Positions 1-49,372 of a DNA stretch of 49,372 bases are shown here, in pieces; position 1 is the first letter of the stretch, and every line of letters starts with the position of its first letter. This DNA comes from Verrucomicrobiaceae bacterium E54. GTDB taxonomy: Bacteria; Verrucomicrobiota; Verrucomicrobiia; Verrucomicrobiales; Akkermansiaceae. The stretch spans positions 1 through 49,372 of the forward strand of contig JAKZES010000041.1 of NCBI GenBank assembly GCA_022548915.1, read 5' to 3'. The position numbers and the translations under genes were made by a program. The notes below the pieces were generated by a model that was not told the origin of the DNA, ran no database searches, and saw only the letters and a program-made list of their open reading frames with translations.

Positions 1-38
1 ACGTCGTAGCAAATCGACCCGTGCTGACGATGGTAAAA

Positions 39-1361
39 TCAGGCCTGATCCGTAACCTCCTCGCGGACGATCGTCTTCACGTTCACGAACTCGCGAATCC
101 CCTCGCGTCCCAGTTCCCGGCCCCATCCGCTGTCCCGGATCCCGCCGAAGGGCAGGCGCGGGTCGGAAACAACCTGCGCGTTGATCGCCACGGTGCCGGC
201 ACGCAGCTTGCAGGCGATGCGCTCGCCCATTTCGAGGTCGCCCGTGAATACCGCCGCCCCGAGGCCGAAAGCGGAGCGATTGGCGAGTCCGACAGCCTCG
301 CTCGGCCCGTTGACCCGGCACACCGCGGCGACCGGCCCGAAGGTCTCATCATCGAAAAGCGGCATGCCGGGCGCGACGCCGGTCACCAGCGTGGCCGGAT
401 ACCACGCGCCCTCCCGGTCCGGGATTTCGCCACCCATCAGCACCTTGGTCCGCGGCCCGGTGCTCGCGACCACCTGGCGGTGCAACTCGTCGCGCAGGTC
501 CTTGCGGGCCATCGGTCCGAGCCGGGTGTCGGGATCGAGCGGGTCGCCCATGCGGTAGGCCTTCAACTCGTCCCACAGGCGCTCGACGAACTCGTCATGC
601 ACCGGCGCGGCGACCAGCAGGCGCTTGGCGGCGATGCAGCTCTGCCCGTTGTTGATCATCCTCGCCTGCGCGCAGATGGCGGCGGCATGCGCCACATCGG
701 CATCCTCCAGCACGAGGTAGGGGTCGCTGCCGCCGAGCTCGAGCACCGGCTTCTTGAGGTGCCGCCCGCAGTTGGCCGCCAGCTCACGACCCGCCCGGGT
801 GCTGCCGGTGAAGGTCACGGCCGCGACCCGCTCGTCGGCGATCAGTTCCGCGACCCCGCTGCCGGGCACATCGACCCACGCCAGCAGGTCGTTGCGACCG
901 CTCGCTTCCTGGATCAGTTGCTCGATCGCCCGCGCGCAGGTCTTCACGTTGGAGGCATGCTTCAGCAGTACGCGGTTGCCCGCCATCAGGGCCGGCGCGA
1001 CGAAACGGAAGACCTGCCAGAAGGGAAAGTTCCACGGCATCACCGCGAGCACGATGCCCAGCGGCGCGCAGGTCACCCTCGAGTCGGCACGCCCGGAGTC
1101 GATCGCCTCGTCGGCGAGAAACCCCAGGGCGTGATCGGCGTAGAAGCGGCAGACCCAGGCGCACTTCTCCGCCTCGGCCCGGCCCTGCGAGACCGGCTTG
1201 CCCATCTCCCGGGCCATCATCACGGCGAACTCCCCCGCCCCGGACTCGAGCCGGTCGGCGATCGCCCGCAACCACCCGGCCCGTTCCTCCATGCCTTCCG
1301 CGCAACCCGGTACCAGGGGTGCGTCGAGCCGCGCCAATGCGGATTCGATTTTCTCGTCCAT
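39..1361 (-). CDS. NAD(P)-dependent aldehyde dehydrogenase (succinate-semialdehyde dehydrogenase-like)
   Basis: A cytoplasmic aldehyde dehydrogenase that oxidises an aldehyde to the acid with NAD(P)+. Visible signatures are MPWNFPFWQ near residue 108, the nucleotide-loop motif FTGSTRAG near 184, the general-base Glu208 in LELGGSDP, and the nucleophile Cys242 in NNGQSCIAAKR. At 440 aa it is shorter than the usual 480-500 aa and resembles the compact YneI/GabD-like succinate-semialdehyde dehydrogenases. The substrate is an inference. It is transcribed away from the secreted-protein gene at 1460, with a 98-bp divergent gap between them. The reading frame is intact, from an ATG to a TGA near the window edge. 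Confidence 0.93.
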   Translation of the reverse strand: MDEKIESALARLDAPLVPGCAEGMEERAGWLRAIADRLESGAGEFAVMMAREMGKPVSQGRAEAEKCAWVCRFYADHALGFLADEAIDSGRADSRVTCAPLGIVLAVMPWNFPFWQVFRFVAPALMAGNRVLLKHASNVKTCARAIEQLIQEASGRNDLLAWVDVPGSGVAELIADERVAAVTFTGSTRAGRELAANCGRHLKKPVLELGGSDPYLVLEDADVAHAAAICAQARMINNGQSCIAAKRLLVAAPVHDEFVERLWDELKAYRMGDPLDPDTRLGPMARKDLRDELHRQVVASTGPRTKVLMGGEIPDREGAWYPATLVTGVAPGMPLFDDETFGPVAAVCRVNGPSEAVGLANRSAFGLGAAVFTGDLEMGERIACKLRAGTVAINAQVVSDPRLPFGGIRDSGWGRELGREGIREFVNVKTIVREEVTDQA

Positions 1362-1459
1362 GCCCCATCATCGCGCCGGATGGCCGGACTTTCCAGAGAC
1401 GATCCCACCCGGGAGGGAAAGATTGAACCGGAACGCTTCCCCCGGCACCCTTCAACCCC

Positions 1460-2485
1460 ATGAACCGCCTCATCGGTCTTCTGCTGCTCCTGCCCGCGCT
1501 CACGTGGGCGGAGGACTGGCGCGTGGACCTGCTGGCGGAGGCGGGTTTCGGCACCACCGAGGCCGAGCTTCGCAAGGCGCTGAAAGGGGACGAACTCGAC
1601 CGGAAACGTCTGGCGACCTCCTATGAGCAACTTGGCTCGGAAAGCTACCCGGAAAGGCAGCGCGCCCAGAAGGCCATCATCTCGGCAGGCCCCGAGGCCC
1701 TCGCCTGGCTCAGAGAACAACCACCCACCGACAATCCGGAGATCCACGCGCGCGTGGCAAACATCCGCCGGCTCCTCGAGCTGAACTCCGACGACCGGCG
1801 CGACCGAATGGTCGTGCACGCCGCCCGCTCGCTTCTCAGGGAACTCGGCAAGGCCCGCGATCCTGCCACCGGCGGGATCTTCTACGATTGGTTCGGCGAC
1901 AAGGTTCCCGAGCTCGGGAAGGGCTACCGCCGGTTCCACCTCATGGCCCCGGCGGGCATGAAGTCCAAGGTCGAGGAGCGGACGCTCGTGCACGAGGGCC
2001 AGCGCCCCGGCGATGATGACCAACGGCTGGTTCTCCGGGCGACCGAGTGGCCGGGCACCGAGGTCTTCCCGGACCAATTCACCCTGACCGCGACCCTTCA
2101 AGGCACGCCGGGAGGCTCCGGAACCTGGCATCTCGGCATCACCGTCGGCGGCGTCCGGGCGCTCTACCATCCGGACTACCGCGGCGGCGGCTTCCGCTTC
2201 GAGGGGGTCGATGGCAACAAACACCTCGGAGGCAACCAGAACATGGGATTCACCCCGTCGACCGAGAAGCCCCAGCAGATGCGGGTCTCGGTCCTGCGGC
2301 AGGGCCACGACAGCGTGCGTCTCTCCGTGACCGTGACCCAGCAAGGCAGCGATCCCTACGAGCAGACCATCGAGGTGCCCGCCGAAACCATCGGCGCGCT
2401 CACCGAAGTGAGCCTCGATCGCAGCGGTCGCAGCGGCGGCGACGCCCGCTTCTCGGAGTTGATGATCGAGGTCGAGGGCGGCTGA
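1460..2485 (+). CDS. Secreted protein of unknown function with a HEAT-like helical region
   Basis: I do not recognise a named family. The 341-aa product begins with a clear Sec signal peptide (MNRLIGLLLLLPALTWA). Residues about 55-115 read like a HEAT/armadillo-type helical pair (YPERQRAQKAIISAGPEALA...), common in secreted Planctomycetes/Verrucomicrobia proteins. The C-terminal half (about 190-341) is rich in alternating polar/hydrophobic strands and GG turns and looks like a beta-sandwich, perhaps a concanavalin-like sugar-binding fold. It is followed 69 bp later by a Gfo/Idh/MocA gene on the same strand. The function is unknown; an extracytoplasmic location is well supported. Confidence 0.8.
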   Translation: MNRLIGLLLLLPALTWAEDWRVDLLAEAGFGTTEAELRKALKGDELDRKRLATSYEQLGSESYPERQRAQKAIISAGPEALAWLREQPPTDNPEIHARVANIRRLLELNSDDRRDRMVVHAARSLLRELGKARDPATGGIFYDWFGDKVPELGKGYRRFHLMAPAGMKSKVEERTLVHEGQRPGDDDQRLVLRATEWPGTEVFPDQFTLTATLQGTPGGSGTWHLGITVGGVRALYHPDYRGGGFRFEGVDGNKHLGGNQNMGFTPSTEKPQQMRVSVLRQGHDSVRLSVTVTQQGSDPYEQTIEVPAETIGALTEVSLDRSGRSGGDARFSELMIEVEGG

Positions 2486-2554
2486 CGCCGGGTTGCGACT
2501 TGCAGGACGCAGTTCGAAGTCGCTTTGCGGGGGACTTTCGAGTCTCCTCCCGCC

Positions 2555-3766
2555 GTGAAGCAGACTCTCACCTTCGCCGTCATCGGCTGCGGATCCCGCG
2601 GCCGCACCTACATGCGGATCGCCCGCGACCTCGGGCACTCGATCGCCGCCTTCGCCGATCCCCTTTCCGAAGCCCGCGAAACGATGCGCGAGATTTCCGG
2701 CGACCCGGCCACCCGTGCATTCGAAACCGGCGAGGAACTGCTCGAGGAACCCCGGCTCGCCGATGTCGCGCTGGTCTCGACCCAGGACGCCCAGCACTTC
2801 GAGCACGCCAAGGCAGCCCTCCTCCAGGGCTACGACGTCCTGCTGGAAAAGCCCGCCGCCACTTCCTCGGAGGAAGTCGAGGAACTCGCCCGGCTCGCCC
2901 GCGACCGGAAACGCAAGCTGCTGCTCTGCTTCGTGCTCCGTTACACCCCCTTCTACCGCGCCCTCAAAAAGGCGGTCGACGACGGCATGATCGGCGACCT
3001 TGTCTGCATCAACGCCTCCGAAGGCGTCGGTCCGTGGCACTACTCGCACTCATACATCCGCGGTCACTGGGCGAAGAGTGCCGAGTCCACACCGATGATC
3101 GTCGCCAAGTGCAGCCACGACACCGACCTCCTGCACTGGCTCACCGGCTCCGAGGTGACCTCCCTTTCCAGCTATCAGGACCGCCCCTATTTCACGCGTG
3201 ACCGGGAACCGGAAGGCGCCACCGACCGCTGCACCGACGGCTGCCCGCACGCCGGCACCTGCCGCTACGACGCGCATCGCTACCTCGACGACCAGCGCCG
3301 CTGGCTGCGAATGGTCCGCGCCGATGCGGAATCGATGACCGACGAGGACATCCTCGAGTGGCTGCGGACGAGCGACTGGGGACGCTGCGCCTGGCGCTGC
3401 GACCAGGACGCCCCGGAACACCAGGTCGTCTCGATGCAGTTCGCCAACGGGGTCACCGCCACCCTCACCATGACCGCCTTCGACACCGGCCGCCGCATCC
3501 GCCTCCACGGCACGCGGGGCATCATCGAAGGCGCCACCCATGCCGACGGCCGGGAGCCTTGGATCGAATGCCGCCTCCACGAGGGCGAAACGACCGTCAT
3601 CCCGGTCGACGACACTCCCTCTGGCGGCTACGCCGGCCACGGCGGCGGTGACTTCGGGCTCATCGAGGCCCTGCCCGACCTGCTGGCCGGCGACGAGGCC
3701 GACTTCATCGAGGGCCACCGCATCGCCTTCGATGCCGCCGCCTCGGCCGCCAGGAACTCGGGTTGA
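2555..3766 (+). CDS. Gfo/Idh/MocA family oxidoreductase, cytoplasmic
   Basis: An NAD(P)-dependent dehydrogenase of the Gfo/Idh/MocA family, which acts on sugars, inositols or related polyols. The N-terminal Rossmann motif is FAVIGCGSRG. The family EKP motif is in DVLLEKPAA, and the second half has the C-terminal alpha/beta substrate domain. A cysteine cluster around DRCTDGCPHAGTCRYDAHRY (about residue 230) is typical of one subgroup and may bind a metal or form disulfides. I chose the GTG at 2555 because it places VKQTLTFAVIG at the usual distance from the Rossmann strand. A TTG at 2525 would add ten residues with no family counterpart. There is no signal peptide, unlike the two related genes further on. 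Its stop region abuts the GlcD-like gene, suggesting co-transcription. Confidence 0.9.
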   Translation: MKQTLTFAVIGCGSRGRTYMRIARDLGHSIAAFADPLSEARETMREISGDPATRAFETGEELLEEPRLADVALVSTQDAQHFEHAKAALLQGYDVLLEKPAATSSEEVEELARLARDRKRKLLLCFVLRYTPFYRALKKAVDDGMIGDLVCINASEGVGPWHYSHSYIRGHWAKSAESTPMIVAKCSHDTDLLHWLTGSEVTSLSSYQDRPYFTRDREPEGATDRCTDGCPHAGTCRYDAHRYLDDQRRWLRMVRADAESMTDEDILEWLRTSDWGRCAWRCDQDAPEHQVVSMQFANGVTATLTMTAFDTGRRIRLHGTRGIIEGATHADGREPWIECRLHEGETTVIPVDDTPSGGYAGHGGGDFGLIEALPDLLAGDEADFIEGHRIAFDAAASAARNSG

Positions 3767-3801
3767 CCCCGGAGGCTTCCAGCGAGAGGGTTCGCCCCAG
3801 C

Positions 3802-5319
3802 GTGAAGATCCCACCAAAACGCAACCGCTGGGTCAGCCAGGGCACCGCCAAGCCCTCGGGGCGGCCTGCCACCGAGACCGGTTTCCAGGAAGACGTCTTC
3901 CGTGAATTGGAATTCGGCGCCGACGAAACCAAGCGCGCCGCCGAGGTTGACCGCATCCTGGAAGTGCTGGTCGCCCGCCTCGGCGACGACAAGGTCTCGA
4001 TCCGCACCGATGACCTCGAGCTCCACGCCACCGACAAGTGGCACGCCAGCCGCCAGCCCGACGTCGTCGTCTTCGCCGAGTCGACCCTGGATGTGGCCGA
4101 GACCCTCGAGATCGCCCACCGCCACCGGGTGCCCGTGACGACCCGCGGTGCCGGCGTCGGCTACGTCGGCGGCTGCGTTCCCATCCGCGGCGGCATCGCC
4201 CTCTCGCTGGCGCGCATGAACCGCATCGTCGAGGTCAACCCGGAGGACGGCGTGGCGGTCGTCCAGCCCGGCGTGATCACCGGCGACCTGCAGAAGGCCG
4301 CACGCTCGCTCGGCTGGGACTACCCGCCCGACCCGGCCTCGCTCAAGGAGTGCTCGATCGGCGGCAACATCGCCACCAATGCCGGCGGCCCGCGCTGCCT
4401 GAAGTACGGCGTGACTCGTAGCTACGTCCTCGGCCTCGAGGTCGTCCTGCCCGATGGCCGCGTGACCCGCTGCGGCGGCCGCGTCCACAAGAACAAGACC
4501 GGCTTCGACCTGGTCGGGCTGTTCACCGGCTCGGAGGGCATGCTCGGCGTCGTCACCGAGGCCACCCTCCGCCTGATTCCCAAGCCCCCCGCCCGCTCGA
4601 TGCTGGCGGCCCTTTTCCCCGACTTCGCCACCGCGGCGGCCGCCGTCCAGGGCGTGCTCGACCGCGGACACCTGCCGTCCGCGCTGGAAATCACCGACAG
4701 CTTCACCCTCGCCGCCGCCCGGCGCCGGCTCGGCCCCGACTCGCTGCCCGCCGGCGAGGCGCATCTCATCGTCGAGATCGACGGCCGCCCGCGCGCCGTC
4801 GACTACGAGCTCGACGAGCTGGAAAGCCTGCTCGGGGAACTCGGCGCCACCCACATCGACCGCGCCGAGGACGAGGTCGCCTGCGACGCGATCTGGCAGC
4901 TCCGCCGCGAGTTCTCCTACTCGCTGCGCGACACCGGCCTGACCAAGCTCAACGAGGACATCGTCGTCCCCCGCTCGAAGCTGGTCGAACTCGTCAACTA
5001 CGCCCGCGAACTCGAGCGGACCACCGGCATTCCCGTCGCCTGCTTCGGCCACGCCGGCGACGGCAACATCCACACCAACCTGATGGTTGCCGACTACGAC
5101 GACCCGAAGGTCCGCGAGAAGGCCGATGCCGCCGTCGACCGGCTGTTCCAGTGGGTTCTCGAGCATGGCGGCGCGATCACGGGCGAACACGGGGTCGGCC
5201 TGGCCAAGCAACCGTGGATCAAGGCCGCCCTCGGCGAAACCGGCCTCGACGTCCACCGCGCCCTCAAGCGGGCCCTCGACACCAAGGGCATCCTCAATCC
5301 TGGAAAGTTTCTCGATTGA
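3802..5319 (+). CDS. FAD-linked oxidase, GlcD/D-lactate dehydrogenase-like
   Basis: A flavoprotein of the FAD-binding type-2 (PCMH) family, probably oxidising a 2-hydroxy acid such as glycolate or D-lactate. The PCMH domain carries TTRGAGVGYVGGCVPIRGG and the Gly-rich run SIGGNIATNAGGPRCLKYG. The C-terminal FAD-oxidase domain ends with the characteristic HAGDGNIHTNLM, TGEHGVGLAKQ and NPGKFLD. At 505 aa it matches GlcD length. There is no adjacent GlcE or GlcF, so it may act alone or with an unlinked Fe-S partner. I prefer the GTG at 3802, giving MKIPPKRN; an in-frame TTG at 3763 would overlap the previous stop codon and add 13 residues. Substrate identity is inferred. Confidence 0.92.
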   Translation: MKIPPKRNRWVSQGTAKPSGRPATETGFQEDVFRELEFGADETKRAAEVDRILEVLVARLGDDKVSIRTDDLELHATDKWHASRQPDVVVFAESTLDVAETLEIAHRHRVPVTTRGAGVGYVGGCVPIRGGIALSLARMNRIVEVNPEDGVAVVQPGVITGDLQKAARSLGWDYPPDPASLKECSIGGNIATNAGGPRCLKYGVTRSYVLGLEVVLPDGRVTRCGGRVHKNKTGFDLVGLFTGSEGMLGVVTEATLRLIPKPPARSMLAALFPDFATAAAAVQGVLDRGHLPSALEITDSFTLAAARRRLGPDSLPAGEAHLIVEIDGRPRAVDYELDELESLLGELGATHIDRAEDEVACDAIWQLRREFSYSLRDTGLTKLNEDIVVPRSKLVELVNYARELERTTGIPVACFGHAGDGNIHTNLMVADYDDPKVREKADAAVDRLFQWVLEHGGAITGEHGVGLAKQPWIKAALGETGLDVHRALKRALDTKGILNPGKFLD

Positions 5320-5372
5320 ACAGACCTCCGGTTAGGAACCCGGCATCTTCCCGCCACCGACGGGCCCGGCCA

Positions 5373-5639
5373 TCATCGGGTGTAGTGGTAGCGCGCTTGG
5401 GCGATCCACAGTTCGCCATCCGAGACCTTGTAAACCAAGCGGTGCTCGTCCGTGATCCGCCGGGACCAGTAGCCGGACCAGTTTTCCCGCAAGGGTTCCG
5501 GTTTGCCGATCCCTTCGAACGGCGTCGATCGGCACTCGTCAATCAAGCGGATCAAGCGCTTCAGGACTTTCCGATCGTTGGACATCCAATGGCAGACGTC
5601 CTCCCAAGCCTGATCCGCAAAGATCAGCCGCAACTTCAT
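5373..5639 (-). CDS. yoeB: YoeB-family mRNA interferase toxin
   Basis: A ribosome-dependent mRNA endonuclease of the YoeB/Txe type. The 88-aa sequence follows the family nearly end to end, with TPFEGIGKPEPL, SGYWSRRITDEHRLVY and the C-terminal ARYHY. Expected catalytic residues are present at a constant +2 offset from Escherichia coli YoeB: Glu48, Arg67, His85 and Tyr86. Its ATG overlaps the antitoxin stop codon by 4 bp, the usual coupled arrangement with the antitoxin first. The toxin appears intact, so an active system is expected. Confidence 0.96.
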   Translation of the reverse strand: MKLRLIFADQAWEDVCHWMSNDRKVLKRLIRLIDECRSTPFEGIGKPEPLRENWSGYWSRRITDEHRLVYKVSDGELWIAQARYHYTR

Positions 5640-5893
5640 TCCGCTTCCGGAAGCGCCCTCTCCCGACCGCGGCCCGATTCGAGCTGGGCGACGGCGGCAT
5701 CCAGTCTCTCGGCATTCGCCGGTGAGCGGCGCAGGTAGGCAGTCTCCTGCATCGATTCAAAATCGTCGAGGGACATCATCACCACCGCCTGATCGCGCTT
5801 CCGCGTGATGATCACCGGCTCCCGGTCGTCGCAGACCGACTGCATCGTGGCCGCCAGAGTCTCGCGAGCGGCCGTGTAAGAAATCGCCTTCAC
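5636..5893 (-). CDS. yefM: YefM/Phd-family antitoxin
   Basis: Antitoxin partner of YoeB. The N-terminal 55 residues carry the Phd/YefM DNA-binding fold, with ISYTAARETLAATM, EPVIITRKRDQAVVMMSLDDFESM and ETAYLRRSP all typical. The C-terminal tail is charged and likely disordered until it binds the toxin. At 85 aa it has normal length. The gene precedes yoeB with a 4-bp overlap. By analogy with the family it should autoregulate its own promoter as a YefM-YoeB complex; no operator was resolved upstream. Confidence 0.95.
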   Translation of the reverse strand: MKAISYTAARETLAATMQSVCDDREPVIITRKRDQAVVMMSLDDFESMQETAYLRRSPANAERLDAAVAQLESGRGRERALPEAE

Positions 5894-5966
5894 CCGGACA
5901 GGATCGCGTACAGGAATATTTCAGCAAGAAGATTTCCCGTTTCGGCACGACCATCGCTGATTGAAA

Positions 5967-5989
5967 GGAGCGCCGATGATGAAATCGGC
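5967..5989 (+). repeat. REP-like element, GGAGC head plus hairpin (single copy)
   Basis: The tetranucleotide-plus-C head GGAGC is followed by an imperfect hairpin, GCCGAT-GATGAA-ATCGGC. It differs at one base from the arms of the inverted pair at 23047-23122. It lies in the gap between the yefM start and the unrecognised minus-strand ORF. Confidence 0.75.
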
Positions 5990-6029
5990 TTCTTCCCACC
6001 ATCCGTCGATGTCGATCCCAGCTTGAACC

Positions 6030-6614
6030 TCACGCCCCAGACGAGGCTTCGCCGCCGAAGGTCTGGTGCATTCTCCTCAACGCAGCAAGCGCACCTTCAA
6101 GTCCGCCCTTGAGGTAGCGGTGGTGAAACACAAATCCACTGTTCAGGGCATCCGGAGTCTGCTCCTCCCGCTCTTGCTTGCTCATCATCCGCACCTCGGA
6201 ATCGGTGTAGCCGTTCCATGCCTTCGAAGTGCCGGAGAGATCGAAGCCTTCGCTCTTGAGGCTCCTGTCGCACAGCACCTTCAGGGCCCTCGCCTTGCGG
6301 TAGCGAATCTCCCCTCCGAAGGTGGCCTCGCCCCCGGCCACGGAGAACTTGTGCCCTCCCACACGATCCCGCCCGGTGATGATGCTGCCTTCGCCGATGT
6401 CGACGACGGCATCCCACGGAATGAGCTTGGTGTCGTCATCCCGGCGAATCACATCGAAGGACCGGGTCTTCTCGTTCCAGACACTGTCGGACCCGCCTGA
6501 GACCAGGGTGATCCCCTGCGCATCGCTCGCGGATTTCTGCGCATCCGTTCTGGGATCAGGCGGCAAACGTTCGGAATCCGCCGCTTCCACCGTATCCGGG
6601 GAGATGACAACCAA
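6030..6614 (-). CDS. Hypothetical protein, accessory, possibly a gene remnant
   Basis: An open frame of up to 194 aa that I cannot assign. The composition (mixed Asp/Glu/Lys/Arg, aromatic residues, few Pro/Ala runs) looks like real protein rather than an antisense shadow. The stretches KLIPWDAVVDIGEGSIITGR and HHRYLKGGLEGALAALRRMH are protein-like. The only far-upstream start is a TTG at 6614, which overlaps the ATG of the divergent oxidoreductase at 6604; a GTG about ten codons inside may be the true start. Local GC is lower than in flanking genes, and the toxin-antitoxin pair lies next to it, which suggests acquired DNA. It could also be the 3' remnant of a larger gene. Confidence 0.45.
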   Translation of the reverse strand: MVVISPDTVEAADSERLPPDPRTDAQKSASDAQGITLVSGGSDSVWNEKTRSFDVIRRDDDTKLIPWDAVVDIGEGSIITGRDRVGGHKFSVAGGEATFGGEIRYRKARALKVLCDRSLKSEGFDLSGTSKAWNGYTDSEVRMMSKQEREEQTPDALNSGFVFHHRYLKGGLEGALAALRRMHQTFGGEASSGA

Positions 6615-7938
6615 CGCTCAGTTTTCACGTCGCGGATTTATTCAGAGCACCGGATTGACCGCTGCCAGCTCGTTGATCGGGACCACCGGCAGCCCCGCGG
6701 CCACCGGCACCGTCGAGGCACCCGCCATCGTCAAGGGCGTCGAGCCGACCGCCGAGCCGGTGCGGGTCGCTCAGATCGGTATCGGCACCCGGGGCCAGAA
6801 CCTGATCCAGGCCGCCGGAAGCCGGAAGTCGTGCCAGGTCGTGGCCATCTGCGACGTTTACAAGCCGCACCTCGAGAGGGGCATCGAACCCTCTGGGAAT
6901 CCCGACGTGGCGACCTTCACGGACTACCGGAAGATGCTCGAGGATCCGAAGATCGAGGCGGTCATCATCGCCACCCCGGACCACTGGCACGAGCGGATGC
7001 TGATCGACGCGGTGAAGGCCGGAAAGGACGTCTACTGCGAGAAGGGGTGGACCACCACGGTCGAGTCCGCCAAGCGCATGCGCAAGGCGGTGAAGGACGC
7101 CAAGGCGGTGATGCAGCTCGGTCACCAGGGCCGCCAGCTCGCCGCCGCCGACGAAGGCCGCCGGTTGATCGAGGAGGGGGCGATCGGAGAGGTCACCCTG
7201 GTCAACACCGGCCGTTTCTTCAACGGCCCCGACGAGCGTCCGCCATGGCGCTGGTACGGCACCTACAGTAACTATGAACGGCCCGATCCGGAGCAGGTCA
7301 TCCGGGACCTCGACTGGGAGAGCTGGCTCGGCGATGCGCCGGCCATCGATTTCAACGAGCGCCACTTCTGGCACTGGCGTTGCTACTGGCCTTACGGCAC
7401 GGGCCAGGCGGGCGACCTGCTTTCCCACGAACTGGACCACGTGCAGACGGTCCTGCGCTACGGCATTCCGGACACCTGCACCACCCACGCCCACAACGCC
7501 TACTGGAAGGACGACCGCGAGGTGCCCGACACCTGGCTCAGTTCCTTCGTCTTCGAGGACAAGGACTGCTCGGTGATCTACGAGGGCTGCATGAACTCCC
7601 GGCGCTCGCAATCGCCGGAGTACATCGGGCGCGACGGCCGGATGATCTTCAACTCGATCGGCCAGAATGCCTCCTTGTTCGAGATCTTCGGCGACGAGGC
7701 CGCCCACCGCATCGCCCGCCACCCGAGACCCGAGCCGACGGAGTTCTTCAAGGCCGGCAAGGAGCACCGGCGGCCTGACCACATGGAGGACTTCCTCAAC
7801 TGCGTCCGCACCCGCGAGAAGCCGCGCTGCGACGAGGACGAGGCCTTCATCGAAACCGCGGTCATCGCGATGTCGATGGAGTCCTTCCGCGAGAAACGGC
7901 AGGTCCGCTGGGATGCCGCGAAAGAGGAGATCGTCTGA
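6604..7938 (+). CDS. Tat-exported Gfo/Idh/MocA family oxidoreductase (EKG variant)
   Basis: A 444-aa Gfo/Idh/MocA oxidoreductase. It opens with a twin-arginine leader (SRRGFIQSTGLTAASSLIG), so it is probably folded with cofactor and exported. The Rossmann strand is VAQIGIGTRGQN. The motif after ATPDHWHERMLIDAVKAGKDVY reads CEKGW instead of the usual EKP, a variant I associate with a Planctomycetes/Verrucomicrobia subgroup. The C-terminal domain has WHWRCYWPYGTGQAGDLLSH, in which the acidic and His residues sit where the active site is expected. An ATG at 6604 starts exactly at the Tat leader; longer frames upstream run through non-coding sequence. It begins a same-strand series running to 12623. 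Confidence 0.9.
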   Translation: MTTNAQFSRRGFIQSTGLTAASSLIGTTGSPAATGTVEAPAIVKGVEPTAEPVRVAQIGIGTRGQNLIQAAGSRKSCQVVAICDVYKPHLERGIEPSGNPDVATFTDYRKMLEDPKIEAVIIATPDHWHERMLIDAVKAGKDVYCEKGWTTTVESAKRMRKAVKDAKAVMQLGHQGRQLAAADEGRRLIEEGAIGEVTLVNTGRFFNGPDERPPWRWYGTYSNYERPDPEQVIRDLDWESWLGDAPAIDFNERHFWHWRCYWPYGTGQAGDLLSHELDHVQTVLRYGIPDTCTTHAHNAYWKDDREVPDTWLSSFVFEDKDCSVIYEGCMNSRRSQSPEYIGRDGRMIFNSIGQNASLFEIFGDEAAHRIARHPRPEPTEFFKAGKEHRRPDHMEDFLNCVRTREKPRCDEDEAFIETAVIAMSMESFREKRQVRWDAAKEEIV

Positions 7939-8017
7939 TCCATCCGGAGGGGAGGTCCGGCACCACGATTCCTCCTGAACCGACCATGCCGGGCCATCGG
8001 TCCGGCCATCCAAGCCG

Positions 8018-9337
8018 ATGAGAACAACGCCCATGTTTCCCCGCCGCCGGTTTCTGCAGTCCTGCGCCATCGCCGCGGCTCCCATGGTCCTGCCCGCGCG
8101 CCTTTTCGGCGCGGAGGCGCCGTCCCGCACGCTCAACGTGGCCGTCGCCGGGGCCGGTGGACGCAGTCGTTCGCACGTCGCCGACTTCTCCCGAATCCCC
8201 GGCGTGCGGGTGGTCGCGGTCTGCGACATCTGGCCGCTGAGGACGATGGAGCGAAAGGCGGAGGTCGACCGACAAAACGGCGACACCCACTGCAAGACCT
8301 ACCACGACTACCGGGAGATGATGGCCGACCCCGAAGTCGATGTCGTCAGCATCGCCGCTCCGGACCACTGGCACGCGCTGATGGCGGTCGAGGCGGCCAA
8401 CCACGGCAAGCATCTCTATCTCGAGAAGCCCTTCGCCTACTCGATCGAGGAGGGGCGGGCGGTGGTCGAGGCGGTGAAACGCAACGCGGTGCTGCTGCAG
8501 CACGGCACCCAGCAGCGGTCGACCCGCTACTTCCAGCGCGCGACCTGGCTGGCGAAGCACGGCTTCCTCGGCGAGATCGAGAAGGTCTATGCGATCTCCC
8601 CGGTCGGACACATCGGGGGGGATCCGACCGACACCCGCATGCCGGAGGGCTACGACTACGATTTCTTCACCGGCCCGGCCCCCCGGACGCCGTTCTTCCG
8701 CGAGCTGGCGATCCGCAAGGGAACGCCCGGCTGGTACTTCACCTCGGCCTTCGGTGGCGGCTGGGTGACGGCCTGGGGAAGCCACCACGTCGACTCGGCG
8801 CAGTTCGCGCTGGGCAAGGACCATGAGGCGCCGGTGAAGGTCGAGGCGCGCGGCAAATATCCCGAGACCGGCATCTTCGACACCTGCCACTCGTGGCATT
8901 CCGAGATCACCTACGCCGATGGAAAGAAGATCATCTACCTCACGCAGGATCGCCCGGAGTGCCCGAAGGTGCCCGGCGAAATCGTGGTGGTCGGCAAGAA
9001 GGGCTGGGTGGCCGCGACCCGCGGCAAGGTCTGGTCGAATCCGCCCCATCTCGTCGAAAGAAGCTGGCCGAAGGACGACCCGGAGCTGCAACTGCTCGAC
9101 CGCGGCGGCCAGGCGGAGCACTTCCGCAGCCTGATCGATGCGATCCGGGACGGCTCCCGGCTGACCGCGCCGGTGGAGACCGGGCACCTATCGACGACGC
9201 TTTGCCACCTGACCCAGATCGGCATCGACGTGCAGCGGCCGCTGCGCTGGGACGGGAAGACGGAATCGATCATCGATGACGCCCAGGCCAACCGCCTGCG
9301 GGGCCGGCCGATGCGCAATCCCTGGAAGCTGGCATGA
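8018..9337 (+). CDS. Tat-exported Gfo/Idh/MocA family oxidoreductase
   Basis: A second exported Gfo/Idh/MocA oxidoreductase of 439 aa. The leader MFPRRRFLQSCAIAAAPMVL carries the twin-arginine motif, followed by an AxA-like cleavage region. The Rossmann strand is VAVAGAGGRSRSH. Here the EKP motif is canonical (LYLEKPFAYSIEEGRA), unlike the neighbour at 6604. The substrate domain includes GWVTAWGSHHVDSAQFALG with paired His residues. It lies 79 bp after the previous gene, and its stop overlaps the next ATG (ATGA), indicating translational coupling to the HEAT-ThuA gene. The role is probably oxidation or isomerisation of an unusual sugar; the substrate is unknown. Confidence 0.92.
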   Translation: MRTTPMFPRRRFLQSCAIAAAPMVLPARLFGAEAPSRTLNVAVAGAGGRSRSHVADFSRIPGVRVVAVCDIWPLRTMERKAEVDRQNGDTHCKTYHDYREMMADPEVDVVSIAAPDHWHALMAVEAANHGKHLYLEKPFAYSIEEGRAVVEAVKRNAVLLQHGTQQRSTRYFQRATWLAKHGFLGEIEKVYAISPVGHIGGDPTDTRMPEGYDYDFFTGPAPRTPFFRELAIRKGTPGWYFTSAFGGGWVTAWGSHHVDSAQFALGKDHEAPVKVEARGKYPETGIFDTCHSWHSEITYADGKKIIYLTQDRPECPKVPGEIVVVGKKGWVAATRGKVWSNPPHLVERSWPKDDPELQLLDRGGQAEHFRSLIDAIRDGSRLTAPVETGHLSTTLCHLTQIGIDVQRPLRWDGKTESIIDDAQANRLRGRPMRNPWKLA

Positions 9338-11745
9338 AGCTCGAAGCACCTCGGATGATGAAACTGTTTTTCCTTTTCCTGACCTGCGGCGCGCTGGCCG
9401 CCGCGGAGCTTGGAGACGCGCTGAAGAACTTCGCCACCTACAAGCATGGCGACTCGAAGAAGGTTCTGCACGAGGCAAGGATGGGCGCGTTCCGCGGGGC
9501 CGACGACCCGGTGAGGCGGGCGAAGCACGAACAACTGCTGCTCGAATTTGTGCAATCGGAGGCGACCCTGGCAGCGCGGCGCGAGGCCTGCCTGTGGCTC
9601 AGTGACCTGGCGACCGAGGCGAGCGTTCCGGTGCTGAAGACACTCGTGGCGGACGAAGATTTTTCCGACCTCGCCCGGGCGGCGCTGGACGCGCTGGGGG
9701 AGCGGTCGGCTGCCGGCGCGGCGGCGACCAGCCGGACCGGCCGTTTCAAGGCGGAGGTGATGTCCTCGGATGACCCGGTCGGGGTCCTGACCAGGGCATG
9801 GCTCGGCGACGACGAGACCCTGGCGCGGGCGGCCATGGAGGTGGTCGCCGGGGGAGTGGCCGCGAACAAGGCCTGCGAGTGGCTCGGCGCAAACATCACG
9901 AAGCTCGGCACGGCGCGCCAGGTGGTGGCGATGAACGTGCTGCTGCGCCTGGATGCACCGGAGAAGGTCGAGGTGATTCGCCATCTTTCGAGCGAAGGTG
10001 GCGGCCATGCCAAACTGGCGGCGATCCGGCAGCTCGGAACGGTGGGTCGCGATGAGGACCTTGAACGGCTGTTCGAGTGGGCCGGCGCGGCGGAAGAGAC
10101 CATGGCCGCCGCCGCCCGGGACGGGCTGCTTGCCGCGCCAGAGGGAGTGCTGGAGGCGCTTTTACAAGGCGCCTTGCGGAGCGACCGCCCCGACCGGCAG
10201 GCCAGGGCCATCGAATTGGCCGCGGCGAGAGGCACCACCGCCTGCGTCGATCAACTTCTCGGGGTGGTCGGCGACGAGAACAACCCGAACCGCAAGGCCG
10301 CCGCGGCCGCCCTCGGAATGGCATCGCCGCCGGAAGCCTTCGATCAGGTGATGCAGGCCTTCACTTCTGCCGAAGGCTCGCCGGTCGAGAAAGACCTGCA
10401 GGCCTCGGTGTGGACCCTGGCGCGCCGCCAGGCCGACTACGCAAAGGCGGCGACCCGACTGAGGGCCCGGGGTGGCGAATCATCCGCGGGAGTCCGGAAA
10501 GCATTGGAGTCGATGGCGAACCGTCTGGAGACGCTCAAGCCGGAGGCACCGCTCGATCCGATGGGTGGGCCGCCTCAATCCGGCAGGCCATCCGGAGGTT
10601 TCCTGCCGCCGGGAAAGTTTGATGCGGACACACCAAGCCGGTTCGAGGTGGCTGCCTACCTGGACTGTGGACCCCGGGCCACGATCCAGCAGGGAGGCGT
10701 GACCCTCGAGTGCCTGAACGGCCGCGACTGGAACAGCGGGCCGGGCACCGATCCCTCGATGTCGGTGGCCTTTGCCGCGGAGTCGCTCGACTTCTCGGTC
10801 CGTGGCCTGCTCCCCGATACCGACTACGTGCTCGGCATGACCTGGTGGGATGTCGACGGGAACGGCCGCCGGCAGGCCCTGGACATCAACGGCCGAGAGG
10901 TGCTTCCCGACACGCGGGCGGTGGCCTGGGACGAGGGCAAGCCGACACCGGTGCGGATCCGCTTCGCCCTGCTTCCCGGGCAGCTTGTCGATGGATCGCT
11001 GAAACTCAGCATCCGCAAGCTTGCCGGCCCGAACGCGGTGTGCAGCGAGCTGTGGATCATGAAGCGAAGCGGGACGGCCGCAGACAAGCAGGTGCTGCTC
11101 GTCTCCGGCCAGGACTTCCCCGGGCATCACTGGCGCAAGACCGGCCCGGTGATGGCCGGGATCATCGAGGAGGATCCGCGGATGGAGGTGACGATTTGCG
11201 AAACTCCCTACGCGCTCGGCCTCACCCAACTCGACACCTACGACGTGATCTTCCTGCACTTCAAGAACTACGGGGGCCCGCTGCCATCCACCCCGGCGAT
11301 GCACCAAAACCTCGACCGCCATGTGCGCGGCGGCGGGGGCATGTGCCTTTCCCACTTCGCCTGCGGGGCGATGGAGGAATGGCCGGAGTTCGTGGAGCTT
11401 GCCGGGCGCGTCTGGAACGGCGAGGGGCACGACAAGCGCGGCCCGTTCACGGTGCGGGTGGTCGACCCGCAACACCCGGTGACGCGCGGACTCGGGGACT
11501 TCGTGACCGACGACGAACTCTACTTCTGCCTCAAGGGAACCGCGGAGATCCACCTGCTTTGCGACGCCTACTCGAAGGTGAAGAAGTCCCCGCAGCCGCA
11601 GGCCTTCGCCTTCGAACCTGGCAGCGGGCGGGTCTTCCTCTGCACGCTCGGGCATGACGTTGAGGCCTACGCCGCCTCCGGAGTCCGGCAACTCTACCGG
11701 CAGGCGACCGCGTGGGCCGCCGGCTTGAAATCCCCAAACCCATGA
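9334..11745 (+). CDS. Secreted HEAT-repeat protein with C-terminal ThuA-like domain
   Basis: A large secreted protein (803 aa; start at 9334, or at 9355/9358 just before the hydrophobic leader MKLFFLFLTCGALAAAE). Residues about 40-400 are degenerate HEAT-like helical repeats. Residues about 445-580 form a beta-rich domain (FEVAAYLDCGPRATIQQGG...). Residues about 590-800 are a ThuA-like glutamine-amidotransferase fold (LLVSGQDFPGHHWRKTGPVM, YDVIFLHFKNYGG, GGGMCLSHFACGAMEEW, HPVTRGLGDF). ThuA proteins are linked to disaccharide metabolism, but their chemistry is unsettled. No CxxCH heme motif is present, although related verrucomicrobial proteins are often fused to cytochrome c. It overlaps both neighbours by 4 bp. 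Confidence 0.88.
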   Translation: MKLEAPRMMKLFFLFLTCGALAAAELGDALKNFATYKHGDSKKVLHEARMGAFRGADDPVRRAKHEQLLLEFVQSEATLAARREACLWLSDLATEASVPVLKTLVADEDFSDLARAALDALGERSAAGAAATSRTGRFKAEVMSSDDPVGVLTRAWLGDDETLARAAMEVVAGGVAANKACEWLGANITKLGTARQVVAMNVLLRLDAPEKVEVIRHLSSEGGGHAKLAAIRQLGTVGRDEDLERLFEWAGAAEETMAAAARDGLLAAPEGVLEALLQGALRSDRPDRQARAIELAAARGTTACVDQLLGVVGDENNPNRKAAAAALGMASPPEAFDQVMQAFTSAEGSPVEKDLQASVWTLARRQADYAKAATRLRARGGESSAGVRKALESMANRLETLKPEAPLDPMGGPPQSGRPSGGFLPPGKFDADTPSRFEVAAYLDCGPRATIQQGGVTLECLNGRDWNSGPGTDPSMSVAFAAESLDFSVRGLLPDTDYVLGMTWWDVDGNGRRQALDINGREVLPDTRAVAWDEGKPTPVRIRFALLPGQLVDGSLKLSIRKLAGPNAVCSELWIMKRSGTAADKQVLLVSGQDFPGHHWRKTGPVMAGIIEEDPRMEVTICETPYALGLTQLDTYDVIFLHFKNYGGPLPSTPAMHQNLDRHVRGGGGMCLSHFACGAMEEWPEFVELAGRVWNGEGHDKRGPFTVRVVDPQHPVTRGLGDFVTDDELYFCLKGTAEIHLLCDAYSKVKKSPQPQAFAFEPGSGRVFLCTLGHDVEAYAASGVRQLYRQATAWAAGLKSPNP

Positions 11746-12623
11746 ATTCCACGATGAAGATTTCCTTCCACACCGACGCCTTCAACACCTCCTTCAAGGA
11801 CTTCCAGCACTGTGTCGACTGGGCCGAGAAGAACGACGTGCACTGGATCGAGTGCGGACTGATCGACGGGGTCAGCTGGATCCACGGTCTCGGCTACCAG
11901 CCGCACGTGGCACTCTACGAGGACCCGCTGATGCTCAGGAACCGGATGGCGAAACAGGGGGTGGCCTTCTCGCAGGTCGATGCCGCCTTTCCGCTATCCG
12001 GCGTGGATGGCCCGACCTACGGCGTGCCCTACGTGCTGAAGACCCTGCCGTGGGCGAAACTCGCGGGCTGCGAGCGCATCGCGACCACCGACGGTCTGCA
12101 CCGGCCGGAAGGACTTTCCGACGAGGATGCGATGGAGATGATGAAGCGCCAGTATGCGCAGATCCTCGAGGTGGCCGAGGCCTACGAGATCACCATCAAC
12201 ATCGAGGTCCATGGCTACTTCACCACCAAGCCCGAGATGCTCGAGCGGATGCTCGACTTCGTCGACAGCGATTTCCTGCGGCTGAACTTCGACACCGGCA
12301 ACAGCTTTATCGCCGGCCAGGATCCGGTGGCGTTCTGCGAGCGCTTCAAGGACAAGATCAGTCACGTCCACGTGAAGGACGTGAGCGAATCGCTCGCCGC
12401 GATCGCCCGCGGTGGACAGACCGGCATCGCGCTAAGCCACTGCTCGGTGGGCGAGGGTGCCAACGCGGACAACATCAAGCGCTGCCTGGAGATCCTGCGG
12501 GACCATGGATTCGACGGCCACCTCAGCATCGAGTGCGAGGGACAGGGCGGTCCGCTGCTGGAGAAGTCGCTGCACTGGTTGCGCGGCACATTGAAGGAAC
12601 TCGAAATCGCGGAGGAACGCTGA
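11742..12623 (+). CDS. Sugar phosphate isomerase/epimerase (xylose isomerase-like TIM barrel)
   Basis: A 293-aa TIM-barrel enzyme of the AP-endonuclease-2/xylose isomerase-like superfamily, expected to isomerise or epimerise a sugar or keto-sugar with a divalent metal. Candidate metal ligands are the Glu in INIEVHGYFTT, the Asp and Asn in LNFDTGNSF, the His residues in HVHVKDV, and the Glu in LSIECEGQGG. There is no signal peptide, so it is cytoplasmic even though the three genes upstream encode exported proteins. The ATG overlaps the previous stop (ATGA); an ATG at 11754 would give MKISFHTDAFN and is a reasonable alternative. Its position with two Gfo/Idh/MocA genes suggests a sugar-conversion pathway. 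Confidence 0.9.
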   Translation: MNSTMKISFHTDAFNTSFKDFQHCVDWAEKNDVHWIECGLIDGVSWIHGLGYQPHVALYEDPLMLRNRMAKQGVAFSQVDAAFPLSGVDGPTYGVPYVLKTLPWAKLAGCERIATTDGLHRPEGLSDEDAMEMMKRQYAQILEVAEAYEITINIEVHGYFTTKPEMLERMLDFVDSDFLRLNFDTGNSFIAGQDPVAFCERFKDKISHVHVKDVSESLAAIARGGQTGIALSHCSVGEGANADNIKRCLEILRDHGFDGHLSIECEGQGGPLLEKSLHWLRGTLKELEIAEER

Positions 12624-12718
12624 GCAGCACCGATGCCGGTTGCCGGGCCGAACCTCCTCCCCCGCCCCGCAAATCCCGGCAATCGCTGCGCATCGCCTGC
12701 GTATTCATGAGTCATTGC

Positions 12719-12735
12719 TTGTGAATGAGTCACAA
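12719..12735. promoter_or_regulatory. CRP/FNR-type palindrome upstream of the redox operon
   Basis: TTGTGAATGAGTCACAA is an inverted repeat (TTGTGA / TCACAA around five bases) in an AT-rich island 18 bp before the ATG at 12754. The octamer ATGAGTCA occurs at 12707 and again at 12725, an 18-bp direct repeat overlapping the palindrome. Arm sequence resembles CRP-family half-sites (TGTGA/TCACA), but the spacer is one base shorter than in Escherichia coli CRP sites. Its role as an operator is inferred. Confidence 0.4.
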
Positions 12736-12753
12736 AAATCCGAGGATCCTTCC

Positions 12754-14172
12754 ATGACCGCTTTTCGGTCGTGGCCGACTTTGCTCGCGCCGCTCGCTTT
12801 CGCGCTGCTGGCGGGGGGTCTGCTTGTCTTCGCCTTTCGTGGTGGGCCGGATGAGGTTTCGCTCCGGATTCCGGCGGCAGGGCGGAAGGACGCGGCCGCG
12901 TTGAGCGGACCCTCTCCGCTCGAGTCCGGGACCACCACCGCGGGTCCGGGTATTGCCGCGGAACTGCCGGGCTCATGGCCGGGCTTTCGTGGTGCGGGCC
13001 TCGATGCCATCTCACCGGAGCGCATCCCGCTGCTCGACTCGTGGCCGGAGGAAGGACCGCCGCAGCAGTGGTCGGTGGCCGTCGGCGAAGGCTACGCCGG
13101 GCCGGCGATCCATGCGGGGCGCGTCTACCTGATGGACTACGACCGTGAAGCGCAGGCCGATGCCTTGCGCTGCCTGTCGCTCGCCGACGGGCGCGAAATC
13201 TGGCGCTTCTCCTACCCGGTCGCGGTCAAGCGCAACCACGGCATGTCCCGCACGGTGCCCGCGGTTGCGGGCGATGCGGTCGTGGCGCTCGGTCCGATGG
13301 GCCACGTGAGTTGCGTCGATGCCGCCACCGGCGAGTTCCGCTGGGGCGCCGACCTGGTGCGCGACCACGGCACCGAGATCCCACCCTGGTATGCCGGCCA
13401 GTGTCCGCTGGTCGATGGCGACCGGGTGATCCTCGCACCGGCCGGCAGGCCGCCCGACGGCCCCCTGCTCTGCGCCCTCGACCTCCCCACCGGCGAAACC
13501 CTGTGGAGCACCCCGAACACACTCTCCTGGAAAATGACCCACGCCTCGATCGCGGTCGCCGAGATCGAAGGGGTCCGGACCTACGTTTACTGCGGTCACC
13601 GCGGCGTGGCCGGCATTTCCGCCGAAGATGGCACCCTGCTGTGGAGCACCCCGGAATGGCGGATCAGCCTGGCCACCGTGCCGACCCCGGTGCCGCTGCC
13701 CGACGGGCGGCTGTTCCTGTCCGGAGGTTACAAGGCCGGCAGCCTGATGCTGCAGGTCCGCTCGGGAACCGAGGGTTGGAAAAGCGAACCGCTGTTCCGC
13801 CTCGACGACGATGCCTTCGGCGCGACCCAGCAGACCCCCATCTGGTATGAGGATCACCTGTTCGGTGTGCGGCCGGACGGGGAGCTGGTGTGTCTCGACC
13901 CCGACGGCAGCGTGCTCTGGAGCAGCGGTCCCTCGCACCGCTTCGGGCTCGGACCCTTCCTGATCGCCGACGGCAAGCTGCTGGTGATGGACGACCACGG
14001 TGAACTCACCATGGCGGCGGCATCGAACGAGCGCTTCGAAATGCTGGCCCGGGCCAAGGTGCTCGACGGCCACGATTCGTGGGCCCCGATGGCGATCGCC
14101 GGCGGCCTGCTCATCGTCCGCGACCTGACCGAAATGCGCTGCCTCGATCTTCGCCTCGATCCTTCCCCATGA
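12754..14172 (+). CDS. Membrane-anchored PQQ-like beta-propeller protein
   Basis: First gene of the redox operon, 472 aa. Residues about 8-28 form one transmembrane or uncleaved signal segment (LAPLAFALLAGGLLVFAF). The rest is a PQQ-like (BamB-type) beta-propeller with recurring blade phrases such as GREIWRFSYPV, TGEFRWGADLV, TGETLWSTPN, DGTLLWSTPE and GSVLWSSGPS. It opens with WPGFRGAGLDAISPE, a signature of planctomycete/verrucomicrobial propellers. I see no quinoprotein-dehydrogenase catalytic features, so I read it as a periplasmic binding or scaffold protein. I chose the ATG at 12754; a GTG at 12721 lies inside the palindrome. Its stop overlaps the next ATG (ATGA). Confidence 0.88.
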   Translation: MTAFRSWPTLLAPLAFALLAGGLLVFAFRGGPDEVSLRIPAAGRKDAAALSGPSPLESGTTTAGPGIAAELPGSWPGFRGAGLDAISPERIPLLDSWPEEGPPQQWSVAVGEGYAGPAIHAGRVYLMDYDREAQADALRCLSLADGREIWRFSYPVAVKRNHGMSRTVPAVAGDAVVALGPMGHVSCVDAATGEFRWGADLVRDHGTEIPPWYAGQCPLVDGDRVILAPAGRPPDGPLLCALDLPTGETLWSTPNTLSWKMTHASIAVAEIEGVRTYVYCGHRGVAGISAEDGTLLWSTPEWRISLATVPTPVPLPDGRLFLSGGYKAGSLMLQVRSGTEGWKSEPLFRLDDDAFGATQQTPIWYEDHLFGVRPDGELVCLDPDGSVLWSSGPSHRFGLGPFLIADGKLLVMDDHGELTMAAASNERFEMLARAKVLDGHDSWAPMAIAGGLLIVRDLTEMRCLDLRLDPSP

Positions 14173-14399
14173 AACCCACCCTCACCCGCCGCGAAATGGT
14201 CCGCCGCAGCCTTCGCTACGGAGGACTCGGGGCCGTCGGTGGCGTCGCCGCATGGCTGGGTGCCCGCTCGCTGAAAGGCGAATGCCGCACCCGGGGCCCC
14301 TGCGGCGGCTGTCCGCTTTTCGATGGCTGTGCGCTGCCAAAGGCAGAATCGGCCAAGCATGCGGGCATCCCCCGGACGTATCCTTCCGACGATGGCTGA
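14169..14399 (+). CDS. Small twin-arginine-leader peptide with a four-cysteine motif
   Basis: A 76-aa protein with no family I recognise. The N-terminus has a twin-arginine-type leader (LTRREMVRRSLRYGGLGAVGGVAAWLG), followed by the compact cluster CRTRGPCGGCPLFDGC (spacing C-x5-C-x2-C-x5-C). The cluster could hold an iron-sulfur centre or another metal on the outer face of the membrane. The gene overlaps the propeller gene before it by 4 bp and the propeller gene after it by 8 bp, which argues strongly that it is translated. The Tat leader would be consistent with cofactor loading before export. Confidence 0.75.
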   Translation: MKPTLTRREMVRRSLRYGGLGAVGGVAAWLGARSLKGECRTRGPCGGCPLFDGCALPKAESAKHAGIPRTYPSDDG

Positions 14400-15453
14400 G
14401 CAAAGGTCAGAACCCGATTCGGGTCGTCGCCGGCTGCTGCGGGCGACCCTGTGGGGCGGCGGTCTGGCCGGCCTCGGTGCGCTGGGCGGGATCGGCGTCA
14501 AGCGCCTCACCCAGGACCCCCCGGCCCCGAAGCGTCCACCGCTCGGACCCGAGTTCACCTACGACGTCTCCCGTTTTCAGACCTCCGACCCCGGCCTGAT
14601 CCAATGGCGCGAGCTCAGCCGGTTCCCGAGCGGCCTCGAGCGCCCCCGTAATCTCTGCACCACCCCCGGGGGCCACATCCTCGTCTGCGGCGACGACGGC
14701 ATCCGGCGCTTCGATGCCGACGGCCGGGAGCTCGGGTTCAGCCCGATCCAAGGCCGGGTCCACGCCGTCGCCGTGCTGCCGGACGAAAGCCTGCTCGCCG
14801 GCCTTCCCGACCAGGTGCAGGTGATCGCACCGGACGGCAAGGTCCGCGCCGTTTGGGAACTTGAAGACGTGCTGCCGACCTCGATCGCCGTCGCCGACTC
14901 GCGGATCTTCCTCGCCGATGCCCATGCCCGGGTGATCCGGGTGCTCGATCTCGAAGGGCGCCCGCTCCAAACGATCGGACAACGGGATCCCGACAAGGGC
15001 ATCGAGGGCTTCGTCGTGCCGAGTCCCTACTTCTGCGTCCGTGCTGCACCCGACGGACTGCTGCGCATCGCCAATCCCGGCAAGCACACCATCGAAGCCT
15101 GGACCACCGACGGCGACCTCGAGCTGGCCTGGGGCCGGGCCTCGTTCGCGATCGACGGCTTCTGCGGCTGCTGCAATCCCGTCAGCTTCGCGCTGCTTCC
15201 CGATGGCGGCTATGTGACCGGCGAGAAGGGCCTGCCCCGCGTCAAAACCTACGACGAGTGCGGTGCCTTCACCGGCATCGTCGCCGGCACCGAGTCCTTC
15301 CCGGAGTATGTGCAGGCCACGCAGGCCGGCACACCCGAGGCGGCAAGCGCGGGGATCTACGTGGTGGTCGATGCCGCGGGCCGCGTGCTCATCCTCGACG
15401 CGATCGGCGGCACGGTGCGAATCATGGTTCGAAAGGAGGACGGCGATGGCTGA
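14392..15453 (+). CDS. Tat/membrane-anchored NHL-like beta-propeller protein
   Basis: A 353-aa protein. It starts with a basic twin-arginine-type leader (GRRRLLRATLWGGGLAGLGALGGIG) and continues as an NHL/YncE-like propeller (RPRNLCTTPGGHILVCGDDG, RRFDADGREL, VLDLEGRPLQTIG). A CGCC motif in IDGFCGCCNPVSFALLPDGG is unusual for such propellers and could bind metal or a cluster. It is embedded in the redox operon with 8-bp overlaps on both sides. The likely place is the periplasmic face, docked to the Fe-S membrane protein encoded two genes later. The precise function is unknown. Confidence 0.85.
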   Translation: MAEQRSEPDSGRRRLLRATLWGGGLAGLGALGGIGVKRLTQDPPAPKRPPLGPEFTYDVSRFQTSDPGLIQWRELSRFPSGLERPRNLCTTPGGHILVCGDDGIRRFDADGRELGFSPIQGRVHAVAVLPDESLLAGLPDQVQVIAPDGKVRAVWELEDVLPTSIAVADSRIFLADAHARVIRVLDLEGRPLQTIGQRDPDKGIEGFVVPSPYFCVRAAPDGLLRIANPGKHTIEAWTTDGDLELAWGRASFAIDGFCGCCNPVSFALLPDGGYVTGEKGLPRVKTYDECGAFTGIVAGTESFPEYVQATQAGTPEAASAGIYVVVDAAGRVLILDAIGGTVRIMVRKEDGDG

Positions 15454-16009
15454 GGCCCCCGGAATGAACCGCCGCGCACTGCTCTCGGGCGGCCTTCGCG
15501 GGCTGGGCCTGCTGGGCATCGGCACCGCCACCGGAGCGCTGGCGACTCGCGACAAGCGCGACGACGAGGTGTGGCAGATCGATCCCGACGCCTGCATCCA
15601 GTGCGGTCTGTGCGCCACCGAATGCGTGCTTGAGATCTCCGCGGTGAAGACGGTGCACTCCCATGGCATGTGCGGCTACTGCGAGCTGTGCACCGGCTAC
15701 TTCGAACCCGACCCGGTGAACCTCGACGAGGGTGCCGAGAACCAGCTGTGCCCGACCGGGGCGATCGAGCGGACCTACATCGAACATCCCTACTACGAAT
15801 ACCGTATCAAGCCGGACCTCTGCGTCGGCTGCGGCAAATGCGTCAAGGGCTGCAACATGTTCGGCAACGGCTCGCTCTACCTCCAGGTCAACCACGACCG
15901 CTGTGTCGACTGCAACCGCTGCGCGATCGCCACCGCCTGCCCCGCAGAGGCCTTCCGCCTGGTCCCCCGCTCCGAGCCCTACCTGCTGCGAGGAAAGGAG
16001 GAGGCGTGA
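15446..16009 (+). CDS. Tat-exported polyferredoxin, NapG/MauM-like
   Basis: A 187-aa electron carrier with up to four 4Fe-4S clusters. Cysteine motifs in order are CIQCGLCATEC (about residue 50), CGYCELC with a later LCPTG, CVGCGKCVKGC, and CVDCNRCAIATACP. The N-terminus has an RR-containing leader (MNRRALLSGGLRGLGLLGIG), so export by Tat to the outer membrane face is expected, as for NapG. A strong ribosome-binding site, AAGGAGG, lies at 15433-15439. Its TGA overlaps the GTG start of the NapH-like gene, and NapG-NapH pairs are a known quinol-oxidising unit. It is the probable partner of the membrane Fe-S protein. Confidence 0.92.
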   Translation: MAEAPGMNRRALLSGGLRGLGLLGIGTATGALATRDKRDDEVWQIDPDACIQCGLCATECVLEISAVKTVHSHGMCGYCELCTGYFEPDPVNLDEGAENQLCPTGAIERTYIEHPYYEYRIKPDLCVGCGKCVKGCNMFGNGSLYLQVNHDRCVDCNRCAIATACPAEAFRLVPRSEPYLLRGKEEA

Positions 16010-17298
16010 GAATTCTGCTGCTCCTGGCGCTGCTGGCACTGCCCGCTCTGGGCATCGAGCGCTTCCCGCCGCCGGACTTCAGCGGCGGGCATCAGATCCC
16101 CGAAACCGTCGTTCCCGCCTCCCAAGCGAGAACGCAGGCGTGGATCGATGTCGCCGCGCTCAGCCTCGGCCTTCTCCTGGCCTCGTGGATCTCGCTCCGC
16201 CTCCGCTCGCGCAAGGGCCTCGTCATCCTTTCGCTGGTGGCCCTCGCCTACTTCGGCTTCTGGCGGCGCGGCTGCGTCTGCGCGATCGGCTCGGTGCAGA
16301 ATGTCGCGCTCGGGCTCGCCGATCCGGGCTACGCGGTGCCGCTGGCGGTGATCGCCTTCTTCAGCCTGCCGCTGCTCACCGCGCTGATCTGGGGCCGCAG
16401 CTTCTGCGCCGGCGTCTGCCCCCACGGGGCGATCCAGGACCTCGTGCTCGTCCGTCCGCTGAAGGTTCCCCACTGGCTCGACCAGCCGCTGCGCCTGCTG
16501 CCGTGGATCTACCTCACCCTGGCCGTCCTGCTGGCGGCCACCGGCGGGATGTTCCTGATCTGCAAGTACGACCCCTTCGTCGGCATCTTCAGGATGGGAG
16601 GCCCGCGGACGATGCTGCTGGTCGGCGGCGTTTTGCTGGTGCTTTCGATGTTCGTCGGCCGCCCCTACTGCCGCTGGCTCTGCCCCTACGGCGCCCTGCT
16701 CGGCCTGCTTTCGCGGGTCTCGCGCTTCCGCCCCTCGGTCACGCCCGACCACTGCTCGCAGTGCCGCTTGTGCGAGAACGCCTGCCCCTACGGCGCGATC
16801 CACCTGCCGACCCGGACGCCCACCGCCCCCGCCGACGACCGGGATGCCCGGTTGCGCACCCTATCCCTGCTGGTTCTCGTGCCGCTGGCCGCCGTGCTGT
16901 TCGGCTGGCTGGGAGGAAAGGTCGGCCTGGTTTCGGTGGCATGGCATCCCACCGGGGAACTGGCCGGGCAGGTGGCGATGGCCGATGCCGGCACGCTGCC
17001 CGAACCGGCACCCGACGAAATCACCGCCTGGCGGCAGTCCGGTGCGGATCGCACCTCGCTGAATACGGCGGTCGCCGTACTTGAGGAACGTTCGCTCACG
17101 CTGGGACGGATCCTCGGGGCGATCTTCGGCGTGGCCGCCGCGCTCCATCTCATCCGCGTGGCCTTTCCGCGGCCGACGGCGGACTACGAGACCGACGCAG
17201 CCGACTGCGTCTCCTGTGCCCGCTGCTTCAGCTCCTGCCCCTACGAGCGGCAGCGGCTCGGTCTTCCCACTGACATCCCCGGAGGCAGCCATGTCTGA
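16006..17298 (+). CDS. NapH/NosR-like polytopic iron-sulfur membrane protein
   Basis: A 430-aa multi-span membrane protein that probably moves electrons between the quinone pool or cytoplasmic donors and outer-face partners. It starts at a GTG (16006) after the strong site AAAGGAGGAGG, and the GTG overlaps the ferredoxin stop by 4 bp. Motifs in order are GCVCAIGSVQN, CAGVCPHGAIQDL, CRWLCPYGALLGL, the four-Cys site CSQCRLCENACPYGAI and, after a late transmembrane helix, CVSCARCFSSCPYER. The paired CxxxCP motifs mark the NapH/NosR/CcoG family. The extra C-terminal cluster and a 100-residue loop before the last helix differ from plain NapH and resemble NosR architecture without the FMN domain. 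Confidence 0.92.
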   Translation: MRILLLLALLALPALGIERFPPPDFSGGHQIPETVVPASQARTQAWIDVAALSLGLLLASWISLRLRSRKGLVILSLVALAYFGFWRRGCVCAIGSVQNVALGLADPGYAVPLAVIAFFSLPLLTALIWGRSFCAGVCPHGAIQDLVLVRPLKVPHWLDQPLRLLPWIYLTLAVLLAATGGMFLICKYDPFVGIFRMGGPRTMLLVGGVLLVLSMFVGRPYCRWLCPYGALLGLLSRVSRFRPSVTPDHCSQCRLCENACPYGAIHLPTRTPTAPADDRDARLRTLSLLVLVPLAAVLFGWLGGKVGLVSVAWHPTGELAGQVAMADAGTLPEPAPDEITAWRQSGADRTSLNTAVAVLEERSLTLGRILGAIFGVAAALHLIRVAFPRPTADYETDAADCVSCARCFSSCPYERQRLGLPTDIPGGSHV

Positions 17299-19048
17299 TC
17301 CCGAAGTCCGCTCCGCCCTGCGTGTCGCCGTCCACCGGATCGCGATCGTGGCCGGCGTGTTCTGCGCCGTCCTGGCAGGCCTGCTGTGGCACAACGGCAT
17401 CCAGCTCCACCGGGCCGACGAAAGCTTCCGCCTGGTCGATTCCGAAAAGCTCGTCGGCCTCAAGCAGCAACTCGCCGCCGACCCGGGCGACGCCGACCTC
17501 AAGGACCGGATCCGAACCCTCGATCAGGATCTCCGGCTGGAGTATTTCCGTCGCCAAAGCTTCGCCACCCGGGGCGGCTTCACCCTGCTCGGAGGCGGCC
17601 TGGCTTTCATCGTCGCCCTGCACCTGGCTCGCCACCTGCGCGGACCCCGGGTCCCGGTCTTTTCCGCCAAACCGGAGGACCGCATGCGTTCCGCCCAAGT
17701 CGCGGCGAAGGCCGTCGGCGGCACGCTGATCGTGCTCACCGGCCTGACCGCCGCCATGGTCGGCGGCCGCACCCGCCAATGGCAGGCCGCCCCCGCCGTC
17801 GGGGGTGACCTCCCCGAACCGGCGCCAACCGTGAACGAGGCGTGGTGGCCCGAGCCCGAAGAATGGGCGGCCCAGTGGCCCTGCTTCCGCGGCCCCGGCG
17901 GCATGGGCGTCGCGACCGTCGACAAGCTCCCCGCCGGGTGGAATGGAGAAACCGGTGAAGGCATCCTTTGGAAGACCGCCATCCCCCTCCCCGGGGAAAA
18001 CTCGCCAGTCGTCTGGGAAGACCGGATCTACCTGAGCGGCGCGACCGAGGACGAGCGCGCGATCTACGGCATCGATGCCACGACCGGCAGGATCCTGTGG
18101 AGCGCGCCCGTCAGCACTCCCCAAGGCAGCCGCTTCGATCCCCCCGCGGTGATGGAGGAAACCGGCTTCGCCGCACCGACCGCGGTCACCGACGGTCGTC
18201 GCGTGATCGCGATCTTTGCCAATGGCGAAATCGTCGGAGTCGGCACCGATGGCAGCCCGCTCTGGGCGCGGCACCTCGGCGAGGCCGACAACCTTTACGG
18301 CCATGCCAACTCGCTGGCGATGTGGCGCGACCTGGTGATCGTCGTTTACGACCGCGGCGGTGCCGAGGACGGCCTGTCGCGCATTCTCGCGCTCGACGCC
18401 GCCACCGGCGAGACCCGCTGGTCCACCGACCGGCCCGTGCCGGCCTCGTGGGTCTCCCCCATGGTCATCGAGCACGAGGGCCAGCCGCAGATCCTGACGG
18501 CGGCCAACCCCTGGATCATCGCCTACGACCCGGCCGACGGATCCGAGCTGTGGAAGGTCAAGGCGATGTCCGGCGATGTCGCCCCATCGCCGGCGTATCA
18601 CGACGGCGTCGCCTATTTCACCAACACCGGTGCCTGCCTGATCGCGGTGAAGGTCGACGGCCGCGGCGACGTCACCGACAGCCACGTGCTCTGGAAGCGC
18701 GACGAGGACGACTACCCGGACATCTGCAGCCTGCTGTGCGACGGCCCGCGGGTTTACACCGTCGTTTACGGCCGGCTCTTCGCCTACGACGCGCAGAGCG
18801 GCGATCAAGTCTGGGAACACGATCTCGAGGACGACTTCCAGGCCTCGCCGGTCCTGGTGAACGGTCGTCTCTGGCTGCTGACGATGGAAGGCGAGACGAT
18901 CATCGGCGACGTCGACGCCGAAGGTTTCCACGAAGTCGCACGCCACCCGCTCGGCGAGGAAATCGGAGCCACCCCCGCCTTCGGACCGGGCCGCATCTAC
19001 CTGCGGGGCCGGGAACACCTTTACGCGATCGGAGGCGATGAAGGCTGA
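17291..19048 (+). CDS. PQQ-like beta-propeller protein with three N-terminal membrane helices
   Basis: A 585-aa protein. Hydrophobic helices are at about residues 12-32, 95-115 and 137-155, followed by a large PQQ-like propeller with blade phrases TGRILWSAPVST, DGSPLWARHLGE, TGETRWSTDRPV, GSELWKVKAMSG and GDQVWEHDLEDD. The propeller starts with WPCFRGPGGMGVATVDKLP, like the propeller encoded at 12754, so the operon carries two distinct members of one fold. It overlaps the NapH-like gene by 8 bp and the NuoE-HydB fusion by 11 bp. Three helices place the propeller opposite the N-terminus, most likely outside. No cofactor-binding residues are obvious. Confidence 0.88.
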   Translation: MSDPEVRSALRVAVHRIAIVAGVFCAVLAGLLWHNGIQLHRADESFRLVDSEKLVGLKQQLAADPGDADLKDRIRTLDQDLRLEYFRRQSFATRGGFTLLGGGLAFIVALHLARHLRGPRVPVFSAKPEDRMRSAQVAAKAVGGTLIVLTGLTAAMVGGRTRQWQAAPAVGGDLPEPAPTVNEAWWPEPEEWAAQWPCFRGPGGMGVATVDKLPAGWNGETGEGILWKTAIPLPGENSPVVWEDRIYLSGATEDERAIYGIDATTGRILWSAPVSTPQGSRFDPPAVMEETGFAAPTAVTDGRRVIAIFANGEIVGVGTDGSPLWARHLGEADNLYGHANSLAMWRDLVIVVYDRGGAEDGLSRILALDAATGETRWSTDRPVPASWVSPMVIEHEGQPQILTAANPWIIAYDPADGSELWKVKAMSGDVAPSPAYHDGVAYFTNTGACLIAVKVDGRGDVTDSHVLWKRDEDDYPDICSLLCDGPRVYTVVYGRLFAYDAQSGDQVWEHDLEDDFQASPVLVNGRLWLLTMEGETIIGDVDAEGFHEVARHPLGEEIGATPAFGPGRIYLRGREHLYAIGGDEG

Positions 19049-21461
19049 CGTCGATCTCGGCTACGTGGATGAGGTCGTCGCCCGGCTCGGCCACGGCACC
19101 GACCAGGCATTGCCCATCCTGCAGCAGTTGCAGAGCCACTATCGCTATCTGCCGGAGCCCGCGCTGGAGCGCGTCTGCCAACTCACCGAGATCGACCCCG
19201 CCACCCTCGCGGGGGTTTCGACCTTCTACACCCAGTTCCGGCACCGGCCGATGGGGTGCCATCACATCCGCGTCTGCAACGGCACCGCCTGCCACATCCA
19301 GGGCGCGGGCATCGTTCACGAGGCGCTTTCCGACCACCTCGGCCTCGGCCCCGGCGAAGACACCGATGCCGACCAGCGCTTCACGCTGGAGAAGGTGTTC
19401 TGCGTCGGCTGCTGCACGCTCGCCCCGGTGGTGCAGATCGACGACCAGACCCACGGCCACCTCACCCGCGAACAGGCACCCGGGCTGATCGACCGCTTTC
19501 TCGCCGGACAAAAGCGCGCACGCAGACGCCGCAAGCCGCGTCCCCTGGCGCCCCCGTCCCGTCCGCTCGGGGAAGTGAGCCTGTGCCTCGACTCCTGCTG
19601 CGTCGCCCGCGGATGCGGCGCCACCCACGACGCGCTGCGGGAGACGATCCGGCGCCGGAACCTGCCGGTCGCCATCAAGCGCGTCGGCTGCGTGGTGATG
19701 TGCGATCGCACGCCGATGATCGGGCTGGCGCGTCCCGGCGAGCCCACGCTGGATTTTTCCGGGCTGACGCCCGAGCAGGTCGAGCCGACCTTGCTGCGAC
19801 ATTTCCGGCCGGAGGGCCTGTGGCCCCGGATCCGGAACGGGGTCTCGCTTGCCTGCGACCGCCTGATCGGCGGATCACCCGACCCCGTCCCACCCGAGCA
19901 GGATCCGCCGCCACCGGTGGCGGCCTTCTTCGGACCGCAGACCCACATCGCCACCGAACATTACGGCCGTCTCGACCCGCTCGACCTCGACGACTACCTC
20001 GCCCACGGGGGCTTCGACGGACTGCGGAAATGCCTCGCCGGGATGGCTCCGGGGGAGGTCATCGACGAGGTCGAGCGGAGCGGCCTGCGCGGGCGGGGCG
20101 GCGCGGGCTTTCCCACGGCCCGCAAGTGGCGGGTGGTCCGCGCCACCGCGGCCGAGCACCGCTACGTGATCTGCAACGGCGACGAGGGCGACCCCGGTGC
20201 CTTCATGGACCGGATGCTGATGGAGTCCTTCCCCTTCCGCGTGATCGAGGGCATGGCCATCGCCGCCTACGCCGTCGGTGCCGACAAGGGATTCCTCTAC
20301 GTCCGCGCCGAGTATCCCGCGGCGGTCGAGCGCCTGAACGAAGCCCTCCGCATCTGCCGCGAAAGGGGCTGCCTGGGCAACAACCTGTTCGACTCCGGGA
20401 TCTCCCTCGACCTCGAGGTGTTCCAGGGAGCCGGTGCCTTCGTCTGCGGCGAGGAAACGGCGATGCTCGAATCGATGGAAGGCCGCCGCGGCATCCCGCG
20501 CCTCAAGCCGCCCTTCCCCGCCGAGCAGGGACTGCATGGCAGGCCGACATTGATCAACAACGTCGAGACCTATGCCAACCTGCCATGGATCCTGCGCCAC
20601 GGCGCCGGGGCCTTCCACGTGATCGGCACCGAAAAGAGCAAGGGCACCAAGGTCTTCGCGCTGGCTGGAAAGGTCGCGCGCGGCGGGCTGATCGAGGTGC
20701 CGATGGGTCTCACCCTGCGCGAGATCGTCGAGGACATCGGCGGGGGAACGCCCGATGGCTCGCCCTTCAAGGCCGTCCTGATCGGCGGCCCGTCCGGCGG
20801 ATGCGTGCCGGCGGAACTCGCCGACACCCCCATCGACTACGAGTCGCTCTCGGAAGCCGGCGCGATCATGGGCTCCGGCGGACTGGTGGTGCTCGACCGG
20901 CATGACTGCATGGTCTCGATCGCCCGCTACTTCCTTGAATTCTGCCAGTGCGAGTCGTGCGGGAAGTGCACCTTCTGCCGGGTCGGCACGCGACGCATGC
21001 TCGACATCCTCGACCGCCTGGTCTCGGGCCGGGGAAAGCGCACGGACCTCGACGAACTACTGGAACTCTCGGAGATGGTGAAGCGCGCCTCGCTCTGTGG
21101 CCTTGGCAAGACCGCCCCCAACCCGGTGCTGACCGCGATCCGGCATTTCCGGGACGAATTCGAGGCCCATCTCGACGGATGCTGCCCCGCCGCCAGTTGC
21201 CGCGACCTGATTCACTACTCGGTCACCGCCGAATGCATCGGCTGCACGCTCTGCGCCCAACGCTGCCCGGCCGATGCGATCGCCGCCACCCCCTACCAGC
21301 GCCACCACATCGACGACGCCCTCTGCACCCGCTGCAACGCCTGCCTCGAGGCGTGCCCGGAGAATGCCATCACCGTCGCCAGCAAGGAGCGCGCGACGCT
21401 GTCGCGCACCGCCTCGAAACCCGCCACCGAATCCACTCCGGCCACCATGCCTCACGATTGA
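19038..21461 (+). CDS. NuoE-HydB-like fusion: NADH-oxidising flavoprotein with 2Fe-2S and 4Fe-4S domains
   Basis: An 807-aa fusion of subunits that are normally separate. Residues about 1-165 are NuoE/HydC-like with 2Fe-2S cysteines in VCNGTACHI and FCVGCCTLAP. Residues about 175-260 form a thioredoxin-like 2Fe-2S domain (CLDSCCVARGC, VGCVVMC). Residues about 330-690 are the NuoF/HydB FMN-NADH core (RGRGGAGFPTARKW, NGDEGDPGAFMDRMLME, GAGAFVCGEETAMLESMEGRRG) with SLBB and the 4Fe-4S site ESCGKCTFCRVGTRR. The C-terminus has two 4Fe-4S motifs (CIGCTLCAQRCP, CTRCNACLEACP). This is the domain order of the HydBC part of bifurcating hydrogenases, yet no hydrogenase subunit is present. GGAGG at 19031 precedes the ATG. 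Confidence 0.94.
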   Translation: MKADVDLGYVDEVVARLGHGTDQALPILQQLQSHYRYLPEPALERVCQLTEIDPATLAGVSTFYTQFRHRPMGCHHIRVCNGTACHIQGAGIVHEALSDHLGLGPGEDTDADQRFTLEKVFCVGCCTLAPVVQIDDQTHGHLTREQAPGLIDRFLAGQKRARRRRKPRPLAPPSRPLGEVSLCLDSCCVARGCGATHDALRETIRRRNLPVAIKRVGCVVMCDRTPMIGLARPGEPTLDFSGLTPEQVEPTLLRHFRPEGLWPRIRNGVSLACDRLIGGSPDPVPPEQDPPPPVAAFFGPQTHIATEHYGRLDPLDLDDYLAHGGFDGLRKCLAGMAPGEVIDEVERSGLRGRGGAGFPTARKWRVVRATAAEHRYVICNGDEGDPGAFMDRMLMESFPFRVIEGMAIAAYAVGADKGFLYVRAEYPAAVERLNEALRICRERGCLGNNLFDSGISLDLEVFQGAGAFVCGEETAMLESMEGRRGIPRLKPPFPAEQGLHGRPTLINNVETYANLPWILRHGAGAFHVIGTEKSKGTKVFALAGKVARGGLIEVPMGLTLREIVEDIGGGTPDGSPFKAVLIGGPSGGCVPAELADTPIDYESLSEAGAIMGSGGLVVLDRHDCMVSIARYFLEFCQCESCGKCTFCRVGTRRMLDILDRLVSGRGKRTDLDELLELSEMVKRASLCGLGKTAPNPVLTAIRHFRDEFEAHLDGCCPAASCRDLIHYSVTAECIGCTLCAQRCPADAIAATPYQRHHIDDALCTRCNACLEACPENAITVASKERATLSRTASKPATESTPATMPHD

Positions 21462-21555
21462 GGGAATATCCCAACGCGACCTCTTCCCAATCCCGCCAAC
21501 CCATCCACTCCACCAACTTCCAGAACTCACGATGCGCGACAGCGTCGCGCGCTCC
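21386..21555. repeat. Inverted pair of GGAGC-headed REP-like hairpins overlapping a gene end
   Basis: The arm at 21386-21410 has head GGAGC followed by hairpin GCGCGAC-GCT-GTCGCGC. A nearly exact inverted copy lies at 21531-21555. The left arm is inside the coding sequence of the NuoE-HydB fusion and encodes its tail residues ERATLSRT; the right arm ends just before the next ATG at 21563. The arrangement matches a BIME (two REPs in opposite orientation). A small palindrome, GGGAATATCCC, directly follows the stop codon at 21462. Confidence 0.7.
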
Positions 21556-21562
21556 TTCACCC

Positions 21563-23062
21563 ATGCCCACCATCACCATCGACGGCCGCGAAATCCCCGC
21601 CCGGGAGGATGGCACCATCCTCGAGGCGGCCCGGGCCGCCGGCATCGAGATCCCCACGCTCTGCCACATGGAGGGCTACGAGGCCGGGGCCTCCTGCATG
21701 GTTTGCGCGGTGAAATTGAAGCACAGCGGGCAGCTCATCCCATCCTGCGCTTCAAAGGTGGTCGACGGCATGGAAATCGAGTCCGCCTCCGACGACGTCC
21801 GGGGTGCCCGCCGGATGGCGCTCGAGCTTCTCTTCAGCGATCACATGGGCGACTGCCTCTCGCCCTGCCAGCGCATCTGTCCGGCGCAGCTCACCATCCC
21901 CGCCGTGCTCGAGCACCTCCGCCAGGACGAGCCGGACCAGGCCGCCGGCATCGTCCGCCGCGATCTGGCGCTCCCCGGCGTCCTCTGCCGCGTCTGCCAC
22001 CGGCCCTGCGAATCGGGTTGCCGTCGCGGCACCCACGACGAACCGGTCGCCATCGCCGAGCTCGTGCTTCACGCCATCAATGTCGGGGCGACCTCCGCTC
22101 CTTCCCCGGCAGCGGAGGTCCGTGACGAACGGATCGCCATCATCGGCTCCGGATTCACGGGTCTTTCCGCGGCCTGGTTTCTCGCCCGGCAGGGCTATCG
22201 ACCGGTGGTCTTCGAACGCGCCGACGGCCCCGCCGACAGCATCCGCCGCGAGTATCCCGATCTTCCCGGCACGGCCCTCGCCGCCGAACTCGACTTGCTG
22301 AAGTCGTCCGGAGTCGAACTGGTGACCGGCCGGGAGATCGACGATCCGGCGCCCCTGCTCGGCGAGTTCGATGCCGTTCTCATCGCCACCGGACCCGGGG
22401 ACGACAAGCCGGAGGTCGACAAGGACACGATGAGGGTCGTCGGCACCGCCGGGATTTTCGCCGCCGGCCGGGTGCTGCGACCGACCGGCAAGCCGGTGCA
22501 ATCGGTCGCCGATGCCAAGGCGGTCGCCAGTTGCATCGACCAGCACCTCCGCGGACGGCCCGTCCAACGCCCGCCGAAGCCTTTTTCCATCTTCATGGGG
22601 AAACTCCTCGACGGTGAGATGGACGACTTCCTCAAGGAATCCTCGGACGCCCACCGGGAAGAGACGGTCGATATCGACCACGCGCTGGCCGAATCGCGGC
22701 GCTGCGTGATGTGCCACTGCGCCAAGGCGGACACCTGCAAGCTGCGCCAGCTCGCGATCGACTACGAGGTCAACCCGAAGCGCTACAACACCGGCGAGCG
22801 GCTCCGGTATTCGCGCAACATCGAGCATCCGCTGGTCCGCTTCGAACCGGCCAAGTGCATCCGCTGCGGCAACTGCATCAAGGTCGCCGGCAGGCATGCC
22901 GAAGCGCTGGGGCTGACCTTCATCGGCCGGGGCTTCGACGTCCACCTCGGCGTGCCCTTCCACGGCACCCTCGACGAAGGCCTGCGCATCGCCGCCGAGG
23001 AAGCCATCGCCGCTTGCCCGACCGGTGCGCTGACCCACCGTGAGGTGGAGCGCCGATTATGA
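21563..23062 (+). CDS. 2Fe-2S / GltD-like / NuoG-like hybrid iron-sulfur flavoprotein
   Basis: A 499-aa composite redox protein. Residues about 1-85 are a NuoG/FdhA-type 2Fe-2S domain (GTILEAARAAGIEIPTLCHM, GASCMVCAVK, PSCASKV). Residues about 95-175 are a GltD-type double 4Fe-4S domain (CLSPCQRICPAQ, CRVCHRPCESGCRRG). Residues about 190-340 keep the GltD FAD fold (IAIIGSGFTGLSAAWFLARQ ... GIFAAGRV), but the NAD(P)-binding subdomain normally inserted there is absent. The C-terminus has CVMCHCAKADTCKLR and a NuoG/FdhA-like cluster (CIRCGNCIKVAGRHA ... ACPTGAL). It starts 101 bp after the NuoE-HydB fusion. Its last codons and stop lie in a repeat arm. Confidence 0.88.
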   Translation: MPTITIDGREIPAREDGTILEAARAAGIEIPTLCHMEGYEAGASCMVCAVKLKHSGQLIPSCASKVVDGMEIESASDDVRGARRMALELLFSDHMGDCLSPCQRICPAQLTIPAVLEHLRQDEPDQAAGIVRRDLALPGVLCRVCHRPCESGCRRGTHDEPVAIAELVLHAINVGATSAPSPAAEVRDERIAIIGSGFTGLSAAWFLARQGYRPVVFERADGPADSIRREYPDLPGTALAAELDLLKSSGVELVTGREIDDPAPLLGEFDAVLIATGPGDDKPEVDKDTMRVVGTAGIFAAGRVLRPTGKPVQSVADAKAVASCIDQHLRGRPVQRPPKPFSIFMGKLLDGEMDDFLKESSDAHREETVDIDHALAESRRCVMCHCAKADTCKLRQLAIDYEVNPKRYNTGERLRYSRNIEHPLVRFEPAKCIRCGNCIKVAGRHAEALGLTFIGRGFDVHLGVPFHGTLDEGLRIAAEEAIAACPTGALTHREVERRL

Positions 23063-23122
23063 AATCGGCCTCATCGTCCTGAACTCGAATCGTGCGGGTG
23101 CCGATTTCATAATCGGCGCTCC
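23047..23122. repeat. Perfect inverted pair of GGAGC-headed REP-like hairpins
   Basis: Two 23-bp arms (23047-23069 and 23100-23122) are exact reverse complements separated by 30 bp. Each arm is GGAGC followed by its own hairpin GCCGATT-ATGA-AATCGGC. The left arm supplies the last codons and TGA stop of the gene ending at 23062. It lies between convergent genes, so it may also serve as a bidirectional transcription terminator. Confidence 0.85.
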
Positions 23123-23129
23123 TTGCTCC

Positions 23130-24395
23130 TTATCGGCCCCACGCCCGCTGCACTTCCTCACCGATGATGCGGATGCCCTCGCGCACGGTCGGCCCGTCCA
23201 TGGTGAAGGTCATGCGCAGGCACTCGTCACGGTGACGCCATGCCTCATCCTCGAGACCGAAGAAGAAGTAGTGCCCCGGCACGATCAGCACGCCGCGCTC
23301 CTTGAGTCGCTGATAGAGCTCCCTGGAAGTGATCGGCAGGTCCGGGAACCACAGCCACAGGAACAGCGCCCCCTCGCTGCGGTGGACCCGGTAGGGGAAG
23401 TCATCGCCGAAGGACTCCGCCACCCACTTCTGCGCCAGCCGGCTTTTCTCGACGTAGAACGGCTGCACGGTCTCGTTCGACAGCTTCAGGATTTCCCCGC
23501 TCTCGACCAATGGCCGGGCGATCGCCTGGCCGATGTTGGGATTGGAGAGCCCGACAACCGAACTCATCCCCGCGACAGCCGCGGCGATCTTGGGATGGGC
23601 GACGACGATTCCCGTTCGCGTCCCCGGCAGGCCGATCTTCGACAGGCTCAGGGTGAGTATGATGTGCTCGTCCCACACCGGCGTCGCCTCGGTGAAGATG
23701 ACATTCGGGAACGGGGCACCATAGGCATTGTCGATGATCAACGGGATGCCGTGGACCTTGGCGATGTCCGACAACTGGGCGATCTCCCCGTCGGTCAGCA
23801 CGTTGCCGGTCGGGTTCGTCGGTCGCGACACGCAGATCGCGGCGATGTCGTCGCCAATCTCCAGCCTGTCGAAATTGACCCGGTACTTGAACTCGTGCTC
23901 GCCGATTCTCTCGATCTTCGGTGGGACGGCGCGGAACATTTCGCCGCAGGTGCCCTGGTTCGCATAGCCGATGTACTCCGGAACGAGCGGCAGCAGGATC
24001 TTCTTCCGCCGACCGTCGGGCATGTTCCCGGCGAGGAGGTTGAAGAGGAAAAAGAACGCCGTCTGGCCCCCGGCGGTGACCGCGAAGTTCGATTCATCGA
24101 CTTCCCACCCGAACTCGCGCCGGAACAACTTCACCAGGGCGGCGATGAACCCTGGCGAGCCACGGGGAGGGTCGTAGTTGGCCAGCATCCGCTCGAGGGC
24201 GCCGGGATCGGCGAGGATTTCCTCCATCCGCCGACGCCACAGGGCATTGACCTCCGGGATGTGCGCCGGCTGGCCGCCTCCGAGCATCTTTACATCCTCC
24301 CCGGAGTTCAGCGCACTGCCGAGATCCTCCATCAGTTCGCTGATGCCGCTCGGTGACGCAAGCTCGTGCCCGAGCCGTGAAAATTCAAAATCCAT
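23130..24395 (-). CDS. avtA: Valine-pyruvate aminotransferase, AvtA type
   Basis: A PLP-dependent fold-type I aminotransferase of 421 aa, resembling AvtA over its length. It transfers amino groups between alanine/pyruvate and valine. Visible features are LGGGQPAHIPEVNALWRRRM near the N-terminus, the SRPTNPTGNVLTDGEI motif, the Asp-Tyr pair in LIIDNAYGAPFPN, the PLP lysine in LSLSKIGLPGTRTGIV, and the substrate-carboxylate Arg in DECLRMTFTM. It is transcribed away from the peroxiredoxin gene across a 62-bp gap. No frame damage is seen. Confidence 0.95.
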   Translation of the reverse strand: MDFEFSRLGHELASPSGISELMEDLGSALNSGEDVKMLGGGQPAHIPEVNALWRRRMEEILADPGALERMLANYDPPRGSPGFIAALVKLFRREFGWEVDESNFAVTAGGQTAFFFLFNLLAGNMPDGRRKKILLPLVPEYIGYANQGTCGEMFRAVPPKIERIGEHEFKYRVNFDRLEIGDDIAAICVSRPTNPTGNVLTDGEIAQLSDIAKVHGIPLIIDNAYGAPFPNVIFTEATPVWDEHIILTLSLSKIGLPGTRTGIVVAHPKIAAAVAGMSSVVGLSNPNIGQAIARPLVESGEILKLSNETVQPFYVEKSRLAQKWVAESFGDDFPYRVHRSEGALFLWLWFPDLPITSRELYQRLKERGVLIVPGHYFFFGLEDEAWRHRDECLRMTFTMDGPTVREGIRIIGEEVQRAWGR

Positions 24396-24401
24396 GAGCC
24401 G

Positions 24402-24429
24402 TTGACCTCCGCCCGAGCATGGTCATAGT
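24402..24429 (+). promoter_or_regulatory. Candidate sigma-70-type promoter for the peroxiredoxin gene
   Basis: A -35-like TTGACC (24402-24407) and a -10-like CATAGT (24424-24429) are separated by 16 bp, about 28 bp before the ATG at 24458. It lies in the short divergent gap with avtA. This is a pattern match only. Confidence 0.35.
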
Positions 24430-24457
24430 CCGCCTGAACCTCAAACCAACAATCCTC

Positions 24458-24952
24458 ATGGCACTCCAGATTGGCGATCAAGCCCCCGATTTCAACCTCG
24501 TCAGCAAAGGCGCGGACGGCCCCGAAGTGGTGAAACTCAGCGACCTGACCGACAAGGGCAACGTGGTCCTGCTTTTCTTCCCGATGGCCTTCACCAGCGT
24601 CTGCACCCAGGAATTCTGCGACCTCACCGCCGGCATGTCCGAGTATGAGGCGCTCGACGCCGTCGTCGTCGGAGTTTCGGGCGACAACCCCTTCGCTCAG
24701 GAAGCCTGGGCCCAGAAGGAAGGCATCAAGGTGCAACTTCTCAGCGACTACGAACACGAGGCGGCCAAGGCCTACGGCGTGGCCTACGAGCAGTTCCTCC
24801 CCGAAGCGAACCTGATCATGGGCGGCGTGCCGAAGCGCTCCGCCTTCGTCATCGACAAGGGCGGCATCGTCCGCCACGTCGACATTCAGGACCACCCGAA
24901 GGATCTCCCGGATTTCGACGCGATCCGCAAGGTGCTCGGCGAATTGGGCTGA
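24458..24952 (+). CDS. Peroxiredoxin (AhpC/TSA family, PrxQ/BCP-like)
   Basis: A thiol peroxidase of 164 aa that reduces hydrogen peroxide and organic hydroperoxides. The active site is FPMAFTSVCTQEFC: Cys49 is the expected peroxidatic residue in the Phe-x3-Cys-Thr context. A second Cys five residues later (Cys54) matches the resolving Cys of PrxQ/BCP-type enzymes. The C-terminal half has PKRSAFVIDKGGIVRHV. I chose the ATG at 24458 (MALQIGDQAPDFNL), the normal start of the family; an upstream ATG at 24419 would overlap the promoter-like elements. Confidence 0.94.
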   Translation: MALQIGDQAPDFNLVSKGADGPEVVKLSDLTDKGNVVLLFFPMAFTSVCTQEFCDLTAGMSEYEALDAVVVGVSGDNPFAQEAWAQKEGIKVQLLSDYEHEAAKAYGVAYEQFLPEANLIMGGVPKRSAFVIDKGGIVRHVDIQDHPKDLPDFDAIRKVLGELG

Positions 24953-24960
24953 GCGGCCCT

Positions 24961-24994
24961 CCTCTGGCTCTCCTCTTCCTCTGGCTCTCCTCTT
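24961..24994 (+). repeat. 17-bp tandem duplication
   Basis: CCTCTGGCTCTCCTCTT occurs twice without a gap between the convergent peroxiredoxin and lipoprotein genes. The second copy overlaps the first base pairs of the lipoprotein stop codon on the minus strand. Confidence 0.9.
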
Positions 24995-25634
24995 ATTCCG
25001 CAGCGGGCGCGGGGTCGTTCCCGGCCTCGCCGTCCGCAGCGGCATCCTCTCCAGCCCCATCCGCTCCGGCATCCACCGGATCGGGAAGTGGCGGAATATC
25101 GACCGCCGGATCGTCCTCCGGCGCGACGTCCGGGAGGATTGGCTCGTCGATCGGCGCGTCCGGATCGATGTCGGTCGGCACGAGCGGAACGTCGGGATCC
25201 GCTTCACTCGGATCCGCAACCGGGATCGGGCCACCATCCACCGGCGGCCATACCTGAACTTCGGAGCCCGGCGGCAAATTCGACCCCTCGTTTTCGCCCA
25301 TCACCTGCACGGTCGAGACGTATCCGAGCTCACCGGTGTCGAGCTCGACTTTGACGAAGCTTCCATCGTCCGAGATCACCTTCATCGAGGTATCGGCCTT
25401 GAGCAGCTTGTCGGCATTGGCCTCGCCGTCGGGGCGTTCCTTGTAGAATCCGGTGTTGTCCATCACCGCGGTCACGAACTCCCCGGCACGGTAGCCGGTG
25501 TTGATCACGTTGGCCTGGGTGCCATACCCGCCCGCGGCATCGAGTGGGTCAAAGCTGGAATTGATCGGTCCGCCGGTCTCACAACCGACGAGAAGCAGCC
25601 CGAGAGCTGAAATACAGGGAACGCGCGCATTCAT
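24993..25634 (-). CDS. Lipoprotein with SH3-like domain and acidic Pro-rich tail
   Basis: A 213-aa predicted lipoprotein. The leader MNARVPCISALGLLLVGC ends with a lipobox whose Cys18 would be lipidated. Residues about 40-115 (GYRAGEFVTAVMDNTGFYKE ... GELGYVSTVQVMG) look like a bacterial SH3-like module. The rest is dominated by Asp, Pro, Glu and Ala (for example DPDVPLVPTDIDPDAPID) and is probably disordered. I took the ATG at 25634; longer frames run through the neighbouring reductase gene in the wrong frame. It may tether something to the envelope. The function is unknown. Confidence 0.8.
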   Translation of the reverse strand: MNARVPCISALGLLLVGCETGGPINSSFDPLDAAGGYGTQANVINTGYRAGEFVTAVMDNTGFYKERPDGEANADKLLKADTSMKVISDDGSFVKVELDTGELGYVSTVQVMGENEGSNLPPGSEVQVWPPVDGGPIPVADPSEADPDVPLVPTDIDPDAPIDEPILPDVAPEDDPAVDIPPLPDPVDAGADGAGEDAAADGEAGNDPAPAAE

Positions 25635-25669
25635 GATCAGGGAAAAGCTCGCATGCCGGATCCCCCGGG

Positions 25670-26548
25670 TCAACGGCTTAGGAGATCGTCCAACAGGACC
25701 GTGACGTGCTCGCGCATGGCTTCCTGCCACGGCCGCAGGGGCCGGCCGAGACGCTGCGCGAGGCGTCCGGTCGCCATGGCGGTGTGGCGCGGACGGCGGA
25801 CCTTGAAAAACGGGACCTCGTCGAGGTGCTGGGCGATCATTTCCGGACGCCCCGGGATGGCTTCCCTCTCGAGCATGATCTCCACCACCCACTCGGCCAT
25901 GTCTTTCCAGCTGACCGGCTCGCCCGGATTGCAGGCGTGGAGGAGCTCGTTGCCCGGTCCCCGGTCGATCAACTCCGCCACCCATTCGGCGAGGTCGCCG
26001 GTGTGGCACGGCAGCGAGAACTTGTCGTCGATCGCCGCCAGCGGCTGCCCGGCCAGCGCCCGCCCGACGACCTGCTCGGGAAAGGCCGGACGCTCCGGAC
26101 CATGGACCCACGAGACCCGCAGCACGCAACCGCCCCCGGCAAGCACCGCCTCTTCGCCCGCGAGCTTCGTCCGGGCATACTCCGACAGCGGCCCGACGGC
26201 TGCCGACTCGTCCCGCAGGCCCGGCGACGATCCCTCGAGCACGTAGTCGGTGCTGAAATGGATCATCGCCGCGCCGTGCCGACGACACAGCGCCGCCAAT
26301 GCCGCGGGAGCCTCGGCATTGACCCGCCTGGCCAGCTCCGGCTCTTCCTCGCAGCGCTCGAGCGAAGTGACCGCCGCGGGATGGACGAGCAGGTCGAACC
26401 CGAGTCCGCCCACCCTTTCGACCGTCGACGGATCGGAAAAATCCCAGTCGGTCCGTGGCAGTTCGATCACCTCGTGATCGGTCGCCAGCCGCCGTGCCAG
26501 CGCCCGCCCGACCCGACCGGTGGTGCCGGTGACGGCAATCCGCGGCAT
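25670..26548 (-). CDS. RmlD-like NAD(P)-dependent sugar reductase (extended SDR)
   Basis: A 292-aa extended short-chain dehydrogenase most like dTDP-4-dehydrorhamnose reductase (RmlD). The Rossmann motif is ITVTG-like (RIAVTGTTGRVGRALA). The catalytic region shows HFSTDYVLEG and the Tyr-x3-Lys pair in LSEYARTKLAGEEAV, with LRVSWVHGPERPAFPEQVV downstream, all as in RmlD. No other dTDP-rhamnose genes are adjacent, but manC lies just beyond the neighbouring small gene, consistent with nucleotide-sugar or polysaccharide synthesis. Its ATG overlaps the stop of the upstream small membrane protein gene by one base (TGATG), so the two are coupled. Confidence 0.88.
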   Translation of the reverse strand: MPRIAVTGTTGRVGRALARRLATDHEVIELPRTDWDFSDPSTVERVGGLGFDLLVHPAAVTSLERCEEEPELARRVNAEAPAALAALCRRHGAAMIHFSTDYVLEGSSPGLRDESAAVGPLSEYARTKLAGEEAVLAGGGCVLRVSWVHGPERPAFPEQVVGRALAGQPLAAIDDKFSLPCHTGDLAEWVAELIDRGPGNELLHACNPGEPVSWKDMAEWVVEIMLEREAIPGRPEMIAQHLDEVPFFKVRRPRHTAMATGRLAQRLGRPLRPWQEAMREHVTVLLDDLLSR

Positions 26549-26856
26549 CAGATCACCCCGGCGTCTTCGAGCTGGGTCTCGACGAAGCCATCACCCGCGT
26601 CGCGGATCCCGCGGATCCGGCGCTGCACACCGCGGCGGGAATGCGGGCCATTGATCAGATCGACAATCCCCGACACCGCGAGCGGCATCAGGGCTGCCAC
26701 GCCCAGGGCGGCCAGGCCGATCGCCACGCCACGGCGGGCATTGTCGTGCATCACCTCCCCGAGGATCAGGCCGGCGGCGGCTCCCAGCAGGGCGGGCGAC
26801 GCCAGCGCGGAGGCCTCGGTCCACTCGATGTCCGGATCAACGTTCTCGTGACTCAT
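26548..26856 (-). CDS. Small membrane protein of unknown function
   Basis: A 102-aa protein with two hydrophobic stretches (about 18-37, SALASPALLGAAAGLILGEV; and about 43-68, GVAIGLAALGVAALMPLAVSGIVDLI). A basic segment (HSRRGVQRRIRGIRDA) and an acidic C-terminus follow. I do not recognise a family. It precedes the RmlD-like gene with a one-base overlap, so it is probably translated and co-regulated. It lies divergent from manC across a 123-bp gap. Confidence 0.7.
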   Translation of the reverse strand: MSHENVDPDIEWTEASALASPALLGAAAGLILGEVMHDNARRGVAIGLAALGVAALMPLAVSGIVDLINGPHSRRGVQRRIRGIRDAGDGFVETQLEDAGVI

Positions 26857-26979
26857 GAAGGGAACCTAGCAGTGCCCGGCGCGGGGACAATCCGGAAACG
26901 CACCGCGCCGATTCAGGCTTTCCGTCCGAACCCTCGTGCCTAAAGTGCGCCCGGTTCACCCCCTCAGCCCATTGCCGAC

Positions 26980-28053
26980 ATGCCTTCGACCTACGCCCTG
27001 ATCCTCGCCGGTGGTTCCGGCACCCGTTTCTGGCCCTTGAGCCGCGATGCCCGCCCGAAGCAGCTGCTGCGGCTTTTCGGTGAGGAAACCCTGCTCGAGC
27101 AGACGATCCGCCGCCTCGAAGGCCTGGTCCCGCTCGAGAACATCCTCATCCTCACCAATGCCGTGCAGCTCGACGCCGTGCGCGAGGTCGCCTCGATGCT
27201 GCCGGAGGAGAACATTTTCGCCGAACCGGCCAAGCGCGACACCGCGCCGGCGGTCGCCCTCGGCATCGGCCTCGTCGCCAACCGCGACCCCGACGCCACC
27301 ATGATGGTCCTGCCCGCCGACCAGCTCATCCGCGACACCGAAGCCTACCACGCCGTGATGCGCGACGCCGTGGCCACGGCCGAAGCCACCAACGGAGTGG
27401 TCACCATCGGCATCAAGCCGACATGGGCCTGCCCGTCCTACGGCTACATCGAGCGCGGCTCGCCGGCATCGATCCCGGGCTTCGAGGGTGAAAACCGCCC
27501 CTTCGAGGTCGAGCGGTTCCGCGAGAAGCCAAGCGCCGAGCTGGCCGAGACCTTCATCGCCGCCGGCAGCTTTTCCTGGAATGCCGGCATGTTCGTCTGG
27601 TCGCTGCCGACCGTCGTCGACGAGCTCGGCCGCCATGCGCCGGAGCTGGCGGACTTCGTTGCCGAACTCCGCAACTCGACCGACCTGGACGCCACCGTCG
27701 CCGCACGGTTTGCCGGACTCACGCCGATCTCCATCGACTACGCGCTCATGGAAAAAGCCGGCCGCGTCCTCAACATCGAGGCTACCTTCGACTGGGACGA
27801 CGTCGGCTCGTGGCTCTCGGTGGCGAAGTATTTCGAGACCGACTCCGACAACAACTGCTCCAACGACCCGGTCGCCCAGATCGACTCGCAGAACAACATC
27901 GTCTTCAACGATCGCAAGGGGGCCAAGATCGCGCTGCTCGGGGTCGACGACCTGATCGTCGTGCAGACCGGCGACGCCCTGCTCATCGCCAACCGCCACC
28001 AGGCCGACGACATCAAGAAGCTCTCCCCGAAGCTCCCGCCCGAACTGCTCTAA
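26980..28053 (+). CDS. manC: Mannose-1-phosphate guanylyltransferase
   Basis: Makes GDP-mannose from mannose-1-phosphate and GTP for polysaccharide or glycan synthesis. The nucleotidyltransferase signature is LILAGGSGTRFWPLSRDARPKQ at the N-terminus. Other family marks are MMVLPADQLI, VTIGIKPTWACPSYGYIERG, the VERFREKP segment and SWNAGMFVW. At 357 aa it is the single-domain type, without the C-terminal phosphomannose isomerase cupin of bifunctional enzymes. A TAA stop is followed four bases later by a heptamer repeat array. Confidence 0.95.
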   Translation: MPSTYALILAGGSGTRFWPLSRDARPKQLLRLFGEETLLEQTIRRLEGLVPLENILILTNAVQLDAVREVASMLPEENIFAEPAKRDTAPAVALGIGLVANRDPDATMMVLPADQLIRDTEAYHAVMRDAVATAEATNGVVTIGIKPTWACPSYGYIERGSPASIPGFEGENRPFEVERFREKPSAELAETFIAAGSFSWNAGMFVWSLPTVVDELGRHAPELADFVAELRNSTDLDATVAARFAGLTPISIDYALMEKAGRVLNIEATFDWDDVGSWLSVAKYFETDSDNNCSNDPVAQIDSQNNIVFNDRKGAKIALLGVDDLIVVQTGDALLIANRHQADDIKKLSPKLPPELL

Positions 28054-28056
28054 CCA

Positions 28057-28126
28057 AGTGCAGAGTGCAGATTGCAGGGTTCAGGTCCGGAAATCTGAAC
28101 TCTTAAATCTGAACTCCGAACTCCAC
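28057..28126 (+). repeat. Heptanucleotide repeat array at the ruvX start
   Basis: Ten in-register 7-mers run from the manC stop into the ruvX coding frame: AGTGCAG twice, ATTGCAG, GGTTCAG, GTCCGGA, AATCTGA, ACTCTTA, AATCTGA, ACTCCGA, ACTCCAC. It resembles short tandemly repeated repetitive sequences known from other bacteria such as cyanobacteria. The only standard start codon for ruvX, a GTG at 28058, is inside the first unit. Confidence 0.75.
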
Positions 28127-28537
28127 CATCCCGCCCTCGGCATCGACCATGGCGACGCCCGCATCGGCATCGCCGCCACCGATCCACTGGGCATTCTCGC
28201 CCATCCGGTCGAGACCATCGACCTCCGCACCACCCCGCCGATCGACCGCATCGCCGGGATTGCGGGCGAGCGGCGGATCCGGACGCTTGTCCTCGGACTC
28301 CCGCTGAATCTCGACGGCGAGGAAGGCCCCGCCGCCGCGAAAGTCCGGAAATTCGCGGAAAAACTCGCCGCGCGACTGCCGGAAATCCCCCTCGTCCTGG
28401 TCGACGAGTCCCACACCACCGTCGACGCCGCCGAAAAACTGCGGCAGGCGGGCCGCAAGGCGAGGCGGCAGAAAGAGGTGATCGACCAGGCCGCCGCCGT
28501 CGAAATCCTCCGGAGGTGGATGGAAACCGGGCTTTGA
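28058..28537 (+). CDS. ruvX: Holliday junction resolvase-like protein YqgF/RuvX
   Basis: A putative RNase H-fold nuclease involved in 16S rRNA 5'-end maturation and/or Holliday junction resolution. The core matches YqgF: ALGIDHGDARIGIAATDPLG with its catalytic Asp, LVLGLPLNLDGEEG, and LVDESHTTVDAAEKL near the C-terminus. The first 24 residues (MQSADCRVQVRK...) come from the heptamer array and have no family counterpart. The only ATG/GTG/TTG start in frame is the GTG at 28058; a CTG at 28109 is the alternative that would fit normal length (about 142 aa). It follows manC closely. Confidence 0.9.
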   Translation: MQSADCRVQVRKSELLNLNSELHHPALGIDHGDARIGIAATDPLGILAHPVETIDLRTTPPIDRIAGIAGERRIRTLVLGLPLNLDGEEGPAAAKVRKFAEKLAARLPEIPLVLVDESHTTVDAAEKLRQAGRKARRQKEVIDQAAAVEILRRWMETGL

Positions 28538-28569
28538 CAAGAGGGCCGCCGCCACCGATTTTCCGCGCC

Positions 28570-29565
28570 ATGCGATTTGCCTTCATCCCGCTGCTCGTCA
28601 CCCAGGCCTGGGCCGTTCAAGCGACCTGCCAGTTGACGCTGGAACCCCCGGGGTCGGGTTTCAATGTCCTGTCGATGACGGTCGATCCCTTGCCCGCAGA
28701 GGGCTTCGATCTGCCCCCATCCACCGATACCTGTGATCTCAACGGCTCGATGAATGCGACGCTCGACGTAGACCTGACCACACACAAGACGTCGGAGCTG
28801 ACCCTCACAAGCGGTACCGTTTTCGCCGACGATGGCGACCCCGGCGACGACGACTTCATATTCGGCGGAAGCGCACGCGACGGCCTCACCACGGTAACCT
28901 ATGACCTGAGGGCCAATGGACTCTCCACCGTGGTCTTCACGACCACTCGTCCAGGCGCGATGACAAGCATCGCCAATGGGGAGTTCGATGCGTCTGAACA
29001 CACTTTTAATGTGATCGGCGGCACCCTTGAGGGGGATATTACTGTGAACGTATTCGGTTTTCCGCCTAGCGTGAACCCCATCGATCGAACCGTTTCAGAG
29101 GAGGAACCCATCGCAGGCACCGGCAACGGCACCGGAACCGTGACACTCACACCAACGGGCAGCTCTCCAGGATCCTACAATGTGACACTGATCCTCCCCA
29201 TCTCCTCATTCAAAACCTACCAGAACGCCGAGGGAACCGCCGACTCCTTCACGGTCGAGACCAACGCCATCATCAAGGCCACCGGCACCCTGCAGGTGCC
29301 GGTCGGCGCCCCGAAAATCGAGTCGGTGGGCATGATCCCGGGCAACAAGCTGCAGATCCAGATCAGCGGATTGGCCCCGGGCTCCGACTACCTGCTGACC
29401 GAATCCGGCGATCTGTCCAGCTTCGGGGTGCCGGCAGGATCGGTCACCGCCGACACGGTGGCGGCACCCGGAGGCGCGTTCACCGCCACCGGAGCCACCA
29501 CGACGCTGGAAGTCGTGTTGCCCGCAGGCACCAGCGCCTTCTACAGGGTCGAGGATGCTCCTTGA
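28570..29565 (+). CDS. Secreted beta-rich protein of unknown function
   Basis: A 331-aa protein with a signal peptide (MRFAFIPLLVTQAWAVQA). The rest is rich in Thr, Ser, Gly and Val, with strand-like repeats. The C-terminus (VESVGMIPGNKLQIQISGLAPGSDYLLTESGDLSSF ... FYRVEDAP) resembles a verrucomicrobial C-terminal module that may act in export or anchoring; the same FYR(V/L) ending recurs in the partial protein at the right edge. Base composition is less GC-biased than in neighbouring housekeeping genes. A TTGACA hexamer at 28534 overlaps the ruvX stop but lacks a good -10 box. The function is unknown. Confidence 0.78.
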   Translation: MRFAFIPLLVTQAWAVQATCQLTLEPPGSGFNVLSMTVDPLPAEGFDLPPSTDTCDLNGSMNATLDVDLTTHKTSELTLTSGTVFADDGDPGDDDFIFGGSARDGLTTVTYDLRANGLSTVVFTTTRPGAMTSIANGEFDASEHTFNVIGGTLEGDITVNVFGFPPSVNPIDRTVSEEEPIAGTGNGTGTVTLTPTGSSPGSYNVTLILPISSFKTYQNAEGTADSFTVETNAIIKATGTLQVPVGAPKIESVGMIPGNKLQIQISGLAPGSDYLLTESGDLSSFGVPAGSVTADTVAAPGGAFTATGATTTLEVVLPAGTSAFYRVEDAP

Positions 29566-29660
29566 AGTCGTTGATGGAAGAAGCTGCCCGCTTCAGGATC
29601 ATCATGAGCTTCGCGCCTGAGGGCTAGTGTGGTCCGTCCAACAGATTGGTGGTTTTGGGA

Positions 29661-29741
29661 ACCGCAGATTGAGGGGATTACGCAGATTTGCAGGGACCAA
29701 AGAATCTACGTAATCCGTTTAATCCCCCTAAATCCGTGGTA
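29661..29741. repeat. Imperfect inverted dispersed repeat
   Basis: The left part has CCGCAGATTGAGGGGATTA followed by CGCAGATT. The right part, read on the opposite strand, has CCACGGATTTAGGGGGATTA and continues with ACGGATTACGTAGATT. The halves are imperfect inverted copies of AT-richer sequence set in GC-rich DNA. Sequences of this kind (CACGGATT/CGCAGATT) recur between genes in several phyla. Confidence 0.6.
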
Positions 29742-29771
29742 GCCGGCCCGATCCAGCCCTGACGGATAGTT

Positions 29772-29823
29772 GCTCGTCCGTAAGGCGGCCTACACCAGGT
29801 AGGGACGAGCGGCCCGCTCGTCC
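29772..29823. repeat. GTAG-headed REP-like hairpins, back to back
   Basis: GTAG at 29799-29802 is followed by a perfect 9-bp stem, GGACGAGCG (29803-29811), with loop GCC and its complement to 29823. On the other strand a second GTAG (complement at 29790-29793) leads into GCCGCCTTACGGACGAGC. Two GTAG heads facing outward from a short centre is the layout expected of paired REP elements. Confidence 0.65.
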
Positions 29824-29927
29824 GGCAGAACACCGGGGATCCCCGACCCGCGGTCGGCCCGGAGGTCCGGCCCGACCTTTGCCCTCGCACGACCGGAATC
29901 CCGCTGCTATTCCCCCCGCCCCACTCC

Positions 29928-31229
29928 ATGTTTGAAGTCCGCGAAAAGCCGGAGATGGTCGAACGGGCGCTGCTGGTGCGCCTCTACTTCGATCCCCGCG
30001 AAGCCGACGAGTCCGAGGCCCTGCTCGAGGAACTCGAGGAGCTCGTGCGCACCTTGGGCATCGGGGTGGTCGACAAGCTGCTCGCGAAGTCGCGCTCGAT
30101 GCACAAGAAGTTCCTCTGCGGCACCGGCAAGGCCGCCGAGATCGTCGAACTCGCCAGGGCCCACGAGTGCGACTGCATCGTCTTCGACAACCAGCTCGCC
30201 CCCTCGCAGCAGCGCGAGTGGGAGGCCGCCTCGGACCTGTGCGTGATCGACCGCGAGGAGGTCATCCTCGACATCTTCGCCAAGCGGGCCGCCACCCGCG
30301 AGGCGCGGCTGCAGGTGGAACTCGCCCGCATGCAGTATGCCCTGCCGCGGATGGCCCGGATGTGGGGCCACCTCGACCGCGAGGGCGGCGGCGGCTCCGG
30401 CGGCGCGGCCGCCGCCCGCGGCATGGGTGAGAAGCAGATCGAGGTCGACCGCCGCATGGCCCGGGTGCGCATCGACCGGGCGAAGCGCGAACTCGAGGAC
30501 GTCCGCAAGCAGCGCGCCACCCAACGCCAGAACCGCGAACGCCTCGACACTCCGCACGCCGCCATCGTCGGCTACACCAATGCCGGCAAGTCCACCCTGC
30601 TCAACCGCCTGTCAGGCTCGGACGTGCTGTCGAAGGACATGCTCTTTGCCACCCTCGACACCACCACCCGCCGCATCGACCTGCCCGACGGCCAGCCGCT
30701 GCTGCTCACCGACACGGTCGGCTTCGTCCGCAACCTGCCCCACCGCCTGGTCGAGGCGTTCAAGGCCACGCTCGAGGAAGCGGTGCTCGCCGATTTCCTC
30801 ATCCACGTCCTCGACGCCTCGGCCCCGGAGATCGAGCGTTTCCACGACACCACACTCGAGGTCCTCGAGGAGCTGGGCGCCGGCGACAAGAAGGTCATCA
30901 CGGTGCTCAACAAGATCGATCGCGTCGAGGACCCCGAGGAACTCGCCCGGATCGACCAGCTCTATCCCGACGCCCTGCGTGCCTCGGCGCTCACCGGCAA
31001 GGGGATCGACGCCCTCCTCACCGAGTGCTCGCACTTACTGGCCGACCGCGTGCGCCGCGTGCGCTACCGCATTCCGCAGTCCCGGGCCGACCTCGTCGCC
31101 CTGCTTCACGAGGACGCCAAGATCCTTTCCACCGACTACGAGGGAAACGACGTGCTGGTGCACGCCGTGGTGCCGGCCGCCGTGGCGGGGAAGTTGGAGG
31201 ATTTCCGCGAGCACAGCGAAGCGACATAG
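29928..31229 (+). CDS. hflX: Ribosome-associated GTPase HflX
   Basis: A GTPase that splits or rescues ribosomes under stress. The N-terminal HflX domain (about 1-200) includes KSRSMHKKFLCGTGKAAEI, VFDNQLAPSQQREWE and the Gly-rich GHLDREGGGGSGGAAAARG before MGEKQIEVDRR. The G domain shows G1 GYTNAGKSTLLNRL, G3 DTVGFVRNLPH and G4 NKID. At 433 aa it has normal length. The stop codon TAG lies inside a nonamer repeat shared with the spacer before lpxK. Confidence 0.96.
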   Translation: MFEVREKPEMVERALLVRLYFDPREADESEALLEELEELVRTLGIGVVDKLLAKSRSMHKKFLCGTGKAAEIVELARAHECDCIVFDNQLAPSQQREWEAASDLCVIDREEVILDIFAKRAATREARLQVELARMQYALPRMARMWGHLDREGGGGSGGAAAARGMGEKQIEVDRRMARVRIDRAKRELEDVRKQRATQRQNRERLDTPHAAIVGYTNAGKSTLLNRLSGSDVLSKDMLFATLDTTTRRIDLPDGQPLLLTDTVGFVRNLPHRLVEAFKATLEEAVLADFLIHVLDASAPEIERFHDTTLEVLEELGAGDKKVITVLNKIDRVEDPEELARIDQLYPDALRASALTGKGIDALLTECSHLLADRVRRVRYRIPQSRADLVALLHEDAKILSTDYEGNDVLVHAVVPAAVAGKLEDFREHSEAT

Positions 31230-31252
31230 GTCCCATAGGTCCCATACGACCT
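31226..31252 (+). repeat. Nonamer tandem repeat at the hflX stop
   Basis: ATAGGTCCC occurs twice in tandem, followed by the related ATACGACCT. The TAG stop codon of hflX (31227-31229) is part of the first unit. Confidence 0.7.
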
Positions 31253-31293
31253 ATTGCCCCAGGCTCCCGCATCCCCCATAGTCGGCACGCTTC

Positions 31294-32505
31294 ATGAAGG
31301 AAACCCTCGCCGAGCTGGAACGCTGGGGCGCCGATGTGATCTTCGGCCGCGCCCGGGGATTCCGCGCGGGCATGACGCGCCTGGCGATGAGCGCGCTTTC
31401 CTTCGTCTTCCGCGGGCTGGTCGCGCTGCGGTTGCTCATCTTCCGCAAGCGCTGGAAACAGCAGGCCCATCTGGGCACCCACGTCATCTCGATCGGCAAC
31501 ATCACCGTCGGCGGCACCGGCAAGACCCCCGTGACCGAAATGCTCGCGAAGACCCTGCGCGACCGCGGGCGCAAGGTGGCGATCCTCTCGCGGGGCTACA
31601 AGAGCCGCCGCCTCAAGGAGACCCAGAAGTGGAAGGACTCCGAAGGCCAGCCGATCGACGCCGAGGACATGCCGAAGGTCGTCTCGGACGGCCGCGCGCT
31701 GCTGCTGGATTCGAAATACGCGGGCGACGAACCCTTCATGCTCGCCCGCAACCTCGACGGGGTCTCGGTGGTCGTCGACAAGGACCGCATCAAGGGCGGC
31801 CGCTTCGCCGTGCGGCAACTCGAGGCCGACACGCTGGTGCTCGACGACGGCCTGCAGTACCTGCGGCTCGCCCACGGCACCGACATCGTGCTGGTCGACA
31901 AGACCGCCCCCTACGGCACCGGCCACCTGCTGCCGCGCGGCACGCTGCGTGAACCGCCGGCCAATCTCTGCCGTGCCAGCTACATCCTCATCACCAAGTG
32001 CGACGGCACGCCGAACGACACGCTGATCGAGGAACTCCGCCGTCACAACCGCTTCGCCCCCATCATCGAATGCACCCACGGCCCCCGCTATCTCGAGGAG
32101 TTGTTCACCGGCCGCCGCGAGGATCTTGAATTCCTGCGCGACAAGTGGGTCGCCGCGATTTCCGGCATCGCCGTGCCGGAAAGTTTCGAGCGCAGCATCG
32201 AGCGGCTCGGAGCGCGGGTCGAGATCCGCCGCCATTTCCCCGATCACTACCGCTTCACCCGCAAAGAGGTCGACGCCTTCATGACCCGCTGCATCGAGCG
32301 CGACATGGAGCTGGTCGTCACCACCGAGAAGGACGCCGTGCGCTTCCCCCGCCCCACCGACATGACCGTGCCGATCTGGTTCCTGCGCATCGAGGTCGAG
32401 ATCCTCAAGGGCCACGACGAGTGGGAGGAGATGATCGACCGCATGTGCCTCCCGCACGCTCCCGGCGACCCCGTGCTCCGCTTCCGCGAGGCCTACGCGG
32501 TATGA
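31294..32505 (+). CDS. lpxK: Tetraacyldisaccharide 4'-kinase
   Basis: Phosphorylates the lipid A disaccharide precursor at the 4' position on the inner face of the cytoplasmic membrane, so this organism makes lipid A. The P-loop is [18 protein letters not shown] (about residue 67). The conserved AILSRGYKS and the catalytic-region DDGLQYLRL are present; many homologues have DDGxQH, so Tyr replaces His here. A membrane-associating N-terminal helix ([18 protein letters not shown]) is visible. At 403 aa it is somewhat longer than the Escherichia coli enzyme (328 aa). Confidence 0.93.
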
Positions 32506-32515
32506 AGTTCTGTTC

Positions 32516-32734
32516 GTAGTTCCCCCCTTCAGGGGGTCAAACCGTTAGCGGCTACAAGCTTGGGGAACTCAGCAGACGTCTTGAGTTCCGGATGGTGGAC
32601 TTTGATCTCACCGGTCCGGACTTTACGCCCTTTGCGGTGAAGCCCAGCACATCGGATCATCCCGGAAAGATCTAACGTCTCGCCACGCCAGGGGCTTCAC
32701 CCTGGCTCTGAAGACCCCCTGAAGGGGGAACTAC
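32516..32734. repeat. REP-pair-bounded structured element (about 220 bp)
   Basis: The ends are inverted copies with canonical REP form: GTAGTT then CCCCC-TTCA-GGGGG (32516-32538 and, on the minus strand, 32713-32734), differing by one C. Inside are further pairable segments: GGAACTCA/TGAGTTCC (32564-32571 with 32582-32589), GGTGAAGCCC/GGGCTTCACC (32636-32645 with 32692-32701) and CCAGGG/CCCTGG (32688-32693 with 32700-32705). No coding sequence is apparent. It sits between convergent lpxK and the pilT operon and may be a non-autonomous mobile element or a structured RNA. Confidence 0.75.
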
Positions 32735-32752
32735 ATACTCAACTGACCGGCC

Positions 32753-33433
32753 TTACTCCGCTTCGACCGGCACTTCCGTCTTGTAGCGGTCGAGAATGAG
32801 GTCCGCCACGCTGTCCTCGATCAGGCTGGCGCGTTCGAGGTCGCGGGCGAGTTGGCGCGCGGCGGCGGTCTGGATCGCATTCAGTTCACGATGCGGATCG
32901 GTCTCCGGCGGGTGGATCTCGAGGTTGGGAACGATCTTCTCGAACCCGGGTGAGATCGCCGGGTCGATGAGTGGAAGGATGACCGGCCGCCCAGCATCCG
33001 TGCGCGGCATCTCCCCGTCGCGCAACGATTTCAGATACCGCGAACTGAGGAGGCCGAGTTCATCCGCCGCACGATGGGCCTGGTCGAGCGTGCGCCGGAC
33101 CAGCTGCTCCCGCACCGGGTACTGCTGGGATGATCGGTAGTCGAAGCGGTCCTTTTTCCGGCGCTCATAGACGCGGTCGAAAAGCTCGGTCGGCGGCAGA
33201 CCCAGGTCGCGGGCATCCTCCACGGCGGCAACGGTGCGCAAGAGCACGCTCTCGGCCCCGGCGGCATCAAACTGCCGGTAGAACGACGCTTCGGACGTGA
33301 GTTCGCGGACTTCGTTCACCAGCTCACCCTTGTCGCGATAGATGCGGTACTGCTTCAGCGCCACCAGCACGCCGACAAGCACGGCAATGCCGACGAACAA
33401 CAGGCGGAGGACGTCTCTGACGCGGAGTTCCAT
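32753..33433 (-). CDS. Single-pass membrane protein of unknown function, linked to pilT
   Basis: A 226-aa protein with one N-terminal membrane helix (about residues 9-27, LLFVGIAVLVGVLVALKQ) and a long, charged, mostly helical domain behind it (for example ELVNEVRELTSEASFYRQF). I do not recognise the family. Its start abuts the stop of the pilT gene by one base, so the two are translationally coupled and it may be a pilus or motility accessory factor. The gene order is the two PilT-type ATPases followed by this protein. Confidence 0.75.
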   Translation of the reverse strand: MELRVRDVLRLLFVGIAVLVGVLVALKQYRIYRDKGELVNEVRELTSEASFYRQFDAAGAESVLLRTVAAVEDARDLGLPPTELFDRVYERRKKDRFDYRSSQQYPVREQLVRRTLDQAHRAADELGLLSSRYLKSLRDGEMPRTDAGRPVILPLIDPAISPGFEKIVPNLEIHPPETDPHRELNAIQTAAARQLARDLERASLIEDSVADLILDRYKTEVPVEAE

Positions 33434-34524
33434 CAGGTCCAGATCGATTTGGGTTTCTTGGGCGGCTCGGGCTGGTCGAAGTTACGCCGCTCGCGCGCAT
33501 GGGCAATGGCTTCCTCGCGGGTGATCACGCCGTTCTCCAACAGGGCGGCGATCGACTGGTCGATCGTGCGGTTGCCGTCCTGATGGGCGATCTCCATCAG
33601 ACCCACCAACTGCTCGACCTTCAGGTCGCGGATGCAGGCGCGGATGCCGTGGTTGGCGCGCAGCACTTCCGAGGCCAGCACCCGGCCCTGCCCGTCGGCG
33701 CGCGGCATGAGCCGCTGCGAGACGATGGCCTCGAGCACCCCCGCGAGCTGGGTGGTGATCTGCGCCTGCTGGTCGGCCGGAAAGACGTCGATCAGCCGGT
33801 CGATCGACTGCGGCGCGTCAAGCGTGTGCAAGGTGGCAAGCACGAGGTGTCCGGTCTCCGCCGCCGTGAGGGCGATGCGGATGGTCTCCAGATCCCGAAG
33901 CTCGGAAACCACGATCACGTCGGGGTCCTGCCGCAGCGCCTGACGCAGGGCGATCGGGAAGGCCCGCGTGTCGCGGCCGATCTCCCGTTGCTTGACGAGG
34001 CAGCTGTTGTGGGAAAAGAGGAACTCGATCGGGTCCTCGATGGTCACGATGATGCCCGAGCGGGTCTCGGAAATCCGGCGGATCATGGACGCAAGCGTGG
34101 TCGACTTCCCCGATCCCGTGATGCCCGTCACCAGCACGAGGCCCCGGTGCAACTGGCAGATCTGGTCGACCACCGGGTGGTGACCGAGCGTCCCCAACTC
34201 CGGAATTTCCTCGGGAATGTGGCGGAAGGCCGCCTCGGGACTGCCACGGACGATGTGGACGTTCCCCCGGAAGCGGCCGACGTCTTCGATCTGCAGGGCA
34301 TAGTCGAGCTCCAGATCCTCGGCCAGCTTGGCCCGCTGCTTCTCGCTCAAGGTGTCGTCGATCAGGCGGGCGACGGTGCCGGGATCGAGCAGGAAATCCT
34401 CAAGAGGCCGCAAGACTCCGGACACCCGCGCCGCCGGCGGGGCCCAGGCCGAAAGGTGAAAGTCGGATCCGCCGAGTTCGACGGTCTGCCGCAGGTATTC
34501 GGTGATTTCTCGGACTTCGCTCAT
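33433..34524 (-). CDS. pilT: Type IV pilus retraction ATPase, PilT
   Basis: A hexameric ATPase that powers pilus retraction. The 363-aa sequence follows PilT closely: GGSDFHLSAWAPPAARVSG at the N-terminus, Walker A GITGSGKSTTLASM, the Asp box IVTIEDPIEFLF, Walker B DVIVVSELRDLETIRIALTA, and the His box GHLVLATLHTLDAPQSIDR. The usual VGE in Walker B reads VSE here. The ATG at 34524 gives the standard N-terminus. It lies 17 bp after the upstream PilT-like gene. Confidence 0.94.
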   Translation of the reverse strand: MSEVREITEYLRQTVELGGSDFHLSAWAPPAARVSGVLRPLEDFLLDPGTVARLIDDTLSEKQRAKLAEDLELDYALQIEDVGRFRGNVHIVRGSPEAAFRHIPEEIPELGTLGHHPVVDQICQLHRGLVLVTGITGSGKSTTLASMIRRISETRSGIIVTIEDPIEFLFSHNSCLVKQREIGRDTRAFPIALRQALRQDPDVIVVSELRDLETIRIALTAAETGHLVLATLHTLDAPQSIDRLIDVFPADQQAQITTQLAGVLEAIVSQRLMPRADGQGRVLASEVLRANHGIRACIRDLKVEQLVGLMEIAHQDGNRTIDQSIAALLENGVITREEAIAHARERRNFDQPEPPKKPKSIWT

Positions 34525-34541
34525 GGCTTGGAGATTGCGAT

Positions 34542-35600
34542 TCAGGAGATCCCTCGCAGGGCACGATCCAGATCCTGCGGGCGGTCGCTGGAAGCACGCG
34601 CGGTGTCTGGATCGATGATGTTCTGCTCCACCGCCGCCACCAGGTAGCGCAGGAAGGAGCAGGCGGTGTCGTCGCGACACTCGTCCACGTGGTCACGCAA
34701 TTCCGCGAAGCGACCCTCGGCGATCCACTTCCGGGTCACGGCGACATTCTCGAAGAACTCCAGCACCACCGCCATGCCGCCGTCGAGTCGCGGCAGAAGT
34801 TGCTGGGAGATGACCCCGATGAGCTGCTGGGAAAGCAGACCCGAGGCTCCCATGCGGTTGTCGCCGACGAGTCGCGACACCCGCTCCATCGCCACCGGCA
34901 CACCGGAAACCCCGGAGCCATGGATCGTCGAAATCACGAGATGCCCGGTCTCCGCCGCCCGCAGGGCGCTCAAGGCCGACTCCGAATCGCGGATCTCGCC
35001 GAAGAAGATGACGTCGGGATTCTGACGCAGGGCCTGGCGCAGGGCCTTCTCGAAGTCGCCGGTGTCGTGGTGCACCTCGCGCTGGGAAAAGAAGGATCGG
35101 TCGTTCCGGAACAGATACTCGATGGGATCCTCGATGGTCACGATGTGCCTCGCCTCGCGCTGGTTGATCCACTGCAGGCAGGCGGCGACCGTGGTCGATT
35201 TCCCCGAGCCGGTCGGCCCGGTGACGAGCACCAGCCCGGAGCGGCGTTCCAACCAGCGGCCGAGCACCTCGCCGGGAAGTCCGAGCGTGTCGAAATCCGG
35301 AATCTCGCTCTTGATCGGCCGCATTACGACCGCGAGGCGGCCGAGGGTCCGGAAGGCATTCACCCTCAGGCGGCCGGCACCGGGAACCTCCAGGCTCGCG
35401 TCGCCATCCAGATCCCGCTCCGGATCGAGGCCGCATTGGTTCCAGATCGAGGCAATGGCCGCGCGATCCACCCCGCCGCCATGGGCGATGATCACCTCTC
35501 CATCATGGCGCACCCGGGGCCGCTCACCTTCCGTAATGAACAGATCGCTCGCCCCGCCGGTAAACGCGGTGGTGATCAGCTCCGTGAGATTTCCATCCAT
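34542..35600 (-). CDS. Second PilT/PilU-like secretion ATPase
   Basis: A 352-aa paralogue of PilT. The N-terminus starts with MDGNLTELITTAFTGGASDLF, as expected for the N-terminal PAS-like domain. Walker A is GPTGSGKSTTVAA, followed by IVTIEDPIEYLF, Walker B DVIFFGEIRDSESALSALRA, and the His box GHLVISTIHGSGVSG. The C-terminal third diverges from PilT and has paired Cys residues (ECRDDTACSFLRYL). It may be a PilU-type partner or serve a different pilus-like system. I chose the ATG at 35600 because it fits family length; a start at 35645 would add 15 unmatched residues. Confidence 0.9.
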   Translation of the reverse strand: MDGNLTELITTAFTGGASDLFITEGERPRVRHDGEVIIAHGGGVDRAAIASIWNQCGLDPERDLDGDASLEVPGAGRLRVNAFRTLGRLAVVMRPIKSEIPDFDTLGLPGEVLGRWLERRSGLVLVTGPTGSGKSTTVAACLQWINQREARHIVTIEDPIEYLFRNDRSFFSQREVHHDTGDFEKALRQALRQNPDVIFFGEIRDSESALSALRAAETGHLVISTIHGSGVSGVPVAMERVSRLVGDNRMGASGLLSQQLIGVISQQLLPRLDGGMAVVLEFFENVAVTRKWIAEGRFAELRDHVDECRDDTACSFLRYLVAAVEQNIIDPDTARASSDRPQDLDRALRGIS

Positions 35601-35652
35601 CGTCAACGCGCAACCTAATGGACAATTCCCGGGTTGGAGAGGCAAAAACCCG

Positions 35653-36543
35653 TCACCCCTTCGGCAGGAAGAACCCGCGCTGCTTGTCCGAGATCGGCAG
35701 GCCGAGCATTTCCATCACCTCGAGCATGTCCTCCCAGATCTTGCGCTTGTCGCCGAGGGCGGCGGAGCCGTGCAGGAGATAGGCCGGGTGATAGGTCACG
35801 CGGACCGGGATCCCGTCGAACTCGTGCCACTTTCCGCGCATCGCGCCGACCGATCCGCTCAGCCCGAGCAATCCTTCCGCGGCGGTGCCGCCGAGGGCCA
35901 CGATGCACTTGGGACGCACGACCTTCACCTCCTCGCGGACGAAGGGCAGGCAGGCCGCCATTTCCTCGGGGGTCGGTTTGCGGTTGTTGGAGGTCTGCTT
36001 CGGCATCGCCGGGCGGAACTTGACGATGTTCGAGATGTAAACGCCGGTGCGCTCGACCCCCATCGCCTTGAGGATGTCGTTGAGCTTCTGGCCGGCGGGG
36101 CCGACGAAGGGCTCGCCCTGCCGTTCCTCGTGGTGGCCGGGAGCCTCGCCGACGAGCATCAGCTCGGCCTCGGGATCGCCCACCGAAAACACCATCTTCT
36201 CCCGCAGGGTTCCCATCGCCCTGGCCGGCTGCCAGTTCTCCGCCTGCGCCTTGAGCGAGGCGACGCGCTCGGCCGCCGTGGCGCCCTCGACCTTCAACTC
36301 GGCGGGCGGCGGCGCGGCGGGTGCCTCCCGCGGCCTCGCCGGGGCCGTCGTCTTCGATCGAGCCGGAGTCGCCTGAGTGGGGGCCGACGAGGCGGTCCCT
36401 CCCTTGTTCTTCTTCGCCGCCACCGTCCGTCGATGAAGGTCGCGCAGGACCTCGCGCGCCTCCTCGTCGAGGTACACATGCTCCACCCCCCGGGCCTGCT
36501 CGGCCCGCAGGTGATCAAGGAGGAGATCCACCGCCCGGCTCAC
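35653..36543 (-). CDS. Uracil-DNA glycosylase, family 4-like, lacking most Fe-S cysteines
   Basis: A 296-aa base-excision repair enzyme that should remove uracil from DNA. The C-terminal about 190 residues match family 4 UDGs: MLVGEAPGHHEERQGEPFVG (motif A), VYISNIVKFRP, and VTYHPAYLL (motif B). The first about 100 residues are a charged, Pro-Ala-rich extension. Family 4 enzymes usually bind a 4Fe-4S cluster through four Cys. Here the first pair (normally CxxC before VFG) reads NWQPARAMG, and the KCRP Cys is Phe (KFRP). Only the fourth (EEMAACLPF) remains, so cluster binding looks lost. Confidence 0.9.
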   Translation of the reverse strand: MSRAVDLLLDHLRAEQARGVEHVYLDEEAREVLRDLHRRTVAAKKNKGGTASSAPTQATPARSKTTAPARPREAPAAPPPAELKVEGATAAERVASLKAQAENWQPARAMGTLREKMVFSVGDPEAELMLVGEAPGHHEERQGEPFVGPAGQKLNDILKAMGVERTGVYISNIVKFRPAMPKQTSNNRKPTPEEMAACLPFVREEVKVVRPKCIVALGGTAAEGLLGLSGSVGAMRGKWHEFDGIPVRVTYHPAYLLHGSAALGDKRKIWEDMLEVMEMLGLPISDKQRGFFLPKG

Positions 36544-36671
36544 GGACGCAGCCTATCGGTGCGCCCCGGTGCTTGGCAATGCCCCTCGACAAATCCCCGG
36601 CCCGGCGGCGCTTCCGGGATGAATGCGGGACAAATCCACACCCGCCGATCCGTAACCTTCCCCCACGAACC

Positions 36672-37334
36672 ATGATCCGCCCGCTTCTTTTCAGCCTGTT
36701 CCTGCTGCCCGCAGGGCTCCACGCCGCCGTCGAGATCGACATCGAGGCCTTCGGCGAGAGCCTCGGCGGATGGAAAAACAAGACGGTCGACTACACCCTT
36801 TCGGGAGCTGACTACCGGACCTACCAGCCGGAGATCTCGCCCTCGCCCGACGGCGGCATCTTTGCCTCGATCCGCATCGACCACCGCCGCGGCTGGCTCG
36901 CCAGCGACGACCATGCCGTGCTCGAAGTGAGCTTCGGCCCGGACGGATCGGTGACCTCGGCCAAATCCACCCTCGCCGTTCAGGGGCGGACCGTTTCCAG
37001 CGACCTCATCCGCAGCACCGCCGACGCCGGAGGTGCCCTGGTCGGGGCGGAAGGCGCGGTGAAGATTGGCAGCAACCTGGTGGCCGACCTTTCCAGCAAG
37101 CTGATGCGCGAAAAGATCGTCGAAGCCGGGCGGGTGTCCTTCCCGGCGGCGGTCCGCCACAACTACAACCTCCTCTATCAGGCCGTGCGCCTGCTCAAGG
37201 CCGAGCCTCCCGCCGACGGCGGTGCCGGCCGGGCCGAGGACGACCGCGAAGCCGAACCGCAGAAGGCCGTTCCCCTGCCCGAAGAAAAGACGCCCCCGCT
37301 CGAGATCAAGCCCTACGGCTCGAAAGGGCAGTGA
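36672..37334 (+). CDS. Secreted protein of unknown function (paralogue of the gene at 41007)
   Basis: A 220-aa protein with signal peptide MIRPLLFSLFLLPAGLHA. The mature start VEIDIEAFGESLGGWKNKTVDYTLSG aligns with the start of the 199-aa protein at 41007 (LDVEAVGRDLNGWRGGVARYSLSG), and both continue with an extended strand region and a helical C-terminal part. The C-terminus here ends in a charged, Pro/Glu-rich tail. No family is recognised. The gene is divergent from the UDG gene. The ATG at 36672 is at the signal peptide; longer frames upstream have no support. Confidence 0.82.
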   Translation: MIRPLLFSLFLLPAGLHAAVEIDIEAFGESLGGWKNKTVDYTLSGADYRTYQPEISPSPDGGIFASIRIDHRRGWLASDDHAVLEVSFGPDGSVTSAKSTLAVQGRTVSSDLIRSTADAGGALVGAEGAVKIGSNLVADLSSKLMREKIVEAGRVSFPAAVRHNYNLLYQAVRLLKAEPPADGGAGRAEDDREAEPQKAVPLPEEKTPPLEIKPYGSKGQ

Positions 37335-37335
37335 G

Positions 37336-37477
37336 GGAGTGGCGCTTTGAAAGCGCCATAACGGGGCGGGGCGGACTCCCGTCCGCTGGGAAAGGTCCCG
37401 TGGTGAATCGAGGCAAGCCGTCAGTCGCGACCTGAAGGTCGCCCCGCCCTGCCATGGCTCCTGCAAGGAGCCACTCC
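37336..37477. repeat. Composite GGAG-headed REP/BIME-like element
   Basis: The left end is GGAGTGGCGCTTTGAAAGCG (stem TGGCGCTT with its complement, to 37358). The right end, read on the minus strand, is GGAGTGGCTCC with a 7-bp stem (37455-37473). The outer octamers GGAGTGGC/GCCACTCC are inverted terminal copies. A third hairpin, GCGACCTGAAGGTCGC, is at 37427-37442. It lies between the convergent 36672 gene and the XerC/D gene, where it could also terminate transcription. Confidence 0.75.
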
Positions 37478-37489
37478 GTCCGGAGTTCG

Positions 37490-38395
37490 CTACCCGCGCG
37501 GGTGGAACTTCTTGTGGATCGACTTCAGCCGTGCGCCGTCGATGTGGGTGTAAATCTGCGTGGTGGAAATGTCGGCGTGGCCGAGCAACTCCTGGATCAC
37601 CCGCAGGTCGGCACCTCCTTCGAGAAGATGGGTCGCGAACGAGTGCCGCAGCAAGTGCGGGTAGATCTTGCTCTCGATCCCCGCCTGGGCCGCCCGCTCC
37701 TTGACGATCTGCCGCACCCGGTCCGGAGACAGCCGCCCACCCCGCACGCTGAGAAAGACCTCCGAGCCCGTTCGTTTCCCGACCAGGCTCCGGCGCTCCC
37801 GGGCCAGATACGCCTCGAGCGCCTCGCGGGCCTTTCCGCCCACCGGCACCACGCGCGTCTTGTTGCCCTTGCCGGTCACCCGCAGGAAGCGGTCGTCGGC
37901 ATCGTATTGCTCGAGTTTCAGCCCGCACAACTCGCTCAGGCGCAGTCCCGACGAATAGAACAGCTCGAGCATCGCCCGGTCCCGCAGCCCCAGCGGCCGC
38001 GTGAGATCGATGCCGTCCAGCAGCCGCTCGATCATCGTCCGGTTCAGTGTTTCCGGCAGCGCCTGGCCGGAGCGTGGGGCCAGCAGGGGCTCGGCGGGAT
38101 CCATCGGCAACACCCCGGTCGCCGCCAGCCAGCGGAAGAACACCTTGAGGTGCACCGTCGCGATCCGCAGCGACGACGCGGCGAGTCCGCCACGCTTGCG
38201 ATCGGCAAGAAACTCCGAGAGTTCGTCGGTGCCGAGGTCCTCGATCGGCAGCCCGCGCTTCTTCATCCAGCCACCCAGCGCCTCAAGCGTCTGGCGCAGT
38301 GACAGCTGGTAGGCCTCCGAAAGCCCCCGCTCCACCGCGACAAAGCGGATGAATCCTTCGATCTCCCGATCCACGTCGGAAGGCTGCGCCTTCAA
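37490..38395 (-). CDS. Tyrosine recombinase, XerC/XerD type
   Basis: A site-specific recombinase of 301 aa, probably resolving chromosome dimers at a dif site. Catalytic residues are visible: the first Arg in YSSGLRLSELCGL, the beta-hairpin Lys in TGKGNKTRVVPV, HLLRHSFATHLL for the His-x2-Arg, and LLGHADISTTQIYTHI for the last His and nucleophile Tyr. The N-terminal SAM-like domain (EIEGFIRFVAVERGLSEAY) is present. I chose the TTG at 38395 (MKAQPSDVDREIEG), giving a normal XerC/D length. The frame continues upstream through a heptamer array to an ATG at 38497, which looks like non-coding DNA. XerC versus XerD cannot be decided here. Confidence 0.93.
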   Translation of the reverse strand: MKAQPSDVDREIEGFIRFVAVERGLSEAYQLSLRQTLEALGGWMKKRGLPIEDLGTDELSEFLADRKRGGLAASSLRIATVHLKVFFRWLAATGVLPMDPAEPLLAPRSGQALPETLNRTMIERLLDGIDLTRPLGLRDRAMLELFYSSGLRLSELCGLKLEQYDADDRFLRVTGKGNKTRVVPVGGKAREALEAYLARERRSLVGKRTGSEVFLSVRGGRLSPDRVRQIVKERAAQAGIESKIYPHLLRHSFATHLLEGGADLRVIQELLGHADISTTQIYTHIDGARLKSIHKKFHPRG

Positions 38396-38479
38396 TGACC
38401 AATGATAAATGACAAATGACAAAACCCGCTCCCCGGTCTGGGCACTTGGAAGTTGGAACTTCTCACTTGGAACTTGGAG
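38394..38479 (+). repeat. Two heptanucleotide repeat arrays in the xerC/truA divergent gap
   Basis: The first array has four in-register units: AATGACC, AATGATA, AATGACA, AATGACA (38394-38421). The second has CTTGGAA, GTTGGAA, CTTCTCA, CTTGGAA, CTTGGAG (38445-38479). The recombinase start codon lies in the first unit. No other gene fits in this 100-bp gap. Confidence 0.8.
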
Positions 38480-38495
38480 GCGCAGCCTCCCCCCC

Positions 38496-39251
38496 ATGCG
38501 CTTGAAGCTGACCCTTTCCTACGACGGCCGGCCCCACGAGGGATGGCAGTCGCAGCCCGGCGGCAACACGGTCCAGGACCTTCTTGAAGCGGCGGCCACC
38601 GAGGTCGCCAAGGAGCCCGTCCGCGTCCATGGTTCCGGACGCACCGACGCCGGCGTGCACGCCCTGGCCCAGGTCGCCCACCTCGACGCCCCCGAAGCGC
38701 TCACCATGAACCCCTTCAACTGGGTCCCCGCCCTCAACACCAAGTTGCCACCCAGCATCCGCGTCCTGGGTGCCGAGGAAGCCTCGGCGGACTTCCACGC
38801 GCGCTTTTCCGCGAAGGGAAAGACCTACCACTACGACATCGCGACCGAGCCGGTGCTCTCGCCCTTCCGCGCCGGGTTGGCGTGGCACCTGCCGCGGCAG
38901 TTCGATCCCACCCAGCTCGAAGCCGCGCTTCAGATCACCCTCGGCCGGCACGACTTCGAGGCCTTTGCGGCGAAGCGGGGCAACGAGACCGAAGCCACCG
39001 ACCACCACCGCACCCTGACCCGCGCCAGCGTCGAGCCCCTCGACCACGGCTGGCGGCTCACCTGGAGCGGCGATGGGTTCCTCTACAAGATGGTACGGCT
39101 GCTCACCGGAGCCGTCGTCCGCGTCGCCGAAGGCCGTTTGCCGCCTGACGACTTCGCACGGTTCCTCGATCAACCGGAGGGCCTACCCCACGGCCGCTCC
39201 AGCTTCTGCGCTCCCGCCGACGGCTTGTATCTGCAGTCGGTGGATTATTGA
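38496..39251 (+). CDS. truA: tRNA pseudouridine(38-40) synthase
   Basis: Converts uridines 38-40 of the anticodon stem-loop to pseudouridine. The 251-aa protein matches TruA: LTLSYDGRPHEGWQSQPGGN at the start, catalytic Asp in VHGSGRTDAGVHALAQ, FHARFSAKGKTYHYDI, and GDGFLYKMVRLLTGAVVRVAEG near the C-terminus. The ATG at 38496 gives the expected N-terminus. It diverges from the recombinase gene and ends 6 bp from the convergent ThuA gene. Confidence 0.96.
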   Translation: MRLKLTLSYDGRPHEGWQSQPGGNTVQDLLEAAATEVAKEPVRVHGSGRTDAGVHALAQVAHLDAPEALTMNPFNWVPALNTKLPPSIRVLGAEEASADFHARFSAKGKTYHYDIATEPVLSPFRAGLAWHLPRQFDPTQLEAALQITLGRHDFEAFAAKRGNETEATDHHRTLTRASVEPLDHGWRLTWSGDGFLYKMVRLLTGAVVRVAEGRLPPDDFARFLDQPEGLPHGRSSFCAPADGLYLQSVDY

Positions 39252-39257
39252 TTCGGT

Positions 39258-40292
39258 TCACTCGACGTAATCCGCCGGCTTGCGGGGAACCACACCGAGC
39301 TTGTCGTAGGCGAAGCCGCTGTCGAGCGGCTTGTAGCTGCCGACGTGGTCCACGCTGCGTTCGGGATCGATCCTGTCTTCGATGCCCATGCCCCAGTAAA
39401 CTCCGTTGATCACCAGGCGACGCAGACCCTCGGACCGCAGATCCTTGGCGCTGCCCATGGTCGAGTGCAGCACCCGGGCGGACCCGCCCTTGCTGGTCTT
39501 CCAGTTCTTCACCCACACCACCGGAAGCGGTTCCTTCTCGGGATTGTCGGCGCCACCCTTCTCCCGGCCGATCAGCGGCTGGCCGTTCACCAGGGCCGTG
39601 CAGCCCTCCGGCAGCCCCTCGCCCTCCTTGTAAGTACGGTAAACATCGGAGGTCCCCCAGATGTCCCTCACCCCCGCAAGCACCGGATGGTCCTTCATCT
39701 CCGGCACGATGTCACCGCGGGTCGAGTCGCGCTGCCAGTTGCCGTGGTGCGCGAGAAAGCGACCGCCGATGATGTCCTCGAAGCGCACCGGCTTCCCATC
39801 GATCTCGTAGGGGATCGGCCCGCGGAAACCATGGTTGGCGGTCCGCAGCACGATGATCGGCTTGCCGGAGTCGAGGTAGGCGACGATGTGCTTGAGCTGG
39901 TCGTCCGGCAAGGTCAGCAGGCGGTGGAAGAAGATCACGCAATCGGCACTCGCGAGATGCTCCAGTCCCGGAATGTTGTGCTCCTTGAATTCGGACTCCC
40001 TGCCCTTCTCGGGGTAGACCGGCAGCGTCGGATCCACGAGGCCGTCCTCGTTGACCCCGAAGAGCACGGTGGTGTCGAAGCCGTGGCGCTCGGCGAGGAT
40101 GCGGGCCATCATCGGCATGGCCTGCTCGCTGCGATATTCCTGATCGGCGGCGATGAGGACGACGTGCTTGCCCTTCCCGGGACCCTCCTTCCCTTCGAAG
40201 GTGAGCCAGCTCTCGCTATCCGGCACCGGGTGGGCGGCGGACAGACTGGCGATGCCGGAAATCATGAGAGACGTGATGGAAGGGAGTTTCAT
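39258..40292 (-). CDS. Secreted ThuA-domain protein
   Basis: A 344-aa ThuA-like protein with a signal-like N-terminus (MKLPSITSLMISGIASLSAA). The glutamine-amidotransferase-like fold shows HVVLIAADQEYRSEQAMPMM, CVIFFHRLLTLPDDQLKHI, PIIVLRTANHGFRG and VLHSTMGSAKDL. It is the stand-alone version of the domain at the C-terminus of the HEAT-ThuA protein at 9334. ThuA domains are tied to disaccharide metabolism, without a settled reaction. A 76-bp gap separates it from the FMN reductase gene on the same strand. Confidence 0.88.
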   Translation of the reverse strand: MKLPSITSLMISGIASLSAAHPVPDSESWLTFEGKEGPGKGKHVVLIAADQEYRSEQAMPMMARILAERHGFDTTVLFGVNEDGLVDPTLPVYPEKGRESEFKEHNIPGLEHLASADCVIFFHRLLTLPDDQLKHIVAYLDSGKPIIVLRTANHGFRGPIPYEIDGKPVRFEDIIGGRFLAHHGNWQRDSTRGDIVPEMKDHPVLAGVRDIWGTSDVYRTYKEGEGLPEGCTALVNGQPLIGREKGGADNPEKEPLPVVWVKNWKTSKGGSARVLHSTMGSAKDLRSEGLRRLVINGVYWGMGIEDRIDPERSVDHVGSYKPLDSGFAYDKLGVVPRKPADYVE

Positions 40293-40368
40293 GCGATTCG
40301 TGGGTGGAGAGAGAGCGGACCGACCCCGCCTGGCAGGGGAAGCTTACGGTCCGGGACCGGTGCGTCGA

Positions 40369-40944
40369 TCAATCCGACAGCCGCCGGGTCGTTTCGACCA
40401 GCTGCTTCATCACCCCGGTGAGTTTTTCGACCGCTTCTTCGTCGGTCAGCTCGCCGGAATCATCGAATTTCCCGTAGGCGCCGGCCAGGGCATACTGGGC
40501 GGGGATCACGTGCACCCCGATGTTCCCCAGGATCGAACGCAGGTGCACCAGGCCCCGCATGCCGCCCAGACCACCCGGTGACGCCGACACCAGGCCGGCC
40601 ACCTTGCCGCGGTAGGCGGAGAGTGGTGCCTCGTCCCCGCTTGCCGGACGGCTGACCCAGTCGATGAGATTCTTCAACAGCGGCGTGATCGACGAATTGT
40701 ATTCCGGCGAGCAGAACAGCAGGCCGTCCGCCGCCTCGAAGGCCTTCTTCAGTTCGACCGCTCCCGGCGGCAGACCCTCCTTCTCCTCAAGATCGCCATC
40801 ATAGATCGGAAGCTCGTATTCACGCGGGTCGATCAATTTGCAGCTCGCCCCCAGTCCCTCTCCGATCCGGCACGCAACGCGACCGAGCTTGAGGTTCACG
40901 GAGTCACGCCGCGCACTGCCGGAAATCACCAGAAGCTTGATCAT
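40369..40944 (-). CDS. NAD(P)H-dependent FMN reductase (flavodoxin-like fold)
   Basis: A 191-aa flavoprotein that reduces FMN, quinones or similar acceptors with NAD(P)H. The FMN phosphate loop is ISGSARRDSVNLKLG. The second loop is SPEYNSSITPLLKNLIDWVS, and VSASPGGLGGMRGLVHLRS is the third. These are the hallmarks of the SsuE/ArsH-like NADPH-dependent FMN reductase family. It lies downstream of the TonB cluster on the same strand but is not overlapping. The actual acceptor is unknown. Confidence 0.93.
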   Translation of the reverse strand: MIKLLVISGSARRDSVNLKLGRVACRIGEGLGASCKLIDPREYELPIYDGDLEEKEGLPPGAVELKKAFEAADGLLFCSPEYNSSITPLLKNLIDWVSRPASGDEAPLSAYRGKVAGLVSASPGGLGGMRGLVHLRSILGNIGVHVIPAQYALAGAYGKFDDSGELTDEEAVEKLTGVMKQLVETTRRLSD

Positions 40945-41006
40945 ACGCGCAGTTTAACCGGATCCGCCGAAGGTCCAATGAAAACCGGTTTCCGGTGCCC
41001 GGCGAT

Positions 41007-41606
41007 TCAGCCCCGGCTCTGGCGAAAGATCGCCTGGATGACCGGATCCGCCCCACCGGCGATCACCTCACCCGACGAAGCCTCGGATGAAAAAATCCAC
41101 GAGCTGAGGTCCCGCTTGACCAGCTTCTTCGAGCTTCCGGCCCGCTCGACCGCGGAACGGAGGGCCTGGGAAAAAGACTCCCGCATGCTCTTCTCGGGAT
41201 TCACGGGGGTGACGTCGACCTCTCCATCGACCGCGCCGTCCGGACTTCCGGAAGCCGGAAGGATCGGCTCGGGACGGGTCGTTTCCCCGGTGGTGAATTC
41301 CCTTCCATCCACCGTTCCCTCCATCGACATCGTCCGGACCAGGCCGTCCGGGGAGATCAGCATCCGGAGCGAACCTTCAAAGACCGGGGTCCCTCCCTTG
41401 AGTTCGCGAATCACCGTCGTGGCGATCAGGTTGCCGTTGGCATCGTTCCGGGTCACCGGCCGGGTCACTTCGAAGTTCGTGCCGGAAAGCGAATATCGGG
41501 CCACTCCGCCCCGCCAGCCGTTGAGATCGCGGCCGACGGCCTCGACGTCGAGATCCGCGCCGTGGCAGAGCCCGGCGAGAACGAAAAGGAAGGAGAGAAG
41601 CCTCAT
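41007..41606 (-). CDS. Secreted protein of unknown function (paralogue of the gene at 36672)
   Basis: A 199-aa protein with signal peptide MRLLSFLFVLAGLCHGA. The mature start DLDVEAVGRDLNGWRGGVARYSLSG is clearly related to the 220-aa protein at 36672. The rest has strand-rich segments and a Ser-rich helical C-terminus. It is 12 bp after the porin gene and is probably the last gene of the TonB/TPR/porin transcript. No family name can be given; a role at the outer membrane or periplasm is a guess from context. Confidence 0.82.
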   Translation of the reverse strand: MRLLSFLFVLAGLCHGADLDVEAVGRDLNGWRGGVARYSLSGTNFEVTRPVTRNDANGNLIATTVIRELKGGTPVFEGSLRMLISPDGLVRTMSMEGTVDGREFTTGETTRPEPILPASGSPDGAVDGEVDVTPVNPEKSMRESFSQALRSAVERAGSSKKLVKRDLSSWIFSSEASSGEVIAGGADPVIQAIFRQSRG

Positions 41607-41618
41607 GGGATGGATCGG

Positions 41619-42932
41619 TCAGAATGAAACGCGCGCCCCGGAATGCCAGATCCACGCGTCGGTGTCGAAGTTGCCGCCGGCCTGATCCTCCAGGATGGTG
41701 TATTCGAGACCGTTGAGGAAGACCACCTTATCCTGATAGAGATGGACGTTCGCTCCGAGGTAGAACGAATGGAATTCATCACCGACGAAGACCGGTGAGG
41801 AATCATAGAAGGGATCGCTGCCGGCCCCCAGACCGCCCACCAGGCCGCCCGGGTTGTCGGTGTCGGCGTAGTGGTAGCGGCCGACGACATTGAGCGTTCC
41901 CGGGATGGCCCAGTAGCTCGGAGTCAGGGTGAGACCCCAGGCGTTGAGATCGCCGTTCGCCAGCATGAAGTCGCCCTCGAAGGCAAAACGCTCCCCCTCC
42001 AGCTCGATCCCGGTGGAGACGAGGTGCCGGAAGGCCGGATTGGCCGGAACCGGCTGCGGACCGTTCGAGGCCGTCATGCCGTTCGGGCGGTAGCGCGGGG
42101 TGCCGGCTCCCTTCCGCCCGTCCAGGTTGTAAATGTAGTCGAGGTGCCAGCGGGTCCGCATGACCGAGTTGTCATCCAGCCGTTCACCGGTCTCGTAGGC
42201 CAGGTTGGCCGCGATGAAACCACGGCCCTCGATGCCGGGGACGTAGCGATCGGTGTCGCCCGAAAACCAACCGACGCTCCAGTCCCAGGGCGCGCACTCC
42301 TGCCCGAAGGCGATGCCGAGGGTGCTCGCCGGCATCAGCATGCTGGTCAGAAGCGTGGTCTCGGGCGTCAGCAACGACGCCGGATCCCTCGAATATTTCG
42401 AACCCTCGATGCCGAAGCGGGGGCGGAACTTGCCATACTCGACGTAGTGGTTGGGCAGCACCTTGGTCTTGCCCTTGAGCGTCTCGATCCGCTGGTAGCG
42501 GGCATCGCCGGCGAACTCGCCCACCGCCTCCAGCTCGGTATTCCCGAAGATCTTCATCCGGGTCCCGAGACGCGCCCGCCGGGTGCGGGTGGTGTCGAGT
42601 CGCACGTTCCGGCCGCCCTCGACCTCCGCCGTCCCCCACGCCCCGCCCCACTGGTAGAGACCCATGATCGCCACCTGCTGGACCCACGGATTCGTCTCGT
42701 CCTCGAACAGGACCGCCCGGGACCAGACCGGATCGAGCGGACTCGGTGCCCACTCGGGCTCGACGAAGACCACGGGTTCATCGGAGGCGGTTTCCTCTTC
42801 CTCGGGCAGCGGAGGAAGATTCAGCTCCTCCACCTGCTTGTTGCCCTCGAGGATATCGAGGGCTTCGTTGGCACCCGCCTGAACGGTCAGCGCCACGATT
42901 CCCGCGACGACCGGAATGGTTCTCATGATCAT
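41619..42932 (-). CDS. Outer-membrane porin, OprO/OprP-like
   Basis: A predicted beta-barrel of 437 aa. A signal peptide (MRTIPVVAGIVALTVQAGA) is followed by an acidic Pro/Glu-rich linker (about 25-60) and then amphipathic strands with aromatic girdles (WHLDYIYNL, FHSFYLGANVHLYQDKVVF). The last residues ARVSF end in Phe, the usual BamA-recognised C-terminus. VEYGKFRPRFGIEGSKYSRD resembles the phosphate-selective porin O/P family. AAGGAGG lies seven bases before the ATG at 42932, which overlaps the TPR gene stop; an internal ATG at 42926 is also possible. Substrate specificity is unknown. Confidence 0.86.
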   Translation of the reverse strand: MIMRTIPVVAGIVALTVQAGANEALDILEGNKQVEELNLPPLPEEEETASDEPVVFVEPEWAPSPLDPVWSRAVLFEDETNPWVQQVAIMGLYQWGGAWGTAEVEGGRNVRLDTTRTRRARLGTRMKIFGNTELEAVGEFAGDARYQRIETLKGKTKVLPNHYVEYGKFRPRFGIEGSKYSRDPASLLTPETTLLTSMLMPASTLGIAFGQECAPWDWSVGWFSGDTDRYVPGIEGRGFIAANLAYETGERLDDNSVMRTRWHLDYIYNLDGRKGAGTPRYRPNGMTASNGPQPVPANPAFRHLVSTGIELEGERFAFEGDFMLANGDLNAWGLTLTPSYWAIPGTLNVVGRYHYADTDNPGGLVGGLGAGSDPFYDSSPVFVGDEFHSFYLGANVHLYQDKVVFLNGLEYTILEDQAGGNFDTDAWIWHSGARVSF

Positions 42933-44419
42933 TGGTTGGCCTCCTTCTCGGCTTTCTCTTCCGCTTCCTTCGCCTCGCGCTCCGCCGCCTCGCGCTCCTC
43001 GCGCTGCTGCTGGCGGTCGGCCGCCCGTCGCACCTTCGCGACATACGACTTCAAGGTGTCGCTCTCCTTCAACTCCAGCGCCCGCTCGAGCTTCGGCAGT
43101 GCATCCACATACTGCTTCTCGCGGACGTGAAGCTGGCCGAGCGCGAGATTGGCACCGTAGGCCACCTCGTCCATGCCCGACGCGATCTGCAGGCGGGTCT
43201 TGGCCTCGGCAAGAAACTCCCGGCGTTGCTCGTCGTCCTCCTCCAGCTTGGCCAGGGTGTCGTAGTGCTTTCCAAGTTCGAGCACCACTTCGGCATTCGC
43301 CGGATCACGGGCGAGCAGGTCCTCGAGCAGCACCCCGACCCGGTCGAGGTCCTCCGCGCTGCGGGCGATGCCGACTTCGACGAGGCGGATCGCCACCTCG
43401 TCCTCCTCGCTGAGTTGATCCCCTCCGAGTGCCCGCACGCGCCGGACGAACTGGTCCGCCTTCTCCGGGTAGCCGTAGTCGTTGAGGATTTTCGCCGACT
43501 TGAGTGCCTGCTCGATGTCCAGCTCCTTGCCCTTCTCGATCGCCGCCAGGTAGGCGAACAGGGCCAATTGCGGTTCGCCCTGATCCATGTAGAGATTGCC
43601 GAGGAGATTGAGTTCGGATTCGCCGGCCAGCCCCTTCATCCGCAGGATCTCGAGGTTCACGGCCGCCTCCATCTTGCGTTCCTGCCCGAGCAATGCCTGG
43701 GTCTGCTGCAACCACAACTGCTGGTCCTCGGGGTAGCTTTCGATCAGCGTGCCGAGCAGCGCGGTCGCCTCCTCCAGTTTCTCCTGCTGCAGCAGGGTCT
43801 GGGCCAGGCCCAACTTCCAGTCCTTCGAGCCGGGATCGAGCAGATAGGCCTGGCGGTAGGCGTTCTCTGCTGCCAGCGGCTGCTGCTTCAAAAGATAGCA
43901 ATAGCCGAGCAGTCCAAAGACCCGGGGATTGCCCTCGCCCAGGGACACCGCCTCCTGGAAGTGCCGCATCGCCTTGTCGAAGTCCTCCTTCGAGACGTAG
44001 AGATAGCCGAGGTTCACGTGGGCCCGCCGGAACTTCGGAAAGCGGCGGATGGCTTCGAGGAATGCCCGGCGCGCCTCTTCCGTGCGGTCCGCCGAGAAAT
44101 ACAGGTTGCCGAGAACGAAGACCATCGCCGGGCTGATCTCCCGCGGCTGCTTCTCGGGATCACTCGGCGCTTCGGTCTCCTTGATGAAGCGGACCAGTTC
44201 CGACTCGGCTTCGCTGAAACGACCTTTCTCGAAGAGTTCGCGCAGCTTCACCAGGATACGGCTTTCCTCGGGCGACACCTTGGGCTCGACCTCGGAGTGG
44301 AAGCCGTAGCTGCCGACGAAGTCGCGGACGAACTGCGGATCGCGGAACAGGTTCGAGGGAGGGATGATCTTGTCGCCGAAAGCGGGTGTCATCAGGGAAA
44401 CAGCAGTCAAGGCCCCCAT
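42929..44419 (-). CDS. Secreted TPR-repeat protein of a TonB2-type system
   Basis: A 496-aa protein made of tetratricopeptide repeats (for example SPAMVFVLGNLYFSADRTEE, RRAHVNLGYLYVSKEDFDKA, LLGYCYLLKQQPLAAENAYR), ending in a highly charged Glu/Ala/Lys helix. A short leader (MGALTAVSLMTPAFG) supports the ATG at 44419. Longer starts at 44470 or beyond would translate a dispersed repeat. TPR proteins follow tonB in Vibrio TonB2-type clusters, so it probably works with the adjacent Exb/TonB proteins in the periplasm. Its stop overlaps the porin start by 4 bp. Confidence 0.88.
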   Translation of the reverse strand: MGALTAVSLMTPAFGDKIIPPSNLFRDPQFVRDFVGSYGFHSEVEPKVSPEESRILVKLRELFEKGRFSEAESELVRFIKETEAPSDPEKQPREISPAMVFVLGNLYFSADRTEEARRAFLEAIRRFPKFRRAHVNLGYLYVSKEDFDKAMRHFQEAVSLGEGNPRVFGLLGYCYLLKQQPLAAENAYRQAYLLDPGSKDWKLGLAQTLLQQEKLEEATALLGTLIESYPEDQQLWLQQTQALLGQERKMEAAVNLEILRMKGLAGESELNLLGNLYMDQGEPQLALFAYLAAIEKGKELDIEQALKSAKILNDYGYPEKADQFVRRVRALGGDQLSEEDEVAIRLVEVGIARSAEDLDRVGVLLEDLLARDPANAEVVLELGKHYDTLAKLEEDDEQRREFLAEAKTRLQIASGMDEVAYGANLALGQLHVREKQYVDALPKLERALELKESDTLKSYVAKVRRAADRQQQREEREAAEREAKEAEEKAEKEANQ

Positions 44420-44422
44420 CCA

Positions 44423-44547
44423 CCACCTGGCCGCCGTAGCCTCGGCAAAGGAGGATCTTCCATCCGCCATCTTCCATGGTCGGCATTCGCGTCCACCTGT
44501 CCGACGTAGCCTTGGCGTAGTTGGATTCGCGTCCATTCGTGGTTCTC
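44423..44547. repeat. Two 28-nt dispersed-repeat copies upstream of the TPR gene
   Basis: Copies at 44423-44450 and 44493-44520 match at 23 of 28 bases and contain CCACCTG-CCG-CGTAGCC. The phrase ATTCGCGTCCA also occurs twice (44485 and 44525). On the minus strand this reads as the familiar intergenic motif CTACGCCAAGGCTACG. The block fills the gap between tonB and the TPR gene and explains the spurious N-terminal extension of the TPR frame. Confidence 0.7.
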
Positions 44548-44550
44548 TCT

Positions 44551-45204
44551 TCATCGCTTCACTTCGAAATTGAACGGCACCAGCGCCGTCGCCTTGACCT
44601 TCTTGCCGCCCCGGACAGCCGGCTGAAACCTCCACTTGCGCACCGCCTTGAGCGCCGCGTTGTCGAGATCGCGGATGCCCGAAGACGTCCGCACCCGCGC
44701 ACTGGTGACCTTGCCCGAGTTGTCGACCACCACCGCGACGATCACCTTGCCGCCGATGCCCTTGCTCAGCAGTCGGCTGGGATAGACGGGCTGCGACTTG
44801 GAAATCGGCTGCGGCGGGCTGTCCATCATGCCCCCGCCGAAGGGGTCGTCGCCGCCGGCCATGGCGAACTTCGGAATTTCCACCACGAAGGCCCCGCCGG
44901 TACCGACCGAGAGGTCGCCGAGATCCATGCCCAGATCGAGATTCGCAGGTTCCTCGAGTGGCTCCTCCGGCGGCGGTTCGTCCGGTTCCTCCGGAGGTTC
45001 CTCCAACTCGACCACGAAGTCCTCCGGCGGATCGATCGTCACCTCCGGCGGCGGTGCCGCGGGTGGCGAGAACTGCTCGGCCAGCCTCTGCGAAAGCGGA
45101 ATCGCCACGAAGACCGCAACCGTCGCCACGACGCCGCCGAGGATCGCGAAGATCCCGGTCCTGCGCCCGCGGGGCGGTCGGTAAACGTGGAGTTGCCTTT
45201 TCAC
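44551..45204 (-). CDS. tonB: TonB-family energy transducer
   Basis: A 217-aa protein that carries proton-motive-force energy from ExbB/ExbD to outer-membrane receptors. It has a short basic N-terminus and one membrane helix (about 17-37, IFAILGGVVATVAVFVAIPL). A Pro/Glu-rich periplasmic spacer (EEPPEEPDEPPPEEPLEEP) and a C-terminal TonB domain follow (YPSRLLSKGIGGKVIVAVVV ... AVRKWRFQPAVRGGKKV). It begins the base after the exbD stop. No TonB-dependent receptor gene is inside the window. Confidence 0.94.
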   Translation of the reverse strand: MKRQLHVYRPPRGRRTGIFAILGGVVATVAVFVAIPLSQRLAEQFSPPAAPPPEVTIDPPEDFVVELEEPPEEPDEPPPEEPLEEPANLDLGMDLGDLSVGTGGAFVVEIPKFAMAGGDDPFGGGMMDSPPQPISKSQPVYPSRLLSKGIGGKVIVAVVVDNSGKVTSARVRTSSGIRDLDNAALKAVRKWRFQPAVRGGKKVKATALVPFNFEVKR

Positions 45205-45615
45205 TTACTTCGTTGAGATCGAGATCTTGTCCTTCTGCGCGCCGGCAAGCAGCGCCTGACCATGGACCTTCTGCACCGCGCCGTGGCTGGCCGACTCGTC
45301 GCCCTGGATGATCACCGGCATGTCAGGGGTCTCGGTGAGCAGCGGCTTGATCTTTCCGATCACCCCCTGGATGCCGATGCTCTCGCCGCCGTAGAAGACC
45401 TTGTCCTCTTCCGTCACAGCCAGGAGGATGGAATTGCTGTCAAGGGCGCTGGCGGCGGCGCCGACGTCGGGCTTGTTCACCTCGACTCCCGTTTCCTCGA
45501 CGAAGACCGTCGAGACGATGAAGAAGATCAGGAGGATGAAAATACAATCGATCATCGGGGAGAGGTCCACGTGAACCTCCTCGTCGGCTTCGTCTCCGAT
45601 ACTGCGTCCGAACAT
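45205..45615 (-). CDS. exbD: Biopolymer transport protein ExbD
   Basis: A 136-aa ExbD/TolR-family inner-membrane protein with one N-terminal helix ([20 protein letters not shown]). The essential membrane Asp is in LSPMIDCIF. The periplasmic domain ([19 protein letters not shown] ... [19 protein letters not shown]) is typical. It lies between exbB and tonB with almost no gap (3 bp to exbB, none to tonB). Confidence 0.95.
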
Positions 45616-45618
45616 GAT

Positions 45619-46209
45619 CTAACCTTTCTTGAACCGGGTGGTGAGAATCAGGCTTTCGAGCCGGGCGAGCGCGCCCGAGATGGCGTCCCGTTTCCCCTTC
45701 ACGACGAGCGCGATGAAAAGTCCCGGAAGGGCAATGGTCAGCCCGGTCTGGGTGGTGATCAGCGCCTCCTGCATGCCGCTGGCGACCGCCTCCATGCCGG
45801 CCCCGCCCTGCGCCAGGCCGCCGAACATCGCCAGCATCCCCATCACCGTGCCGAGCAGGCCGGCGAGGGGAGCCGCCGCCGTCAGGGTGTTGATCACCAG
45901 CAGGCGCCGGTCGATGGCCGAGACGAGGTTGAGCCGCACTTCGCGCACCCGTCGTTGAACCGTCTTAATGGTCAACCGGTCGCCGTGCAGGACATAGCGC
46001 AGCGCCTCCCCCATCCGGCCCTTCGCATGCTCGGGATCCTCGAGCCATTCGGGCCACTCCTCCGCGTCCTTGCCGGTCAGGTTTCCGCGGTTCACGTAGG
46101 CCAGGGCCGCAAAGGCGCTGGCGTAGAGGATGAATGCCACGCCGCCGAGCATGTACATGATCCCCCCACCGGTGGTGAAGATCTGCAGGGCTTCCCGGAA
46201 AACGTTCAT
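45619..46209 (-). CDS. exbB: ExbB/TolQ-type proton channel protein
   Basis: A 196-aa inner-membrane protein of the MotA/TolQ/ExbB family that forms the proton channel with ExbD. The first helix is GGIMYMLGGVAFILYASAFAALAYV. Helices 2 and 3 are TAAAPLAGLLGTVMGMLAMF and TQTGLTIALPGLFIALVV, containing the conserved LLGTVxGM and ALxTTxxGL motifs. I took the ATG at 46209 (MNVFREALQ); a TTG at 46218 would overlap the upstream stop. It is the short partner of the larger ExbB-like protein encoded just before it. Confidence 0.94.
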   Translation of the reverse strand: MNVFREALQIFTTGGGIMYMLGGVAFILYASAFAALAYVNRGNLTGKDAEEWPEWLEDPEHAKGRMGEALRYVLHGDRLTIKTVQRRVREVRLNLVSAIDRRLLVINTLTAAAPLAGLLGTVMGMLAMFGGLAQGGAGMEAVASGMQEALITTQTGLTIALPGLFIALVVKGKRDAISGALARLESLILTTRFKKG

Positions 46210-46214
46210 CGAGC

Positions 46215-47654
46215 TCAAGCCGGGTTCGGCATCAGTTCGGGATCCATGTCCTTGTCATCGTCGGAATCCTTCGAGGAACCCGGCCCGGTTTTCTCCATTT
46301 CGGTCGTGCCGTTCATCAGCGCGATGGCGACCCCCTCGACCTCGCTGAACTTGCCCTTGGCGAGGCTGCGCATGAGGCCGTGCAGGACCAGCACCGGAAT
46401 CGCCACCACCAGGCCCTCGGCGGTGGTGATGAGCGCCTCGGAGATCCCCTGGGTGAACGCCTTCTGGTTGCTGGAACCGTAGAGCGCCATCGCCTTGAAG
46501 GTCTTGATGATGCCGAGAACGGTGCCGAGAAGACCCATCAGGGGCGCCGCCGCCGCAGTGAGCCCGAGGAAGGGCAGGAAGCGCTCCAGCCGCGGCTTCA
46601 CGACCACCAGTTTTTCAAACAAGGCCTCCTCCAGCACCCGGCGCTTCTCGTAGAAATTCTCGACCCCGGCCCTGACCATCAGCCCGGCCTGCCCCTTGAG
46701 CTTGGCGGCCCGCTTGGCCGCCTCCTCGCGACGGTCGGCAAGCAGGTCGTCGATGATCTCGTTGATCACCCGGCGCGACGGCACCGGGAAGCGCGTGATT
46801 TCGAGCACTTTGAAAACGGTCAGCGCGATCGCCACCAAGCCCAGGGAAAGGATGGCGTATCCGACGATGCCCCCCTTGGCGATCGTTTCGCCGATCGTCT
46901 CTTCGGCCGCCTGCACCTCGAGGGCCTTGCCCATGCTGGCATCGAGCGGCAGCTTCCCGGATCCCGTCGCCAGAACCTCGGAGATCGCATCGTCCTCGAC
47001 GCCGGTGATGCCGACCACGGTCGGCAGGGAGGTACCGGTCGCGGCGAAGGTCGCCACGCCTTCGAATCCATCCTCGCCCTCGCTCAGGTAAACCGCCGGC
47101 CCGAGCACCAGCAGCTTGCCCTTGACCGCCTCGCTGCCGTTGCGCAGCCCCTCCCCCTCGAAGCGGTGCCCGCCGGAAACCGCCGCCAGGCGCTCGAGCC
47201 CGATCCTTGCCGCTTCGAGGCGATGACCCAATTCCGCCGCCAGGTCGTCACCGGCGGCCGCGGCCTTGGCCGAGGCATCCTCCAAGCGCTCCTTGTAGAG
47301 CTGGTTCTCGGCCGGGTGGGTGCGGGTCAGCAGTCCGCCGCCGTAGTTGTTCAACACGCCGGTGGCGTAGTCGAAGCCCGCCTGCCGGCCCTCGATCTCG
47401 CGCTGCAGGGCCGCCCGGCGACTGGTGCGGCGGGCCGCCTCGGTCTCCAGCGCCCGCAACTCCCGACCCAGCTCGATCGCCTGGTCATCGAGACGGTTGA
47501 TGTCACGGAACAAGGCCGTGCGCATCCCGGTGTATTCCATCTGCGTTTCCTTCAACTCCTGCCGCGCCTCGGCGAGCTGCTTCTCGGCGGCCGTCTGCCC
47601 GAGTGCGGGAAGCACCGCCAGGACGGGCAGGATCATACGAATCAAGGCTCTCAT
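46215..47654 (-). CDS. TtpC-like protein: coiled-coil domain fused to MotA/TolQ/ExbB channel domain
   Basis: A 479-aa protein with a signal peptide (MRALIRMILPVLAVLPALG). A periplasmic coiled-coil region comes next (about 20-110, AAEKQLAEARQELKETQMEY ...), then a beta-rich segment and a C-terminal ExbB-type domain (TAAAAPLMGLLGTVLGIIKT, EALITTAEGLVVAIPVLVL). This layout matches TtpC, the fourth component of Vibrio TonB2 systems, which is thought to help span or strengthen TonB action. It is flanked by the DUF3450 gene (4-bp overlap) and exbB, the same order as in those clusters. Confidence 0.9.
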   Translation of the reverse strand: MRALIRMILPVLAVLPALGQTAAEKQLAEARQELKETQMEYTGMRTALFRDINRLDDQAIELGRELRALETEAARRTSRRAALQREIEGRQAGFDYATGVLNNYGGGLLTRTHPAENQLYKERLEDASAKAAAAGDDLAAELGHRLEAARIGLERLAAVSGGHRFEGEGLRNGSEAVKGKLLVLGPAVYLSEGEDGFEGVATFAATGTSLPTVVGITGVEDDAISEVLATGSGKLPLDASMGKALEVQAAEETIGETIAKGGIVGYAILSLGLVAIALTVFKVLEITRFPVPSRRVINEIIDDLLADRREEAAKRAAKLKGQAGLMVRAGVENFYEKRRVLEEALFEKLVVVKPRLERFLPFLGLTAAAAPLMGLLGTVLGIIKTFKAMALYGSSNQKAFTQGISEALITTAEGLVVAIPVLVLHGLMRSLAKGKFSEVEGVAIALMNGTTEMEKTGPGSSKDSDDDKDMDPELMPNPA

Positions 47655-48436
47655 TTCAAATCGATCGGAAGTTCCACGAAGCGGGCGTCCACGTCGCCAT
47701 TGAGCACGTCCACCATCTCCTTGATGTCCCCGGCCAGGTCGTTGCGCGTTTCAAAGACCCAGCCCTCGTCACCCGGTGTGCCCACCAGCGCGAAGTTGCC
47801 CGCGCCGTTCACCGCATAGGCCGCGCCCAGCCCGAAATAGACGACCTTCATGTTGAACTTCTGGCCGTCGTCGGAGACGTGCAGTTCGTCGCGAAGGTGC
47901 ACCGTCTGCTGCCACTTCTCGGCTTCGGTCAGCAGGTTGATCACGTTGTTCAGTCGCTTGGTCAGCCCCCCCTCCGCCTCCTTTCCGGAAAGGGCCGCAT
48001 CCTGGCGAATCTGCTCCATCAACTCCTTGACCCGTGGCTCGTCGGCCAGCGGGCGGGGAAACGACGGCAGGCGCTCGACCATCGCGGTTTCCAGCTTCCT
48101 CACCTCTACGGCCAGCATGTCGTTGGCGGCGACCAGCGCGTCCCGCTTGGCAATCTCGTCGAGCGACTCCTTTTCGGCACCCTCCTTTTCAACCTTCGCT
48201 TCCCCGACCCTTTCGGTCAGGTCCGCGATCTCGCTTTCCAGCGCCGACCGCTGGTCTTCCAGCAACACGCGATCGCGCTCCCACGCATCCTCGGCGTTCT
48301 GGATCTCGCGCATGGTCTCGATCCACTCACGGACGGAATCCTTGAGTTCCTCGGTCTTCGAGACCGGCTCGTCCTGGGCGAAAAGGACCCCGCTTCCCAA
48401 GGATAGCAGGGCGATGAAGAATCGGCTCAAACGCAT
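47651..48436 (-). CDS. DUF3450 family periplasmic coiled-coil protein
   Basis: A 261-aa secreted protein with signal peptide MRLSRFFIALLSLGSGVLFA. A long coiled coil follows (about 20-115, EELKDSVREWIETMREIQNA ... SLDEIAKRDALVAA), and then a globular C-terminal part (MKVVYFGLGAAYAVNGAGNF, GWVFETRNDLAGDI) characteristic of DUF3450. Members of this family lead TonB2-type operons. The molecular role is unknown; an envelope partner of the TtpC-like protein is likely. The ATG at 48436 is at the signal peptide, and its stop overlaps the TtpC-like start (ATGA). Confidence 0.9.
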   Translation of the reverse strand: MRLSRFFIALLSLGSGVLFAQDEPVSKTEELKDSVREWIETMREIQNAEDAWERDRVLLEDQRSALESEIADLTERVGEAKVEKEGAEKESLDEIAKRDALVAANDMLAVEVRKLETAMVERLPSFPRPLADEPRVKELMEQIRQDAALSGKEAEGGLTKRLNNVINLLTEAEKWQQTVHLRDELHVSDDGQKFNMKVVYFGLGAAYAVNGAGNFALVGTPGDEGWVFETRNDLAGDIKEMVDVLNGDVDARFVELPIDLK

Positions 48437-48494
48437 GGTGGTGGCAGCGCCGGAATCCAATCGGGAACACCCGCGCTTGCCGATGGCCCCAATG

Positions 48495-48508
48495 TGACGG
48501 TTTCGTCA
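48495..48508. promoter_or_regulatory. Small palindrome upstream of the TonB2-type operon
   Basis: TGACG-GTTT-CGTCA is a perfect 5-bp inverted repeat about 60 bp before the DUF3450 start, next to a TTGACG hexamer on the minus strand. It is a possible operator. No iron-regulator (Fur) box was recognised. Confidence 0.25.
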
Positions 48509-48617
48509 AACCCATCGGCGCGGCAGGTGACGACACTCTGGATTGACCCGGCTGGAGAACACTTTCCATCGCTGTCAAGCATCCGCTTTGTCCAGCGATT
48601 GCTCCCCGCTCAAGAAT

Positions 48618-48638
48618 GCCGGGTGAGCCCGGCGCTCC
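48618..48638 (-). repeat. REP-like element, GGAGC head plus hairpin (minus strand)
   Basis: Read on the minus strand, GGAGC is followed by the hairpin GCCGGG-CTCA-CCCGGC. Compared with the copies at 5967 and 23047, the outer stem GCCG/CGGC is kept and the inner pairs change together. It lies between the DUF3450 start and the terminator of the right-edge gene. Confidence 0.65.
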
Positions 48639-48644
48639 CCTAGC

Positions 48645-48677
48645 AAAAAGCCGCCCGGTCGGATGACCGGGCGGCTT
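48645..48677 (-). terminator. Rho-independent terminator for the right-edge gene
   Basis: On the minus strand a 13-bp GC-rich stem (AAGCCGCCCGGTC with its complement, loop of four) is followed by a run of five T. It begins 26 bp after the stop codon of the gene at 48704. Confidence 0.85.
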
Positions 48678-48703
48678 GGATTTCGCAATCTTTCAGCAGC
48701 AAC

Positions 48704-49372
48704 TTAATTCGCGTCCTGGACGTTGAGCCGGTAGAACTGCTGATCAAGTCCTGTGACGTCAACGTCAAGGGTCATGTTGCCGGCAGGATCCCAACCACCC
48801 AGGTTGTCGGACTTCTCAACCGGCACGGACAGGGTGGCGGTGTTGCCGACCTTCTGCACCGTCACACCAGCAGCGGTACGAAGGTCCAAGATGGCGGACT
48901 CGGTGTAAACACTGCCAAGCACCGTCGCGGCGTCGTCCACGAGAGGATCAAAACCAAGCGCGACATTCGCCACTTCCACACCGTCACCCACGCCGTCACC
49001 ATCGGTGTCGGGGTTGTTCGGGTTGGTGCCGTAGATGTTGTTCTCGTCGTCGTCGCTCAGGCCGTCGCCGTCGGTGTCGGCCGCGGTGGGACGAAGCAGC
49101 CCGTAATCCGAAAGTGCCGTCCACTTGAGGATCCAGAGATCCTCCGAGTCAAAGGCACCGCGGTAAGCAGCTGCCACGGGGGCGCCGGGCTGCACACTCG
49201 TGTTCAGCACCGTCGGGCGGGGATCGATCGAGGTCACGTTGTTCGATCCGTCACGCGTGTAGAAGCTGAACAGCGGGTCGGTCTGCGGCTCGCTGTTGTC
49301 GTCGAGCAGCGCATCGGCAAAGTCCACCGCGTAGAAGTCCGAAGGACGTCCACCACCGGCCACCACCGACTG
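48704..49372 (-). CDS. Secreted protein with calcium-binding thrombospondin type-3-like repeats (5' end outside the window)
   Basis: The partial C-terminal 222 residues of a larger protein; the frame stays open to the window edge. It holds tandem acidic repeats (DTDGDGLSDDDENNIYGTNP and DTDGDGVGDGVEV), the Asp-rich calcium-binding motif of thrombospondin type-3/TSP3-like modules. The C-terminal segment (LDVDVTGLDQQFYRLNVQDAN) resembles verrucomicrobial C-terminal modules and shares an FYR(L/V) ending with the 28570 protein. A surface or extracellular location is likely. The N-terminal domain and function cannot be judged. A strong terminator follows the stop. Confidence 0.85.
   Translation of the reverse strand, partial: QSVVAGGGRPSDFYAVDFADALLDDNSEPQTDPLFSFYTRDGSNNVTSIDPRPTVLNTSVQPGAPVAAAYRGAFDSEDLWILKWTALSDYGLLRPTAADTDGDGLSDDDENNIYGTNPNNPDTDGDGVGDGVEVANVALGFDPLVDDAATVLGSVYTESAILDLRTAAGVTVQKVGNTATLSVPVEKSDNLGGWDPAGNMTLDVDVTGLDQQFYRLNVQDAN

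Follow-up and report, generated by a model that had tools for sequence, protein, structure and literature searches.

The eight-gene operon at positions 12754 to 23062 of contig JAKZES010000041.1 (Verrucomicrobiaceae bacterium E54, assembly GCA_022548915.1) encodes NADH-type flavoproteins together with membrane and exported Fe-S proteins and propellers. It raises the question of where its electrons would go. The operon was analyzed within the window, the whole stretch of 49,372 nucleotides, and in relatives. Judged from sequence, it is best filed as a variant of the Bfu kind whose partner type would be new compared with those described. There is about an even chance that it encodes a membrane-spanning Fe-S relay driven by a Bfu-type core.

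Operon layout

Genes g1 to g8 and their conserved features are as follows:

g1, 12754..14172, + strand: membrane-anchored 8-bladed propeller, BamB/YxaL-type, with invariant Cys/His/Arg/Trp (Pfam PQQ_2, alignments, model, fold matches)
g2, 14169..14399, + strand: small anchored peptide, twin-arginine-type, with four Cys (conserved motif; no family match)
g2 CX5CX2CX5C motif, residues 39-54, 14283..14330, + strand (sequence and recurrence upstream of g4)
g3, 14392..15453, + strand: exported NHL-type propeller (alignments, model, fold match)
g3 invariant Cys-Cys-Asn-Pro, residues 260-263, 15169..15180, + strand (alignment)
g4, 15446..16009, + strand: exported polyferredoxin; 16 invariant Cys corresponding to four 4Fe-4S sites (domain search, alignment)
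g5, 16006..17298, + strand: NapH/NosR-like membrane ferredoxin with an estimated 8 hydrophobic segments and three cytoplasmic 4Fe-4S sites
g5 Cys90 and Cys92, predicted outer face, 16273..16281, + strand (invariance in alignment; missing in five homologues)
g5 Cys186, predicted outer face, 16561..16563, + strand (invariance in alignment; missing in five homologues)
g6, 17291..19048, + strand: PQQ-type propeller with membrane segments (Pfam, locus comparison)
g7, 19038..21461, + strand: BfuC-BfuB (NuoE-HydB) fusion, core of electron-bifurcating type (Pfam, structure matches)
g7 His711, equivalent of the B2-cluster His in bifurcating BfuB, 21168..21170, + strand (spacing compared with ligands in PMC9304861)
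g8, 21563..23062, + strand: BfuA/StnC-like subunit lacking the NADPH-binding part (Pfam, structure alignment)

Six of the seven junctions overlap, by 4, 8, 8, 4, 8, and 11 bp, and g7 and g8 are 101 bp apart if g8 starts at its ATG. The initial annotation had described eight same-strand genes, six of them joined by overlaps, and the coordinates bear this observation out. Domain searches and the g3 model agree with its part types: two PQQ-like propellers and one NHL-like propeller, a polyferredoxin, a NapH/NosR-like protein, a NuoE-HydB fusion, and a 2Fe-2S/GltD-like/NuoG-like protein. That annotation had not anticipated the deletion in g8, the additional Cys of g5 at its predicted outer face, or the terpenoid genes that many relatives have beside the operon or elsewhere in the same genome.

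ThuA/HEAT and TIM-barrel genes lie upstream in the window, and an aminotransferase gene and an AhpC-type gene lie downstream. No terminal oxidoreductase was recognizable among the window neighbors tested. Hydrogenase, formate dehydrogenase, NapA, and NosZ were rejected as partners because none was found among those neighbors or the listed recurrent neighbor families. A unit without hydrogenase, formate dehydrogenase, or NapA-like genes had been proposed earlier, and it recurs in that form in relatives. No promoter- or terminator-like site turned up in the two short regions examined, 12560-12800 and 22950-23250, and no g4 relatives were found on viral contigs. The earlier proposal had left room for an already described function for this gene order; no description was found in the open-access journal literature searched.

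The cytoplasmic core

g7 contains 2Fe-2S_thioredx, Complex1_51K, SLBB, NADH_4Fe-4S, and 4Fe-4S domains (Pfam), and the solved structures that match it best are 9bov_B, 9n5u_B, and 8oh5_B. All 11 sequences compared keep the NuoE cluster, B1, B3, B4, and the B2 His, and the B2 positions H711, C624, C716, and C721 are invariant (11/11). Position 662, a further B2 ligand, is Cys in 10/11 and Val in the window's g7. Ligands of the B2 cluster, His and Cys, mark bifurcating BfuB, and the His is absent in non-bifurcating homologues as described in PMC9304861. In sequence, g7 is a Bfu/HydBC-type core fused into one chain and carrying the His that is specific to bifurcation.

g8 contains Fer2_4, Fer4_20, and FAD-binding folds, and falls narrowly short of the cut-off for Fer4_Nqo3. 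None of 10 sequences retains more than one of the four Cys usual for the second NuoG-type cluster. In the alignment with 9bov_A, residue 278 is matched to 287 and residue 285 to 455, so that some 167 residues, the NADPH-binding part of the GltD-like domain, are missing. At three loci (L160, L162, and L163) g7 is fused to an A part with no visible flavin domain, so the cluster chain is kept there and the flavin is not. By sequence, g8 is an A subunit of the Stn type that has lost the NADPH-binding part. StnABC (PMC10482914) and the Thermococcus sibiricus Nfn-Bfu, both high among the solved structures matched by g7 and g8, likewise have an A/C subunit with NuoG-like and GltD-like parts; g8 differs in lacking the NADPH-binding part and the FdhF-like C-terminus.

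The BfuB domains (51K/FMN, SLBB, NADH_4Fe-4S, and a C-terminal 2x4Fe-4S), the thioredoxin-like 2Fe-2S domain of BfuC, the B2 His, and BfuA-type 2Fe-2S/4Fe-4S domains are all present in g7-g8. Common to the operon and HydABC-type Bfu enzymes are the BfuBC core with FMN, B1, B3, B4, C1, and the B2 His, and an A subunit with 2Fe-2S and 4Fe-4S clusters (PMC9304861). The operon differs by its BfuC-BfuB fusion and by an A subunit without a catalytic or NADP domain. A NapGH-like membrane/periplasmic relay with propellers is apparently not one of the partner types described in PMC9304861; the main text of that paper does not contain the words "PQQ," "NapH," or "Verrucomicrobia," and it assigns no function to 17 BfuB clades.

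In the proposed relay, g7 would take electrons from NADH and reduced ferredoxin at FMN and its clusters, a confurcation that is reversible in principle. g8, its GltD-like part having presumably lost NADPH use, would pass them along its 2Fe-2S and 4Fe-4S clusters, the last of which, a 4Fe-4S cluster, would dock on g5. g5, possibly helped by g2, would carry them across the membrane via NapH-like cytoplasmic clusters and the extra three-Cys outer-face site, bypassing quinone. Outside, g4 would wire them to propellers g1, g3, and g6, and the whole would act as a single complex. The window's genome has two POR_N matches and no RnfC_N match, so reduced ferredoxin could need an outlet; three COX1 matches indicate that the organism is not an obligate anaerobe. 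If correct, the relay would assign a role to a Bfu-type enzyme for which no third substrate is recognized and would place bifurcation-type chemistry in the service of the periplasm. The initial annotation had proposed an NADH-to-periplasm route, and the bifurcating-type flavoprotein, membrane Fe-S protein, exported polyferredoxin, and propellers do recur as a unit. Domains, cluster ligands, the g8 deletion, the extra Cys of g5, gene order, and co-occurrence are seen in the sequences themselves; the direction, terminal partner, substrate, and propeller role are what we infer.

The propellers and the direction of flow

The g1 model (mean pLDDT, 90.5) has a BamB/YxaL-type fold, and its Cys/His/Arg set is strongly conserved in the alignment. 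Its PF01011 score of 26.2 bits is just below the cut-off of 26.7. g3 has no Pfam or NCBIfam match, but its model (mean pLDDT, 90.2) matches NHL propellers best, so the NHL-like label is right. Its Cys-Cys-Asn-Pro is invariant in 57/57 aligned sequences and is kept in the shortened g3 of L160, L162, and L163. g6 is a PQQ_2 propeller, split over two genes in L044 and L049, that passes PF01011, the alcohol-dehydrogenase propeller domain (48.3 vs 26.7 bits). Its scores for two NCBIfam PQQ-enzyme families are below the cut-offs (40.1 vs 480.05 and 22 vs 832.65 bits), and g1 matches neither. The operon has three such NCBIfam matches in all, every one far below its cut-off, and PQQ enzymes were rejected as the terminal partner on these cut-offs although g6 passes PF01011. 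PqqC had no match in the window's genome, nor in any of 14 controls in the same search. The likeness to BamB/YxaL-type and PQQ-enzyme propellers is thus one of fold for g1 and of PF01011 for g6; g1 differs in its own Cys/His/Arg set, and scores for the NCBIfam BamB family stay under the cut-off. With their invariant, enzyme-like residues, g1 and g3 are the candidate sites of the terminal reaction.

Electrons might instead run inward, the propellers oxidizing a periplasmic substrate and g4, g5, and g8 delivering to g7, which would bifurcate to NAD+ and ferredoxin; Bfu enzymes are reversible (PMC9304861). The invariant residues of g1 and g3 are compatible with such an enzyme, and the PF01011 score of g6 favors it. 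However, no dehydrogenase cofactor or family was recognized, and in NapGH-type modules electrons run outward. Inward flow is considered unlikely.

The proposed membrane crossing

g4 contains ferredoxin domains (Pfam), and its invariant Cys match its four sites. The best family of g5 is NapH/MauN, at 61.9 bits against a cut-off of 213.05, and a second NapH model scores 58.1 against 234. Twelve of its Cys are common to NapH, NosR-type, and YccM proteins. C90, C92, and C186, placed at the outer face by a hydropathy estimate of topology, are invariant in 51/51 and missing from five compared proteins of these types. A segment at about 286-387 with two hydrophobic stretches is a gap in all five. Solved structures were also searched for relatives of g5; the best 60 of 90 matches covered ferredoxin stretches only. 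The operon resembles NapGH, NosR-type, and YccM systems in these 12 Cys and in an exported four-site ferredoxin, and differs in the three extra Cys, the added segment, the lack of NapA or NosZ, and g5 scores far below the curated NapH cut-offs.

g2 has no Pfam or NCBIfam match. CX5CX2CX5C occurs upstream of g4 in 65/87 loci, against 0/87 and 0/90 in controls, and g2 is a predicted Tat-like anchored CX5CX2CX5C peptide that is so far unnamed. If the relay reading is right, this peptide and the NapH-like protein bearing an outer-face Cys triad would be two newly defined parts.

Like NapH, g5 might exchange with the quinone pool, where g7-g8 oxidation and the periplasmic branch would meet. The shared Cys would fit this, as would Nuo-Bfu, a Bfu type predicted to be quinone-linked (PMC9304861). 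The three additional Cys of g5, together with g2, point to direct wiring instead, and the quinone link is rather improbable.

Conservation and spread

A genome scan left 80 relatives for comparison, of which 32 have g3-g8 in order. These include Verrucomicrobiota and Planctomycetota, where the initial annotation had pointed, and also KSB1, Poribacteria, and Firestonebacteria. The relay, if right, would account for the repeated occurrence of the gene set in Verrucomicrobiota, Planctomycetota, and several uncultured phyla. In a tree with few outgroups, all g7 copies of the main type group together (41/41; support, 0.96); L152, labeled a paralogue in that tree, is an operon copy (L169). Gene-pair distances correlate in all 21 pairs tested (r, 0.65-0.89; 0/500 permutations each), in part because of the common descent of the hosts. 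Shared order, the single g7 clade, and correlated distances together exceed chance.

Co-conservation of the two halves, on which the earlier proposal depended, holds in part. g7 lies downstream in 37/45 and 10/18 relatives (two sets, at least 7 kb downstream) and is missing there in 8/45 and 8/18, so the exported and cytoplasmic halves can separate. Among the latter eight, G379 and G165 hold a close g7 elsewhere (57-60% identity), G197 holds one of 47% identity, and the remaining ones hold only more distant g7. g3 is present in 35/38 genomes with a close g7 against 19/349 without, where close means E<=1e-240, a limit chosen after inspection of the list (next values, 6e-230 and 3e-224), and the Fisher values for genome co-occurrence take no account of phylogeny. 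g1 is away from its usual place in 20/58 and 3/16 loci (two sets, 4 kb upstream), and Akkermansiaceae relatives L062 and L068 have g7 with no g8 behind it. These departures count against the relay, as do Val662, the COX1 matches, and the terpenoid genes missing from the window's genome. A soluble g7-g8 NADH/ferredoxin enzyme with another partner beside a separate g1-g6 exported module would fit the loci without adjacent g7 and genome G101, where g7-g8 (L166) is separate from any g3-g6 and a g1-like gene adjoins a terpenoid synthase (L183), but is very unlikely given the co-occurrence of g3 with close g7, the conserved order and overlaps, and the correlated distances.

Terpenoid genes in relatives

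Relatives from at least three families have a putative terpenoid cassette joined to the redox genes in a single gene run; terpenoid genes adjoin the operon in only 6/19 and 3/80 loci. They are absent from the window's genome, which has no DUF116-polyprenyl synthase at E<=1e-60 and only a partial 37% match in the prenyl part. At that threshold the synthase matches 63/387 genomes: 43/54 sampled genomes with g3 against 20/333 without. It also occurs without the rest of the cassette, so 43/54 counts the synthase and not the whole cassette. L179 and L180 have no other cassette genes nearby, and no cyclase-like gene was found near the synthase in L187 and L188 or in L186; these five weaken the synthase as a clean cassette marker. 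Among ten stretches examined, L184, L185, and L181 (adjoining L163) hold the cassette with its cyclase-like gene. Open-access literature on DUF116 yielded only unrelated papers among the matches listed.

For many relatives, an exported terpenoid lipid is a possible target, and the association points to a lipid pathway so far unexplored. A broader and doubtful reading is that the whole system is an undescribed transmembrane pathway of about 13 to 16 genes, in which bifurcation would be wired to the periplasm by a quinone-independent Fe-S conduit and would serve to redox-process an exported cyclic terpenoid lipid. Its genes would encode an Fe-S protein, a radical SAM enzyme, the DUF116-polyprenyl synthase, a toroid protein, and a class-II cyclase-like protein, along with the propellers, the CX5CX2CX5C peptide, the polyferredoxin, the NapH-like conduit, BfuCB(A), a glycosyltransferase, and an FtsX-type exporter.

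By the features tested, the g7-g8 core of the operon is a Bfu-type enzyme, a member of the HydABC-type electron-bifurcating family. The g7 protein is a NuoE-HydB fusion. Across 11/11 sequences, there is no variation in the NuoE cluster cysteines, in B1, or at either C-terminal 4Fe-4S site. According to PMC9304861, the B2 ligands of Bfu are C438, C476, H525, C531, and C536, and the histidine is missing from non-bifurcating homologues. The g7 equivalents, assigned by spacing, are C624, position 662, H711, C716, and C721. C624, H711, C716, and C721 are invariant (n = 11); position 662 is cysteine in 10/11 sequences and valine in the window's g7. The g8 protein resembles the NuoG/GltD-type subunit of the transhydrogenase Stn but lacks ~167 residues corresponding to the NADPH-binding part; the FAD motif is retained. 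The flavin part is reduced further in three relative loci (L039, L046, and L050). In a divergent type (L160, L162, and L163), g7 itself carries the A part at its C-terminus. This extension gives Fer2_4, NADH-G_4Fe-4S_3, and weak Fer4_Nqo3 matches in L163, the locus run against Pfam; a flavin domain was not seen in it in any of the three loci. Four Akkermansiaceae-type loci (L062, L063, L064, and L068) encode g7 with no g8 found behind it, leaving the BfuBC core with no neighbouring A subunit; g7 is followed by unrelated opposite-strand genes in L062 and L068.

The polyferredoxin g4 has 16 invariant cysteines in four ferredoxin motifs (20 sequences). The NapH/NosR-like membrane ferredoxin g5 shares 12 cysteines with Escherichia coli NapH, three NosR-type proteins, and YccM. 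Three further cysteines, C90, C92, and C186, are invariant in 51/51 relatives but missing from all of those proteins. Hydropathy and charge place the 12 common cysteines inside and the triad at the outer face, as a predicted topology. The small peptide g2 carries CX5CX2CX5C downstream of a twin-arginine-like segment. A looser motif, C-x(3-16)-C-x2-C-x(3-8)-C with a twin-arginine-like segment, was found upstream of g4 in 65/87 loci, with the first two cysteines exactly five residues apart in 58, and in controls in 0/87 on the other strand and 0/90 downstream. A stricter pattern gave 32/88 versus 0/88. In several relatives (L039, L041, L043, L045, and L052), g4 carries the motif as an N-terminal fusion. 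The CCNP of the propeller g3 is invariant in 57/57 sequences and is retained in the shortened g3 of L160, L162, and L163.

Matches to g3 (E ≤ 1e-10) were present in 54/387 genomes drawn from the phylum and in none of six other same-genus genomes listed. By tblastn, most of 20 retrieved neighbourhoods have the same gene order. Scanning the g4 alignment against 84,980 species genomes yielded at least 526 relatives, of which 80 were kept. Genes g3-g4-g5-g6-g7-g8 occur in order in 32/80, with g1 ahead in 23; many other loci end at contig edges. Record titles place the 32 loci in Verrucomicrobiota, Planctomycetota, Firestonebacteria (L070), KSB1 (L086), and Poribacteria (L094). An Aminicenantes record (L111), whose stretch starts at g4, has g4-g8. 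Among loci with enough flank (genome set, then phylum set), g3 (56/58, 16/16) and the propeller g1 (38/58, 13/16) lie upstream; g5 (68/68, 18/19), the propeller g6 (55/58, 14/19), g7 (37/45, 10/18), and g8 (32/35, 3/3) lie downstream. A g5 profile matched 2211 of 7998 scored proteins at E ≤ 1e-10, and the matches listed carry generic names only. Genomes G012 and G227 have a second g3-g4-g5 set (L173 and L174), with g5 matched over only ~260–270 positions, in addition to the main operon or the exported half of it. Sulfatase genes flank the operon on one side or the other in L046, L050, L053, and L107. L162 has an extra 207-aa open frame, flavodoxin-like by eye, between g5 and g6 (10928–11548).

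Close g7 homologues (E ≤ 1e-240) occur in 38/387 genomes, 35 of which also have g3; the others are G101, G209, and G259. Of the 54 g3 genomes, 19 have no close g7; several of these belong to the divergent type, which has a g7 of its own. For each of the 21 gene pairs, the distance correlation exceeds all 500 permutations. G101 encodes g7-g8 without g3-g6 (L166) and, on another contig (L183), a strong g1 homologue (514 bits) directly behind a DUF116-polyprenyl synthase.

From these parts, g7 would confurcate NADH and reduced ferredoxin, electrons would cross the membrane through a g8-to-g5 cluster chain, and g4 would deliver them to the propellers. This scheme is energetically compatible with the mid-potential range for Bfu third reactions given in PMC9304861. 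Reverse electron flow, a quinone link, and two separate machines are live alternatives to the confurcation relay. The window's genome has two POR_N and three COX1 matches and no RnfC_N match (control positive in 9/14 genomes); the host probably has a facultative lifestyle, low-potential ferredoxin, and no Rnf. In the open literature accessible to search, no description was found of the partner module, A-subunit deletion, cysteine triad, or g2.

In some relatives, the operon adjoins a terpenoid-type cassette encoding a ferredoxin-type protein, a radical SAM protein, a DUF116-polyprenyl synthase fusion, a prenyltransferase-type toroid protein, and a squalene-hopene-cyclase-like protein with a DADDT stretch, which we take to be the class-II cyclase motif. 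These genes and the further neighbours described below were absent or not seen in the window's genome, so the association is a lead on the system and not on the window's copy. Cassette genes occur in 6/19 and 3/80 loci, in some by one gene only. The cassette is directly continuous with g1-g3-g4-g5-g6-g7 in L160–L164 (families f27, f38, and f39), where the L161 and L164 stretches end short of its first gene. In L044 and L049, g5 and the g6 membrane part precede the cassette, which takes the place of g7-g8. The synthase (E ≤ 1e-60) is found in 63/387 genomes: 43/54 with g3 versus 20/333 without. In two genomes it stands isolated (L179 in G234 and L180 in G066): none of its near neighbours is a radical SAM, cyclase-like, or redox gene. 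A glycosyltransferase is nearby in 5/19 and 11/80 loci, and an ABC ATPase/FtsX-type permease recurs in 16 and 10 loci. A block made up of a propeller, a glycosyltransferase, and an ABC ATPase/FtsX-type permease recurs in L065, L085, L092, L100, and L185, either upstream of the operon or following the terpenoid cassette.
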